A stretch of DNA of 64,000 bases, from assembly GCA_013288945.1 (NCBI GenBank), contig JABDAZ010000001.1:1-64000 (forward strand). The letters run 5' to 3'. Position numbers and translations under genes: made by a program. The number at the start of each line of letters is the position of its first letter. Position 1 is the stretch's first letter. The notes below the pieces were generated by a model. That model saw nothing but the letters and a program-made list of their open reading frames with translations, had not been told where the DNA came from and did not search any database. Positions 1 to 64,000 of this stretch are shown here, piece by piece. This DNA is from Bacteroidota bacterium. Its GTDB lineage: Bacteria; Bacteroidota; Bacteroidia; Chitinophagales; Chitinophagaceae.

Positions 1-558
1 CCAGTAAAAACTTATCTGAATAAAATAAATAATCAGGTAACAAGATTAAATAAACTTATTCAGTCAATGTTGGACATATCAAAAATTGAAAGTGGCAGAC
101 TTGATTTTATTTTTGAAGAAGTGGAGATGAATCCTTTTATTAATGAAATAATTGAATCCGTAATACCAATTCATCCAATGCATAATATATCCCTGCTACA
201 CCATGGCAACTCACGCGCCGTGGTAGATAAGCTGAGGATGGAACAGGTTTTAATAAACATCATTAATAATGCGGCAAAATATTCGCAACCAAAAACGAAT
301 ATTGAAATAATTACTTCAGTTGATGACGGATATTTTGTATGCAGCGTTAGAGATCACGGCATTGGTATGAATGCAGAAAGTGCATCGCGTATTTTTGAAA
401 AATATTACAGGGATGAAGCAGTGTCGAGCAAATATTCAGGATTTGGAATGGGATTGTATATCACCGCAAAAATTATTGCAGACCACAAAGGTTCTATATG
501 GGTCGAAAGCTTACTTAATAAGGGTTCAGTGTTTACTTTTAAAATGCCAACAGTATAA
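1..558 (+). CDS. Sensor histidine kinase, C-terminal HisKA/HATPase part (truncated at left window edge)
   Basis: Frame open from base 1: PVKTYLNKINNQVTRLNKLIQSMLDISKIESGRLDF...; N-box NIINNAAKYS, G-boxes DHGIGM and GFGMGLYI. Confidence 0.9.
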   Translation, partial: PVKTYLNKINNQVTRLNKLIQSMLDISKIESGRLDFIFEEVEMNPFINEIIESVIPIHPMHNISLLHHGNSRAVVDKLRMEQVLINIINNAAKYSQPKTNIEIITSVDDGYFVCSVRDHGIGMNAESASRIFEKYYRDEAVSSKYSGFGMGLYITAKIIADHKGSIWVESLLNKGSVFTFKMPTV

Positions 559-663
559 TTTTCATGTTTGATGTGGAATGCTATTCAATATTTGTTGCCA
601 GGATATTTTTCGCCGGCACCAAAAAACACTTCAATAGATTTTATTTTGCTTGAACTGTTGAAA

Positions 664-1002
664 TTAAACATCCACGTTGCGGATGGTCTTGTTATCAGAT
701 GTATATATTTCCACCAGTAACATTAAAACATCCCCTTTTTCAATCATCTTAATATATTTTACCTTCTTAATAAATCCCGCAGTCGGCCAGCACTTTTGCT
801 TAAACTGTTGTACATTGATATGATCGTCATTATTGGGGCTGGTAAAAGTAAAGTCATCAGCAAATTGAGCGGCTACGGAATCCCAGATGTTTTTTTCAAA
901 TCCTGTATAATAAGCCATAGCCACTTTTTCTTTGGCTGTTGATTGAGCATAGGAAGTCATAACAGAACTAATAAAAAAGATAGATATTATTAAACGTATC
1001 AT
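664..1002 (-). CDS. Small secreted hypothetical protein, possibly SnoaL/NTF2-like
   Basis: 112-aa ORF with N-terminal signal peptide (MIRLIISIFFISSVMTSYAQ). Confidence 0.5.
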   Translation of the reverse strand: MIRLIISIFFISSVMTSYAQSTAKEKVAMAYYTGFEKNIWDSVAAQFADDFTFTSPNNDDHINVQQFKQKCWPTAGFIKKVKYIKMIEKGDVLMLLVEIYTSDNKTIRNVDV

Positions 1003-1188
1003 AGCAATGCTAATTTAACTGTTAGTGTATCCGAAAGTTATTAATAAATTCATTGCCTTTTTTCTCCTTTGCTTATGCCAAATTCGGGAAGGATTAAACT
1101 ACTTTAAATTTAAGGAATAAATAGTTTGCAGGTTAGTGTAGATTTCTTGCGGCAATATATTTGAAGAGGTCTATCATAAATTGGCATA

Positions 1189-1557
1189 ATGAAAAAAATT
1201 CTTGTAATTGATGATGAAAAAGATATCTTATTTATGATACAGTATATTTTAAAATCACAAGGGTTTAAAGTTGAAACAGATGATGCAGGTAATGTTTTTG
1301 AAATTATAAAATACAATTCACTACCCGATTTAATTCTTCTTGATATTAATATAGGCGAAAAAAATGGCGGTGAAATTTGCGTTGAATTAAAAAAGAATAT
1401 ACGAACAAAAAATATTCCTGTTATTCTTGTATCTGCCGACAAGAGTATAATAGAAATAAAAAATAAGTGTGGAGCTGAAGATTGTCTCGCAAAGCCATTT
1501 AGTTCCGAAGATTTGTTGTCAAAAGTACATTCTAATCTAATTGCAACAGGATTTTAA
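1189..1557 (+). CDS. Single-domain response regulator receiver (CheY-like)
   Basis: VIDDEKD, LILLDINIG (phospho-acceptor Asp), VSAD, AKPFSSEDL signatures. Confidence 0.9.
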   Translation: MKKILVIDDEKDILFMIQYILKSQGFKVETDDAGNVFEIIKYNSLPDLILLDINIGEKNGGEICVELKKNIRTKNIPVILVSADKSIIEIKNKCGAEDCLAKPFSSEDLLSKVHSNLIATGF

Positions 1558-1584
1558 AAATGGATTGTGGTGTCAGGAATTATC

Positions 1585-1665
1585 TATGATGCAACATTTG
1601 AGTTATCAGTCACAAATAAAGGCAAAGGAATTCCGAAAGAAGAGATTAGCAGATTATTCCACATA
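1585..1665 (+). pseudogene. Histidine kinase HATPase fragment
   Basis: Translates to DATFELSVTNKGKGIPKEEISRLFH (G1 box) then stop; no intact ORF around it. Confidence 0.55.
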
Positions 1666-1768
1666 GAAATATTATTTTGTTGCAAAGACACTTTAATTGT
1701 TGTACCTTTTAGAAATCCATTTTGATTAACTGATCAACCGGATATTCTCACCTCTTCAACTTTTAATC

Positions 1769-1969
1769 ATGTGGAAAAAAATTAAATTTTCTGATGTTGC
1801 TTCCCTAGAAAAACACGATATTTTATGTTCAATAATTGCAGGCAATAAAATTGAATTTAGAATAGTTGAAAATACCGTAGAATATTTGCAATTATCATCG
1901 GTAAAATTTGACTTTATTAAAATTCTTCCATTAAAAAAATTAACGTCAGAAATATGGTATAAAAAATAG
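1769..1969 (+). CDS. 66-aa hypothetical protein, copy 1 of a dispersed duplicate
   Basis: Near-identical protein at 12397-12597; upstream DNA also conserved. Confidence 0.6.
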   Translation: MWKKIKFSDVASLEKHDILCSIIAGNKIEFRIVENTVEYLQLSSVKFDFIKILPLKKLTSEIWYKK

Positions 1970-2049
1970 TTTAATCTCGTTTTATATTTATATACTACAA
2001 TACACAAGTGGGCATGCATGTGTTCAAAGGAATGAATATTTCCTTTTTT

Positions 2050-2470
2050 CTATCACTTCAAATAATGATAACAAATTCACTAAACTCGTTTTCTTTCGTA
2101 TTCACTTTTATTTCACCGCCATGCGCTTTAATAATGTCATAGCTCAATGATAGACCCAACCCTGTTCCTTGTCCTGTCGGTTTAGTTGTGAAAAATGGCT
2201 GAAATATTTTATCAATAATTTTTTCGGAATTCCATTACCATTATCTCTTACACTTATTTCAACTTTATTATTACTTTTTTTGTAGTTACCGTTATTGTAG
2301 GTTCATAATTTGATATTTGCTGGGTTGCTTTGGCATTTACACCATAGAAAGCATTGTTATAAATTTAATAATACTCTTGAAATATCCTGGGCAACAATAT
2401 TAATGTTGCCAATCAATTACAATGTAATTTGATCTGCAAAAACATTTCGGTTGTTTAAAAAATTGCAGCT
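2050..2470 (-). pseudogene. Decayed histidine kinase C-terminus, homologous to the end of the 6439-8475 kinase
   Basis: Reverse complement reads NIVAQDISRVLLN..., [59 protein letters not shown] with frameshifts. Confidence 0.75.
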
Positions 2471-2509
2471 AACGCCAGGTTGCCGCAATTTTCTCAAACT
2501 ACAATCACA

Positions 2510-2992
2510 TTAGCGAGAGAAAATAAATAATACATCATTTTCAGTTTTTATTTTTTTCTCAAAACGCATTTCCAATTTCTCTAAAAGCTTTATGGAATTA
2601 ATATTGTCTTCTACTGTTACAGCTAAGATTTTCTGATGATTATTATTATTCATGGCATCTTCTAAAACTGCTTTTGCAGCTTCATATGCATATCCGTTTT
2701 TAAAAAATAGTGGAAGAAAGGCGAATCCAATATCGTAGTGTTCTAAATATTCTCTTTTAATTAAGGTTATGATGCTAATGCTTACACCTTTTAATGTTAC
2801 TACCCAATAGTTAATTGCAGGGTTACTCATTATTTTTCTAACATAGTTTTTTGCATCCTCAGCTGTGTTGATATTTCTGTTGCCAATATATTTTATCCAC
2901 TCGTTTGTATTTACCAGTTCTTTTATAAAAGTAGCATCATGTATAGTGAGTTTGCTTAATGAAAGTCTTTCAGTTGTATATATACTTTGCAT
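2510..2992 (-). CDS. GNAT acetyltransferase (RimJ/RimL-like)
   Basis: YTTERLSLSKLTIHDA...IGFAFLPLFFKNGYAYEAAKAVLEDAM...VEDNINSIKLLEKLEMRFEKK. Confidence 0.8.
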   Translation of the reverse strand: MQSIYTTERLSLSKLTIHDATFIKELVNTNEWIKYIGNRNINTAEDAKNYVRKIMSNPAINYWVVTLKGVSISIITLIKREYLEHYDIGFAFLPLFFKNGYAYEAAKAVLEDAMNNNNHQKILAVTVEDNINSIKLLEKLEMRFEKKIKTENDVLFIFSR

Positions 2993-3149
2993 ATAGGTTT
3001 ATATTTTAGCTTCCTTCGCGGTCATTAAGATATCACTTGAAGATTTTACTAAATTAAATATTTGCCAAGCAACCAAAAAAATGGTTCATGCAAGAAGGTA
3101 ATCATAAAAAAATAATTATTATATTCATTTTATAACACAGACAAACAAA

Positions 3150-3680
3150 ATGAATACTGCGATCACAATTATAACTATAATAGCAACCATTGTTATATTG
3201 CTTTTAATCTTTGCTGCCTTAATGAAGAAAGGGTATAAAACGCATAGCGAAGTTATTATCCTAGTATCACAGCAAAAAGCGTTTGACTATCTAAAACATA
3301 TAAAAAATCAAGACAACTTTAATAAGTGGCTAATGATAGACCCAAACATGAAAAAAGAATTTAATGGTATTGACGGAACTGTTGGATTCGTTTACGCGTG
3401 GAATGGGAATAAAGAAGCGGGTGAAGGAGAACAGGAAATTAAAGGAATCGTCGGAGAAAAAAATATCGAAATGGAAATTCGTTTCAAAAGACCATTTGCG
3501 GGCATTGCTTATGCTACAATGGCAACTGAATACTTATCGGACAATCAAACTAAAGTTATTTGGAATACTTCCAGTTCAATGAAGTATCCGTTGAACATCA
3601 TGCTGCCATTAATCGAGAAAATGTTGGAGAAAGACATGCGCGTAAGTTTAACAACTTTGAAAAACATCTTGGAAAAATAA
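3150..3680 (+). CDS. SRPBCC/polyketide-cyclase-like protein
   Basis: N-terminal TM helix then START-like pattern (SEVIILVSQQKAFDYLKHIKNQDNFNKW). Confidence 0.65.
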   Translation: MNTAITIITIIATIVILLLIFAALMKKGYKTHSEVIILVSQQKAFDYLKHIKNQDNFNKWLMIDPNMKKEFNGIDGTVGFVYAWNGNKEAGEGEQEIKGIVGEKNIEMEIRFKRPFAGIAYATMATEYLSDNQTKVIWNTSSSMKYPLNIMLPLIEKMLEKDMRVSLTTLKNILEK

Positions 3681-3719
3681 TTTATAATTTCAAATGAGAA
3701 ATTATCAAACTCCTTCGCT

Positions 3720-3941
3720 TTAATTTTTGTTTTTAAATAAAAATATAATAACAGTATCTATCAGTTCGAGAAAAGCAATTAATGCAGCCACAATAACTAT
3801 AGGAATAAATATAGGAGTAGTATACAAAAATCCTAAAACGTAATTAATAAGTAAGACAATTATTACAATTAAAAGTATTGCAATGGAATATGCAATAACC
3901 TTACGGGTTTTAGCAATGATGTTTTTAGTCATGGTTAGCAA
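3720..3941 (-). CDS. Small membrane hypothetical protein
   Basis: 73-aa ORF with two hydrophobic segments. Confidence 0.4.
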   Translation of the reverse strand: MLTMTKNIIAKTRKVIAYSIAILLIVIIVLLINYVLGFLYTTPIFIPIVIVAALIAFLELIDTVIIFLFKNKN

Positions 3942-4011
3942 ACACTAAAATAGCATAATTGACAAATTTAAAATTAGGATTAATAAAAATCTGTGACACA
4001 CATCACAAACT

Positions 4012-4263
4012 ATGCTGAATTTATTTTCTCGGATTTGTTATTTTTTTATTTTGCCAAAAAAATCCGGCATGTTTTCCGAAGACATCCGCATAAAATTGAA
4101 GACGATGAACTGCCCGGCACATCAAATGCCGCCTACAGTTATCATTGATAAAGGGCAATTTCAAATAGGCACATGCTGCCATGCGTTTAGAATAAACGTT
4201 CTTGGAAATTTGAAAAATTTATTGGCAGAAGAAAAGCCTAACATTTATTATGAAGCGCTCTAG
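4012..4263 (+). CDS. Small Cys/His-containing hypothetical protein
   Basis: 83-aa ORF with NCPAHQ and TCCHAF motifs. Confidence 0.4.
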   Translation: MLNLFSRICYFFILPKKSGMFSEDIRIKLKTMNCPAHQMPPTVIIDKGQFQIGTCCHAFRINVLGNLKNLLAEEKPNIYYEAL

Positions 4264-4536
4264 CGAAGAAGTTACAAAATTTTAAAAAAATGGCAGCTAT
4301 AGAAATAGCCGCCCGTTAAGAATTTTGTTATCAATTTATCAGAAAAAACTTAAACGGATTTTCATTCATTTAATTTTATAATGTGTATAAGTGATAAAGC
4401 AATTCACATTAAGGACACTTTTTAAAATAGAAAAATTATGAGCATTGCTGGAAAATCTTTTTTATTTGAATGTTGACAAGTTATTAATTTTCATTTTAAA
4501 ATATCTTCAGTGTATTAATGGCATTCTAATACCTTA

Positions 4537-5043
4537 CTAATTGTTTTTTAATTTGAATTTTTGAATTGTACTCCACTTTCCACCGTCTTTTTGCTCAATT
4601 AAACTTACACAATCAAATTTGATTTTTTTTGGCAAACTCATTTTTGCGACTTGCTCAAAAATATCGTCCGTACAAATTGAATTTCTTGGGTGCATTAATG
4701 TAATGTGTGGCTCTTGCTTCTTTGAACTGGTTTGCCCAATCAGGATTTGTTTGCGCAACTCTTGAAATTCTTCACTGTCAGTATTTGCTGAAAGTAAAAG
4801 TCCTTTACCGTTGTCAAACCTGATAACTTTTCCAAACTCAATAACAATTTCGGTGTGTGTTGAAAAAAGAAAATTTTCTATTACTTGTTCAAGATTTTCA
4901 ATTTCATCCTCTCTGCATAAAGTAACGTGAGATTTTATTAATTTAAATTGTAGCGGATTAAACTTTTGACGAATTTGTTCGATTGTTATTGCATCTTTTT
5001 CGCATACAAATAATGTCAGCTGTCTGCGAATGTTTACAATCAC
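4537..5043 (-). CDS. 2'-5' RNA ligase family protein (2H phosphoesterase-like)
   Basis: KSHVTLCRED and EPHITLMHPRN form the paired HxT motifs. Confidence 0.75.
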   Translation of the reverse strand: MIVNIRRQLTLFVCEKDAITIEQIRQKFNPLQFKLIKSHVTLCREDEIENLEQVIENFLFSTHTEIVIEFGKVIRFDNGKGLLLSANTDSEEFQELRKQILIGQTSSKKQEPHITLMHPRNSICTDDIFEQVAKMSLPKKIKFDCVSLIEQKDGGKWSTIQKFKLKNN

Positions 5044-5443
5044 TTTTTGTAAATTTTTAGTTCAGAGATTATTTCGAAACTCAAGTTACTAATCCTATGC
5101 GTTTGAAAGCAAATCTCGAAACCTATCTAGTTATAAGTAATTGAAATTTTCACTTTCAAAAATCATTTTATGCAAACAAAAAAGGAGATAATCAATTTAA
5201 ACTTTTTGAATTTTTCGAAGAAAAAACTTCAGGATATTTAGACAAAAATATTAATGAATCAAACGAGCTGTCCGTTTGACTATTGAATTTGTTAATGATA
5301 AAAGAAGATAAACGTTTGACAATATGTTGTAAATTGAAATTATTAATTGGCTTTAGTTGTACTCAATTTTTTTTAAATGCTTTCGATAGTCAAGCCAAAT
5401 CGTTATGCATTATTTTTAAAAAATATATTCAATAGATAAAAAG

Positions 5444-5923
5444 ATGAAAGACATTCCAACTCTATACCAATGGGCTGGAGATATGCAAACTTTTGAAATT
5501 TTGTTTACCAAATTTTATGACAAAGTTTTGAAAGACGATTTATTAAACGAAGTGTTTAAAAATATGTCGTCAGAGCACATCAAACATGTTGCACATTTTG
5601 TAGCAGAAGTTTTTGGTGGCGAAAAACTATATACAATAGAAGATGGAGGAAGCCATGCAAAAATGATTGGCCACCATATTGGCAAAATGTTGACAGAACA
5701 AAAACGCCATCGTTGGCTTCAACTCTTATTACAAACTGCTGACGAAATAGGCCTTAAGAGTGACCCTGAATTTCGTTCGGCTTTCGTCGGATATTTAGAA
5801 TGGGGATCCCGGATTGCTGTTATCAATTCTCAACTTACTACAAACTTAATGAATGACACAGAACCAATGCCTGAATGGGGTTGGGGCGAAACCGGCGGAC
5901 CTTACATACAGAAAAAATATTAA
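5444..5923 (+). CDS. Group II truncated hemoglobin-like protein
   Basis: FEILFTKFYDKVLKDDLL...HVAHFVAEVFGG...MIGHHIGKMLTEQKRHRWLQLL. Confidence 0.8.
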   Translation: MKDIPTLYQWAGDMQTFEILFTKFYDKVLKDDLLNEVFKNMSSEHIKHVAHFVAEVFGGEKLYTIEDGGSHAKMIGHHIGKMLTEQKRHRWLQLLLQTADEIGLKSDPEFRSAFVGYLEWGSRIAVINSQLTTNLMNDTEPMPEWGWGETGGPYIQKKY

Positions 5924-6438
5924 GAAAAGCAAATATAAAATATTCCATCCGGCGATTATGGGCAGCGCGTGTTGGCTCTGAATTTGCACAAAGCGCTTAA
6001 CGTTGTACGTATGCAAATTAAAAACTTTATTACAGAAGCTTTAGCAACTAATATTTTATTGCTTGCAAAACTGTTTGGGTAACGTGTTGTTTTGACGCAT
6101 ATGCTTTTGCCAGTAAAATCCGTGCAAAAACATTCGCGCTTGATCCGATTATTATATAAAATATTAACTTTAATTCAATTGAAAACAGTTTTAATAACTC
6201 AATAAAAAAATTATTTTATTTATGAAATAACAGTTGAGATGAAGGCTAATTAAATAACAATATTTATAAGTCAATTTTCAATTTACTTCATAATGAAAAA
6301 ACTCCTTGGTAACGTTTGGCTATTCGTAATTTTTAATAATTGCAGTTGAATTGTGAAGGCACAAAAGAATAATATTAATTCTTTAATGAAGGTTTTAAAC
6401 TTAGCAAAGAACCAAATACTTGCCACTAAATAAATCTC

Positions 6439-8475
6439 ATGAAATCATTAAAATTAATGCTGTTGTACTTATTGTTTGTTGTTGCTAAAGCACAATCACA
6501 ACAACAAACACTTGACAGCCTGCATACTGCTTTGCAAAATGCACCAAATGATACTATACGCATGGATGTGTTAAGCGGGCTGGGATATTATTATGACCAT
6601 TCCAATGCGGATAGTGTGGAGTTTTATCTGGGGCAAAGCTTATCAATCTCAAGAAAGCTAAACCTGAAATTATACGAGGCAGGGTCATTATCATCACTGG
6701 CTTATCATTACGCATGGAGCGATTATCCAAAGGCATTACAGCTTGTAATGCAGGCATTGGCCATTGCAGAAGATTCGACCAGTGAAAAAACTGCCTGGAA
6801 CCTGCAGCCAGGGCATACGCCACACAAAGAAAGGCTTGCCTTGCTTGGATATATCTATTTTAACTCCGCACAACTATTCGGCAATACGGGTGATATTAAA
6901 AAACAAATGCAAAGCCTGCGGAAATCAATGGAAATAGCTGAATCTTTAGGCGATTCAATATTGAACATGATAGCGACTATGAATCTTGGAACGATATACC
7001 TGGATAAAATTAAAAAATTTGATTCTACACTTTACTTTGAACAAAAGGCACTAAACTTTTTTTCTCCCATAAATGGCGACAAAAGCAGTATTGGCTGGAT
7101 ATATGGCAGTATGGGCGCCGCTTATCTTGAACAAGGGAATTTTCATCTTTCCAGAAATGCTTTTCAAAAAGGATTGCAATGGATGCAGGATCAAAATAAT
7201 CTTGCAGGTGTCGGAAGCCTTTGCCTTTCGTTAAGCAAACTGTACCGGATTAATGGAAAACATGATTCCAGTTTGCTTTATGCTTACAGAGCACTTGAAA
7301 CCTATAAAATTTTTAAAGACAGAAAGGGAATTGCCGATGCATGGTCTTCCCTTTCGCTTGCTTATGGAGAACAAAAAAAAACAGACAGTGCTTTTGTTTA
7401 TTTAAAACTTGCCACTGCATTGCGGGATTCACTGGGTAATGTAGAAAAAGAAAACCTCATTGCTTTTGAGAACAAAAGTTTTAACGAACAAATGCGCGTT
7501 AAAGATTTAGAAAATGAAAAAATTCAAATACAAACTAAAATAAGAACCTATGCCATGCTCGCGGGCATAGGTGTTTTTATGATTATTGCATCTTTATTGT
7601 ATCGAAATAACCGGCACCGCAAAAAAGCAAACCTGCTTTTGCAAAAACAAAAAGAAGAAATTGCAGATCAAAAAGAAAATATAGAGCAGGCAATGGTTGA
7701 ATTAAAATCAACACAGCAACAATTGATACAATCTGAAAAAATGGCAAGCCTTGGTGAACTTACAGCGGGCATCGCTCATGAAATTCAGAACCCATTGAAC
7801 TTCGTAAATAATTTTTCAGAAGTAAATAAAGAACTTGTTGATGAATTACAAATAGAATTGAAAGCAGGTAATACGGAAGAAGCAATTGCAATTTCAAATG
7901 ATATAAAAGATAACGAAGAAAAAATAAATCATCACGGAAAACGTGCAGATGCAATTGTAAAAGGAATGCTGCAGCATACCAGAGAAAACAGTAGGCAAAA
8001 AGAATTAACCGACATTAATAAATTAGCAGATGATTATTTAAAACTTGCATATAATGGCTTTCGTGCAAAAGACAAATTATTTAATACTGCATTAATAACA
8101 AACTATGATGAATCGGTTGGCACTAGTAATATTGTCGCCCAGGATATAGCACGAGTGTTATTGAATATTTACAACAATGCTTTTTATGCAGTAAAAGAAA
8201 AATCAAAACTCCAATTATTAAATTATGAACCTACAATAACTGTAACAACAATAAGAAGAAATGATAAAGTTGAGATAAGTATAACTGACAATGGCAATGG
8301 AATCCCGCAAAAAGTAATTAATAAAATATTCCAACCATTTTTTACAACAAAGCCAACAGGTCAGGGAACAGGTTTAGGATTATCACTGAGCTATGATATT
8401 ATTAAAGCGCATGGTGGAGAAATAAAAGTGAATACAAAAGACGGCGAGTTTACTGAATTCCAAATTATAATTTGA
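6439..8475 (+). CDS. TPR-containing sensor histidine kinase
   Basis: Signal peptide, TPR-like repeats, TM helix, coiled coil, H-box GELTAGIAHEIQNPLNF, HATPase [20 protein letters not shown]. Confidence 0.93.
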   Translation: MKSLKLMLLYLLFVVAKAQSQQQTLDSLHTALQNAPNDTIRMDVLSGLGYYYDHSNADSVEFYLGQSLSISRKLNLKLYEAGSLSSLAYHYAWSDYPKALQLVMQALAIAEDSTSEKTAWNLQPGHTPHKERLALLGYIYFNSAQLFGNTGDIKKQMQSLRKSMEIAESLGDSILNMIATMNLGTIYLDKIKKFDSTLYFEQKALNFFSPINGDKSSIGWIYGSMGAAYLEQGNFHLSRNAFQKGLQWMQDQNNLAGVGSLCLSLSKLYRINGKHDSSLLYAYRALETYKIFKDRKGIADAWSSLSLAYGEQKKTDSAFVYLKLATALRDSLGNVEKENLIAFENKSFNEQMRVKDLENEKIQIQTKIRTYAMLAGIGVFMIIASLLYRNNRHRKKANLLLQKQKEEIADQKENIEQAMVELKSTQQQLIQSEKMASLGELTAGIAHEIQNPLNFVNNFSEVNKELVDELQIELKAGNTEEAIAISNDIKDNEEKINHHGKRADAIVKGMLQHTRENSRQKELTDINKLADDYLKLAYNGFRAKDKLFNTALITNYDESVGTSNIVAQDIARVLLNIYNNAFYAVKEKSKLQLLNYEPTITVTTIRRNDKVEISITDNGNGIPQKVINKIFQPFFTTKPTGQGTGLGLSLSYDIIKAHGGEIKVNTKDGEFTEFQIII

Positions 8476-8603
8476 AGCGACAATACAAAAAGGCGAAGAT
8501 TAACTTGTTTATTTTCAATATAATTTTTTATATGCTGAGATTCGAATAGCGTATATTTAAGTGTTGGCTGCAACTTCATAACAGTCATCTATTCAAACAA
8601 ACA

Positions 8604-9035
8604 ATGAACAATATTCTAAATATTAAATCGCAACTTACGCAATTTATCAATTTAGATAAGTTTAAGGAATATCAGCATTTGCAGTCAACTGTTGAAAATT
8701 CAACCGAGCAGGACAAAAAATTTATTAATGACGAAATAAATAAATGTTGTAAAGAACTTTTACAAGAGTTAAACAAAACGCCAACTGACGATAATCTTAA
8801 GAAGATAGTCCGCGATTCTATTGAGAAAATAGAAGTTGCAATGCTAGACACTGAAGATAGAGAGTTTTGTTATGAGCTGTATTTCAAAATTGGTGAGATA
8901 CTTGGAATTGATATAGAAGACAAGACAGTTACCTTTGAACAAAAACTTCAGCAAGACCTTCTAAGACTGGCGAAACAGGCTGGCATCAACTTTAATGATT
9001 TTCTCCCACCGAATTCGTCGCTAAAGAAATCATAA
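8604..9035 (+). CDS. Hypothetical protein
   Basis: 143-aa ORF, no recognised motif. Confidence 0.45.
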   Translation: MNNILNIKSQLTQFINLDKFKEYQHLQSTVENSTEQDKKFINDEINKCCKELLQELNKTPTDDNLKKIVRDSIEKIEVAMLDTEDREFCYELYFKIGEILGIDIEDKTVTFEQKLQQDLLRLAKQAGINFNDFLPPNSSLKKS

Positions 9036-9044
9036 TACAGCAGC

Positions 9045-9076
9045 CAACATCAGATTTGCCGCAATGCTGGCAGACG
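9045..9076. repeat. Dispersed intergenic repeat, copy A
   Basis: caacatcagatttgccgcaatgctggcagacg; near-match at 9921-9952. Confidence 0.7.
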
Positions 9077-9271
9077 GAAAAACAATCAGCAGCGAATCTT
9101 TAATCAGCTTCCGTTCCGGCGGACATTATTCTATTGAACATTTGTATTAACTTCAGTATAAAATCATTGACCGGTTTTTGATCTCGGCTAACGGATATGA
9201 AAATTCAGTACTGTGGCAAGCCTTGGTCGTTGGCAGTAATGTTACAGGACCCAGTAAATCAACTAAATTTT

Positions 9272-9907
9272 ATGACAGGAATAATTCATTTTGAGACATT
9301 TTTATTGACAGGAATTTTATTAAACCTGACACCAGGTAATGACACAATTTTTATTTTGACTAAAAGTATTGGACAAGGAAAAAAAGCAGGAATTGTTTCA
9401 GCGTTAGGTATTGGGACAGGAAGTATTGTTCACACAATTTTAGCTGCATTCGGACTTTCCATAATTATTGCAAAGTCAATTTTACTCTTCAACATTATCA
9501 AATTTGCAGGAGCAGCTTACCTACTTTACATTGGTTTCAAAATGCTTACTGACAAGTCGCAACTTAAAACAGACAATATTATTTCAAGTAGTTCTGCAGA
9601 CTATTGGAAAATATACAGAGACGGAATTTTCACAAATGTTTTAAATCCCAAAGTTGCTTTATTTTTTATCGCATTTCTGCCCCAATTTATAGACCCAACT
9701 CTAAAGAATACTATTTTGCCATTTATTACATTAGGAACAACTTTTATTTTGACAGGAACAATTTGGTGTTTGATATTGGCAACTTTTGCATCTGCAATTT
9801 TTAGTAAATTGAAGACTAATAAAAAAGTATCAACTTGGATAAATAAGATTTGCGGACTAACAATGATTGGACTTGGAATTAAAGTTGCATTGACTGACCG
9901 AAAGTAA
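9272..9907 (+). CDS. LysE/RhtB family translocator
   Basis: LLTGILLNLTPGNDTIFILTKSIGQGKKAGIVSALGIGTG...NPKVALFFIAFLPQF; internal ATG at 9272 fits the family N-terminus better than 9197. Confidence 0.9.
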   Translation: MTGIIHFETFLLTGILLNLTPGNDTIFILTKSIGQGKKAGIVSALGIGTGSIVHTILAAFGLSIIIAKSILLFNIIKFAGAAYLLYIGFKMLTDKSQLKTDNIISSSSADYWKIYRDGIFTNVLNPKVALFFIAFLPQFIDPTLKNTILPFITLGTTFILTGTIWCLILATFASAIFSKLKTNKKVSTWINKICGLTMIGLGIKVALTDRK

Positions 9908-9920
9908 AAAACACTACCGT

Positions 9921-9952
9921 CAACATGGGGTTTGCTGCTATGCTGGCAGACG
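9921..9952. repeat. Dispersed intergenic repeat, copy B
   Basis: caacatggggtttgctgctatgctggcagacg; near-match at 9045-9076. Confidence 0.7.
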
Positions 9953-10096
9953 AATAAATCCTCATCTTTTTGTTCACTATCAGCAATAGTTCCAGCCGAC
10001 GAACAAAGCCAGGCAAAAGTTCTTATCCTCATCTTTTAAACATATTCAAGCAATAGTTTCAGGCAAGACAAAGTAGATTGACTATTTTTATTTTCA

Positions 10097-10801
10097 ATGA
10101 TCAATAGTTCAAATAAAATTCCGCTTAGAAAAGCAGCTCTATACGCAGGAATTGTAATTCTTGTTATTGCATTGGTAGCCCCTTTTGCTGAAGTTTATTT
10201 ATATCCTAAGCTTGTTGATTTAATAAACCCGCCACAAACCATTCATAATATCATAAACAATAAAGCACTTTTTGTTTCTATGATATTCAGCTACCTGCTA
10301 ACTTTTGCAGGGGATATCGTATTGTCTTGGTTATTATACATTTTACTTGCACCAGTGCATAAACACCTTTCCTTACTGACTGCATTATTTAGACTGGCTT
10401 TTGCATTAATAGCTTTGACTGCGCTTTTAAACCTTGTTACCGTTTTTCAATTGCTAAGTACAGAAGAATATTCTGTTGCAGCTGGACAGACTCAATTGAA
10501 TACTCAGATAATATTATGTTTCAAAACCTTCAGAAGCAATTACCATTTCGGAATTATTTTTTTCAGTATTCATTTGATGTTGCTTGGTTATTTAGTTATC
10601 AAGTCTGGTTATATAAATAGAATGATGGGAGTTGTGCTCATTATTTGCGGCTTTGGTTATCTGACAGATGCTTTAAAACCCTTTTTATTCCCTAATCTCA
10701 ATTCCAGTTTCATAACCATTACTTTCTTTGGTGAATTAATTTTTATGTTATGGCTATTGATTAAAGGTTATAAAATAGAAGACAAAAACGACACAACTTA
10801 A
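10097..10801 (+). CDS. DUF4386-like integral membrane protein
   Basis: Multi-TM protein, VAPFAEVYLYPKLV...YLVIKSGYINRMMGVVLIICGFGYL. Confidence 0.7.
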   Translation: MINSSNKIPLRKAALYAGIVILVIALVAPFAEVYLYPKLVDLINPPQTIHNIINNKALFVSMIFSYLLTFAGDIVLSWLLYILLAPVHKHLSLLTALFRLAFALIALTALLNLVTVFQLLSTEEYSVAAGQTQLNTQIILCFKTFRSNYHFGIIFFSIHLMLLGYLVIKSGYINRMMGVVLIICGFGYLTDALKPFLFPNLNSSFITITFFGELIFMLWLLIKGYKIEDKNDTT

Positions 10802-10855
10802 ACTGGCATTAATAATCTTGATTTAGACATCATGCAAACAGCTTGGTGCAGAATA

Positions 10856-11278
10856 TTATTTTCCTTGTACTATTTTTCCTTGTGAGTCAAATACTAGATC
10901 TTTTCGGCGAATGGAACCTTTGGCTGCACGCACGTGGTACCGCGGCTGTTCTCTCGGAAAATATTCTTCAAAGCACGACACTAAGCTCCAACTTGCATAC
11001 TTCGTTTTTTTAAAACTCTGTTTTATAACTTCTGGTAACTCGTTCACACGAAGTTTTTGTGTAGACTGTAGCCATTCGCCTTTTTTGTCAAATGTTGCGT
11101 GATATTTTGCGTTCATTAAATCAAATGTGACTGTACAATATATCACATCATTTTTCCATTTTACGTTAGTTGCGTTAGCGTACTTTAATTGAAACGCATT
11201 AATAACTTTTTCGGGAATTTTTGCAAAACAAATTGTCGTCATAAAACATGCTGAAAATATTAACGCCAGGCTTTTCAT
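10856..11278 (-). CDS. PepSY-like (DUF2874-type) periplasmic protein
   Basis: Signal peptide from internal Met (MKSLALIFSACFMTTICFA); KYANATNVKWKND...YHATFDKKGEWL pattern. Confidence 0.7.
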   Translation of the reverse strand: MKSLALIFSACFMTTICFAKIPEKVINAFQLKYANATNVKWKNDVIYCTVTFDLMNAKYHATFDKKGEWLQSTQKLRVNELPEVIKQSFKKTKYASWSLVSCFEEYFPREQPRYHVRAAKGSIRRKDLVFDSQGKIVQGK

Positions 11279-11486
11279 AATATATTTTGTATCGTTTTGT
11301 AAAATCATTAATAATATATAAAAAAATATTTAGTCAAATTATACTTCGAATCAATAACGGATTTTAAAAGTGATGATAATATAACCAAAATTGGTGCCGC
11401 CATCTATCGAACTTTAAGTCCTTAAGATTAACAACATTAATGATGAAAGGAGATGAAAATACCAACCAACCTTGATTCATAATATT

Positions 11487-11513
11487 AATGGGCTTACTTG
11501 ATGCAAGCCCATT
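11487..11513 (-). terminator. Hairpin downstream of the DUF892 gene
   Basis: AATGGGCTT-acttgatgc-AAGCCCATT. Confidence 0.5.
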
Positions 11514-11535
11514 AAAAAGTTAATGGCATAAACAA

Positions 11536-12060
11536 TTAATCTTCCATCATCTCATGCGCAGCTTCTTCATTAATGGATGAAACCGCGAGATCAGTTAGTT
11601 TTTCATCAGCTTGTTTTTCTTCTGAAAGCGTTTGTTCTAAAAGTGAAACGGCTTCTTCAAAACCCAATGTTTGCGCGTAACTTTTCAATGTGCCGTAGGT
11701 GGCAATTTCATAATGTTCAACTTTTTGTCCAGCGGCTATAATACCAGCATCTCTCATTGCACCTTCCTCAGTATCATCAATAATTTCTTCAGCTTCTTCT
11801 ACAAGCCCACTCATTGCATGGCATTTTTTTGCATCGGATTCTACGCCAATTATTTCAAATACTTTTTCAAGCCTGTCCACATGTCCTTTTGTTTCCTGCA
11901 AGTGACTTTCCAATGCATTTCTTAAATCTGGCGAAGAGGAAGCATCTGCCATCTTCGGAATTGCTTTTAGCAATTTTTTTTCAGCCCAGTAAATATCCTG
12001 AAGTTCTTCCTGGAAAAATTTAAAAAGTTTAGATTGATTATCTCCATTTTTTGTTGGCAT
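11536..12060 (-). CDS. Ferritin-like DUF892 protein (YciE-like)
   Basis: LFKFFQEELQDIYWAEKKLLKAIPKMADAS...HLQETKGHVDRLEKVFE...EHYEIATYGTLKSYA. Confidence 0.9.
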   Translation of the reverse strand: MPTKNGDNQSKLFKFFQEELQDIYWAEKKLLKAIPKMADASSSPDLRNALESHLQETKGHVDRLEKVFEIIGVESDAKKCHAMSGLVEEAEEIIDDTEEGAMRDAGIIAAGQKVEHYEIATYGTLKSYAQTLGFEEAVSLLEQTLSEEKQADEKLTDLAVSSINEEAAHEMMED

Positions 12061-12396
12061 AAAATGATTTTTAAAAGTGAAAATTTTTATTACTTATAAT
12101 TAGATATATTTCGAAATATGTGCCGCTTACAAATCACCTTTAATGCCGTGGATACAAAAGTTTTTGAGAAAAAAAAGACTACATAAATTTTGAGTATAAT
12201 TTTGCGCATCTTTTTTTCTCAAAAAAAGAATATTATTAAAAGGTTATTCTTTGCAAAGTGAAAACATTATGTAATGCAACTTCCTATTCCATAACAGAAT
12301 GTATTCCCTATTAACAACGCATAATTTGTTGTACCTTTTATAAATCCATTTTGATTAATTGTTCAACCGGATATCTCACTTCCTCAACTTTTAATC

Positions 12397-12597
12397 ATGT
12401 GGAAAAAAATTAAAATTTCTGATATTGCGTCATTAGAAAAAAACGATATTTTATGTTCAATAATTGCAGGCAATAAAATTGAATTTAGGATTGTTGCAAA
12501 TACAGCTGAATACCTAGAATTATTGTCGCTAAAATTTGACTTTATTAAAATACTTCCATTAAAAAAATTAGAGATTGAAAGATGGTATAAAAAATAG
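12397..12597 (+). CDS. 66-aa hypothetical protein, copy 2 of a dispersed duplicate
   Basis: Near-identical to 1769-1969. Confidence 0.6.
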   Translation: MWKKIKISDIASLEKNDILCSIIAGNKIEFRIVANTAEYLELLSLKFDFIKILPLKKLEIERWYKK

Positions 12598-12813
12598 TTT
12601 GAATCTCTTTTTAAAATTTGGCATTATTAAAAATTATCGAATTGTGTAAAGTATAATCAAACGATCATACAAACTTTAAACGCAAAATATTAATATCAAT
12701 AAAATTTTGCTGTCTGAGAAAAGCAGCAACTATGATTTTTAAAAATAGTTATAAATTTAAACGGCATAACTACATACTGTTTATAAAAAATAAGAATAAT
12801 AGAAAATTAAATA

Positions 12814-13437
12814 ATGAGAAAAATTATTGTGACTGCAAATATTTCTTTGGATGGAGTGATGCAAGCACCCATGGGCTCTGAAGAAGATACATCTGGAAAT
12901 TTTAATTACGGAGGATGGACGGCGGCGCATGCTGATGCAATGAGTGGTAAAGCAGTTCAAAAAGAAGCAAGTCAAAAAGTAGACTATCTTTTGGGCCGAA
13001 AAACTTTTGAAATTTTTGCTTCCTTCTGGCCATCAAATGCGCAAATGTGGCCTGGCATTAATAATAGTACAAAATATGTTTTATCCAAAACGGTTAAAAA
13101 TTCGGATTGGCATAATACGGTATTCTTAGAAAATGTAGAAGAAATTCACCAGCTTAAAATTTCTGAAGGTCCCGATATTCAAGTTTGGGGTAGCAGCCAA
13201 CTTATCCATCTGCTGCTTCAAAATGGCTTAGTTGATGAAATGCATCTTAGAATTTTTCCTTTAATTCTTGGCAGTGGTAAAAAGTTGTTTGATAATAATG
13301 CGATCGCTACATCTTTTACATTAACTGAAAATATTATTACAACAAAAGGCGTTTTTATAGCCCATTATAAACGAGTTGGTGAAGTAACGCCAACTATGTC
13401 AGTTCGAAATTTAATGGATAAATATCTTAAAAAATAG
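12814..13437 (+). CDS. Dihydrofolate reductase family protein (RibD C-terminal-like)
   Basis: RKIIVTANISLDGVMQAP...DYLLGRKTFEIFASFWP...IQVWGSSQLIHLLLQNGLVDEMHLRIFPLILGSGKKLF. Confidence 0.9.
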   Translation: MRKIIVTANISLDGVMQAPMGSEEDTSGNFNYGGWTAAHADAMSGKAVQKEASQKVDYLLGRKTFEIFASFWPSNAQMWPGINNSTKYVLSKTVKNSDWHNTVFLENVEEIHQLKISEGPDIQVWGSSQLIHLLLQNGLVDEMHLRIFPLILGSGKKLFDNNAIATSFTLTENIITTKGVFIAHYKRVGEVTPTMSVRNLMDKYLKK

Positions 13438-13541
13438 AAAGTATAAGAAGAATATTCACTTACGCAAGAGACCGAACGCTGTTATTTTTTTGATGTATCA
13501 AAAAAAAATATTTTTTCTTGTAAATTTTCTTAATTTTCATT

Positions 13542-14102
13542 GTGAAAAAGATTGCCGCCATACTTCTTTGCGCGTTATTACTGTTTAACTGGATCGGTTA
13601 CCGATTTGTAATTTCTTATTTGCAAGACAAAGCAGATACTCAATTGGAAGCGCAACTGGACATTAATAAGTACGATGAATCCCAATTAATTTCTATAAAA
13701 ATTCCTGCAACGTATTTATCATCTTATTCCAACTCAGGAACGTTTGAACGAGTAAGCGGTCAGGTGGACATTAAAGGCATTCAATATAAATATGTAAAGA
13801 AAAGATTGTTTAATGATTCGCTGGAATATGTGTGTATAGCGGATCGCAACACAATGCAAATGCAATCTGCCAAAAATGAATTCTTCAGTTTGGTAAATGA
13901 TTTGAAACATTGCGGCCAGCAAAAAAAATCAAATTCACATACAGATTTTTCTAAAAATTTTTCTTCAGATTATTTTCCTTCTACTTCTGATCTTTTCATA
14001 AAAGATCTTTCGATTAATGATTTAAAAAAATCATTTTCTCCATCTTCAACATTGCCCCAAACAATTTTATGGGGAATAGAACAGCCGCCGGAAGCTTGTT
14101 AG
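13542..14102 (+). CDS. Membrane-anchored hypothetical protein, paralog of 18440-18988
   Basis: FNWIGYRFVISYLQDKADTQLEAQLD...PPEAC; GTG start. Confidence 0.6.
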   Translation: MKKIAAILLCALLLFNWIGYRFVISYLQDKADTQLEAQLDINKYDESQLISIKIPATYLSSYSNSGTFERVSGQVDIKGIQYKYVKKRLFNDSLEYVCIADRNTMQMQSAKNEFFSLVNDLKHCGQQKKSNSHTDFSKNFSSDYFPSTSDLFIKDLSINDLKKSFSPSSTLPQTILWGIEQPPEAC

Positions 14103-14302
14103 GTTTTTGATGTTGGATGTAAAATTGTGACACGGGTTTCGAAATCCGAGTTTCGAAATTTTGGATGCATGATAATGATTTTATTATTACAGCATTTCAA
14201 CACATTTTACTTTTTGTTTTTTGATTTTCATTCCATCTCACATCACAAATCATACATCGAACTCAGGCATCATACATTTTTCAACACTTACAACAAATCA
14301 TC

Positions 14303-14881
14303 ATGCCCTACATTCCTTTGGTGGAACATTTACCTGGCATAACAGGTTTACTTGAATATAGCAAGGACACTGCCGCGCCAATTCGCGAACTCACACAAAT
14401 TTTATTGCGGGGCCCATCCACATTAACAGAAGGCGAACGCGAATTGATTGCAACAGTTGTATCAAAAGGCAACGAATGTAAATTTTGTACAGCCGCACAC
14501 ACTGCTGCAGCCGATGTGTTATTAGGCGAACACGAAACTTCAGAAAAAGTAAAACAAGATATTTCTACAGCGCCGGTGAGTGAAAAAATGAAAGCGTTAT
14601 TATTGATTGCATCGCAGGTTCAAAAAGGCGGAAAAAATGTAACAGCTGCATTAATTGATGCAGCAAAAAAAGAAGGCGCAACTGATATTGAAATTCATGA
14701 TACGGTTTTAATAGCCGCTCTCTTCTGCCTCTACAATCGCTATGTGGACGGGCTTTCAACAATCACTCCAAGCGATCCAGATTTTTATCAAAGTTTGGGC
14801 GAACGGCTTTTTAAATATGGATACAATCGTTTGCCTCAAGGTTATGATCATTTAAAAAAGAATGGCGTTGAACAACATTAA
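14303..14881 (+). CDS. AhpD-like peroxidase-related / carboxymuconolactone decarboxylase family protein
   Basis: ERELIATVVSKGNECKFCTAAHTAAA; EIHDTVLIAALFCLYNRYVDG. Confidence 0.88.
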   Translation: MPYIPLVEHLPGITGLLEYSKDTAAPIRELTQILLRGPSTLTEGERELIATVVSKGNECKFCTAAHTAAADVLLGEHETSEKVKQDISTAPVSEKMKALLLIASQVQKGGKNVTAALIDAAKKEGATDIEIHDTVLIAALFCLYNRYVDGLSTITPSDPDFYQSLGERLFKYGYNRLPQGYDHLKKNGVEQH

Positions 14882-14892
14882 TAACTAAAAAT

Positions 14893-16161
14893 ATGAACGA
14901 AAAAAATAATGGTTTTGCATCACCAGCAAGCAAAAATAATTTGATGGTGATATTTATTATTTGTTTTATCAGCACCATGTTTGGTGGTGTGGTTACGATG
15001 TTGATGTCGGTTTATTTACCAGTTGCCGTAAAAGATTTATTGGGAAATGTAACTGATGAAAAAATGAATGAAGTAAGTGCGTGGATCAATTGCGTATTTA
15101 TTTTCGGATGGATGTTTGGCGGTTTTATCTGGGGATTTATTTGCGATAAAATCGGAAGATCAAAATCAGTAACGCTATCAACATTAACGTATGCAATTTT
15201 TACTGTACTAACCGCATTTGCGCCATCATGGCCGCTTGTAAGCGCTTGCCGTTTTTTATCTGGTTTTGGAATTGGTGGTGTTTTAGTAACAACAACCATT
15301 TTAATTTCAGAAATATGGCCGGATAAAAAACGTGCTGTTGCATTAGGCATAGTTTCCGTTGCAATACCTGTTGGTTTTTTTGCAGCAGGTATCATTAATA
15401 ATTTTTTATCATCATGGCGCAATGCTTTTTTGTTTGGAACGATTCCTTTATTAACAGGCATCGTTTCCATTTTTGTTTTGAAAGAATCTGTAAAATGGAA
15501 AACACATGTTAATGAAGAAAGTGAAGTTTTCAGCAGGCAGCTTTTTAATAAAGAATATGCGAAAAATTTATTGAATGGCTCCGTAATATTTGGCGCAATG
15601 CTTATCGGGCTGTGGGCAATTTTTTCGTGGGCACCAACTTGGGTGCAAAGTTTTTCAATTACTGATGCGCGCGACCAGCGCGGGTTTACAGTGATGATAC
15701 TTGCAGCCGGAGGATTAAGCGGAAGTTTTTTTTCAGGCTGGGTTGTTAATGCAATTGGGTTGAGAAAAACAATGATGATGTGTTTTATAGTTTGTTTTGC
15801 ATTCGCATTTTTTGTTTTCAAAATGACAACTGTTATTTCAATGCTCACATTTGTTGAGCTTGCTGTACTTGCATTTTTCTTTGGCATAAGCCAGGGCGCA
15901 ATGGCGGTTTATATTCCATTGTTATTTCCAACTGTCGTGCGCGCGTCGGCAACTGGTTTTTGTTTTAATATCGGAAGATTGTTTACCGGAACAGTTGTGT
16001 TTTTTATTGGCGCGCTCGTGATTTTGCTTGGCGGCTATGGCAATGCAATTTTTATTTTCTCATTCATTTTTATTGTTGGATTGGTTGCAACTTATTTTTC
16101 AAAAGATATTCCTGTGGCAGAAGAAAAAGCAACATTGCTTACAGGAATTGTTGTTGAATAA
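14893..16161 (+). CDS. MFS transporter
   Basis: 12-TM pattern, GFIWGFICDKIGRSKSV loop motif, FLSGFGIGGVLVTTTILISEIWPDKKR. Confidence 0.9.
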   Translation: MNEKNNGFASPASKNNLMVIFIICFISTMFGGVVTMLMSVYLPVAVKDLLGNVTDEKMNEVSAWINCVFIFGWMFGGFIWGFICDKIGRSKSVTLSTLTYAIFTVLTAFAPSWPLVSACRFLSGFGIGGVLVTTTILISEIWPDKKRAVALGIVSVAIPVGFFAAGIINNFLSSWRNAFLFGTIPLLTGIVSIFVLKESVKWKTHVNEESEVFSRQLFNKEYAKNLLNGSVIFGAMLIGLWAIFSWAPTWVQSFSITDARDQRGFTVMILAAGGLSGSFFSGWVVNAIGLRKTMMMCFIVCFAFAFFVFKMTTVISMLTFVELAVLAFFFGISQGAMAVYIPLLFPTVVRASATGFCFNIGRLFTGTVVFFIGALVILLGGYGNAIFIFSFIFIVGLVATYFSKDIPVAEEKATLLTGIVVE

Positions 16162-16349
16162 AGAACCAATGTACAAGAGTGCGACGCAACAGGAGATGAT
16201 TAATGAAACAAAAGATTGGACAATACATTTAATTTGAAAATTTGAAAATGTGCAAATGTGGAAATTGAAATAAAAGTTCAGGTTTAAAAATTATTAATAA
16301 AAACACGATTAAAAAAATTACAAATCATTAATTAAAAATCATAAATCAA

Positions 16350-16889
16350 ATGGCACATATTAATGTTCCGGAAGGTGTTCCGGGAATAAGAAGTTTAGTA
16401 ATGTTTCGCCCGGAAACGGGAAAACCATTGTACGATTTGGCGCAGGTTTTATTGCGCGGAGAATCTACACTAACGCCTGCGGAACGAGAACTGATTGCTG
16501 CGTATGTTTCGAAAAGAAATGAATGTATGTTTTGCATGAGCAGCCACGCAGCGGCATCAAGAAGTTTGTACAAAGATGAAAGAAATATGGTTGATGAAGT
16601 GTTGCATGATATGCAACATTCTTCAGTGAGTGATAAAATGAAAGCGTTGTTAAACATTGCAGGCAAAGTGCAGATATTGGGAAACAAAGTAACGCAAGAA
16701 GATATTAATGAAGCAAGAAAATATGATGCAACTGATAAAGAAATTCATGACACGGTTTTAATTGCTGCAACTTTTTCAATGTATAATAGATACGTTGATG
16801 GCCTTGCAAGCTGGGCTCCCACCGACGCGGCGGTGTATGACGAAATGGGAGATCGGTTAGCGGAGAAAGGTTATGTAACTCCAAAATAA
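16350..16889 (+). CDS. AhpD-like peroxidase-related protein, paralog 2
   Basis: ERELIAAYVSKRNECMFCMSSHAAAS; EIHDTVLIAATFSMYNRYVDG. Confidence 0.88.
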   Translation: MAHINVPEGVPGIRSLVMFRPETGKPLYDLAQVLLRGESTLTPAERELIAAYVSKRNECMFCMSSHAAASRSLYKDERNMVDEVLHDMQHSSVSDKMKALLNIAGKVQILGNKVTQEDINEARKYDATDKEIHDTVLIAATFSMYNRYVDGLASWAPTDAAVYDEMGDRLAEKGYVTPK

Positions 16890-16976
16890 TTGTTGATTAA
16901 TAATTAGTAATTAAAAATTATTAATGAAACAAAGGATTAATAAATCGTACATCACACATCTAAAATCATACATCAA

Positions 16977-17543
16977 ATGGCACATATAAAATTACAGGAT
17001 GGATTGCCGGGAATTCGCGGGCCAATGGCTTTTAGCCCGCAAACTGCAAAACCTTTAAATGCACTTGCAGAGGTTTTATTGCGAGATGATAATAACACAT
17101 TAACACGCGGCGAACGCGAGTTGATTGCAACTTATGTTTCGTCATTAAATGATTGTTTTTTTTGCCAGAATATTCATGGCGCCATTGCGGGGCATTATCT
17201 GGATTACGACATTAATAAAATTGATGCGGTGAAAAAAGATTTTAATGCAACATCAATTTCTCCAAAATTAAAATCATTATTATCTATAGCCGCAAGTGTG
17301 CAACGCGGCGGAAAAAATGTTACGCCAGAACAAATTGAAGCCGCAAAAAACGAAGGTGCAACTGATAAAGAAATTCACGACACGGTATTAATCGCTGCTG
17401 CATTTTGTATGTTCAATCGTTATGTTGACGGACTTGCAACATGGGCGCCGGAAGATCGACAGTTTTATGTGAACCGCGCGAAACAGCGTGCTGAAGAGGG
17501 TTACATTGATTTTGATTTATATAATGTTAGTGTGAAAAGTTAG
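16977..17543 (+). CDS. AhpD-like peroxidase-related protein, paralog 3
   Basis: ERELIATYVSSLNDCFFCQNIHGAIA; EIHDTVLIAAAFCMFNRYVDG. Confidence 0.88.
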   Translation: MAHIKLQDGLPGIRGPMAFSPQTAKPLNALAEVLLRDDNNTLTRGERELIATYVSSLNDCFFCQNIHGAIAGHYLDYDINKIDAVKKDFNATSISPKLKSLLSIAASVQRGGKNVTPEQIEAAKNEGATDKEIHDTVLIAAAFCMFNRYVDGLATWAPEDRQFYVNRAKQRAEEGYIDFDLYNVSVKS

Positions 17544-17556
17544 TGTATGGCTGTTA

Positions 17557-17647
17557 GCTATTAGCCGTTAGCTGTTGGCTTTTGTAAATAAAGAGATTGA
17601 TTAAAAAATCAAATAGAAGCCAAGATTAACAGCTAAAAGCGAATAGC
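17557..17647. repeat. Imperfect intergenic inverted repeat
   Basis: gctattagccgttagctgttggct versus reverse complement of agccaagattaacagctaaaagcgaatagc. Confidence 0.55.
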
Positions 17648-17848
17648 CAATTCACAAATTTTACAAACTAAAAAATTTTTTTTTGCCAAGCAATCCATTT
17701 TGTATTAAACATTTGTTGCGTCGCACACTTTTACTTTTGGTTCATTATTCAGCAAAAAAAGTTAATGAATAATTGAATGGAAAATTGGATTTTGTTTTTT
17801 GGATATTGGACTTTATAAAATTTTATTAACAACAAAAATTTAAAAACT

Positions 17849-18421
17849 ATGCCATACATTAATGTAAATAACGACTTCGCAGGTATTCGCGGGTTAATGG
17901 CTTTCAGTCCTGAAACTGCAGAGCCAATGGGCGAACTGGCAAATGCATTATTAAAAGAAACAGAAGGATTGAGCCCGGCAGAACGCGAGCTCATCGCAAC
18001 ACATGTTTCTTATTTAAACGAGTGTTTTTATTGTCATAATTCTCACGGAGAAATTGCATGTATTTATTTAAATGGAGATCGTGAACTGGTTGATAACGTA
18101 AGAAAAGATTATCAGCACGCAAATATTTCTAACAAATTAAAATCATTATTAAACATCGCTGCCAAAGTGCAACAAGGTGGAAAATTTGTAACAACGGAAG
18201 ATGTTGAAGCTGCAAGAAAACAAGGTGCAACTGATAAAGACATTCACGATACAGTATTGATTGCTGCTGCGTTTTGTATGTTCAATAGGTATGTTGATGG
18301 ATTGGGTGCAACAACGCCAACTGACTTGTCAACTTATCCGCCGCGTGCACAACAAGTGGCTGAGCGCGGATATGGTAAACATATTTTTTCAGGTGCGCAG
18401 CCTGCAGCGCAAAAAGTATAA
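17849..18421 (+). CDS. AhpD-like peroxidase-related protein, paralog 4
   Basis: ERELIATHVSYLNECFYCHNSHGEIA; DIHDTVLIAAAFCMFNRYVDG. Confidence 0.88.
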   Translation: MPYINVNNDFAGIRGLMAFSPETAEPMGELANALLKETEGLSPAERELIATHVSYLNECFYCHNSHGEIACIYLNGDRELVDNVRKDYQHANISNKLKSLLNIAAKVQQGGKFVTTEDVEAARKQGATDKDIHDTVLIAAAFCMFNRYVDGLGATTPTDLSTYPPRAQQVAERGYGKHIFSGAQPAAQKV

Positions 18422-18439
18422 TTTATTAATAAGCATTTT

Positions 18440-18988
18440 TTGAAAAAAATATTTTCCATATTATTAATTGCGTTGTTATTTTTTAACTGGTATGGTTACC
18501 GGTTGTTTATTTCTTTTTTAGAATACAAAGAAAATACACAACTCGAAACACAATTGGATAAAAATAATTTTGATGAAACACAATTGGTTTCTGTAAAAAT
18601 TTCTGCAAAATATTTTTCCGCTTATGTAAATGAAAAAAACTTTCAGAGAATTGATGGGCAAATTAATATTAATGGTATAGTTTACAATTATGTAAAAATC
18701 AGGATGTATAGTGATTCGCTGGAAATGCTTTGCATTCCGAATCAATATGCAATGAAATTATCTTCTGCAAAAGATAATTTTTTCAAACTCGTTAATGATG
18801 TGCAGCACAAGGAAAATAAAAAAAGCAATTCCAACTTTTCTAAAAATATATCAACAGATTATTTTGTAGTAAATTATTTTGCTATTATTAATTACGCTTT
18901 TTTTACTTCTTTAAATTGGCCGTGTAATTATATAAGCGGTCGTCTTTTTCATTCCTCAGAAGTTTTAGAAAACCCGCCCGAAGCCTAA
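18440..18988 (+). CDS. Membrane-anchored hypothetical protein, paralog of 13542-14102
   Basis: FNWYGYRLFISFLEYKENTQLETQLDKNNFDETQLVSVKIS...NPPEA; TTG start. Confidence 0.6.
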   Translation: MKKIFSILLIALLFFNWYGYRLFISFLEYKENTQLETQLDKNNFDETQLVSVKISAKYFSAYVNEKNFQRIDGQININGIVYNYVKIRMYSDSLEMLCIPNQYAMKLSSAKDNFFKLVNDVQHKENKKSNSNFSKNISTDYFVVNYFAIINYAFFTSLNWPCNYISGRLFHSSEVLENPPEA

Positions 18989-19111
18989 TCGTTACAAGGG
19001 TTTTATTATTATTTATTATAAAAACATTTTCCTTTTTTTTTCTTCCTGCTGAATATAAAATATTCTAGCAAGCAGGATCTGTTATCATTATTCAAACCAA
19101 AACTTTAATGA

Positions 19112-22057
19112 ATGAGAAAGTTATTTTTATTAATAGCTGCATGCTTATGCACCATGCTGCCGGCCTCACTTTTTGCACAGAACAAAACAATAACGGGAAA
19201 AATTATTGATGCCAAAGGCGCGCCCGTTGTGAATGCAAGTATTATCGTAAAACAAACAACACAGGGAACTACAACTGATGCAGAAGGAAAATTTAAATTA
19301 TCAGTTTCAGGTAATGCAACTTTATTAATAAGCTCTGCAGGTTTTTCATCACGCACAATAAAAATTGACGCAACAATAAGTGATTTGCAAATAAAATTAG
19401 ATGAAGATGTAGCGCGTTTGGATGAAGTTGTTGTAACAGGATTATCAACAACAGTAAAAAGAAAAAACCTCGCAAACGCAGTGGCAACAATATCTTCCAA
19501 AGAACTGGATGGCGTTGCACCGGCACAAACTTTTGATGGCGCACTGGAAGGAAAAATTTCCGGCGCATATATTAATGCAAATTCCGGCGCGCCGGGTGGT
19601 GGCATTTCTGTAAAGCTGCGCGGGGTAACTTCTGTATATGGCAACACACAACCATTATATATTCTCGATGGCGTTTATGTAGATAATACGGCAACATCAG
19701 CTGGCTTGAATGCTATAACTGGCGCGGCTTCCGGCGGTTCGCCAACATCATCGCAGGATAATCCTTCCAGCAGAATTGCAGATTTACGTGCAGAAGATAT
19801 TGAGAACATTGAAATTTTAAAAGGCGCTTCCGCTGCAGCAATTTATGGTTCAAAAGCTGCCGCTGGTGTTGTGATCATTACGACCAAAAGAGGCAAGCAA
19901 GGCAAAACACAAATAGCTGTTTCGCAGGATTTGGGTTTTATTAAAGCAAGAAAATTATTAGGTGTAAGAACGTTTACTGCTGAACGCGCAGCAAGCTTAT
20001 CAAGCGATAGTGCTACCAGCGCGGGTTTGAGCGCACAATTTTTAGCAGCGCAATCCAAAGGGCAAATTTATGATTATGAAAAAGAAGTGTATGGCAACAC
20101 AGGTTTTGCAAGAAACACAGTTGTAAGCGTGAGCGGAGGAAATGAAAAAACAACTTTCTTTTTTTCTGCTGCGCAAAAAGATGAAGGCGGGATTGTAAAA
20201 AATACAGGTTATAGAAACAGCAGCTTTCGTTTAAATCTTGATCATAAAATTACTGATAATATAAAAATTGGAATCAGTACAAACTATATCAATTCTTCTG
20301 CAGACAGAGGATTAACAGGCAACGATAATGCAGGAGTTTCACTTGGTATTGCACTTTCATCAACTCCATCATTTGCACAATTGCACCCGGATGCATTGGG
20401 AAATTTTCCGAATAATCCGTTTGCAGCATCCAACCCTTTACAAACAATTGCATTAATGCAAAACAATGAATCAACCAACCGGTTTATAACAGGTTTAAGT
20501 GTTGATGCAACTTTGCAAAAAAGCAGCACAAGCGTTACAAAATTTATAGCACGTGGTGGTTTTGATTTTTATAATCTTGTTACCACCGCATTATTTCCAA
20601 GCACCTTACAATTTCAGGCTGTTAATAAAGGCACGTCCATACAGGGTTTCACGCGCAACCTTGATGTGAATTATATTGCTTCGCTTGTTAATACTTTTTC
20701 GCCAACGCATAATTTGTCGTTTACAACTTCTGCAGGATTAACGCAGGAAAATGGCGATTATAATAATTTATTAAACGTGGCAACGCAGGTTATTGCAGGC
20801 CAATCGAACGTGAATGAAGCTGCTGCTTTGAATGCGACACAGTTCAGATCTAAATATCAGAACAATGGAATTTTTGTGCAGGAAGAAGCAAGCATTGTTG
20901 ATGCAATTACTTTAACTGGTGGCGTTCGTTTTGATCGCTCATCAAACAATGGCGATGTAGGAAAATATTATACTTACCCAAAAGCCGGCATCTCCTGGAA
21001 TTTAACGCGCATGGGTATTATTAAAGATGGTTTGTTTGATAATGTGAAGTTGCGTACAGCATTCGGGCAAGCAACAAACGTTCCTGCATACGGAAGTAAA
21101 TTTACATCGCTTGTTGCATCCAACATTGGTGGCAACACAGGTGTGATTGTTGGAACACAGGAAGGCGAACCAAATATCAAACCAGAAAGACAAACAGAAT
21201 TTGAAACTGGTATCGATTTCAGTTTGCTAAAAGGCAAACTCAGTTTTGAACTGACTTATTATAATAAAGACATTTTTGATTTCTTAATGCTGAGTAATCC
21301 GCCTGCTTCATCTGGTTTTTCAAGCAGTTGGGCAAATGCCGGCAATCTCCGCAACCGCGGTGTGGAACTGGGTTTGAACGCTCGCCCAATTTCTTCAAGA
21401 AACATTACGTGGAATACTTCAGTAAACTTTTGGTTAAACAGATCACTTGTTACCAAACTTACTATTCCATCTGTTCCGCAAGGTTCATTTGGTTATGTAC
21501 TTGGTTCATTTCAAATTCAGCAAGGCGCATCTGCAACACAAATTTTGGGTTTGAACGGACAAGGCGTTGGCAAACTTGGCGATGCTGAACCAACGTTTCA
21601 AATGAATACTTATAATGAAATTACTTTCTTCAATAAATTAAGTTTACGTTTTTTAATTCATTGGAAAAAAGGTGGCGACAATGTAAACCTCACCAATCTT
21701 GAAAATGATTTTGGCGGAACAAGTGCCGATTTTGATAAGGTTACAAACAAAGCTGGTTTGCCAGATGGCATTTACCGCATTTCACAGATAGGAACCAATG
21801 CACAAATGTTTGTGCAGGATGCAAGTTATTTGCGCCTTCGCGAAGTTGGTTTGTATTATACTTTTAATAAAATACCGGTTAAGTTTATTAAAGATGTACG
21901 CGTCGGCGTGTCGCTAAATAATTTTGTTACCATCACAAAATATAAGGGTTATGATCCTGAAGTATCAAATTTCGGAACAGGCTTTTCAACGGGTGTAGAT
22001 GTTGATCCATATCCTGCAACCAAGCGCGGTGATTTTCATATTTCAGTTGATTTCTAA
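19112..22057 (+). CDS. SusC/RagA family TonB-linked outer membrane protein
   Basis: Signal peptide, CarboxypepD_reg-like N-terminus, plug motifs (VVVTGLS, ILDGVYVD, ILKGASAAAIYGSKAAAGVVIITTKRG), long beta-barrel. Confidence 0.95.
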   Translation: MRKLFLLIAACLCTMLPASLFAQNKTITGKIIDAKGAPVVNASIIVKQTTQGTTTDAEGKFKLSVSGNATLLISSAGFSSRTIKIDATISDLQIKLDEDVARLDEVVVTGLSTTVKRKNLANAVATISSKELDGVAPAQTFDGALEGKISGAYINANSGAPGGGISVKLRGVTSVYGNTQPLYILDGVYVDNTATSAGLNAITGAASGGSPTSSQDNPSSRIADLRAEDIENIEILKGASAAAIYGSKAAAGVVIITTKRGKQGKTQIAVSQDLGFIKARKLLGVRTFTAERAASLSSDSATSAGLSAQFLAAQSKGQIYDYEKEVYGNTGFARNTVVSVSGGNEKTTFFFSAAQKDEGGIVKNTGYRNSSFRLNLDHKITDNIKIGISTNYINSSADRGLTGNDNAGVSLGIALSSTPSFAQLHPDALGNFPNNPFAASNPLQTIALMQNNESTNRFITGLSVDATLQKSSTSVTKFIARGGFDFYNLVTTALFPSTLQFQAVNKGTSIQGFTRNLDVNYIASLVNTFSPTHNLSFTTSAGLTQENGDYNNLLNVATQVIAGQSNVNEAAALNATQFRSKYQNNGIFVQEEASIVDAITLTGGVRFDRSSNNGDVGKYYTYPKAGISWNLTRMGIIKDGLFDNVKLRTAFGQATNVPAYGSKFTSLVASNIGGNTGVIVGTQEGEPNIKPERQTEFETGIDFSLLKGKLSFELTYYNKDIFDFLMLSNPPASSGFSSSWANAGNLRNRGVELGLNARPISSRNITWNTSVNFWLNRSLVTKLTIPSVPQGSFGYVLGSFQIQQGASATQILGLNGQGVGKLGDAEPTFQMNTYNEITFFNKLSLRFLIHWKKGGDNVNLTNLENDFGGTSADFDKVTNKAGLPDGIYRISQIGTNAQMFVQDASYLRLREVGLYYTFNKIPVKFIKDVRVGVSLNNFVTITKYKGYDPEVSNFGTGFSTGVDVDPYPATKRGDFHISVDF

Positions 22058-22077
22058 AACTTATAAAATTTCAGTTA

Positions 22078-23378
22078 TGAAAAAAAATATCATTAATAGC
22101 ACGATAATAATAATTATAATTTTCTTTTCTTACTCATGTAAAAAAGATTATGGCAACCTGAACAGCCCGACAGTAGAGGCTTTCCTGAGTAATGCAACTA
22201 CAGCCGAATTAAACAATTTAGTAAGCGGAACAGAATCCGGCATGCGCAACAATATCAATTTTTATTTGGATGATGCAGGAACTTTAGGACGAGAAGGTTA
22301 TCGTTTTTCAAATTCAGAACCAAGATATGTTACTGATTTATTGGGCGCAAACGATGGCACATTAAGCAACAGTAATTTTTATATAACAAGCCCTTGGGCT
22401 GCACGTTACAGCGTTGTAAAAAATTGTAACATACTTATACAGGCTGCAACAAATTCTGCATTAATAACGCCTGCACAAAAAAGCGGTTACATTGGTTTTG
22501 CACAAACCATAAAAGCATACGAGTTATTAATGAACTTAAATTTAACCGATACAAATGGCATACGCATTAATGTTTCAGATCCAAATAATCTTGGCCCGAT
22601 AGTAAACAATACTGATGCATTAACAGCCATTGCTGCGTTGCTGGATTCTGCACAAACACAATTTAATGGAGCGAGCATTGCCTTTACGCTTGCAGGTTTC
22701 AATGGCTTTAATGATGCTGCAGGATTATCGCAGGTGAACCGCGCAATTGCTGCGCGCGTTGCTGTTTACCGCCAACAGTGGGCCGATGCATTAACAGATT
22801 TAAGCGGATCTTTTTTTGGTTTGAACAATGATTTTTATCTCGGCGTTAATCATGTTTTCGGAACAGGTTCCGGCGATCAGTTGAACCCGATGTTCATTCC
22901 GCAAAATCAAAATGGTGAAGTGAGGGTTGCGCATCCAAGTTTTGCAACGGATATTGAAGCAGGCGATGATCGTATTAATAAAGCAACTTTGCGAACTTCA
23001 CCCGCATCGCTGGATGGCTTGTCGAGCAACAGGGATGTTTGGGTTTATACGTCAAGCACCGCTCCAATTCCTATCATCAGAAATGAAGAATTAATATTAA
23101 TTTATGCAGAAGCAAATATTCAAACAAATGATTTGCCTGATGCAGTCATTGCACTAAATATAATAAGGACAAAACACAATTTACCTGCTTACAACGGCGC
23201 AGTTACACAAGCAGCATTAATCACTGAAATGCTTAACCAGCGCAGGTTTTCGCTGTATTATGAAGGCCATCGCTGGATTGATATGCGCAGGTATAATTTG
23301 TTAGGTACATTGCCAATTGACAGAGCCGGTGATGATGTGTGGACAGAATTTCCATTACCAGTTTCTGAGGCGCAGTAG
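22078..23378 (+). CDS. SusD/RagB family lipoprotein
   Basis: Start at 22078 (MKKNIINSTIIIIIIFFSYSCKKDYGNLN) gives a lipobox; RNEELILIYAEA and RRFSLYYEGHRWIDMRRYN. Confidence 0.92.
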
Positions 23379-23438
23379 AAAAATTTTTTAAACTATAAGT
23401 GGTTAGTTTGTAATAAAATATATTCTGATTTTAAAAAC

Positions 23439-23469
23439 AAATGGCCTTTGATTTTTTCAAAGGCCATTT
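23439..23469 (+). terminator. Rho-independent terminator after SusD gene
   Basis: AAATGGCCTTTG-attttttt-CAAAGGCCATTT then T-rich. Confidence 0.8.
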
Positions 23470-23554
23470 ATTTTTCAACATACAAAAGTTAGTTAGCAGG
23501 TTGCAAATTAAAAACGCTGTTTCAATATATTAATAGGTCAACCTATTCCATTTT

Positions 23555-23609
23555 TTCAACTTTATTAATATCAAAAAACATAATGGATTTTGATATTAAT
23601 AAAGTTGAA
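23555..23609. repeat. Perfect 22-bp inverted repeat with 11-nt loop
   Basis: TTCAACTTTATTAATATCAAAA ... TTTTGATATTAATAAAGTTGAA. Confidence 0.9.
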
Positions 23610-23819
23610 TTTTTATGTAAGAACTGTTTAATAATTCTTGAGTTTGTTTTTCCCACCAAGCTTATAACAAGGAATGAAAATCAGTAAAACTGATGTCAAA
23701 GAAGTTTATTACATTTAAAGTCTATCAATTTGGTAGAATAATATTCTCAACCTATTTTTATTATAAGTTATAGAATCTGATTAATTGTATTATTAATAAA
23801 GCCAAAATTTTCAAAGCAA

Positions 23820-25214
23820 ATGAGCACAAACAATGTTGAACCAGAAGTAGCAATAAAGCCTTCACGCTGGCAGGAATTTTGGGTAAAGGAAGATTGGTGG
23901 GCAGTGTGGCTTGGTTTAGGTATAGTAATATTAGCGTATGCCTTTTATCTGACCGGTTCTAGCATTTCCTGGATTGCCGTATCGCCATCTAAATGGTCGA
24001 CATTATCAGAACTTGTCAAACAGTTTTCAAAAAATGGTATTCGATACGTTGCTTTGTTTGTCGCCTTCTTGGTATTATTCACTATTGTGGTTTCATTTAC
24101 CGGGCAAAAACCAAAAGCATTTGTCCAGTCTTTTATTTTTCTATTTATACTTTCTACCATTATCTATACTGCGGGAAACTGGGAACAGGCAAGCCGTTAT
24201 AATCTCGAACCACCTTTGCTGGCGCTTGTTTTGGGACTGATCATTTCAAATGTAATCGGCTTGCCCCGCTGGCTTGATGCTGGTTTCAGGGTTGAGTTTT
24301 ATATTAAGCTTGGTATTATTCTGCTTGGTGCAACTTTACCTTTCACCCTGATTATATGGGCCGGCCCTGTTGCAATATTGCAGGCATCAATCGTTTCGTT
24401 AGTTACTTTTTTTACTATTTTTTTTACAGCCCGTAAACTTGGCCTTGACCATCGGCTTGCTGCAGTACTGGGCGCGGGCGGAGCTGTCTGTGGAGTATCA
24501 GCATCCATTGCTGTTGCAGGAGCTGTTCGTGCAAAAAGAGAATATCCGCCGATTGCCATAAGCCTGGTTGTATTTTGGGCGATTATTTTCATTTTCGCAT
24601 TGCCATTGATTTCACGCGTACTTCACTTGCCAACAGGAGTTGCAGGTGCATGGATTGGAACATCAGAATTTGCAGATGCTGCAGGCCTTGCCGCTGCACA
24701 ATCGTATGGCGGTTATGCCGGTGCGCATTTGGGAATTTCAGGAACTCCTGAACAAGCATTGGCTTCATATACACTTATAAAAGTTATTGGAAGAGATGTC
24801 TGGATCGGAATATGGTCATTTGCACTTGCGTTTATTTCAGTTACCGTATGGGAGCGATCTGAAACTAATTCAAAAGTTCAGGTTGGCCAGATATGGTGGC
24901 GTTTTCCGAAATTTGTAATTGGGTTCCTGATTGCGTCTGTGCTTACAACATTAATAGTTCACGGAAATACACTTGCTGATTATAATAAATTAGTGAAACC
25001 ATCTCTCATTGCACCCATCACATCTCTGCGAACATGGGCATTTACATTTAGTTTTTTAAGCATCGGTCTTACTACCAGGTTTCGTGAATTGGCCAATGCC
25101 GGAATCAAACCTTTTATAGCTTTTACTGCCGGAGTAATTGTAAACATCATTTTGGGATATATTCTTTCAGTAATTGTATTTGGCCATTATTGGTCTTCAC
25201 TTATAACACATTAA
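23820..25214 (+). CDS. YeiH-family putative sulfate exporter
   Basis: LALVLGLIISNVIGLPRWLDAGFRVEFYIKLGIILLGATLPF; AVLGAGGAVCGVSASIAVAGAV; EFADAAGLAAAQSYG. Confidence 0.88.
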   Translation: MSTNNVEPEVAIKPSRWQEFWVKEDWWAVWLGLGIVILAYAFYLTGSSISWIAVSPSKWSTLSELVKQFSKNGIRYVALFVAFLVLFTIVVSFTGQKPKAFVQSFIFLFILSTIIYTAGNWEQASRYNLEPPLLALVLGLIISNVIGLPRWLDAGFRVEFYIKLGIILLGATLPFTLIIWAGPVAILQASIVSLVTFFTIFFTARKLGLDHRLAAVLGAGGAVCGVSASIAVAGAVRAKREYPPIAISLVVFWAIIFIFALPLISRVLHLPTGVAGAWIGTSEFADAAGLAAAQSYGGYAGAHLGISGTPEQALASYTLIKVIGRDVWIGIWSFALAFISVTVWERSETNSKVQVGQIWWRFPKFVIGFLIASVLTTLIVHGNTLADYNKLVKPSLIAPITSLRTWAFTFSFLSIGLTTRFRELANAGIKPFIAFTAGVIVNIILGYILSVIVFGHYWSSLITH

Positions 25215-25217
25215 TGA

Positions 25218-25457
25218 ATGAAAATTTTCAATTCAATTCAATGGAGTAATTCGGATTGTGTAAAGATTTGCCGAAACTGCAAATATTTTAAAAACGATCC
25301 CAACTTTATTGAACAAACATACAACGGGCTCACCACACTCAGTTCAGGATTTGCTTCAGTCAGGCATCAAGATGGTTTATGTAATTATAATCAACTTTAT
25401 CTTTCTGCCTTTGATAGTTGTACTCATTTTGAAATCTGTTCTATTAATGTTGATTAG
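25218..25457 (+). CDS. Small Cys-rich protein immediately downstream of the YeiH-like gene
   Basis: CVKICRNCKYFKNDPNFIE...LSSGFASVRHQDGLCNYNQLYLSAFDSCTHFE; starts 4 bp after the upstream stop. Confidence 0.7.
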   Translation: MKIFNSIQWSNSDCVKICRNCKYFKNDPNFIEQTYNGLTTLSSGFASVRHQDGLCNYNQLYLSAFDSCTHFEICSINVD

Positions 25458-25622
25458 AATAAACTCAGAAGTGTTATTGGTTACCAATAAAAAATTTCAC
25501 AAGCATACTTAATTTAACTGTGTAATTTTTTTGCATAGAGAAAAACGCAGATTTATTTTTTTAGCTAATCTCTTTCGTCTAATATAATTTTCAAAAAGCA
25601 ATCAACTGCTATAACATATAAT

Positions 25623-25659
25623 TTAAAAGCCGTTTTGCAATTTGCAAAACGGCTTTTAA
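25623..25659. terminator. Bidirectional terminator between convergent units
   Basis: TTAAAAGCCGTTTTGCAA-T-TTGCAAAACGGCTTTTAA perfect arms. Confidence 0.8.
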
Positions 25660-25677
25660 GTAAATTAAAAAAAACTA

Positions 25678-27093
25678 TTAATACCCTGGATTTTGTTGTG
25701 TGGCTATATTAGGGTTGGCTTCAATTTCGGCTTGCGGAATTGGTGCAAGTCTTCCATTATCAGGATATGCGATATTGAGCGGCGCCGTTGGAATTGCTCC
25801 GGGATTGGCGCCTCGCACAATTGGAAGGCCAAGCCGGTTCATATCAAAAAAACGATCACCCTCGAAAGCAAGTTCTTTTCTTCTTTCCAATACGATGTCA
25901 TTAATAAGCGCTTGCCCTGCATCTGTATAACCTGCAAAAGAAGGATCTCTATTGGCCATTAATGTGTTTAATAGCGTAAGGGCTGTTGGTTCATCCGCAT
26001 TTTTTGCTGCTGCTTCTGCACCAATAAGATAAACTTCTGCAAGGCGAATAACTTTTGGATTGTCCCTGTCGGAGTTTCCTGCATTTGGATATTTGTTTAC
26101 AATGATAGCCGCAGCGCCACTTTTTGTTGTTGAGTTGGGAATTAGAATTTGTGTCCTTACATCTGTTGCACTATACAAATTGTACAATTGGCTCGAACAA
26201 TAAATATCCTGATAGCCATTATTGTATATACCACCTAAATCATCGAAACCATTATTCGTAAGTACATCTTCATTAATTTCAAACATCACTTCCACAGCGT
26301 CTGATTTTATGCCGGGATCTTGCCAGAAGCCTGCATAATTTGCAGGCGTTACTAAAGTAAACCCACTGTTATTAATAACATCGTTAGCTGTTGTTTCTGC
26401 TTTTTGATAATCACCCATATATAAATACACTTTTGCAAGCAAACCTTCAATCGCATATTTACTTAAAAAAACAGAACTGCTGTAATCCGGAGCTAATGGA
26501 ATTGCTGCAGTTAAATCGCTCACAATTTGATTATAAACAGTGCCAACCGAGCTTCTCGCAGGAAGGTCGAAAGGGCTGTAATGTAAAACCAATGGCACAC
26601 CTAAAGCACTTGAATCTGTAGTATAAGGGCTTGCAAAATACGTTATCAATTTAAAATAACTTAAAGCGCGGATTGCATAAGCCTGTGCTTTCGTTGCATC
26701 CACACCGGTGCCTACAACTTTTGAATCAATAATATTATTAACCCTCAAAATAGCTGTATAAACAGCTGGCCAAATTTCGCCGGGCACAGCGTCTGTTACG
26801 AGAACAGTATATTTATATTGCGGGATGTATCTATTACTGTTTTTTATTTCCACATAAGTATTGTCTGCCATCAAATCACCAATAACCGGAAAGTCGCGGC
26901 CATAATATGAAGTGATTCTCATTTCTGCGTACGCACCATTAAGTGCCGTAACTAAGTCACTTGGCGTTGCGAGCGCTTCGCTGGTAAGAATGGAATCGTT
27001 AGGCGTTTTAGTAGTAAAGCTTTTGCTGCAACCCGTAATAATGAAAGAAGCCGCAAGGCTTGTTATAATAAATTTATTTAGTAGTTTTTTCAT
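25678..27093 (-). CDS. SusD/RagB family lipoprotein
   Basis: Lipobox SFIITGCSKSF; RLAEVYLIGAEAAAKN; ERRKELAFEGDRFFDMNRLG. Confidence 0.95.
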   Translation of the reverse strand: MKKLLNKFIITSLAASFIITGCSKSFTTKTPNDSILTSEALATPSDLVTALNGAYAEMRITSYYGRDFPVIGDLMADNTYVEIKNSNRYIPQYKYTVLVTDAVPGEIWPAVYTAILRVNNIIDSKVVGTGVDATKAQAYAIRALSYFKLITYFASPYTTDSSALGVPLVLHYSPFDLPARSSVGTVYNQIVSDLTAAIPLAPDYSSSVFLSKYAIEGLLAKVYLYMGDYQKAETTANDVINNSGFTLVTPANYAGFWQDPGIKSDAVEVMFEINEDVLTNNGFDDLGGIYNNGYQDIYCSSQLYNLYSATDVRTQILIPNSTTKSGAAAIIVNKYPNAGNSDRDNPKVIRLAEVYLIGAEAAAKNADEPTALTLLNTLMANRDPSFAGYTDAGQALINDIVLERRKELAFEGDRFFDMNRLGLPIVRGANPGAIPTAPLNIAYPDNGRLAPIPQAEIEANPNIATQQNPGY

Positions 27094-27110
27094 TGCTTGA
27101 TTTTTAAAAA

Positions 27111-30100
27111 TTAAAATCCAATTTTGATTCCTCCGGTAATAGATTTTGGAATAAATATATCCAGGTTGGTAGCACTGTAAATACCAGATTCGGGATCGTA
27201 TGGAAGATTTTTATCTGTTGCAAAAGTTAATAAATTAGTTCCGCGCACATAGATTGATATGCTGCTTAAATTTATTTTAGAAAACACAGTTTTGGGCAAT
27301 GAATAACTGAGCTGCACATTTCTTAATCTTATATAATTTCCTTTAAATAAATACCGTGTTGATTGGCCGGTAGAGTTATTATTTCCGCCGTATATAATTT
27401 GCGGGATATCTGTTTTATCACCTGGTTTTTGCCATGCCTGAAGTTCGCGCGTGGTTTGATTATAAGAACCTAAAAAAGATCCTTCGCTTTCATTAATAAA
27501 ACCCCAGGTATCATACAAATAATTTCCAAAGTTGTAATTGAATTGAACGTCGAGTGAAAATCCTTTGTAAGTAAATGAATTGGTAAGAGAGCCGAAAATT
27601 TTTGGCGAAGCTGAATATTTATCGTTCAATACAAAGTTTGCACTGTCGATGCTTCCCGTTAATACTTTGTGGCTTGAATTATCTGTATACCATTGCGGCG
27701 CTCCTGTATTTACATTAACGCCTGCCCATTGCGGAAGATAATAAGTTAGGAAATCATGGCCCACTGTATATTCAAATTCTCCTTGTCCGCTAGGTACTGG
27801 CTGGTTTCTGTAAAGCGCCGTAACTCTGTTTACATTATGGGCAATATTGAATGATATTGACCAATTGAAATCTTTAGTAACAATCGGGCGCAAACCAAGT
27901 GTAAATTCAATGCCTTTGTTTGATAAGCCTCCAACATTTTCTTCCTGCCCGGTAAAACCGCTGGTTAACGAAAGCGGAACATTTAAAAGAAGGCTGGTAG
28001 TTTTTCTTGCGTAATATTCAATAGTTCCGGTAATCCTGTTATTAATAATTCCAAAGTCAACACCTACGTTGAAAATTGTATTTTTTTCCCAGGATAAACT
28101 TGGGTTGCCTACATTATTAGGGCCGCTGCCCGGTTGGCCTGCATAATTATTTCCATAACCATAAGTTGCCAGCGGTGTATAGAAACCAAATCCTTGTTGG
28201 TTACCTGTTTGTCCGTATGAACTTCTTAATTTTAAAAGACTAAAAGTTTTTGATTCTTTCAAAAAGTTTTCTTCATTAATATTCCAGGTGCCGCCTATCG
28301 AATAAAAATTACCATTTTTATGATCGGCACCAAATACAGATGACGCATCCCTGCGGAAACTTCCGCTTAATACATATCTGTCTTTGTAATTAATATCTGC
28401 TATAGAAAATTCAGACGAAGCTGCTGTTGCTCCAGGGAGAACATAAGATGTAGTAGGCGTTGCCGCTGAAGTTAAATATTTTAAAAGCAATGTTTGCGGA
28501 AAACCTTGTGCGCCGGTTTGTAAATTATATGTGTTGTATTCGTTTGCTTCGTAACCTAATTTTAAATCGAAATAAAAGTCTTTATCTCTGTTAAGGTTTT
28601 GGCGGAAATCAAAAAAATTGCTCCAGGTCCAATTATAATTTCTTTTGTAAGCTGAAAATGCACTTCCTGCTGCTGCAGCACTCGCCGCATATCCATCTCC
28701 ATAAAACGGATTTAAATATTGATCTTCAGAAATATCATTGTATTCGCCACCATAATGTGTGGTAAATTTAAGGTTGTTCAAAATTTTATACTCGGCCTGA
28801 AAATTACCTCGCAAGCTAACTTGCCTATAGGTATTATTATTATATGCAGCAATCACAACAGGATTAAATAATCCGCCGTTGGAAGGAAATTCCCCAAGAG
28901 AATCACTACTACCAAACCTAAAACTTCCATCTGTATTATATGGAGTATACCAAGGCAAAAGAAAAAATGCAGCCAGCACAGGGTTAGCAAACGTGCCACC
29001 GTTGAATGGAGTATTTTGTTTGGAATAACCAACATTAATTGATGATGTTATAGTAAGCCTGTCTGTAGCTTTGTGCGTTAGCGACAAGCTGCCATTAAAT
29101 CTTTTGAAACTTGATGCCAGCGTAGTTCCTATCTGGTTGAAATAACCGCCGGAAGCATAAACTTGTGTTTTTTCATTACCGCCGCTAATGCTGATATTAT
29201 ATTGCGACTGGTTTCCTTTTTTCTGAACAACATCATTCCAGTTCGTATTTATCGAAGTATAATTTGGAAGAATGCCAAGCCCTTGACTTGGATCAGTAAT
29301 AATAGCATCAGCACTTGAATTATCAGTAGCATATCCTGCATTTATTAATGACTGCCTCAAAAGCGTTTGGCTTTGAATACTGTTTAATGGCTTATTGCTT
29401 GGGTTATACGCCTGGCTATTTTGCCCAACTTCACCGGAAACAATAATTCTCGTTTTACCAGCTTTTCCTTTTTTTGTAGTTACCAATATAACACCGTTTG
29501 CGCCACGCGATCCGTATATTGCTGTTGAGGCTGCATCTTTTAATACTGTTATAGATTCGATATCATCGGGGTTAAGTGTTGCCAACACATTTGATGTTGT
29601 TGTATTGCTAGAAAAGTCTCCGGTTTTTGCATACATGCCATCAATAACCCAAAGCGGCGAGGCATCTGCAGATATAGAACCAATTCCTCTAATGCGTATA
29701 TCAGTTGCAGAACCAGGCTGCCCTGAAGTTGAACTTACTTGCACGCCGGCGACCGCACCTTGCAAAGTTTTATCAACGGAAGTAAAAGGTTTATCAGCAA
29801 TCTGCGCACCTGAAACGGTAGAAACTGATCCGGTAACATTCGTCTTTTTTTGCTGGCCGTAGGCCACAACTACTACCTCATCCAAACTTTTATTTTTACT
29901 GTCGAGAGAAATAATGCCGAGGTTTGTTTTACCTGTAATATCAATTGTCTTTGCAGTAATATTAACGCCTGAAATAATCAATGAATTTATAGCCGCTGGA
30001 ACTGAGATAATAAAAGCGCCTTCATTATCTGTTGATGTACCTTTGGTATAACCTTTAAATGTGATGGAAGCCCCAAAAACCGGAGCGTTATTAGCATCTT

Positions 30101-30188
30101 TTAATACGCCAGTTATCACACGGTTTTGAGCAAGTACATGCGCGGTAAGCAGGACCAAAAGCCCCGCAGTCATAAGCAGTTTTCTCAT
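27111..30188 (-). CDS. SusC/RagA family TonB-linked outer membrane protein
   Basis: Internal Met at 30188 starts the signal peptide MRKLLMTAGLLVLLTAHVLAQ; plug motifs VVVAYGQQKKTNVTGSVS, VLKDAASTAIYGSRGANGVILVTTKKG. Confidence 0.95.
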   Translation of the reverse strand: MRKLLMTAGLLVLLTAHVLAQNRVITGVLKDANNAPVFGASITFKGYTKGTSTDNEGAFIISVPAAINSLIISGVNITAKTIDITGKTNLGIISLDSKNKSLDEVVVVAYGQQKKTNVTGSVSTVSGAQIADKPFTSVDKTLQGAVAGVQVSSTSGQPGSATDIRIRGIGSISADASPLWVIDGMYAKTGDFSSNTTTSNVLATLNPDDIESITVLKDAASTAIYGSRGANGVILVTTKKGKAGKTRIIVSGEVGQNSQAYNPSNKPLNSIQSQTLLRQSLINAGYATDNSSADAIITDPSQGLGILPNYTSINTNWNDVVQKKGNQSQYNISISGGNEKTQVYASGGYFNQIGTTLASSFKRFNGSLSLTHKATDRLTITSSINVGYSKQNTPFNGGTFANPVLAAFFLLPWYTPYNTDGSFRFGSSDSLGEFPSNGGLFNPVVIAAYNNNTYRQVSLRGNFQAEYKILNNLKFTTHYGGEYNDISEDQYLNPFYGDGYAASAAAAGSAFSAYKRNYNWTWSNFFDFRQNLNRDKDFYFDLKLGYEANEYNTYNLQTGAQGFPQTLLLKYLTSAATPTTSYVLPGATAASSEFSIADINYKDRYVLSGSFRRDASSVFGADHKNGNFYSIGGTWNINEENFLKESKTFSLLKLRSSYGQTGNQQGFGFYTPLATYGYGNNYAGQPGSGPNNVGNPSLSWEKNTIFNVGVDFGIINNRITGTIEYYARKTTSLLLNVPLSLTSGFTGQEENVGGLSNKGIEFTLGLRPIVTKDFNWSISFNIAHNVNRVTALYRNQPVPSGQGEFEYTVGHDFLTYYLPQWAGVNVNTGAPQWYTDNSSHKVLTGSIDSANFVLNDKYSASPKIFGSLTNSFTYKGFSLDVQFNYNFGNYLYDTWGFINESEGSFLGSYNQTTRELQAWQKPGDKTDIPQIIYGGNNNSTGQSTRYLFKGNYIRLRNVQLSYSLPKTVFSKINLSSISIYVRGTNLLTFATDKNLPYDPESGIYSATNLDIFIPKSITGGIKIGF

Positions 30189-30685
30189 TCTTTTAGTTTT
30201 AGTTTTTGTATATTTTACTCCGAACAACCGAAAAAATAAATTGTTTATTTTTTTATCAATGTCGTACTCGTTGCCGGACACCAACAGCAAAGCTAATTTT
30301 CATTTCTAATTGTTTCGTTTTATAAAATTAAATTTTTAATACTTAATAAGTTTGCGCCAACTATTTATTTTATAAACATTTCTTCAATTAAAAAAATAGA
30401 AAATAAATAGCATATTTTTTACATGCATGTTTTATCAAAAAACAAATAAAATTTCACATCAACATTTGCATATCTAATTGATTACTTTTTTTAAAATGAA
30501 ATACACAGTTTTATTAAATGATGAAGTTAAATTATACTAGTAAAATGAAAGCAATAATCATGAAACAATTAGTTGTCGTCATTTAATGAAGAACAACATT
30601 CATTATTCAAATATTATTTTAAACTGTGGAAAGAAAACCAAGATTATGAACAGCATTTATTATTGGCTACTAATTCAGAAAAAAT

Positions 30686-32161
30686 CTACAACAATTCTAA
30701 AAACAAATCAGCATTATTTAGGTGAGCATTCTTTTTTTCTGCCGGCATTTTATCAAAGCTATTAATCAACATACTTAATCGTGGATTTTTTAAAAAAAAA
30801 TCGCGATGTACGTGCATAAACCGCCAGAATAAACCATCCCAAATGTTTTGCCATTCCCCTTTTTTATAGTCACTCATTTTAAGCAGGTAATTACTGCCGC
30901 TTATGTATGGTTTTGTTGCCATCAAACCTCCATCTGCAAACTGGCTCATGCCATATACATTTGGAACCATTACCCAATCATATGCATCTATAAAAAGTTC
31001 CATAAACCAACGGTATACTTCATCAGGATCAAACTCGCAGAGAAGCATAAAATTTCCCAAAATCATTAATCGTTCTATATGGTGGCAATAACCTGTTTCC
31101 AAAACTTTTTTTATAGTGGTATCTACCGGCTCAATACCTGTTGTTCCGTTCCAGAATGTTGCAGGGATTTTTCTTTTAAAATCCCAATAATTTTTTGTTC
31201 GTGCTTGCGTGCCTTTTACTTCGTACACGCCTCTTATAAATTCTCTCCATCCAATTATTTGCCTTATAAAACCTTCTAAGGAATTTAACGGAATTTGATG
31301 CGTGAATGCATAAGCCAAAGTTTCATTAATAATAAATTTTGGAGACAACAAGCCAATATTAAGTACGGGCGTTAATACACTATGATTCAAAATATTTTCT
31401 TTTGAAACAATGGCATCTTCATAAATTCCAAATTCAGAAAATCTCGACGTTAAAAAAGTATGCAACCATTTTTTACTTTCTGCATGAGTAATTGGATAGA
31501 GAAATTTTTTATTAATCGTACCATAGTTTTCTGAAAAATATTTTTGAGTATATTCAATTGCCTCATCATGAAATTTAGTTGGCGTTATCAATTCAACTAC
31601 TGGCGCTTTTTTTCCTTTTGGATATTTAAGCCGGTTCTCATCATCAAACGACCATTTGCCACCAACAGGATTTTGAAAATTATCTATTAATATATTTCTT
31701 TTTTGCCGCTGAAGTTTATAGAAATCAGTTTGAAAAAATTTATTCTTTTTTGCAAAATACAAAGCGATTTCTTCTACAGTATTAATAAAAAGTGGACTTG
31801 GGTTTTTTATTGCTGCAATATTACAAGCCTTGCATGTATTATTAATTCTTTGCTCGAGCCAGCAATCTGTTGTGTCAATATATTCAATCGTATCAGTGCC
31901 ATTATTTTTCAAGAAAAAAATCAGCTTTCTTACATCAGCCACGTCGCTGAATGCGTCGATATAAATTATTTTGATTTTTTTTGTTTGTAAATAATTTTCA
32001 TAAAACTTCATGCTTGCCCGATGCAAAGCAATTTTTTGTTTATGAAATTTATATTGCCGGAAAAAAAGCCATTCTTCAACCAAATAAATTGTATCACATT
32101 TTTCAATAAGAATATTGTCTTCAAATAACTGATGCGGAAAAATAATACCTGCTTTCATCAT
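30686..32161 (-). CDS. Cryptochrome/photolyase-related protein (FeS-BCP/PhrB type)
   Basis: IGWREFIRGVY, DWVMVPNVYGMSQFADGGLMATKPYISGSNYLLKMSDYKKGEW; Cys residues consistent with the FeS photolyase group. Confidence 0.88.
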   Translation of the reverse strand: MMKAGIIFPHQLFEDNILIEKCDTIYLVEEWLFFRQYKFHKQKIALHRASMKFYENYLQTKKIKIIYIDAFSDVADVRKLIFFLKNNGTDTIEYIDTTDCWLEQRINNTCKACNIAAIKNPSPLFINTVEEIALYFAKKNKFFQTDFYKLQRQKRNILIDNFQNPVGGKWSFDDENRLKYPKGKKAPVVELITPTKFHDEAIEYTQKYFSENYGTINKKFLYPITHAESKKWLHTFLTSRFSEFGIYEDAIVSKENILNHSVLTPVLNIGLLSPKFIINETLAYAFTHQIPLNSLEGFIRQIIGWREFIRGVYEVKGTQARTKNYWDFKRKIPATFWNGTTGIEPVDTTIKKVLETGYCHHIERLMILGNFMLLCEFDPDEVYRWFMELFIDAYDWVMVPNVYGMSQFADGGLMATKPYISGSNYLLKMSDYKKGEWQNIWDGLFWRFMHVHRDFFLKNPRLSMLINSFDKMPAEKKNAHLNNADLFLELL

Positions 32162-32405
32162 CTACACGTTTTGTAGAATAGCTATCAAATTTGCAGCCGC
32201 TAAATATTAGCCTTTTTATAAAATAAAATTGAACAAAATTTAAAAGTAATGAGTTTGGCAAATGAAATACTTTAATAGCAATAATTGGTATAAATAATGG
32301 TTTCAGATATTAATCGGCGCACAAAAAAAATCTCATAAAATAAATTTCTTTTTATTCTATGAGATTAATGTAGAATTACAATAAATTCAAAATAAGAAAC
32401 AGAAA

Positions 32406-33554
32406 TTAAAAATACCTTCCGATAGTTGGGTTATCAACTATTGCTTTTTTTAATTCAGCAGCGTCTATCGGTCCATCTTTTGCATACACTACTTTTCCGC
32501 CGGGTTCAATAAGTAAAGTGTAAGGCAACGCGCCCTGCCATTTCGGATCGATTGCTTCAATCAATTTGTATTTATCATCTGTACTAAAAATAAAATTTGT
32601 ACCTGAAGCCTGCTGCGATTTTAAAAAGCTAAGCGCTTTATCTTTTTTAGCAGGTTCATCTGCGCTAATGCTTATAAATTCAAAATCGCGCCGCCTGTAC
32701 ATTCTGTTCATCGTTATAAAATCGCCAAACTCCGCAACGCACGGGCCGCACCATGTTGCCCACACATTTATTAATAAAAGTTTTCCGCTGTTGTTATTTG
32801 TTATCAGCTCTTTCAATTGGTTCGCACTTATCGTGTCAAGTTTCACAGGTTCTTTTGCCCAATCATCTTTTGCTTTTGATATCCAGTCACTTTTTTCTGC
32901 CCATTTTATAGAGCAGCCAAACACTTTTGTTTTGTTTACCTGCACTTCTTTATTCTGCAACAAATCATTTATTGCATTGCGCAAATCCAATGTTGTTGGT
33001 GTTTTTGACGGCTTCTCAACATCATCAATTCTGCCACTGTAACGGAGCTTTCTTTCTTTATCAAAAACAAATGCATGTGGCGTTGCAATCGGCCCGTATT
33101 TTTTTGAAATTTCTTCCGTCTCGCCATCATATAAATACGGGAAATTAAAATGCTTGTCGTTTGCACGAATTTTCATTTCTTCAAACGTATCGCCCATATC
33201 TGTATATCCTAATTCATCAAGCCTGATTGAAGTTGGATCGTTTGGCATAATAACCACTACCGAAACGCCTTTGGAAGAATAATCGTTGGTCAATTTTATG
33301 ATGCGATCTTCATAAGCCTGCGCCGTTGGGCAATGGTTGCATGAAAAAATTACAACAAGGATTTTTGCAGAATTAAAGGATGCCAATGTATATTTTTTTC
33401 CATCAACGGCTGGAAGGTTAAAATCAGGTGCAGCCGCGCCTATTTGTAATGTTGGATGATCTCCAGAAATGTTTGGCGATTTCTTAAAAGAAAATGATGC
33501 AAGTACAAAAAGAAGTACGCAAATAAAATAACTGAAAACGTTTTTTTTATTCAT
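32406..33554 (-). CDS. Two-domain redoxin: AhpC/TSA-like N-terminus fused to TlpA-like thioredoxin C-terminus
   Basis: FSCNHCPTAQAYEDRI domain followed by INVWATWCGPCVAEFGDF domain. Confidence 0.88.
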   Translation of the reverse strand: MNKKNVFSYFICVLLFVLASFSFKKSPNISGDHPTLQIGAAAPDFNLPAVDGKKYTLASFNSAKILVVIFSCNHCPTAQAYEDRIIKLTNDYSSKGVSVVVIMPNDPTSIRLDELGYTDMGDTFEEMKIRANDKHFNFPYLYDGETEEISKKYGPIATPHAFVFDKERKLRYSGRIDDVEKPSKTPTTLDLRNAINDLLQNKEVQVNKTKVFGCSIKWAEKSDWISKAKDDWAKEPVKLDTISANQLKELITNNNSGKLLLINVWATWCGPCVAEFGDFITMNRMYRRRDFEFISISADEPAKKDKALSFLKSQQASGTNFIFSTDDKYKLIEAIDPKWQGALPYTLLIEPGGKVVYAKDGPIDAAELKKAIVDNPTIGRYF

Positions 33555-33628
33555 ATGGCAATCATGTTTCTGAAAAGTTACAACAAATTAAAACCAGCAA
33601 AATCACATCCGTTTTGTTATAAAGAATT

Positions 33629-33692
33629 GTTGTGGTAGTGATGTGGTGTTTTGCATAGTTTATTAATGGTGCTGTATTAATGATGTAGTATT
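33629..33692 (+). promoter_or_regulatory. Degenerate copy of the GATGTAGT tandem-repeat element
   Basis: GTTGTGGTAGT|GATGTGGTGTT at 33629 and GCTGTATTAAT|GATGTAGTATT at 33671; 42-bp spacing between pairs. Confidence 0.5.
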
Positions 33693-33739
33693 TTTCAATT
33701 CACACTCAGTAATAGCTTTTGTTTTTAAATTGAAATTTA

Positions 33740-36685
33740 TTAATGCTGCACAGTTTTGCCTTTATATAATTTTCCGGTTGTGTGCACTTCAATTAAAAAG
33801 TCAAACAAATTTATATCTGTCGGAATTTTTAATTTTTTGCGCAAACGGTAACGGCTTATTTCCACACCGCGCACGGAAATATTTTCCAGTTGTGCAATTT
33901 CTTTACTTGATAAATTCATGCGCAAATAAGCACTCAGCTTCAATTCATGCGCACTTAAATTTTGATAAACGCTTTTTAATATTTTAAGAAAATCGCTGTG
34001 CACATTATCAAAATGCACGGCAAATTGTTCCCAGTCTTTATCCATTTTATTTTCTTCGTTCAATATTTTCAACATCTTTTTTAATTCTTCCGGCGAGCCT
34101 TCACCGTTGGGCACTTTTTTTAGCTTAATAATTTCTTCGCGCACATTGCCAAGCAATTCTCCTTTTTGAAGCAAGTGCATTGCTGCAGATGCAAGCTCTT
34201 TATTTTTATGGCTGATTTCTGCTTCCAGTTTTTCGTTCTTTAATTTTACGATTTCCTTTTCTGATTTTTCAAGTTCGAGCTGGTGCAAATATTGCAGCCT
34301 TGCTTGTTCTTCCTGGTGTTTTTTTTGCTGTTGCAAAAATTTTATGCGCAGCCATTTAAAAAAAAGATAATTGAAACCGATAAACACAATTCCATAAATA
34401 AAAAATGCAAGCGTGGTAAAATACCATGGCGGAAGAATAGTAAATGAATAATTGCTTACTTCAGATTCGTTGCCATGATTGCTTTTTGCTTTTACCAAAA
34501 AAGTATATTTTCCTGCTGCAAGGTTTGTATATTCTTTCTCCGTTTTTTTTGACCATGCAGACCAGTCTTTATCATATCCAACCAATTGGTAACTGTATTT
34601 CACGCTGTTTTGCGCAACGTATAATGGCGAAGTAAATTCCAAATGCACAGAGTTCCATTTGTTATTAATGTTATTAATAAAACTTGCAGGCTGATCTTTT
34701 GTTTCATCTACTTCACCAAAATATCCGCCGTATAATAAACTGTCTGTTTTTCCAAAAATGCGTACCGATCTGATTTTTACCTGAACGGGATAACTGTTCT
34801 TTTTATAATCTTCATAATTAATATGGTAAAATCCTTTTTCAACACCAATAAAAACATTGTATTTATTATACGGATAAATGTGTTCCAAATCAGCAACCAT
34901 TTTACCACTCATTTCCGGGAAATAAATTGTTTCCGGCTGGCTTCCGGAAAAATCTATAACACCCAAATCGTTATTTTCTATAAACCATATATTTCCTGAC
35001 GCATCTTCTTTTAAATGGCGGATATACCTTTCTCCAAAAAGTGGTTTAAAATAAGCGGAAGGTTCAAAATTATCTGTCTGTGCATTGTATTCGTAAACGC
35101 CTTTTTCTGTGGTAACAACAATATGGTTTTTTACTTTAAACAAATGATTTTTCATGTGAGAAGGAAGGCCGTTTTTTTCAGTGTATTGTTTTACAACGGC
35201 GTGTTGCGGATCGTTTAAATCAATTTTATAAACACCGCGATAAGGATGCGCAACCCATATGGAATGATTGTTATCAATAGCAAGAAATTGTGAAGAAGCA
35301 TTGTAGCCTGCAACGTTTCCGGTGACGGTAAATTTATTGTTTTCAAATTTTAAAAGATTAAGGCCAATATCATTTCCCGCAACTACAAGTGTGGAAGGCA
35401 GTACATTTGAAAAAGGCGCAAACGTCCAGAAAGTAGTAGTCGTATCTAGCGGAATTACTTTGTCGCCAATTACCTGGAATGCGCCATCATGGTGGCCAAG
35501 AAGCAATTGCCCGTTAACTTCTGTTAATCCAAAAGTTGAACCTTTAGTGCCTGGTATATATTTAAAATCGCCGGTTAAAAAACTTAAATCCTGTTTTTGT
35601 TTATAAGGCAAACAATACAATCCGTTTGATGTGCCTACATAAATGTAATTGTTATAAATTACTGAAGTATAACCAAGGCCTTCATTCAACTGTTCAGGAT
35701 AAATATGTTTGAGTGAATTATTATACGCAATAAAATCAATTCCATTATCCTGGCCAAGCCAGAGGTTGTTGCTTTTATCCAAAAAAAGTTTGAGGATATT
35801 GTTATTTTGCAACCCTTCTTTCCTGGAAAGGTTTTGAATAATTTCTCCATTTTTATTTACAACATAAACACCATTTAAAGTAGTGCCGATGGCAAGCAAT
35901 TCATTATTAACAGGAATGGCTGTTAATACACGTTCGCTCAAAACCGGGTTAGCGCTTTTAAAATGAAAAGAAGAAATGGTATCATTATTAAGAACATAAA
36001 AACCGGTATTAACAGTGCCTATAAAACTGCTGTCTTTACCAAAAGGAAAAATGCATGTTGCCAGAAATTTTCCGGGCAAACTGCTTTTTTTAAGAAAAGG
36101 TTTCCATACGCCTTCGCGAAAAGCAAGCAAGCCATTTTTACTATCCTGCGCAATAAGTTCATCTTTATTATTACCAAGAAAAAGCCAGTCTGCAGCCGCT
36201 TGAAATACGGTAACTGTTTTATTGGTTAATTGAAATATTCTTTCCCGCGACATAAAAAAAACATCGTTGCCAAACGCGCAGGTAAACCAGATATCAGAAA
36301 AAGAAAAATTTTTTTCTGAAAGTAAATTTTTTAAAGAGGTATAAGCCAGTTTTCCATTTGCATCTGGCGAAAAATAACCAAAATCATTTTGACCGCCCGC
36401 ATATATGCGGTTATCTTTTCCGATGGCGATAGAGCGAACAATGGTTTTGTTTGGCAGCGGATATATTTTCCAGTAAACGCCATCAAAACTTAAAAGGCCT
36501 TCGTAATTGGCAAAATACATTACACCATTTTTATCCTGCACAATTCCGCGGTTTTCAGTGCCGGCGCCATACACGGATTTGGTGTAATTAATAACTTCTG
36601 GAATGCCAATAATGTTTTGTGCGCAACATGGTAGCGCAAACCATGTGATGGAAAGGGCAAGAATAAAACTTTTTAATGTTAGCAT
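33740..36685 (-). CDS. Reg_prop / Y_Y_Y domain transmembrane regulator with C-terminal LuxR-type HTH
   Basis: Propeller-like repeats (DKSNNLWLGQDNGIDFI), YSYQLVGYDKDWSAWSKKTEKEYTNLAAGKYTFLVKA, TM helix, coiled coil, LSAYLRMNLSSKEIAQLENISVRGVEISRYRLRKKL. Confidence 0.9.
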   Translation of the reverse strand: MLTLKSFILALSITWFALPCCAQNIIGIPEVINYTKSVYGAGTENRGIVQDKNGVMYFANYEGLLSFDGVYWKIYPLPNKTIVRSIAIGKDNRIYAGGQNDFGYFSPDANGKLAYTSLKNLLSEKNFSFSDIWFTCAFGNDVFFMSRERIFQLTNKTVTVFQAAADWLFLGNNKDELIAQDSKNGLLAFREGVWKPFLKKSSLPGKFLATCIFPFGKDSSFIGTVNTGFYVLNNDTISSFHFKSANPVLSERVLTAIPVNNELLAIGTTLNGVYVVNKNGEIIQNLSRKEGLQNNNILKLFLDKSNNLWLGQDNGIDFIAYNNSLKHIYPEQLNEGLGYTSVIYNNYIYVGTSNGLYCLPYKQKQDLSFLTGDFKYIPGTKGSTFGLTEVNGQLLLGHHDGAFQVIGDKVIPLDTTTTFWTFAPFSNVLPSTLVVAGNDIGLNLLKFENNKFTVTGNVAGYNASSQFLAIDNNHSIWVAHPYRGVYKIDLNDPQHAVVKQYTEKNGLPSHMKNHLFKVKNHIVVTTEKGVYEYNAQTDNFEPSAYFKPLFGERYIRHLKEDASGNIWFIENNDLGVIDFSGSQPETIYFPEMSGKMVADLEHIYPYNKYNVFIGVEKGFYHINYEDYKKNSYPVQVKIRSVRIFGKTDSLLYGGYFGEVDETKDQPASFINNINNKWNSVHLEFTSPLYVAQNSVKYSYQLVGYDKDWSAWSKKTEKEYTNLAAGKYTFLVKAKSNHGNESEVSNYSFTILPPWYFTTLAFFIYGIVFIGFNYLFFKWLRIKFLQQQKKHQEEQARLQYLHQLELEKSEKEIVKLKNEKLEAEISHKNKELASAAMHLLQKGELLGNVREEIIKLKKVPNGEGSPEELKKMLKILNEENKMDKDWEQFAVHFDNVHSDFLKILKSVYQNLSAHELKLSAYLRMNLSSKEIAQLENISVRGVEISRYRLRKKLKIPTDINLFDFLIEVHTTGKLYKGKTVQH

Positions 36686-36908
36686 TTTAGAGAGTAATCT
36701 TAAAAAACAGGTTAGTTCAAACTATCTTTCAAAATCGCCGGACAGCGAATGCTTAGAAGGCAAAATGTAAATACAAGATAAAATTTCCTGCATAAAATTT
36801 TTTACTAAGAATTTTCAATGGCGCAATCTGAAATCGTTTTTAAAGTTAAAAACTTTTAGTGTAAAAAATTTAAAATGAAGTAGCTTATTAAGAAGTAGCA
36901 AACATTAT

Positions 36909-37018
36909 GATGTAGTAGTGATGTAGTAGCAAAAGCCTGATTTTGCCGGATTTTGTTAATGGATGTAGTGCAGATGTGGCAAAAAAAACGATTAATGAGT
37001 AATTGAAATTTACATTTG
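36909..37018 (+). promoter_or_regulatory. Tandem-repeat activator site plus -7 element for the 37066 operon
   Basis: GATGTAGTAGT|GATGTAGTAGC (36909), GATGTAGTGCA|GATGTGGCAAA (36962), TACATTTG (37011). Confidence 0.75.
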
Positions 37019-37065
37019 GTTTCCAAAGTATTTCAATTTCGATTTAAAAATTTTAACCAGACTAA

Positions 37066-38577
37066 ATGAAAAAATCTAACGCATTGCTTCTTGTCATTTG
37101 CCTTATTGCTTTTAATTCTTTCTCGCAAAACAAAGTAGGAATTTTTGATGGTTCCGGCGATATTGGCACAAACGTAAAACCCGGTTCAAGCACTTTTATT
37201 CCACAAACCGGTCAGTATGTAATTTCCGGCGCAGGTTATAATGTGTGGCTCGACCACGATGAATTTCAGTTTTGCTGGAAAAAAATGAAAGGCGATTTTA
37301 TAGTAACTGCCCGCGCAGAATTTTTAGGAACATGGGTTAACTACCACCGCAAAGTTGGATGGATGGTGCGCAAAACGCTCGACGGAAATTCTGCACATGT
37401 TAATGCCGTAGAGCATGGTGATGGACTTACTTCATTACAATTTCGCCGCACTGCTGGCGCTCAAACGGAAGAACACAAATTGAAAATGACACATGCCAAC
37501 ATTCTTCAATTGGAGCGAAAAGGAAATCAATATATTATGCGCGCTGCGATTTATGGCGAGCCGTTTCAAACAGATACTATTGCAGCAATTGATCTTGGCG
37601 ATGATGTGTTCGTTGGGCTTTTTGTAGGCTCGCATAATTCAGACATTGTGGAAACTGGTGTTTTCAGTAACGTATCAATCACTGTTCCTTTTAAAGGAGA
37701 ATCAGATCAAAAAACACAAATGACTTTGGGCAGCAATCTGGAATTGCTTGAAGTTGCTTCCGGTAAAAGAGAAACTATTTATACCGTTCCATATTCTATA
37801 CAAGCGCCCAACTGGACACCCGATGGTAAAAGCCTTGTGTTTAATAATGCAAAGGGTTTGCTTTTTAATTTCGACTTAACTTCTAAAACGCCCACACAGA
37901 TTAATACGGGAACTGTTATTAATAATAATAATGATCATGTACTTTCTTTCAATGGAAAAATGCTTGGCCTTAGCAATTATGTAAAAGACCTTGGCGGATC
38001 AATAATATACACCGTTCCTTTTGAAGGCGGCACGCCAAAACAAGTTACGCCAAAAGGCCCGTCGTACTTGCATGGATGGTCGCCTGATGGAAAGGATCTT
38101 GTTTTTTGTGGTGAAAGAAATGGCGAGTTTGATGTTTATAAAGTTCCTGCTGGCGGCGGAAAAGAAATTCGTTTAACAGATGCAAAAGGCCTGGATGATG
38201 GCCCGGAATATACACCAGACGGAAAATATATTTATTTCAATTCAGTTCGTTCGGGCCTGATGCAGATTTGGAGAATGAATCCTGATGGAACTAACCAGGA
38301 ACAAGTAACCAACGATGATTATAACAATTGGTTTGCACATATTTCTCCCGATGGAAAATGGTTTGTTTACCTTACTTTTTTAAAAGAAGAAACACCTGCC
38401 GGAATTCATCCGCCATACAAACATGTTTACATAAGATTATTGCCAATCGATGGAAAAGGAACGCCAAAAGTGTTGGCATATGTTTACGGCGGACAAGGTT
38501 CAATGAACACACCATCATGGTCGCCAGATAGTAAAAAAATTGCCTTTGTAAGTAATTCAGATATGGGAAGTAATTAA
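37066..38577 (+). CDS. TolB-like/PD40 beta-propeller protein with N-terminal DUF1349-like region
   Basis: Signal peptide; repeated SPDGKxxxF/Y propeller motifs; paralog of 41365-42963. Confidence 0.85.
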   Translation: MKKSNALLLVICLIAFNSFSQNKVGIFDGSGDIGTNVKPGSSTFIPQTGQYVISGAGYNVWLDHDEFQFCWKKMKGDFIVTARAEFLGTWVNYHRKVGWMVRKTLDGNSAHVNAVEHGDGLTSLQFRRTAGAQTEEHKLKMTHANILQLERKGNQYIMRAAIYGEPFQTDTIAAIDLGDDVFVGLFVGSHNSDIVETGVFSNVSITVPFKGESDQKTQMTLGSNLELLEVASGKRETIYTVPYSIQAPNWTPDGKSLVFNNAKGLLFNFDLTSKTPTQINTGTVINNNNDHVLSFNGKMLGLSNYVKDLGGSIIYTVPFEGGTPKQVTPKGPSYLHGWSPDGKDLVFCGERNGEFDVYKVPAGGGKEIRLTDAKGLDDGPEYTPDGKYIYFNSVRSGLMQIWRMNPDGTNQEQVTNDDYNNWFAHISPDGKWFVYLTFLKEETPAGIHPPYKHVYIRLLPIDGKGTPKVLAYVYGGQGSMNTPSWSPDSKKIAFVSNSDMGSN

Positions 38578-38633
38578 AATTTTCTTCCATTAATATCAAA
38601 GAATTCTTTCTCATTTTTTTAAAACGATTGCAT

Positions 38634-39539
38634 ATGAAAAAGTCAAAAACTGATCTGTTACTTGCGCGTAAGCAACAAAATTTTTCTATTAATGCCCGGC
38701 GGAATTTTCTTAAAACGTCGGGGCTTATTATCGCCGGTTCTTTATTACTTCCAAAATCCGGCCGCTCAAATGTTCAACCAAAAAAATTGAATGATGTTGG
38801 CGTGCAACTTTATACCGTGCGCAAAGAAATGGCTGAAGATCCTATCAATACACTTAAAAGATTAGCGAAGATTGGATTTAAAGAATTGGAATCTGCGCGA
38901 AGCGAAAAAGGGAATTATTACGGCCTCGCTCCAAAAGAAATAAAAAAAATTGCAGGCGATTTAGGAATGAAAATCCGCAGCGGCCATATTCATGTTGATA
39001 ATGATTGGAAAAAATCAATTGAGGAAGCTACTGAAACTGGACAGCAATATATTATCTCCGCAGTGCTTCCCTCACAAGGACAAACTGTTGAACATTACCA
39101 GGCTTCCGCAGATGAGTTTAATAAATTGGGTGAAGAGTGCAAAAAAGCAAACCTGTTATTCGGATATCATAATCATGAAACAGAATTTGAAACCGTTAAT
39201 GGGCAAGTGCTTTATGATATTTTATTAAACCGTTGCGATCCATCATTGGTAACAATGGAAATGGATTTGGGTTGGGTAGTTGCAGCAGGCCACGATCCGT
39301 TTGAATACTTTAATAAATATCCCGGCCGCTTCCCATTGTGGCATTTAAAAGATGTAGATATCTCTACAAAAAAGAGCGTTGAATTTGGCAAAGGAAAAGT
39401 AGATATTCCCGGCCTATTAAAGCAAGCTGATAAAGCAGGAATGAAACATTTTTTTGTTGAGCAGGAAGATTATGCTGTCAATGCTTTTGAAAGTATGGAA
39501 TATGATTTTAATTATTTGAAAACGCATCCTATTATTTAA
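38634..39539 (+). CDS. Sugar phosphate isomerase/epimerase (TIM barrel), Tat-type leader
   Basis: RRNFLKTSGLIIAGSLLLP; GVQLYTVRKEM, YHNHETEFE, MEMDLGWVVAAG, WHLKDVD. Confidence 0.9.
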   Translation: MKKSKTDLLLARKQQNFSINARRNFLKTSGLIIAGSLLLPKSGRSNVQPKKLNDVGVQLYTVRKEMAEDPINTLKRLAKIGFKELESARSEKGNYYGLAPKEIKKIAGDLGMKIRSGHIHVDNDWKKSIEEATETGQQYIISAVLPSQGQTVEHYQASADEFNKLGEECKKANLLFGYHNHETEFETVNGQVLYDILLNRCDPSLVTMEMDLGWVVAAGHDPFEYFNKYPGRFPLWHLKDVDISTKKSVEFGKGKVDIPGLLKQADKAGMKHFFVEQEDYAVNAFESMEYDFNYLKTHPII

Positions 39540-39552
39540 AGCGTTTTTTAAA

Positions 39553-40620
39553 ATGAAAAAAAAAATAAACGTTGGGCTTATTGGTTACGGAATTGGGGGG
39601 CAGGTTTTTCATGCCCCCTTATTAACGTGTGTTGATGGATTAATGCTGAAAAAAATCCGCGTTAATAATCCTAGTGACGCCGCGCTTGCAAATAAAAGAT
39701 ATCCGCAGGTTGAATTGGTAAAAGACAGCAAAGACATTATTAATGATCCAACTATAGATTTGGTTATTATCACTTCGCCAAACACATTGCATTTTGCGTT
39801 GGCAACAGAAGCATTGAATGCAGGCAAACATGTTGTGGTTGATAAGCCATTTACAATTTCTTCTAAAGAAGCGGATGAGGTTATTAATCTCGCAAATGAA
39901 AAACAAAAAGTATTATCGGTTTATCACAGCAGGAGATTTGACAGCGATTTCAAAACAGTTCAAAAGATAATCGATAGTGGTTTGCTTGGAAATATTGTTG
40001 AGTTGGAAAGCCGTTATGATCGTTTCAGAAATTTTTTAAAACCAAATGCATGGCGCGAAGATGATGCGCCAGGTTCTGGCCTGTTATATGATTTGGGATC
40101 GCATCTTATTGATCAGGCAGTTACTTTATTTGGTTTGCCAGATGCATTAACAGCTTTTATTAACAGGCAAAGATCCGGTTCAAAAACAGACGACAATTTT
40201 GAATTGATTTTTTATTATAAAAAAATAAAAGTCACGCTAAAATCGGGCATGCTTATCCGCGAACCAGTATTCCGTTTTTTATTATTGGGCAATGAAGGAA
40301 CTTTTATAAAAAAAGGAATGGACGTTCAGGAAGAAGCGCTTAAAGCTGGCTTAACGCCAAACGATATTAATAACTGGGGAGTGGAACCTGCAGCCATTGC
40401 CGGCATTATTAATACCACTGCAAACGGTATACATTTTACCGGAAATGTAGAAAGTGAAAAAGGCGATTATAAAAGTTATTATGAAAATATTTATGCAGCA
40501 ATAACAAACAATGTTCCGCTGCTGGTAACTGCGCAGCAAGCCCGCAATGTGATACGTATTATTGAATTGGCTTTTATAAGTGAAAGAGAAAAAAAGACGA
40601 TTGAGTTTACACAAAACTAA
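39553..40620 (+). CDS. Gfo/Idh/MocA family oxidoreductase
   Basis: NVGLIGYGIGGQVFHAP Rossmann motif; AGKHVVVDKPFTISSKEADEVI; DLGSHLIDQAVTLFG. Confidence 0.93.
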   Translation: MKKKINVGLIGYGIGGQVFHAPLLTCVDGLMLKKIRVNNPSDAALANKRYPQVELVKDSKDIINDPTIDLVIITSPNTLHFALATEALNAGKHVVVDKPFTISSKEADEVINLANEKQKVLSVYHSRRFDSDFKTVQKIIDSGLLGNIVELESRYDRFRNFLKPNAWREDDAPGSGLLYDLGSHLIDQAVTLFGLPDALTAFINRQRSGSKTDDNFELIFYYKKIKVTLKSGMLIREPVFRFLLLGNEGTFIKKGMDVQEEALKAGLTPNDINNWGVEPAAIAGIINTTANGIHFTGNVESEKGDYKSYYENIYAAITNNVPLLVTAQQARNVIRIIELAFISEREKKTIEFTQN

Positions 40621-40647
40621 CCTGCAATAAAACATAATGTAATTAAG

Positions 40648-41352
40648 ATGGATCTTAAAAAAGAAGCTGCAAGAGCTGCTTCGTTACTTGTAAAAAATAA
40701 TACTTCCATCGGTTTGGGCGATGGTTCTACTATTAAATATTTAGCAGAATTTATTATTAATGATTTAAAAAATCCTGGTAAAAAAATTTATACTTCATCA
40801 GCATCAACAAAAATTTTTTTGCAGGATGCAGGGATAATTGTTAATGATATTTCAACAACAGATAACCTTGATATTTATTTTGATGGCTGCGACCAGGTTG
40901 ATTATAATCTTAATGCAATAAAAAGTGGATCAGGAATTCATACGCAGGAAAAATTATTTGCAACAATGGCAAACAGGTTTGTTATCCTCGCAGATACTTC
41001 CAAGTTTGTTGCAGTGCCCGATAAAAAATTTCCATTGGTTATTGAAGTACTTCCGCAAGCAACAATATTTGTTCAAAAAGAAATTAAAAATATAATTCCT
41101 GAAACAATTTTTAATGTAAGAATGCAGGCAGGCGAAAACATTTTTGTAAAAACGCAAAACGGAAATTTATTAATCGATTGTTTTTTTAATGAATGGCCCG
41201 ATTTAGAATTTATTAATAATGAATGTAAAAAAATTACAGGGCTGGTAGAAATTTCCCTCTTCTATAAAATAGCAACGGATGCAATTATTGCAGGCATTAA
41301 TGGTACACAATTTTACGAAAGAAAAAATGACAAAGTTTCACTTATCAATTAA
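40648..41352 (+). CDS. rpiA: Ribose-5-phosphate isomerase A-like protein
   Basis: IGLGDGSTIKYLAEFI, IYFDGCDQVDYNLNAIK, LADTSKFVAVPDKKFPLVIEVLP; divergent at the KGGGG-type motif (KSGSGIHTQEK). Confidence 0.85.
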   Translation: MDLKKEAARAASLLVKNNTSIGLGDGSTIKYLAEFIINDLKNPGKKIYTSSASTKIFLQDAGIIVNDISTTDNLDIYFDGCDQVDYNLNAIKSGSGIHTQEKLFATMANRFVILADTSKFVAVPDKKFPLVIEVLPQATIFVQKEIKNIIPETIFNVRMQAGENIFVKTQNGNLLIDCFFNEWPDLEFINNECKKITGLVEISLFYKIATDAIIAGINGTQFYERKNDKVSLIN

Positions 41353-41364
41353 AACGATTAGCAT

Positions 41365-42963
41365 ATGAATAATGTAACGACATCGCTCTTTAAAAAAAAT
41401 CTTACAAAAATTATCGGATGCACGCTGTTGCTTTTTTGCCTGCAAAACAATTATGTTTTTGCGCAACACGCAGTTGGAATTTTTGAAAACAGTATTGATA
41501 TCGGCAATCCAAAAAAAGCAGGCTCGGCAAGTTATGATGAAGCAAACCAGGTGTATAATATTTCCGGTGGCGGATCAAACATTTGGTTCAACCGGGATGA
41601 ATTTCATTTTGTATATAAAAAACTAAAAGGCGATTTTACATTAACAGCAGATTTTGCTTTTACCGGAGATACCGTTGGCGCAGTTGGCCATCGCAAAATC
41701 GGTTGGATGATTCGCGAATCAACAGATGAAGGTGCTGCAAGTGCAAATGCATGCAAGCATATCGATGGATTGGTTGTGCTTCAGTGGCGCACGTACAAAG
41801 GCATGTTTATGCGTGACCCCGAAGAAGAACGTTTCTATTCAAAAAAAGGGGGGCAAACAATTCAACTGGAAAGAATTGGTAAAACAATTACCATGAGAAT
41901 TGCACATCCGGGGGAACCATTACAGTTTGTTGGATCGTATGAAAGCGATGTATTAAACGGCGAAGTGCTTGCAGGAATTTATATATTATCGCACGATTCA
42001 AATGTAGTTGCAAATGCAAAAATCTGGAACGTTCGTATAGACAAACCTGTTTTTCATCCATACACTTCAAACCCGCACGCAGTGCAGGCTCCGGTTACAG
42101 ATGTGTTTGCAAGCAGGTTAGAAATTCTTGATATTGCTGACGGAACAAGAAAAGTAATTCATGAAGCGCAAGGCAAATTTGAAGCGCCAAACTGGATGCC
42201 CGACGGAAAAAAATTATTGTTTAATGAAGGTGGATCACTTTATACAATTCCAATTGAAGGGGGCACGCCGGAAAAATTAAATACAGGTTCGATTAATCAT
42301 AATAATAATGATCATGCAATTTCCTTCGATGGAAAAATGCTTGCAATAAGCAGCCACAGAGAAGGTTTGCCCGGCGGCGGATCAACACTTTATACTTTGC
42401 CATTAACGAGTGGCGAACCAAAATTAATTACTGAAGGCACGCCATCTTATTTGCATGGATGGAACCCGAATGGTAAAGAAGTAGCGATTGTTGCAAAACG
42501 CGGCGACAGTAAAATCTATAATCTCTACAAAGTTTCTCTTGCTGATAAAAAAGAAACGCAACTCACTTTTAATATCAGGGGGCATGTTGATGGCCCGGAA
42601 TATTCTCCCGATGGAAAATATATTTATTACAACGCAAATGTTTCCGGCACGATGCAGATTTGGAGAATGAAAACTGATGGAACCGGCAATGAGCAATTAA
42701 CTTTTGATGAATACAACAATTGGTTTCCGCACATTTCTCCTGATGGAAAAAAGATGGTTTATATTTCTTTTGAAGAAGATATAGATCCAGATTCTCATCC
42801 TTCTTTCAAATATGTAACGCTAAAAATTATGCCTTTAAATACAGCTGGCGCACCAAAAGTGTTGGCGTATTTATTTGGGGGGCAAGGCACTCTTAATGCC
42901 CCCTCATGGTCGCCGGATGGAAAACATATTGCTTTTGTAAGCAACTCTGAACCGGTAAAATAA
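41365..42963 (+). CDS. TolB-like/PD40 beta-propeller protein, paralog of 37066-38577
   Basis: Same architecture; IFENSIDIGNPKKAGSASYDEANQVYNISGGGSNIWFNRDEFHF; C-terminal FGGQGTLNAPSWSPDGKHIAFVSNSE. Confidence 0.85.
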   Translation: MNNVTTSLFKKNLTKIIGCTLLLFCLQNNYVFAQHAVGIFENSIDIGNPKKAGSASYDEANQVYNISGGGSNIWFNRDEFHFVYKKLKGDFTLTADFAFTGDTVGAVGHRKIGWMIRESTDEGAASANACKHIDGLVVLQWRTYKGMFMRDPEEERFYSKKGGQTIQLERIGKTITMRIAHPGEPLQFVGSYESDVLNGEVLAGIYILSHDSNVVANAKIWNVRIDKPVFHPYTSNPHAVQAPVTDVFASRLEILDIADGTRKVIHEAQGKFEAPNWMPDGKKLLFNEGGSLYTIPIEGGTPEKLNTGSINHNNNDHAISFDGKMLAISSHREGLPGGGSTLYTLPLTSGEPKLITEGTPSYLHGWNPNGKEVAIVAKRGDSKIYNLYKVSLADKKETQLTFNIRGHVDGPEYSPDGKYIYYNANVSGTMQIWRMKTDGTGNEQLTFDEYNNWFPHISPDGKKMVYISFEEDIDPDSHPSFKYVTLKIMPLNTAGAPKVLAYLFGGQGTLNAPSWSPDGKHIAFVSNSEPVK

Positions 42964-42986
42964 TATTTCATTTCATTAATAGAATT

Positions 42987-43096
42987 GATGTAGTGAAGAT
43001 GTGCTTAAAGCCAGCAATTCCGCCTAAAAATTTACATATGATGTACTGTTGATGTGGTAGAAAAATAGCTGTTGCTGTGTTAGAAATTTAGATTTG
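42987..43096 (+). promoter_or_regulatory. Tandem-repeat activator site plus -7 element for the 43141 SusC operon
   Basis: GATGTAGTGAA|GATGTGCTTAA (42987), GATGTACTGTT|GATGTGGTAGA (43040), TAGATTTG (43089). Confidence 0.75.
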
Positions 43097-43140
43097 TCTT
43101 GTTTAAATATTATTCATTATACCTAAAACGACGATTGCTT

Positions 43141-46100
43141 ATGCCAAAGAAAAAGAATGGGCTATACAAAATATGTAGCTTGCTTACAGGCTTCCTTCTT
43201 ATTACATCATTATTAGTTGCCCAAAAAACTGTTACGGGAAAAATTATAGGTGCAACAACTAAACAACCTGTTACGGGAGCAACCGTGCAGGTGAAAGGTT
43301 CTACGGTTGCAACGCAAACTGATTCATCGGGGGCATTTAGTATTAAGGTGCCGAAAAATAACAGCCTTCTCGAAGTTTCGTCAATTGGTTTCGAAAATCT
43401 TGAAATACCGACAGCCGGCAAAACGGATATTGGCGAAATAGAATTAGCAATTTCCAACAGCACCTTAAACCAGGTTGTGGTTACAGGTTATTCCACACAA
43501 AGAAAGCGCGACATCACAGGTTCTGTATCTGTAGTAAATGTTGCAGAAATGAAGCAAACCCCATCCGGCAGTACGGAAGCATTATTGCAGGGGCAGGCTT
43601 CGGGCGTTACTGTTTTTACAACGGGGGCACCGGGCGGCGCTGCTGTTGTGCAAATACGCGGTATTACTTCATCAGGTAATTCTTCACCACTTGTAATTGT
43701 TGATGGTGTGCCGGGTAGCATGCATGATATTAATCCCAATGATATTCAATCCATACAGGTTTTGAAAGATGCGGGGGCAGCAGCCATTTATGGTGTGAGG
43801 GGATCGAACGGTGTAATAATAATAACTACAAAAAGGGGGGCAGGAAAAATAAAAGTTTCTTACGATGCTTATTATGGAACACAAAGGCCATTAAGCAAAA
43901 GTTGGAAACTGGCAACGCCAACCCAAACTGGCCAGGTGAAATGGGCACAAGCTTTTAATGATGGATTAACGCCGAGTGACCCCCAATACGGCAGTGGCGC
44001 AACGCCGGTTGTTCCTTATTATATAACGCCAACGGGGGCACCGCAGGGGGCACCAAATACAAGTTTGGCTGATTATAATCTTTATAACAATCACATTACA
44101 GTTGCCGATCAGGCGGGTAACAACTGGTTTAATGATATTTTTAAACCAGCGCCAATAATGAACCATAATATTTCTGTAAGCGGGGGCACTGGAAAGTCTT
44201 CCTACTTTATGGCATTTAATTATATGGATCAGCAGGGGACATTGATTGAAACAAGTTTGAAACGTTATTCAGTAAGGGTCAATTCCACATTTAGTTTTGC
44301 TGATGATCATATACGCGTTGGCGAAAATATTTTTGCTTTTTATAAAACAAACCCGGGTTACTTAAATGCGCCCGGTGTTAATAGCACCAACTCTATTAAT
44401 GCTGCTTACCAGCTTCCAAATATTATTCCTGTGCATGATATTGCAGGCAATTATGCAGGTGGTATTTCATTAGGGCTTGGCAATGCATCAAACCCTGTTG
44501 CTATACAAGAGCGCCAGGCGAATAATGTAAACCAGGATTATCAAGTTAGTGGCAACCTCTTTGCTGATGTAGATTTTCTAAAACATTTTACCATACATAC
44601 AAGCATTGGTGGAACTGCTGATAATAATTATTATAATGGTTTTGTAAGTACGCCTTATGAAAATGCAGAAAATAACCATGCTGCAAATTTGTATTTGGAA
44701 ACTTATGGATGGAACAGCAGCCTTGTTTGGACAAACACGATTAAGTATGCAAACAAAATAGGCAAGCATGATATTAGTGTGGTAGGGGGCAGTGAATATA
44801 TTTATAATACAGGCCGCGCAGTGCAAACAACAAGGGGCAATTATTATATAACCGATTCAAGCAATTTAACGGTTAGCCCGAATTTATATACACTCAATTT
44901 TGGTCAGGCTTCTACGCAAACAAATAACTCAAGTGTGATTGGTGATAACGGAATTCAAACTCCTTATCAATTAGCCATATTTTCTTTGTTTGGAAGATTG
45001 GATTATAACTACGATGGAAAATATCTTTTAAGTGCAACGTTGCGCAGAGATGGTTCATCCGTATTTGTTCCTGCACAGCGCTATGGAAATTTTCCATCTG
45101 TATCTGCAGGATGGAGAATTTCGCAGGAGAATTTTATGAAAGGAATTGATTGGCTTGATGAATTAAAAATCCGTGGAGGCTGGGGCAAATTGGGTTCAAT
45201 CAGTAATATTAATCCAACAAATGCATTCACGCTTTTTGGCCAGCAAATCAACCAATCTTATTATGATATTAATGGAACAAGCACTACACCGGCAGCAGGC
45301 CTTTATGTAAGCCAGTATGGTAACCCAAATACAACTTGGGAAAAAGATATCTTAACTAATATCGGGTTTGATGCAAGTATCTTAAAAAACAAATTGGATT
45401 TTAGTATTGACTGGTATAAAAAATTAATCAGTGGATTGTTATTTGTTCCGCAGGTTCCCGGCATTAATGGGGGCACGCTTGATCCATTTTTAAATTCAGG
45501 TAATGTAAGCAACACAGGTATTGATTTATCACTTACTTATCATGGCCGTGTGCGTAAAGATTTGACATTTGATTTAACAGGAACATTCACTTCTTACAAT
45601 AATAAAGTTGTGAGTTTGCCTTCGGGAACTTTATATATTAATCAGCCTGTTGGCGCGCAAACAGTTACTTCAAGAATTCAACCAGGCCATCCGCTCGGTG
45701 CATTTTTTGGATATAAAGTAATTGGCTTGTTTCAAAGTTGGGATGATGTAAATAAATCACCAAAACAGCAAGACGCTGCCCCCGGACGTTTTAAATATGC
45801 AGATGTAGATCACAGCGGAACGATTGATAATAATGACAGAACATTTTTTGGTAACCCAAATCCGAAATTTAGTGCGGGTTTAAATATTGCTGTCAATTAT
45901 AAAAACTTTGATTTGTATATGTTCTTATACACTTCAATAGGAAATGATATTTTAAATTCTGTAAAAGGATCAACAGATTTTCCACAAGCGTTCGGCAACC
46001 AGGTTAGTGAAAATGTTGCGGTTAATTCTGCAAGGCTTATTAATGCAGCAGGGCAGCCAACAAACATTAATGACCCTTCAGCGCATGTTGCTAATCCCGG

Positions 46101-46422
46101 AACTAATGTTCCATTGCTTGAGCAGGATGCAGTGTTTAGTAATTCAGGTGCGTTCAATTCATACACAATGGAAAGCGGTTCTTTTCTTCGTTGCCGCAAT
46201 CTAACTCTTGGTTACAGCATTGTTTCCAACACCATTAAACGTTTGCATTTTGATAAATTAAGAGTGTATGCGCAAGTGCTGAATTTATTTACCATAACAA
46301 ATTATTCAGGATTGGATCCTGAACTTAACCCGGGCAGCAATACTGTATTTGGTATTGATGGTGGTGTGTATCCGAATAACCAAAAGACATTTAATGTTGG
46401 TGTCAATGTAACAATACATTAA
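43141..46422 (+). CDS. SusC/RagA family TonB-linked outer membrane protein
   Basis: ATG 43141 (MPKKKNGLYKICSLLTGFLLITSLLVAQ) preferred over TTG 43099; VVVTGYSTQRKRDITGSVSVV, VLKDAGAAAIYGVRGSNGVIIITTKRG. Confidence 0.95.
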   Translation: MPKKKNGLYKICSLLTGFLLITSLLVAQKTVTGKIIGATTKQPVTGATVQVKGSTVATQTDSSGAFSIKVPKNNSLLEVSSIGFENLEIPTAGKTDIGEIELAISNSTLNQVVVTGYSTQRKRDITGSVSVVNVAEMKQTPSGSTEALLQGQASGVTVFTTGAPGGAAVVQIRGITSSGNSSPLVIVDGVPGSMHDINPNDIQSIQVLKDAGAAAIYGVRGSNGVIIITTKRGAGKIKVSYDAYYGTQRPLSKSWKLATPTQTGQVKWAQAFNDGLTPSDPQYGSGATPVVPYYITPTGAPQGAPNTSLADYNLYNNHITVADQAGNNWFNDIFKPAPIMNHNISVSGGTGKSSYFMAFNYMDQQGTLIETSLKRYSVRVNSTFSFADDHIRVGENIFAFYKTNPGYLNAPGVNSTNSINAAYQLPNIIPVHDIAGNYAGGISLGLGNASNPVAIQERQANNVNQDYQVSGNLFADVDFLKHFTIHTSIGGTADNNYYNGFVSTPYENAENNHAANLYLETYGWNSSLVWTNTIKYANKIGKHDISVVGGSEYIYNTGRAVQTTRGNYYITDSSNLTVSPNLYTLNFGQASTQTNNSSVIGDNGIQTPYQLAIFSLFGRLDYNYDGKYLLSATLRRDGSSVFVPAQRYGNFPSVSAGWRISQENFMKGIDWLDELKIRGGWGKLGSISNINPTNAFTLFGQQINQSYYDINGTSTTPAAGLYVSQYGNPNTTWEKDILTNIGFDASILKNKLDFSIDWYKKLISGLLFVPQVPGINGGTLDPFLNSGNVSNTGIDLSLTYHGRVRKDLTFDLTGTFTSYNNKVVSLPSGTLYINQPVGAQTVTSRIQPGHPLGAFFGYKVIGLFQSWDDVNKSPKQQDAAPGRFKYADVDHSGTIDNNDRTFFGNPNPKFSAGLNIAVNYKNFDLYMFLYTSIGNDILNSVKGSTDFPQAFGNQVSENVAVNSARLINAAGQPTNINDPSAHVANPGTNVPLLEQDAVFSNSGAFNSYTMESGSFLRCRNLTLGYSIVSNTIKRLHFDKLRVYAQVLNLFTITNYSGLDPELNPGSNTVFGIDGGVYPNNQKTFNVGVNVTIH

Positions 46423-46447
46423 TTATATTTTATAAAAATAAAACGAT

Positions 46448-48280
46448 ATGAAAAAAATATTTCAGTGGGTGTTACCGGGCGTAATAATTCTTTCAACAAT
46501 TTTAATTTATGCCTGCAGCAAGAAATTAAATTTACAACCACAAGGTTCTTTGCTTGCTTCCAACGTTAATAATAATTCTGGTGTGCAGGGTTTATTAATC
46601 GGTGCCTATGTATTATTATCTGGTGAAAATGTTCCCGGACAAAATCTTGGAAACGGAAGCGCTGCATCAAATTATGTTTATGGAAGTGAAGCGGCAGATG
46701 ATTCTTACAAAGGTTCTACTCCATCTGATCAACCCGATGCAATTCCTATAGAAACATGGTCGCTCGCGCAAGCGGGCACAAGTGCTTATTTAGATGAAAA
46801 ATGGGTGGTGCTATATACAGGAATACAAAGGGCAAATGATGTAATACGTACCGTGCGTTTGTCTCCTTCAATTTCTTCGGCGGATACAACAGAGTATGTT
46901 GCTGAAGCGCGTTTTTTGCGTGGCTTTTATCACTTCGAAGGAAAGAAAATTTGGAACAATTTTCCTTATGTTGATGAAAGTATTTCATATGCAAACAACA
47001 ACTTGAATGTTGCCAATTATTCTGGTACAGGTTATATAAATATCTGGCCGCAGATAGAAGCAGATTTTATGTATGCTGTAAATAATTTGCCAACAACACA
47101 ACCAAATATTGGTCGCGTTAATAAATGGGCTGCAATGGCTTTTCTTGCAAAAACTTATATGTACGAACATAATTATGCAAGTGCAAAAACATTGCTTGAT
47201 CAAATAATTAGCAGTGGTACCACATCAAACGGTACCCCCTATGCACTTGAACCTCTTTATGAAAGTAATTTTAACCCTGCACAAAAAAATGGATCCGAAA
47301 GTGTATTTGCATGCCAGGCTTCTGTAAATGATGGTTCATCCACTTCAGGAAACGGGGGCAATGGCGATACAGGGGATGAACTTAATTTTCCTTACAATCA
47401 TGGCCCGGGTTGTTGCGGTTTTAATAACCCTTCATGGAGCCTGGTACAAGCTTTCAAAACTGATGCAAACGGTTTGCCTTTGTTAGATGGAAGTTATATT
47501 AATGCACCTTTGGTAAGTGATAATACAAACCCATGGCATGGTACTGTAGATCCTCGCCTGGACTGGGTTGCAGGCCGCCCGGGAGAACCTTATCTTGATT
47601 GGGGCATTATTGATACCACATGGATTCGCGATCAAAGTAATGACGGATATTTTGTTGCTAAAAAAACATCTTATGCAAAAAGCCAACAAGGAACTTTTTC
47701 ATCAACAGAAACAGTTTTTTGGGGGGCAGCAGAAGTTGATGCAGATAACGTAAACCTTTGCCGTTTTGCTGATGTACTATTATGGGATGCAGAATGTGAA
47801 GCACAAATTGGTAGCCTTGATAAAGCAGAAACTTATGTAAATATGGTTCGCCAACGTGCAGCAAACCCGAATGGTTTTGTGTATTTGGGGGCAACATACA
47901 ATGCAGCTACAAGCACTTATTCACCGCAAACAACGCCGGGGGACAAATATGCTGTTAGTCCTTACCCCCTCGGAGCATTTAGTGCAGGGGGGCAGACGTA
48001 TGCTATTAATGCAATTGAAATGGAAAGAAGGCTTGAACTCGCAATGGAAGGCCAGCGCTTTTTTGATCTTTCAAGATGGGACAATGGCACAGGCTCTATG
48101 GCAGCAACGCTTAATGCATATGTAAGTTTTGAAAAAACAAGAAACGGATTTTACCGCGTTAATAACAATGCAATGTTTACAAAAGGGGTCAACGAATATT
48201 TTGCTATCCCCCAAAATGAAATAGATGCCGAAAATGCATCCGGTAAAAAAGTATTGTATCAAAACCCAGGATACCAGTAG
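46448..48280 (+). CDS. SusD/RagB family lipoprotein
   Basis: Lipobox ILIYACSKK; AEARFLRGFYHFEGKKIW; ERRLELAMEGQRFFDLSRWD. Confidence 0.95.
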   Translation: MKKIFQWVLPGVIILSTILIYACSKKLNLQPQGSLLASNVNNNSGVQGLLIGAYVLLSGENVPGQNLGNGSAASNYVYGSEAADDSYKGSTPSDQPDAIPIETWSLAQAGTSAYLDEKWVVLYTGIQRANDVIRTVRLSPSISSADTTEYVAEARFLRGFYHFEGKKIWNNFPYVDESISYANNNLNVANYSGTGYINIWPQIEADFMYAVNNLPTTQPNIGRVNKWAAMAFLAKTYMYEHNYASAKTLLDQIISSGTTSNGTPYALEPLYESNFNPAQKNGSESVFACQASVNDGSSTSGNGGNGDTGDELNFPYNHGPGCCGFNNPSWSLVQAFKTDANGLPLLDGSYINAPLVSDNTNPWHGTVDPRLDWVAGRPGEPYLDWGIIDTTWIRDQSNDGYFVAKKTSYAKSQQGTFSSTETVFWGAAEVDADNVNLCRFADVLLWDAECEAQIGSLDKAETYVNMVRQRAANPNGFVYLGATYNAATSTYSPQTTPGDKYAVSPYPLGAFSAGGQTYAINAIEMERRLELAMEGQRFFDLSRWDNGTGSMAATLNAYVSFEKTRNGFYRVNNNAMFTKGVNEYFAIPQNEIDAENASGKKVLYQNPGYQ

Positions 48281-48304
48281 TAGAAATTGTTGAATGCAGA
48301 AATA

Positions 48305-48331
48305 AAAGGAAGGGCATTTCGCCCTTCCTTT
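48305..48331 (+). terminator. Hairpin terminator after SusD
   Basis: AAAGGAAGGGC-atttc-GCCCTTCCTTT. Confidence 0.7.
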
Positions 48332-48403
48332 CCTGTTAATAAACGTTTGCATTTTATATATAATAGAATGTATCTTTTATAAGATTTCCCTGAAAATCTG
48401 TCT

Positions 48404-51400
48404 ATGATTTTTGATAAATACTTGACAAACGCATTCTTGTTTTTTATTACCATTTTATTAATTGATGCTTGTAAAAGCAAAGCCACTTTATTTGAGCTCG
48501 TGCCCCCCGCACAATCAGGAATTTATTTTAATAACCAGATTATAGAAAACGACTCTGTTAATCCGTTGGATATGACGAATATTTATAACGGCGGCGGAGT
48601 TGGTATTGGTGATTTTAATAATGATGGCTTGCAAGATATTTATTTTACAGGCAACACCGTTTCAAACAAACTTTATCTTAATAAAAGCAATTTTAAATTT
48701 GATGATATTACAGATGCAGCCGGCGTTTCAGGCAATGGAAAATGGTCGCGGGGGGTATCAGTTGTTGATATCAATAATGATGGCTGGATGGATATTTATG
48801 TTTGCGTAACCATCAAATCAAACCCTGAGCAAAGAAGAAATTTATTATACATCAACCAGGGGGCAGACGCGAAGGGGATCCCCCATTTTAAAGAAATGGC
48901 AAAAGAATATGGATTGGATGATACACTGTATTCAACCATGGCCGCTTTTTTTGATTATGATAACGATGGTGATTTGGATATGTATCTTGTCGTTAATCAA
49001 ATTCCTAAAAATTATAACACCAATATATTCCGTCCAAAAATAAATGATGGCTCTTTCCCAAGTACAGGCAGGTTGTATAGAAATGATTGGAATGCTAAAT
49101 TAAACCATCCTGTTTTTACAAACGTATCAAAAGAAGCAGGAATAACTTTAGAAGGTTTCGGCCACGATGCAACCATCGCGGATATTAATCACGATGGCTG
49201 GAAAGATATTTATGTTAGCGACGATTTTATTGGCGATGATATTCTTTACATTAATAACCACGACGGAACTTTTACAAATAAAATCAAAACTTATTTTAAA
49301 CATACATCCGCTAATGGAATGGGGCAGGATATTGAAGACATTAATAACGATGGCCTTGCAGATGTAGTTGAACTGGATATGGATCCCCCGGATAATTTTA
49401 GAAAAAAAATGATGTTGGGGGGCAACAATTATCGTATATATCAAAACGCTGATTATTTCGGGTATCAGTATCAGTACATAAGAAACAGTTTACAATTAAA
49501 CCAGGGGGCAAGAGTTAATGGAAATGATTCTGTGGGGGATCCGATATTTAGCGAGATCGGTTTTTATAGCGGCATTGCAGAAACGGATTGGAGCTGGGCA
49601 CCAATGGTTGCAGATTTTGATAATGATGGTTTCCGGGACATTATCATTACCAACGGATATCCCAAAGATGTAAGCGATCATGATTTTATGGCGTTCCGTC
49701 AAATGGCCACCAGGCTTGCTTCTAAGAAGATGGTCCTTGATCAGATTCCGCAGGTAAAAATTCATAATTATGCATTGAAAAATAACCAGGATCTTACATT
49801 TTCTGATGTTACAGATAATTGGGGAATGATGACTCCTGGCTTTTCAAACGGCGCTGCTTATGCAGACCTTGACAACGATGGAGATTTGGATATAATTATT
49901 AATAACATTAATGATGGCGCCCACATTTATAAAAATTTATCGCGCGAAAAAGAATCGCTTAATAATAATTATCTAAACATAAATTTTGCAGGGGGCAACT
50001 TTAATAAAAATGGTTTAGGCGCTTTTGCAGAACTGCATTATAATAATGGCAAACAACAGGTTTATGAAAACACGCCATACAGGGGATATCTTTCTTCCAT
50101 TCAGAATATGGCGCATTTTGGTTTGGGTGAAATTAAAATTATTGATACTGTATTAATAAAATGGCCCGATGGAAAAATGCAGTTATTAAAAAATGTAAAA
50201 GCAAATCAATTGGTTAATGCTGATATAAAAAACGCCAATCTTACTTATTCTTCATCGCAGCAAACTTTTGCGCCAAATACAATTTTTAAAGATTTTACCA
50301 GCGATGTAGATATTCATTTTACACACAAGCAAAAAGATTTTATTGATTTTGATATACAACGTTTGCTGCCGCATAAGTTCTCAGAATATGGGCCTGCGCT
50401 GACTGTTGGCGATATCGATGGAAATGGGTTTGATGATTTTATTGTAGGGGGCAGCGCATTTAATAGCGCAACAATTTTTTTACAACAGGCGAACGGAAAG
50501 TTTATTCAAAAATCATTAATGCCTGATTCTGTAATCAAAAATAAGCCAGGTAATGATCTTGGCATTTTATTATTTGATGCAGATAATGATGGCGATTTGG
50601 ATCTTTATATTACAAGTGGGGGATATGAAAATGCACACAACAGCGCAACATATCAGGACATGTTATTTATAAATGATGGCAAGGGACATTTTACAAGAGA
50701 CACGACAGCATTGCCACAAAATTTTACAAGTAAATTTTGCGTTCGCGCAGCAGATTATGATCATGATGGCGATCTTGATTTGTTTGTTTCAGGCCGTGTT
50801 GATCCCGGAAATTATCCGAAGCCTGTATCAAGTTTTATCTTTAGAAATGATTCAAAGAATGGCAAAATAAAATTTACCGATGTTACCCCCTTCATTGCAA
50901 AAGATTTAATAAATGCAGGAATGATTTGCGACGCCATCTGGACAGATTTTGATAATGACGGCTGGCCAGATTTAATATTTGCAGGCGAGTGGATGCCCGT
51001 TACTTTTTTAAAAAATGAAAAGGGAATTTTTAAAAACGTCACTGAAAAATCGGGGGTCATCAATCAAACCGGATGGTGGAACAGTATTGCTGCGGGCGAT
51101 TTTAATAACGATGGAAATATTGATTATATCGTTAGCAATCTCGGGCAAAATTCGTTTTATAAAGCAAGTGCTGAATATCCTGTAAACGTGTATGGCAAAG
51201 ACTTTGACCACAATGGCATTTATGATATGGTCCCATCTTTATACCTGCCGGATACGGATGGAATAAAAGAAGAATTTCCTGCGCAGGGTTGGGAAGATTT
51301 AATTGGGCAGTTAAATCAGAAACGCAGAAAATTTCCTACATACAGATCTTACGCTACGGCAAATATGAGTAAAATTCTTACAGAAGAAGATCGCAAGGGG

Positions 51401-52009
51401 GCATTAATCCTTCATGCAAATAATCTTAAAACGAGCATGCTTAAAAATAATGGCAATGGAAATTTTACAATGAATTCATTACCGGCGCAAGCGCAATTTT
51501 CAGCTATTAATGGAATGGTGGTAGATGATTTCGATGGTGATGGAAACCTTGATGTATTAATGAATGGCAATGATTACGGCACTGAAGTTTCAGTTGGCCG
51601 TTATGATGCATTGAATGGTTTATTAATGAAGGGCGATGGAAAAAATAATTTTTCGCCACAATCTATTTTGCAAAGTGGAATTTTTATACCGGGCAATGGA
51701 AAATCTTTGGTAAAGCTTAAAAGCGCTTCTGGAAAATGCCTCATTATTGCAGCGCAAAACAGGGGGCAACTTAAAGTTTTTGAATTGAAAAAAAATATGA
51801 ATTGTATTTCTCTTAAAGCTGATGATATAAGTGCATTAATAACTTATAAAAATGGATTATCAAGAAAAGAAGAATTTTATTATGGCTCATCTTTCTTATC
51901 TCAGTCTGGCAGGTTTATTACTGTTGATACCAATATTTCAAAAATAAAAATTACAAACAGCAAAGGTGAAATGCGTGATGTTTCGCCTGTTGTAAATGGA
52001 ATTCATTAA
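48404..52009 (+). CDS. FG-GAP/VCBS repeat protein with ASPIC/UnbV-like segment (CRTAC type)
   Basis: Repeated DFNNDGxxDIY/F Ca-binding repeats; GLGEIKIIDTVLIKWPDGKMQLL. Confidence 0.9.
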   Translation: MIFDKYLTNAFLFFITILLIDACKSKATLFELVPPAQSGIYFNNQIIENDSVNPLDMTNIYNGGGVGIGDFNNDGLQDIYFTGNTVSNKLYLNKSNFKFDDITDAAGVSGNGKWSRGVSVVDINNDGWMDIYVCVTIKSNPEQRRNLLYINQGADAKGIPHFKEMAKEYGLDDTLYSTMAAFFDYDNDGDLDMYLVVNQIPKNYNTNIFRPKINDGSFPSTGRLYRNDWNAKLNHPVFTNVSKEAGITLEGFGHDATIADINHDGWKDIYVSDDFIGDDILYINNHDGTFTNKIKTYFKHTSANGMGQDIEDINNDGLADVVELDMDPPDNFRKKMMLGGNNYRIYQNADYFGYQYQYIRNSLQLNQGARVNGNDSVGDPIFSEIGFYSGIAETDWSWAPMVADFDNDGFRDIIITNGYPKDVSDHDFMAFRQMATRLASKKMVLDQIPQVKIHNYALKNNQDLTFSDVTDNWGMMTPGFSNGAAYADLDNDGDLDIIINNINDGAHIYKNLSREKESLNNNYLNINFAGGNFNKNGLGAFAELHYNNGKQQVYENTPYRGYLSSIQNMAHFGLGEIKIIDTVLIKWPDGKMQLLKNVKANQLVNADIKNANLTYSSSQQTFAPNTIFKDFTSDVDIHFTHKQKDFIDFDIQRLLPHKFSEYGPALTVGDIDGNGFDDFIVGGSAFNSATIFLQQANGKFIQKSLMPDSVIKNKPGNDLGILLFDADNDGDLDLYITSGGYENAHNSATYQDMLFINDGKGHFTRDTTALPQNFTSKFCVRAADYDHDGDLDLFVSGRVDPGNYPKPVSSFIFRNDSKNGKIKFTDVTPFIAKDLINAGMICDAIWTDFDNDGWPDLIFAGEWMPVTFLKNEKGIFKNVTEKSGVINQTGWWNSIAAGDFNNDGNIDYIVSNLGQNSFYKASAEYPVNVYGKDFDHNGIYDMVPSLYLPDTDGIKEEFPAQGWEDLIGQLNQKRRKFPTYRSYATANMSKILTEEDRKGALILHANNLKTSMLKNNGNGNFTMNSLPAQAQFSAINGMVVDDFDGDGNLDVLMNGNDYGTEVSVGRYDALNGLLMKGDGKNNFSPQSILQSGIFIPGNGKSLVKLKSASGKCLIIAAQNRGQLKVFELKKNMNCISLKADDISALITYKNGLSRKEEFYYGSSFLSQSGRFITVDTNISKIKITNSKGEMRDVSPVVNGIH

Positions 52010-52050
52010 TAAAACGAAGATTCTTTTTAGTGTTTAATAATTTATAAGCT

Positions 52051-53622
52051 ATGCAGGTTTCAGCAAAAAAAAATGTTGTTGTTTTTATTTTATTAATGTT
52101 CGTTTTATTTTATTCCTGTTCTGATTATAATAAAAAACCGCACAAAGATATTTCTGAAGCCAGCATTAATGCAGGTGAGTTATTGGCAAAAAAATATTGC
52201 CAGTCATGCCATTTACTTCCTGCCCCCTCACTTTTAAATACCGAATCTTGGGTTAAGGGGGTACTTCCGAATATGGGGCCGCGGCTTGGCATATTCAATT
52301 TTAAATGGGAAAGTTATCCGTCATTGCGATATGATAAAAATGTACCAAGAAATTTTTATCCTTCTCAACCACTTTTAACTGATAATGAATGGCAGGATAT
52401 TATTAATTACTACACGGCAAGTTCCCCTGATACTTTGCCCCCTCAGCACAGAACGATGCCCATTGAAATCAGGAAAGATTTGTTTGCAGTTTCCATGCCC
52501 CCCTTTTTCAAACCAGCGCCGAATACATGTTATATAAAAGTTGACACAACAACAATTCCTCATACAATTTTGCAAAGCGATGTTTTTACAAAAGAAATAA
52601 TTAGGTATGATACAGGTTTAAAAATCATTGATTCCATTAAAGCCGCAAGTGCAATGGTTGATATTGATTTTAAAAATAAAACAATGGTTACCTGCAACAT
52701 TGGTGTGCTGAATCCCAATAATGGCAGCTTCGGAAAATTGCAATATGTAATAAAAGATGCTGCAGGAAAAATGCATATCGATACAACTTTTCATATTAAT
52801 AATTTACAAAGGCCGGTGCAGTTGATTAAAACAGATTTAAATAAAGACGGGCTTGATGATTACCTCGTTTGCGAATTTGGTTATGTAACAGGCTCATTAA
52901 ACTGGTATGAAAATAAAGGAAAAAATATTTTCACGAAACACGTACTGCGCGCGGTTCCTGGCGCTATTAAGGCTTATGTGAAAGATTACAACAATGATGG
53001 CTTGCCGGATATTTTTGTATTATTTGCGCAAGGCGATGAAGGGATTTTTTTATTTACCAACAAAGGCAACGGCCAGTTCGATCAAAAAACATTGCTTCGT
53101 TTTCCGCCTTCTTATGGTTCATCTTATTTTGAATTAGATGATTTTAATAAAGATGGTTTACCTGATATTTTATATACCTGCGGCGACAATGCAGATTTTT
53201 CTCCGGTGTTTAAACCTTATCATGGTGTATATATTTTTATGAATGATGGCAAATACAATTTCACACAAATATATTTTTTTCCTATTAATGGTTGTTATAA
53301 AGCAATGGCTGCAGATTTTAATAATGATGGCAATCTCGATATCGCTGCGATATCATTTTTTGCAGATTATACAAAGCAACCTGAAGAAGGATTTGTGTAT
53401 TTGAAAAATATCGGCGGGTTAAATTTTAAACCATACAGTGTGCCTGAAGCAATGAACGGGCATTGGCTCACGATGGATGTTGGTGATATTTATGGCAATG
53501 GAAAGAAAAGCATTTTACTCGGAAATTTTTCACGCGCACCTTCAAATTTGAAACGAAAGGTTGACTGGAAAGATGGCCCGCCATTTCTTATTTTAAATAA
53601 AACAAGCTCATTAATAAAATAA
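52051..53622 (+). CDS. FG-GAP/VCBS repeat lipoprotein with N-terminal c-type heme motif
   Basis: LFYSCSDYN lipobox; AKKYCQSCHLLPAPSLL (CxxCH); DFNNDGNLDIAAISFF repeats. Confidence 0.88.
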   Translation: MQVSAKKNVVVFILLMFVLFYSCSDYNKKPHKDISEASINAGELLAKKYCQSCHLLPAPSLLNTESWVKGVLPNMGPRLGIFNFKWESYPSLRYDKNVPRNFYPSQPLLTDNEWQDIINYYTASSPDTLPPQHRTMPIEIRKDLFAVSMPPFFKPAPNTCYIKVDTTTIPHTILQSDVFTKEIIRYDTGLKIIDSIKAASAMVDIDFKNKTMVTCNIGVLNPNNGSFGKLQYVIKDAAGKMHIDTTFHINNLQRPVQLIKTDLNKDGLDDYLVCEFGYVTGSLNWYENKGKNIFTKHVLRAVPGAIKAYVKDYNNDGLPDIFVLFAQGDEGIFLFTNKGNGQFDQKTLLRFPPSYGSSYFELDDFNKDGLPDILYTCGDNADFSPVFKPYHGVYIFMNDGKYNFTQIYFFPINGCYKAMAADFNNDGNLDIAAISFFADYTKQPEEGFVYLKNIGGLNFKPYSVPEAMNGHWLTMDVGDIYGNGKKSILLGNFSRAPSNLKRKVDWKDGPPFLILNKTSSLIK

Positions 53623-53648
53623 TCCTGATAATAAATTTATAGCATGAT

Positions 53649-53758
53649 GATGTAGAGTTGATGTAGTATTTAAAAGAATTTTCCCTTGTAATATTTTATT
53701 TGACGTAGTTGAGATGTGTGTTGAAAAGAGGATGGTAAGTGTATAGAATTTATTTTTA
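53649..53758 (+). promoter_or_regulatory. Tandem-repeat activator site plus -7-like element for the 53879 operon
   Basis: GATGTAGAGTT|GATGTAGTATT (53649), GACGTAGTTGA|GATGTGTGTTG (53702), TATTTTTA (53751). Confidence 0.7.
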
Positions 53759-53816
53759 CCATGCATCGGTTCAAATCATAGTCAATTATTTTAAGGTCAA
53801 TTTATGGTAAAAGCGC

Positions 53817-53843
53817 GGGGCAATTTCTATTGCCCTGTTTTTT
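53817..53843 (+). terminator. Terminator-like hairpin in the predicted 5' leader of the 53879 operon
   Basis: GGGCAA-tttcta-TTGCCC-tg-TTTTTT. Confidence 0.75.
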
Positions 53844-53878
53844 AATTTTAAGCATTATCCTTTTTAATCTATTAATAA

Positions 53879-54406
53879 ATGAACAGACGATTAGCCATTA
53901 ATATAGCACTTGCTACTGCTGCCGGAATTTTTTTGATTCCATCCTGCATGCAAGAAAAAAGTAAACCGGACATTGTTTTAAAAAACATTAATGTTTCCGG
54001 CGACCAGCAAAAAATGCTTGCAGATCTTGCAGAAATAATTATCCCAAAAACTTCTTCGCCGGGCGCGGCTGATCTTTCTACTCATCAATTTGCGTTAATG
54101 ATGGTTGATGATTGTTATGATCCGGAGCTTCGATCAAAATTTGAAAAAGGCATTGCTGAATTTGAGTCTTTATCAAAAAATAACTTTGGAAATTCTTTTA
54201 TAAAATGCAGCGGTGAACAAAAAGAAAAATTGATTAATACAATGGAAAACCAAAAAGATGCGGTCGAGGGGGCAGCATTTTTTTATAATAATTTTAAAAA
54301 ATTAGCGATACAAAGTTTTACAAGCTCGCAATACTATCTTACAAAAATTCATGTTTACGAACTGGTGCCGGGAAGGTTTCATGGATGTGTGCCATTAATA
54401 AAATAA
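53879..54406 (+). CDS. Gluconate 2-dehydrogenase subunit 3 family protein
   Basis: NRRLAINIALATAAGIFLIPSCMQ; MLADLAEIIIPKTSSPGAADLSTHQFALMMVDDCYD; directly upstream of a GMC oxidoreductase. Confidence 0.88.
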   Translation: MNRRLAINIALATAAGIFLIPSCMQEKSKPDIVLKNINVSGDQQKMLADLAEIIIPKTSSPGAADLSTHQFALMMVDDCYDPELRSKFEKGIAEFESLSKNNFGNSFIKCSGEQKEKLINTMENQKDAVEGAAFFYNNFKKLAIQSFTSSQYYLTKIHVYELVPGRFHGCVPLIK

Positions 54407-54425
54407 TCAAGCATTAAAATTTTTA

Positions 54426-56138
54426 TTGAATATGGGTGATACAATAAACAGCCGGACTTTTGACGCCATAGTAATTGGCTCAGGAATGAGCGGGGGATGG
54501 GCTGCAAAAGAATTGTGCGAAAAAGGTTTAAAGACATTGGTGTTGGAAAGAGGAAGAGATGTGAAACATTTAAAAGACTACCCCACAACAAATATGAATC
54601 CATGGGAATTTAAGCACAGGGGGCAAGTTCCATATGAAATTGTAAAAGCAAATCCTGTAATAAGTAAGTGCTATGCTTTTAAAGAAGATGCCATGCATTT
54701 TTTTGTAAAAGATAATGAACACCCTTACGTGCAGGGAAAACCATTTGATTGGATCAGGGGGTACCAGGTAGGGGGCAAGTCTATTATGTGGGCACGCCAA
54801 ACGCAGCGCTGGAGCGACTTTGATTTCGAAGGCCCGCAGCGTGATGGCTTTGCTGTTGACTGGCCAATCCGTTACAAAGATGTTGAACCATGGTATAGTT
54901 ATGTAGAAAAATTTGCGGGGATATCAGGTAATAAAGATGGCATACCTAATCTTCCCGATGGTGAATTTTTGCCCCCTATGGATTTAACTTGCGTTGAACA
55001 TTATTTTAAAGATTTAATTGGAAAAAAGTATAAAGATCGTCATGTTATTTATGCACGTTGCGCCCATCTCACAGAACCCCAGCCGATACATTTAGCGCAA
55101 GGCAGGGGGCAATGCCAAAAGCGGGATCTTTGTCAGCGCGGTTGCCCCTTTGGTGGTTATTATAATACAAATTCAACAACAATTCCCTACGCTGCAAAAA
55201 CGGGCAATATGACGCTGCGGCCTTTTTCCGTAGCGCATTCTATTATTTATGATGATAAAAAAGGCAAGGCAACTGGGGTACGCGTTATTGATACCAATAC
55301 AAAAGAGACGATTGATTTTTTTGCAAAAATTATTTTTGTAAATGCAGCGGCTTTTAATACCAATCTTTTATTGCTTCATTCCACGTCAAGCCATTTTCCC
55401 AATGGGTTGGGCAATGATAATGGGCTGATGGGAAAGTTTGCTGCGTTTCATAATTACCGCGCGCGGATGTCGGCAAGCTATGATGGTTTTAAAGATTCAA
55501 CAACGGACGGACGCAGGCCAACATCTGCATACATACCGCGTTTCAGAAATGTATATAAACAGGAAATGGATTTTTTAAGAGGCTATGCTGCCACATTTTC
55601 TACAGGCAGAAGTGTTGTGCCCCCCGATACAAATGGATTTGGTGAAACTTTAAAAAATAAACTTTCTGCCCCCCTTCAAGCTGGCCCGTGGCATATAAGT
55701 TCTCAAATGATGGGGGAAACAATTCCTAAAGAAACCAATACGCTTTCTCTTGATAAAGAAAAGAAAGATGCATGGGGCATGCCGCTATTAAAAATATCGA
55801 TTGACTATGATGACAATGAAGATAAAATGATTAAAGATTTTTTTGAGCAAATGACTGAAATGTATACTGTCGCCGGTTTTCAGGAGATTAAAACTTCTGA
55901 TTCCAAACAAGCGCCGGGGCTTGATATACATGAAATGGGGGGCATAAGAATGGGGCATGATCCAAAAACATCTTTGCTTAATAAATGGAACCAGCTTCAT
56001 GCTTGTCAAAATGTGTTTGTTACCGATGGTTCTTGCATGACGTCCACATCAACACAAAATCCTTCACTAACTTATATGGCATTAACAGCAAGAGCGGTTG
56101 ATTATGCAGTATCAAAAATGAAAAGAAATGAGTTGTAA
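54426..56138 (+). CDS. GMC family oxidoreductase
   Basis: DAIVIGSGMSGGWAAKELCEKGLKTLVLERG FAD motif; GYQVGGKSIMWARQTQRWSDFDFE; C-terminal FVTDGSCMTSTSTQNPSLTYMALTARAVDYA. Confidence 0.95.
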   Translation: MNMGDTINSRTFDAIVIGSGMSGGWAAKELCEKGLKTLVLERGRDVKHLKDYPTTNMNPWEFKHRGQVPYEIVKANPVISKCYAFKEDAMHFFVKDNEHPYVQGKPFDWIRGYQVGGKSIMWARQTQRWSDFDFEGPQRDGFAVDWPIRYKDVEPWYSYVEKFAGISGNKDGIPNLPDGEFLPPMDLTCVEHYFKDLIGKKYKDRHVIYARCAHLTEPQPIHLAQGRGQCQKRDLCQRGCPFGGYYNTNSTTIPYAAKTGNMTLRPFSVAHSIIYDDKKGKATGVRVIDTNTKETIDFFAKIIFVNAAAFNTNLLLLHSTSSHFPNGLGNDNGLMGKFAAFHNYRARMSASYDGFKDSTTDGRRPTSAYIPRFRNVYKQEMDFLRGYAATFSTGRSVVPPDTNGFGETLKNKLSAPLQAGPWHISSQMMGETIPKETNTLSLDKEKKDAWGMPLLKISIDYDDNEDKMIKDFFEQMTEMYTVAGFQEIKTSDSKQAPGLDIHEMGGIRMGHDPKTSLLNKWNQLHACQNVFVTDGSCMTSTSTQNPSLTYMALTARAVDYAVSKMKRNEL

Positions 56139-56182
56139 TAATCTTTGTTTATAAAGCGCCGGTTTTTGTATTTTTAAAAAAG

Positions 56183-57301
56183 ATGGAACACAGAGCCGGA
56201 TATTTATCAAACCTAACGCCGCTGCGCGGAATAGCAGCTTTGCTTGTTGCAGTGTTCCATTTTGAAATGGCTGTTGCACGGTTTGTGCCCGCACAAAAAA
56301 CTATGTTTTTTGAGAAATCATATTTAATGGTTGATCTTTTTTTTATCATGAGCGGTTTTATAATGCTTCATGTTTATAAAGAAAATTTTCAGGATTCCAT
56401 TTCAAAAATCACTTTCAAAAAGTTTATCGTTGCACGATTTGCGCGCATTTATCCGTTGCATTTTTTTTCATTATCATTATTAATAATTCTTGTACTTATT
56501 TTTTCACCTGCTGGAACTTATCCAAATAGAATTGAAGATCCTGCTGCTATTCCCAGCAACTTTTTATTATTAAACGCGTATTATATCCATAACATTTATA
56601 CATGGAATATTCCTTCATGGAGCATCGGCGCAGAGTGGGCGGCGTATTTAATTTTTCCTATGCTGGCTTTGTTTATTAATAAAAAAAAAGCTGTTATTAT
56701 ACTTGTATTATTTGTTTTTGCAGCGTATTTGTCTATCATGTTCTTGTTGCCAAGAAAAAATCCTTTGTATCCATTAATACCAGTTCCGCATAATTTAAAT
56801 ACAACGTATGATTATGGTTTTTTGCGTGGCATTGCAGGTTTTATTACAGGCATGATTGTTTATAAAGCTTATCAGTTAAGCGCGTTTAAAAACCTGTTCA
56901 ATAAAGATGCAATTGCATTGCTGATTATATTATTAATATGTGCTGCTTTGCATTTTGCTATTAATGATGCGTTTTGTATTATTTTATTTGCAGCACTTGT
57001 GCTTTCTTTTGCATGTAATAATAATTATGTACATCAATTGTGCAATAATAAAATTGTGCAATACTTGGGAAGGATATCTTATTCAATTTACCTCATGCAA
57101 ATTTTTTTGCAGGAACCTTTTTCAAAAGAGTTGCGTTTGCCGGGCGTAACAGGTTTTGGCCGTGGCAAACAAAATATAGATTTTTCAAGCGGCATGTTTT
57201 ATTGTATGGCTTATCTTGGTTTGCTTGTTTTAATTTCTTCAATAACTTATTATTTAATAGAACAACCTTGCCGTAAATTTATCAACCGGAAATGGGGTTA
57301 A
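56183..57301 (+). CDS. Acyltransferase 3 family membrane protein
   Basis: LTPLRGIAALLVAVFHFEMA; IPSWSIGAEWAAYLIFP; YLGRISYSIYLMQIF. Confidence 0.9.
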   Translation: MEHRAGYLSNLTPLRGIAALLVAVFHFEMAVARFVPAQKTMFFEKSYLMVDLFFIMSGFIMLHVYKENFQDSISKITFKKFIVARFARIYPLHFFSLSLLIILVLIFSPAGTYPNRIEDPAAIPSNFLLLNAYYIHNIYTWNIPSWSIGAEWAAYLIFPMLALFINKKKAVIILVLFVFAAYLSIMFLLPRKNPLYPLIPVPHNLNTTYDYGFLRGIAGFITGMIVYKAYQLSAFKNLFNKDAIALLIILLICAALHFAINDAFCIILFAALVLSFACNNNYVHQLCNNKIVQYLGRISYSIYLMQIFLQEPFSKELRLPGVTGFGRGKQNIDFSSGMFYCMAYLGLLVLISSITYYLIEQPCRKFINRKWG

Positions 57302-57340
57302 ATAAAAAACAACAATTTATTATTCATTAAAATTTCATGT

Positions 57341-57802
57341 ATGATCTGTAAAAAATTTTTTATTAATGCAATGCTGTTAATCGCATTTTGCATGGGCGCA
57401 TTAAATATGTATGCGCAGGATAATGTAAAAACAAACCACATTGCTTTGTATGTAAATGATCTTACAAAAAGCGCTGCATTTTATAAAGATGTAATGGAAC
57501 TCAAAGAAATTCCGGAACCATTTCATGATGGCAAACATGTTTGGCTGAGAACCGGCGATCATAGCCAGTTGCATCTTATACAAGGCGCGGCAGAAGTTTA
57601 TGCGCATGATATTAATTCGCACTTTGCATATTCTGTAACTGACCTCGCAAATTTTACAAAACACCTGGATGATTTGCATATAAAATATGGCAACTGGAAA
57701 CAAGATTCTAAATCGCCACAATTGCGGCCTGATGGAATTAAGCAAGTGTATTTACAAGACCCGGATAACAATTGGATTGAAGTGAACGATGATAAATTTT
57801 AG
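57341..57802 (+). CDS. VOC/glyoxalase family protein with signal peptide
   Basis: MLLIAFCMGALNMYAQ signal; TNHIALYVNDLTKSAAFYKDVMELKEIP; YLQDPDNNWIEV. Confidence 0.88.
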   Translation: MICKKFFINAMLLIAFCMGALNMYAQDNVKTNHIALYVNDLTKSAAFYKDVMELKEIPEPFHDGKHVWLRTGDHSQLHLIQGAAEVYAHDINSHFAYSVTDLANFTKHLDDLHIKYGNWKQDSKSPQLRPDGIKQVYLQDPDNNWIEVNDDKF

Positions 57803-57830
57803 CATTAATGTTTTATAAAATCTTGTATAA

Positions 57831-58529
57831 TTGATTATGAAAAAATTATTTTTTTTTTCTCTTGCGGCAATGTTTTTCGCCACTATATCTTACGCGCAAC
57901 ATGGGCACAAATGGCATTATCTGTTTGATGGCAAATCAGTAAATAATTTACGCGGCTATAAGATGGATTCATTTCCATCCGATGCATGGAAGATTGAAGA
58001 TGGCGCGCTCGTTGCGCAAACAGACGTGCCGAATGTAGATTTTTTAACGAAAGAAACGTACACAAATTTTGATCTCACCTTGCAATGGGCTGTATCGAAA
58101 GCCGGCAACAGAGGCATCTTTTATAATGTGCAGGAAAATTCAAGCCATCAATCAGGAAATGGAAACAGCCCGAACTGGCTTGATAATTTTGAATTTCAAA
58201 TATTGGATGATATTGATTTTAATGATCACGAACCGCGGAGATCTGCGGGTTCTTTGTATGATTTAATTGCTCCAACAAACAAACATTTAAAACCTGTTGG
58301 CGAATTTAATACAGCAAGGCTTTTAGTAAATCATAACCACGTAGAGCAATGGATCAATGGTGAGAAAGTGGTTGAATATGAACTCGGTTCTGCAAAAATT
58401 AATGACTTAATAAATAAAAGTAAATACAAAGACAATCCAAATTTTGCAAAAAATACAAGCGGCCACATTATGTTTCAGCATCACGGGCAAAAAGTTTGGC
58501 TGAAGAATATTAAGATTAAAGAATTATAA
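57831..58529 (+). CDS. DUF1080 (3-keto-disaccharide hydrolase domain) secreted protein
   Basis: LFDGKSVNNLRGYK...WKIEDGALVAQ...FDLTLQWAVSKAGNRGIFYNVQE...EFQILDD...ARLLVNHNHVEQWINGEKVVEYE. Confidence 0.9.
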   Translation: MIMKKLFFFSLAAMFFATISYAQHGHKWHYLFDGKSVNNLRGYKMDSFPSDAWKIEDGALVAQTDVPNVDFLTKETYTNFDLTLQWAVSKAGNRGIFYNVQENSSHQSGNGNSPNWLDNFEFQILDDIDFNDHEPRRSAGSLYDLIAPTNKHLKPVGEFNTARLLVNHNHVEQWINGEKVVEYELGSAKINDLINKSKYKDNPNFAKNTSGHIMFQHHGQKVWLKNIKIKEL

Positions 58530-58586
58530 TAGCATTAATAAATATTTTTGTTGGTTGTACATTTTTAAATTGATAAGAATAAAATA

Positions 58587-59684
58587 TCAATGCTTTATCG
58601 CGCTGTATTTATTTTTAAATTTTAAAAAATAACTTTCATAATATTTAAAAGAAAGGCCGGCTAGTAACACAGAAAGCCCGAAGGAAAAAACATAAATAAA
58701 AATATTAACGTACACATTATTGTAATCAGCAAGATATTTTCCTGCAATAAAAAGAATAAAAAATAAAGGTATTTTATGCAGCAGGTAAAATCCGTAGGAA
58801 ATCCTGCCAAGGTAATTCAGGAATTTATTATTAAGTGAAATCAGTGATGTTTCCTGCTGCGCAAGGTTTACAATTATTATTGCAGCAATTACAGTAAGCA
58901 TTTCATTATCGAACACATGCGGATATTTATTTTTAAAAGTTATAAATGCAATAAACGCGCATAAGGAAACAACCTGCATCGTTTTACTAAAAATAAAAGA
59001 CGTAGCCCAGGTGTTGAAATAATTATACTTTTCATTATAATAAAACAAAGCCATTAATGAACCAATTATAAGGCAATCGAACCGGAAATAAGAAAGTGCA
59101 AATTCAATATTATGCAGCATATGCACATCTGAATAAAAATTGCGCAGCACATAACGAAGCGTATAATTAATAATAAGCAGCAAAATAAAAATCCACGCTA
59201 TATTTTCTTTTTTTATTAAACGAATGATATGCGGCTGCACAAGATAAAATTGTTCCTCAACGCCGATTGACCAAATCGGATCAATAACTGCCGGAAGCAG
59301 GCCTGCGAGAATAGCGAAATTGGGTAAGAAAAAAAGACCGAGCAGTAATCCTTTCGGAGACATGTTTGCAGGATAAATAAAATATGCTGTAAGCAAAATA
59401 AGAAAGTAAAGCGGCCAGATGCGCAACACCCTGCGCATATAAAATTTCTTATAATTTATATCTTCATTAATGTCTTTTTCCTGCATTAATAAATAGGTAA
59501 TAAGAAAACCGCTTAAAACTAAAAAGATGGTAACGCCGATAAAACCTGTATCGGGTATAAAAATATTAGCGGTATTTAAATGGTGTTTGTGTAATTCAAC
59601 ATGCCATATAAATACAAGTGTAGCCGCAATTGCGCGCAAGCCATCAAAATTTTTAAAATAAGGTTTTGTACTGGTATCAGCCAT
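58587..59684 (-). CDS. Acyltransferase 3 family membrane protein
   Basis: FDGLRAIAATLVFIWHVELH; DPIWSIGVEEQFYLVQPHI; YLGRISYGFYLLHKIP. Confidence 0.9.
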   Translation of the reverse strand: MADTSTKPYFKNFDGLRAIAATLVFIWHVELHKHHLNTANIFIPDTGFIGVTIFLVLSGFLITYLLMQEKDINEDINYKKFYMRRVLRIWPLYFLILLTAYFIYPANMSPKGLLLGLFFLPNFAILAGLLPAVIDPIWSIGVEEQFYLVQPHIIRLIKKENIAWIFILLLIINYTLRYVLRNFYSDVHMLHNIEFALSYFRFDCLIIGSLMALFYYNEKYNYFNTWATSFIFSKTMQVVSLCAFIAFITFKNKYPHVFDNEMLTVIAAIIIVNLAQQETSLISLNNKFLNYLGRISYGFYLLHKIPLFFILFIAGKYLADYNNVYVNIFIYVFSFGLSVLLAGLSFKYYESYFLKFKNKYSAIKH

Positions 59685-59762
59685 CCGGATTTGTTGAGCA
59701 ATTAATAAACGGATCCTTGCTGAAACGTAATTTATTTTACTGAAGTATTCTTTATTAATTGA

Positions 59763-60125
59763 TTATTTAATAGCTAAGGGTTTTAAAACGTGCTGCAACT
59801 TAACAAACAAATTTTGAAAGTGGTATTTTTTTTCAGCAACTTTTTTATTGGGAGTTTGTGGCTCAACATTGCCATAAAGGTTACGGTAAGTATTGTAAGT
59901 AGAAAAATTTTGCAAATTATTTGCGCCGTTGGCTGTCAGTTTCAAAACGCCGGCTTCATTAATAACCATGTTTTCATTTACAAGGCTTTGCAAACAATTG
60001 TTTACATAAAGCTTTGAAATTTCTTCATCACAAATAGCATCTTCCAATTTTTTTATTGAGCAATTGTTTGAGCCGGAAATGCAAAAAAGTATTAGATCTT
60101 TTACAGGAACTATTGCTGAATACAT
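59763..60125 (-). CDS. Hypothetical protein
   Basis: 120-aa ORF, no recognised motif. Confidence 0.35.
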   Translation of the reverse strand: MYSAIVPVKDLILFCISGSNNCSIKKLEDAICDEEISKLYVNNCLQSLVNENMVINEAGVLKLTANGANNLQNFSTYNTYRNLYGNVEPQTPNKKVAEKKYHFQNLFVKLQHVLKPLAIK

Positions 60126-60407
60126 AGAAAATGATTTTAAATTTTTTAAACTGACGGGGCTTAATTAGATCCGTAACTAAATTTCGTCAAATTACAAGCC
60201 ATTAATAATTTAAGCGTAGTAATAGGATTATGTAAGCCCTTTGGGTATTAATTTTCACACTTGGCTTATAAATTTCTACAGTTAGTACATCAATGCTTAA
60301 GACAAATTTGAATTTATTATTAAAGCTTCGTCAATTCTCATTTAGATTATTAATAAAATCTTAAAAAAATACCGAAGCAATAAATGTAAACTCAGGAAAA
60401 TTTGCAG

Positions 60408-60866
60408 TTAAAAAAATATGGGAAGTTCTTTTTTTGTAACAGACATATAAATATTTTGGAGTTGATGAAGCGCGTCATAAATAATAAACTTGTTGCCGTG
60501 ATTAACGTGAAATCCCGGTTCGCTTAAATGAATAATAAGATCGTCATGCTGATAAGTTTTCCATCTGCCAAACGCATCGTGACGAACAAATTTAAAAGGA
60601 GTTGCAGCAAGAATTTTTGGCGTAAGAATTACCGGAAATATACTTTCAAAATTAAATGGCGCTGCAGGAAAATTTGTTTGGTTCATGGATATTATTCCGG
60701 TAGAATTTATCACATCAACCCTCAATAGATCGCGCAGGTTTTGAGGATAAAAATAATTTCCCTTTTTTAAATCTACTCTAGGAATCATCAGGGAAAGATC
60801 GTAATTATTATGCCAGACAAAAAATATAAATGCATACCAATTTATAATAAACTGTATATCCTGCAA
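60408..60866 (-). CDS. Hypothetical protein
   Basis: 152-aa ORF, no recognised family; N-terminal start uncertain. Confidence 0.4.
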   Translation of the reverse strand: MQDIQFIINWYAFIFFVWHNNYDLSLMIPRVDLKKGNYFYPQNLRDLLRVDVINSTGIISMNQTNFPAAPFNFESIFPVILTPKILAATPFKFVRHDAFGRWKTYQHDDLIIHLSEPGFHVNHGNKFIIYDALHQLQNIYMSVTKKELPIFF

Positions 60867-61113
60867 ATAATCCTACCTTACATGCATTACATCCTGAACA
60901 ACTTGCTGGCAGTACATTTCAGCCCCATTAAATATAAAATAAAATTATTTTTGAATAGGAAAAATGGTCGTGAAGAATTGACAGTTTTTTGCCAATATTT
61001 TGGGTAAAAAAAATCCTCCGTTAAAAATAAAGGCTGGTTAAAAACTTTGCGCGCATTAATAAGTTACTGGAGATTTTTATATTCGAAAGCATGGATAAAA
61101 AGGATTTTTTAAG

Positions 61114-61830
61114 TTGAACATTTCTACGGTTGTTATTGATGATGATGGGTATTCCTGCGAAACGATCACCAGGTTTCTTAAACACTTCTGGCCCGGCTTC
61201 CCTGTTAAAGCATGCTTTATAAGCGTGGCTGATATGCTTGCTTACCCAGAACTTAACCAGACTGGTTTGTTGCTTATGCGTGCGTCTATGATTGCAGACG
61301 GGCAAAATGAAATGCCTGAAAAAATTCCGCTGCTACATTTTGAATTAATTTTTAATGCCGGCTTCCAAAATTTTGCAGCACAATCATTTCGTTTTACTGT
61401 TCCTTCTTTTGCAGGGAAAGATCAATATATTGTACAGCATAGTTTGCATGAAAAGAAGTTGCGCATTATGCTGCAAAAGTTGAGTACGCCTGTAAAACTA
61501 TTTACAAAAATTGCGCTGCCAACGGTACATGGTTTAGAAATGATTGCAGTTGATTCGATAATCAGTTGTTCATCCGAACGCAATTACACCATCGTTCATT
61601 TAAAAAATAATAAAAAAATAGTGGTATCCAGAAACCTGAAAGCAATGGAAGATATGCTTTCGGGATATCCGTTTTTCAGGGTGCATCATTCTTTTATAGT
61701 AAACCTGAATGAGATTAGTAAATACATGAAAGATTCTGGTGGTTATTTATTAATGAATGAAGGAAACCGCATAGAAATTTCCCGTGGCCGCAAAGAAGCA
61801 TTGTTGTCTGCACTCCGGCAAAGTGAATAA
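61114..61830 (+). CDS. LytTR-domain regulator with degenerate receiver-like N-terminus
   Basis: VVIDDDGYSCETITRFL N-terminus; C-terminal ISCSSERNYTIVHLKNNKKIVVSRNLKAMEDML...FFRVHHSFIVNLNEISKY. Confidence 0.85.
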   Translation: MNISTVVIDDDGYSCETITRFLKHFWPGFPVKACFISVADMLAYPELNQTGLLLMRASMIADGQNEMPEKIPLLHFELIFNAGFQNFAAQSFRFTVPSFAGKDQYIVQHSLHEKKLRIMLQKLSTPVKLFTKIALPTVHGLEMIAVDSIISCSSERNYTIVHLKNNKKIVVSRNLKAMEDMLSGYPFFRVHHSFIVNLNEISKYMKDSGGYLLMNEGNRIEISRGRKEALLSALRQSE

Positions 61831-61930
61831 TTTTCACATACACTTTCTCTTTTTTCCTTTATTAATTTTTTTATTTTATTAATAACATGAATAGAACTTT
61901 TCATTAAAATAAAATTGCATTCTATTAATA

Positions 61931-61999
61931 AGAACGCGAATTTTTATAAAAGAATTTTTTGAATTTATTATCGTTATTAATAATAAAAATCTGCGTTCT
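61931..61999. repeat. Intergenic imperfect 17-bp inverted repeat
   Basis: AGAACGCGAATTTTTAT ... ATAAAAATCTGCGTTCT (15/17 complementary). Confidence 0.75.
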
Positions 62000-62211
62000 A
62001 TTTTAGTAAAAATGTTTTATTAATATTTCTACAGTAATAATAAAATTTACAAATACGCACATTCTAATCTTCGCAAAATTTTCATTAATAAATTCAGTAA
62101 AATATCTTTTTCAGCAAGCGATTATTTTGATATATTCAAGGAAGAATAACTTGCAATTGCTTTTTAATAATATAAAAACAATGCAGGTTAATTATACCAA
62201 AACCAACAAGT

Positions 62212-63522
62212 ATGAGCCCGGTTTTAGAAAGAGAAAACCTTAAGCGGGAAATCGGTGTGTTTGCACTTACCATGGCAATTCTTAATATTACTGTTGGCAC
62301 TGGCATTTTTGTTATTCCCGCAATCATCGCTGAAAACCTGGGCGCAGCCGCAATTGCAGCTTACCTCGTTTGCGGTGTACTTATTTTTTTAATTGCATTA
62401 TGCTTTGCAGAACTCGGCAGTAAAACAACTGCAAGCGGCGGTGTGTACACTTATATTGAAACTGCATTTGGGCCGTATGCAGGTTTTATTGCAAATAATG
62501 TTTACTGGCTTGGCGCTTGTGTAATTTCAGATGCAGCAGTTGCCAATGCACTTGCAGACACACTGAAATATTTTTTTCCATTTATGGGCAATGTCATTTA
62601 CCGCGATTTATTTTTTGTGTTGTTGTTTGGCGGGTTTGCATTTCTTAATATTCGCAGTGTAAAAAACGGAATTCGGTTTATTGAATTCGCAGCATTTGGA
62701 AAATTGATTCCATTAATAATATTGGTAGCGGCCGGCTTTGCATTTGTTTCAACAAAAAATCTAGCGTGGACTTCTGCTCCGTCCATTAATAATATCAGTT
62801 CTGCATCATTGCTTTTATTTTTTGCATTTATTGGTTTAGATACACCATTAAGCAACGGCGGCGAAATAAAAAATGTAAAACGCACTGTGCCGCTCGGTAT
62901 TTTTTTTGGTATACTCAGCGTGCTTGTTTTATATATCTCTATTCAATTGGTTGTGCAGGGAATTTTAGGCAACAACATCAGTGCACATAAAGATGCGCCG
63001 CTTGCAGATGTTGCAGGAATTATTTTTGGTAAAACGGGCATTGTATTAATTGTTATTGCCACATCCATTTCAATGCTGGGCAATGTAGGCGGCGAAATAC
63101 TTTCCATTCCGCGAATACTTTTTGCAGGTGCAAAAGATGGATTGATGCCAGAAGCATTGGGCAAAATTCATCCAAAATTTTTTACGCCATATGTTGCTGT
63201 TTCATTTTATGCTTCACTTGGTTTTTTATTTGCAGTTTCTGGTGGGTTTAAACAACTTGCTATTATTGCAACGGCTGCAACATTGCTTATTTATTTGGGC
63301 GTTGTATTATCAACTTTAATGCTTAGGAAAAATGATGTTGCAATAAGCGAAAAAACATTTCGTGTGCCCGGCGGCTATATTATTCCGATGCTTGCAAGCG
63401 CTGTAATTATATGGCTGTTAACAGGATTATCAAAAAAAGAATTTATTGGCATTGAAATTTTTATCCTGATTTTTTCAGTCATTTATTTATTAATGAAAAT
63501 GTTTAAGAAAAAAGATATTTGA
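62212..63522 (+). CDS. APC family amino acid permease
   Basis: ALTMAILNITVGTGIFVIPAIIAENLGAAAIAAYLVCGV; ASGGVYTYIETAFGPYAGF. Confidence 0.93.
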   Translation: MSPVLERENLKREIGVFALTMAILNITVGTGIFVIPAIIAENLGAAAIAAYLVCGVLIFLIALCFAELGSKTTASGGVYTYIETAFGPYAGFIANNVYWLGACVISDAAVANALADTLKYFFPFMGNVIYRDLFFVLLFGGFAFLNIRSVKNGIRFIEFAAFGKLIPLIILVAAGFAFVSTKNLAWTSAPSINNISSASLLLFFAFIGLDTPLSNGGEIKNVKRTVPLGIFFGILSVLVLYISIQLVVQGILGNNISAHKDAPLADVAGIIFGKTGIVLIVIATSISMLGNVGGEILSIPRILFAGAKDGLMPEALGKIHPKFFTPYVAVSFYASLGFLFAVSGGFKQLAIIATAATLLIYLGVVLSTLMLRKNDVAISEKTFRVPGGYIIPMLASAVIIWLLTGLSKKEFIGIEIFILIFSVIYLLMKMFKKKDI

Positions 63523-63661
63523 TATTTGCTATCTGATTTGTGATTTTTGATTTAAAGAATGCATTGTAAATTAAATCATCAATATTAATTTTGAAATACA
63601 GTATCAAAATATCTCAATAACAAAATATCCAATATCAATAATTAAAAAATTACAAATCAAA

Positions 63662-64000
63662 ATGGAGGTACAAAAACATCCGCACCATGTAACGCATAAA
63701 AAAAAATTTGGCGAATATTTGCTTGAATTCTTTATGCTTTTTTTGGCAGTATTTCTTGGCTTTGTGGCTGAAAATATTCGTGAACATAATGTGGAACACG
63801 AACGCGTAAAAGATTATGCACGCAGCTTGGCAACGGACATAAAAAGAGATACGGCGAATATGACTTTTATTATTGGCCATATAAAAAAACAAATTAGAAA
63901 TACCGATAGCCTCACTGCTTATCTTAAAAGCCGCACGGCTGCAGAGGTTCGAAATGTTGATCTTTTTACGTTTACTGTTTTATATTCTTATCCTTCTTAT
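63662..64000 (+). CDS. Hypothetical membrane protein, truncated at right window edge
   Basis: Open frame from ATG 63662: MEVQKHPHHVTHKKKFGEYLLEFFMLFLAVFLGFVAENIREHNVEHERVKDYARSLATDIKRD. Confidence 0.7.
   Translation, partial: MEVQKHPHHVTHKKKFGEYLLEFFMLFLAVFLGFVAENIREHNVEHERVKDYARSLATDIKRDTANMTFIIGHIKKQIRNTDSLTAYLKSRTAAEVRNVDLFTFTVLYSYPSY

Follow-up and report, generated by a model that had tools for sequence, protein, structure and literature searches.

Paired direct-repeat arrays at the promoters of a sugar-related locus, putative operators of a transmembrane one-component regulator in Chitinophagaceae

Results

The window, a stretch of 64,000 nucleotides from a Chitinophagaceae assembly, carries on its minus strand the gene of a 981-aa candidate regulator (33740..36685) and that of a redoxin/thioredoxin-like protein (32406..33554), followed on the plus strand by three putative target units. 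Unit 1 (37066..42963) encodes a PD40 propeller, an AP_endonuc_2 protein of the sugar isomerase/epimerase-like type, a GFO/IDH/MocA protein, a Rib_5-P_isom_A-like protein and another PD40 propeller. Unit 2 (43142..53622) encodes SusC, SusD and two FG-GAP proteins, one of them ASPIC/UnbV; the ORF listed for SusC opens at a TTG at 43099, and the ATG at 43142 is a better fit to the predicted transcript start. Unit 3 (53879..58529) encodes Gluconate_2-dh3, a GMC oxidoreductase, an acyltransferase, a glyoxalase and a 3-keto-disaccharide hydrolase. This hydrolase shares its domain, PF06439, with the 3-ketotrehalose hydrolase BT2157 (PMC9007349), and the genes linked to the arrays described below look like a 3-keto-glycoside catabolic locus.

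Three promoters in the window each contain four GATGTAGT-like half-sites, arranged as two 11-bp direct-repeat pairs that lie 53 bp apart, with the last half-site 38 bp ahead of a TAnnTTTG box. On re-reading the window, each of the twelve half-sites and of the three -7 boxes in the original prediction was found again at its reported position, always on the plus strand. Array 1 (36909..36983; half-sites at 36909, 36920, 36962 and 36973; pair spacing 53) stands before the operon of the PD40 gene, whose -7 box TACATTTG (37011..37018) begins 38 bp from the start of half-site 4; orthologous arrays precede the same gene in relatives. Array 2 (42987..43061; half-sites at 42987, 42998, 43040 and 43051) precedes the susC/susD promoter with its -7 box TAGATTTG (43089..43096), and its place between PD40b and SusC is conserved in L027, among others. 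Array 3 (53649..53723; half-sites at 53649, 53660, 53702, which reads GACGT, and 53713) precedes the operon of Gluconate_2-dh3, GMC oxidoreductase and 3-keto-disaccharide hydrolase, with a weak -7 box, TATTTTTA (53751..53758); in L027 an array near 16953 likewise lies ahead of the GMC3/GMC pair. Besides these three sites the window holds an additional, weaker array 4 on the plus strand (33629..33692; half-sites at 33629, 33640, 33671 and 33682), which has a pair spacing of 42 bp and faces the 3' end of the regulator gene.

Of the features of a Bacteroidota primary sigma promoter, the -7 TAnnTTTG box is present and the -33 TTTG box was not found in the promoters of the arrays, where an A-rich run follows half-site 4 instead. 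The reported lack of a clear -33 box thus stands. The further proposal that an activator replaces the -33 contact is weak, since the box was likewise not found in Flavobacterium johnsoniae (PMC7366714), so its absence carries little weight.

A genome-wide search for the motif had been proposed as a check on the original prediction. Using GATGT-N6-GATGT-N37-GATGT-N6-GATGT (offsets 0/11/53/64) with at most 3 mismatches, the window's own assembly (3.03 Mb, 72.9% complete) yields only the three known places, all on the plus strand of the same contig. By arithmetic from 35% G+C, an exact match to the 20 specified bases is expected about 1e-5 times in this genome. A control with the reversed pattern was dropped because GATGTAG contains TGTAG, which makes that control not independent; shuffled sequences and the opposite strand were therefore used as controls.

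Orthologs of the regulator come from metagenome bins of Chitinophagaceae, of which two bear the label Puia, and homologs (E <= 1e-100) occur in 98 of 247 Chitinophagaceae genomes. Conservation of the sites in relatives that carry the regulator, another check proposed at the outset, was found. An array precedes the PD40 gene in nearly all loci of regulator orthologs, and also the PD40b/SusC genes in most of those with enough flanking sequence. Within the genus, the exact 19-bp pair occurs in 22/24 genomes with a regulator homolog vs 0/9 without one. With pair spacing allowed to vary from 30 to 99 bp and arrays counted at a score of at least 19 (shuffled 95th percentile 18.0, maximum 20), 58 of 90 regions upstream of regulator homologs carry an array on the divergent strand, at a spacing of 51-56 or 43 bp. 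At a stricter threshold an array is present in 59/89 regions, as against 1/89 on the opposite strand.

Pooling the loci of Chitinophagaceae relatives, with pair spacing limited to 40-45 and 50-57 bp, gave 103 distinct arrays; these include orthologs and are hence not independent, and the assemblies are mostly fragmented metagenome bins. The half-site consensus is the same, GATGTAGT, at all four positions, the first member of a pair being better conserved toward its 3' end. Pair spacing is 51-56 bp in 94 arrays (mode 53) and 41-43 bp in 9, two classes that differ by one helical turn. Where a clear -7 box (TA..TTT) is present, it lies exactly 38 bp from half-site 4 in 60/77 arrays and 37-39 bp from it in 72/77, and its last base is mostly G or A. 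The geometry had been called invariant: the 38 bp to the -7 box is indeed nearly fixed, whereas 53 bp is only the typical pair spacing, as both the relatives and array 4 illustrate. Nor is the motif scattered at random with respect to genes. Only one of the 103 arrays lies inside an ORF of at least 150 aa, vs 345/415 random positions, and 96 precede a same-strand ORF (vs 243/415), usually less than 100 nt away; for one array, G028:C22, no obvious gene follows on the same strand. In other genera SusC lies downstream of the array in 16 of about 22 loci. Judged by these occurrences, the regulon of the window is one instance of a family-wide system and not a local arrangement.

The candidate regulator begins with a signal peptide (judged by eye), followed by a Reg_prop propeller and a Y_Y_Y domain (Pfam), a single transmembrane stretch at about residues 758-776 (hydropathy peak), a long coiled-coil helix of roughly 90 residues and a C-terminal LuxR/GerE-type HTH. 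The closest solved structures to its sensor are sensor domains of hybrid systems (4a2l, 3v9f and 3ott). The HTH matches Pfam GerE at E=1.4e-4, with a score slightly below the Pfam cut-off. An AlphaFold model of this part can be aligned with LuxR-type domains to about 2 A, with weak Foldseek E-values, and matches the DNA-binding domains of DosR, VraR, LiaR and NarL with TM-scores on the target of 0.74-0.82. The regulator has the four-helix DNA-binding domain of the LuxR/GerE HTH superfamily. The C-terminus also matches the NCBIfam BT3442 family weakly, and a domain search of the 981 aa found no histidine kinase, receiver or AraC-type domain.

In a tree of the C-terminal domain, built with the recognition helix removed, one clade of 65 members (SH-aLRT 98) stands out: 59 of them have the array, compared with none of the 24 sequences outside it; in the other six members no array was detected. 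The regulator of the window belongs to this clade, and the divergent Reg_prop/Y_Y_Y/HTH protein is therefore well supported as the candidate that the original prediction took it to be. The residue that follows GVE in the recognition helix, Ile vs Thr, also tracks the array (51/59 vs 2/15). An independent-pairs test on the tree showed that this association does not survive correction for descent; the single-residue link was dropped, and only the link at the level of the clade is claimed. When the array-less clades were searched de novo for an operator of another kind, nothing rose above shuffled sequences, apart from weak AT-rich signals in L209 and L210.

Array 4 probably serves the redoxin gene in reverse orientation. 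The proposed redoxin -7 box TAACTTTT (33573..33580, minus strand) lies 48 bp from it. In most relatives array 4 is located between a second AP_endonuc_2 gene and the redoxin gene, both diverging from it, and on the redoxin side 14/16 loci show a box, TAACTTT[TC] or TACCTTTT, at a distance of 47-49 bp to the nearest half-site (13 read directly; L031 recounted from its positions). The second AP_endonuc_2 gene is absent from the window, L027, L029 and L041, and where it is gone the -7 box on its side has decayed or been lost. Array 4 could accordingly be a mere relic of the promoter of that gene. We regard this as a possible, though less probable, explanation, as the five species that lack this gene, one of them from a different genus (L079), have all retained the array or a pair together with the 47-49 bp to the redoxin box. 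It is this retention, alongside the loss of the other -7 box, that argues for service of array 4 to the redoxin gene.

Discussion

We consider it quite probable that the arrays are the operators of the adjacent transmembrane one-component regulator, given that array presence follows one clade of its DNA-binding domain. The periplasmic Reg_prop/Y_Y_Y domain would sense a sugar-derived ligand, and the signal would cross through the membrane helix and the coiled coil to the LuxR-type HTH domains, predicted to sit head-to-tail on each 11-bp direct repeat. The two pairs, four or five helical turns apart, would lie on one face of the DNA; such same-face binding had been part of the original prediction, and both the 11-bp period and the existence of two spacing classes one turn apart speak for it. 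With both pairs on the same face, a tetramer or two dimers could bind them together, the DNA between being looped or wrapped. The promoter-proximal pair, whose downstream end is about 30 bp short of the -7 box, would then recruit or position RNA polymerase and so turn on transcription of the three operons and, probably, of the redoxin gene. In this model the binding itself, its stoichiometry and dimerisation, activation as opposed to repression, and the nature of the ligand are inferred from sequence and geometry.

The same arrays could instead be repressor sites, at which bound regulator blocks the promoter until ligand frees it. The proximal pair is near the promoter, and the geometry alone does not give the sign of regulation. 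We nevertheless judge repression of the target units unlikely: half-site 4 stops short of the -7 box without overlap, a usual position for an activator, and the analogous membrane regulator SusR works as an activator (PMC3878776).

Control of the regulator gene itself is a separate matter. In most loci the array lies within about 40-104 bp of the regulator start. Autoactivation at the 47-49 bp distance seen for redoxin was considered and rejected, as no peak occurs there; the peak is instead at 11-15 bp, where up to 18 of 59 loci have a match to the -7 consensus on the regulator strand. A -7 match so close to the array is compatible with autorepression, and bound regulator may thus limit its own expression, which we offer as a lead.

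This proximity would suit a different reading as well, in which another, unlinked transcription factor binds the arrays and has the Reg_prop/Y_Y_Y regulator as no more than a target, plausibly controlled from this same stretch of DNA. Another, co-inherited factor could also give rise to both the proximity and the association with the clade. However, the array follows a single clade of the regulator's own DNA-binding domain as well as the presence of the regulator in the genome, and we hold the unlinked factor to be very unlikely. That the arrays are an artefact of chance or composition, or repeats of a mobile or structural element, can practically be dismissed: short AT-rich words do recur at 35% G+C, but the expected count is about 1e-5 and the arrays are intergenic, promoter-locked and kept across genera.

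Operation by the adjacent regulator invites comparison with known systems. The SusR-like regulators of Bacteroides are likewise membrane-bound single chains with a periplasmic sensor, a membrane helix and a C-terminal cytoplasmic HTH. According to the predictions of Ravcheev et al. (2013, PMC3878776), their operators ahead of SusC/SusD operons are direct repeats whose two conserved sites stand 67 or 77 bp from each other on the same face of the DNA. The present system occurs in different genera and differs in having, in place of two boxes, two 11-bp-repeat pairs (four half-sites) 51-56 or 41-43 bp apart, and in keeping its -7 box at a fixed distance of 38 bp. As the spacing of 67 or 77 bp is not found here and each site is itself a pair, we do not file the regulator as a SusR-like member, a distinction drawn against the published description of that group. 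The hybrid two-component systems (HTCS) of Bacteroides share the Reg_prop/Y_Y_Y periplasmic sensor and direct-repeat operators, in their case with short spacers (for example 5, 6 and 9 bp; PMC3878776). They possess a histidine kinase, a receiver and an AraC domain, whereas the window regulator has a LuxR-type HTH instead; by its domain composition, it is not an HTCS.

Regulators of the ToxR, CadC and TcpP type (PMC10269533) also combine an outside sensor and an inside DNA-binding domain on one polypeptide, in the reverse domain order and with unrelated domains. Response regulators with a LuxR/NarL-type HTH share the C-terminal fold; here the HTH sits on a membrane coiled coil, a receiver domain is missing, and the direct repeat of the operator is doubled. 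The ToxR/CadC/TcpP type is not known to use a paired 53-bp architecture. No description of the array motif was found in the literature searched, mostly outside subscription journals, and the half-site consensus searched as text brought up unrelated sequences only, among the matches listed. In the Bacteroides locus numbering, the SusR4 regulator BT2160 (PMC3878776) is near BT2157, an observation that serves as a lead and not as a test.

On balance we favour the broader view in which a clade of transmembrane one-component regulators, spread over Chitinophagaceae and families close to it, acts on SusC/PUL promoters by way of a single common four-half-site operator that is nearly invariant and can work in both directions. 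If so, paralogs in one cell would carry near-identical operators, and their specificity would have to come partly from fine sequence differences or from membrane coupling. For glycan-sensing regulators of this large and for the most part uncharacterised class, the targets, including sites distant from the regulator gene, would become readable from environmental Bacteroidota genomes, and with them the wiring of many nutrient-uptake gene sets. The fixed 38 bp and the whole-turn pair spacing yield clear, testable predictions, which would make this a compact system for studying how a factor anchored in the membrane meets promoter DNA.

Beyond Chitinophagaceae the array was seen in two other families (L302 and L303). 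In family f59, several loci seem to keep the proximal pair and the -7 box only.

In relatives, the arrays L283 (on G006:C33), L022 and L290 lie on contigs other than that of the regulator, where they precede PD40b-SusC-SusD, an RpiA-like gene and a PD40 gene. Such arrays may be regulon sites distant from the regulator gene, or the contigs may be fragments of a single locus.

Within the window, the fourth, weaker array (33629-33692), together with its proposed -7 box (33573-33580, minus strand), lies upstream of the redoxin gene and is oriented in reverse. This reverse array before redoxin is retained where the species has lost the second AP_endonuc_2 gene; in relatives, the array faces that gene too.

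The TTG start of the listed SusC open reading frame (43099) falls 5' of the predicted transcript start, and the ATG at 43142 is the likelier start. For the second SusD/TonB-dependent receptor pair (25678-30290, minus strand), no array was detected.

One good array in a relative (L282, G028:C22:6314-6383, minus strand) has no obvious gene on the same-strand downstream side. Upstream of two regulators carrying Thr at the recognition-helix position (L209 and L210) lies a periodic AT-rich signal with a spacing of 52, possibly an altered operator.

A regulator paralog of approximately 50% identity possesses an array of its own (L006, L018, L019 and L024), whose third half-site is the variant GGTAGTAGTAGGGATGTAGT. 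At L288/L289, a SusC-like gene lies 3' of the paralogous regulator's array.
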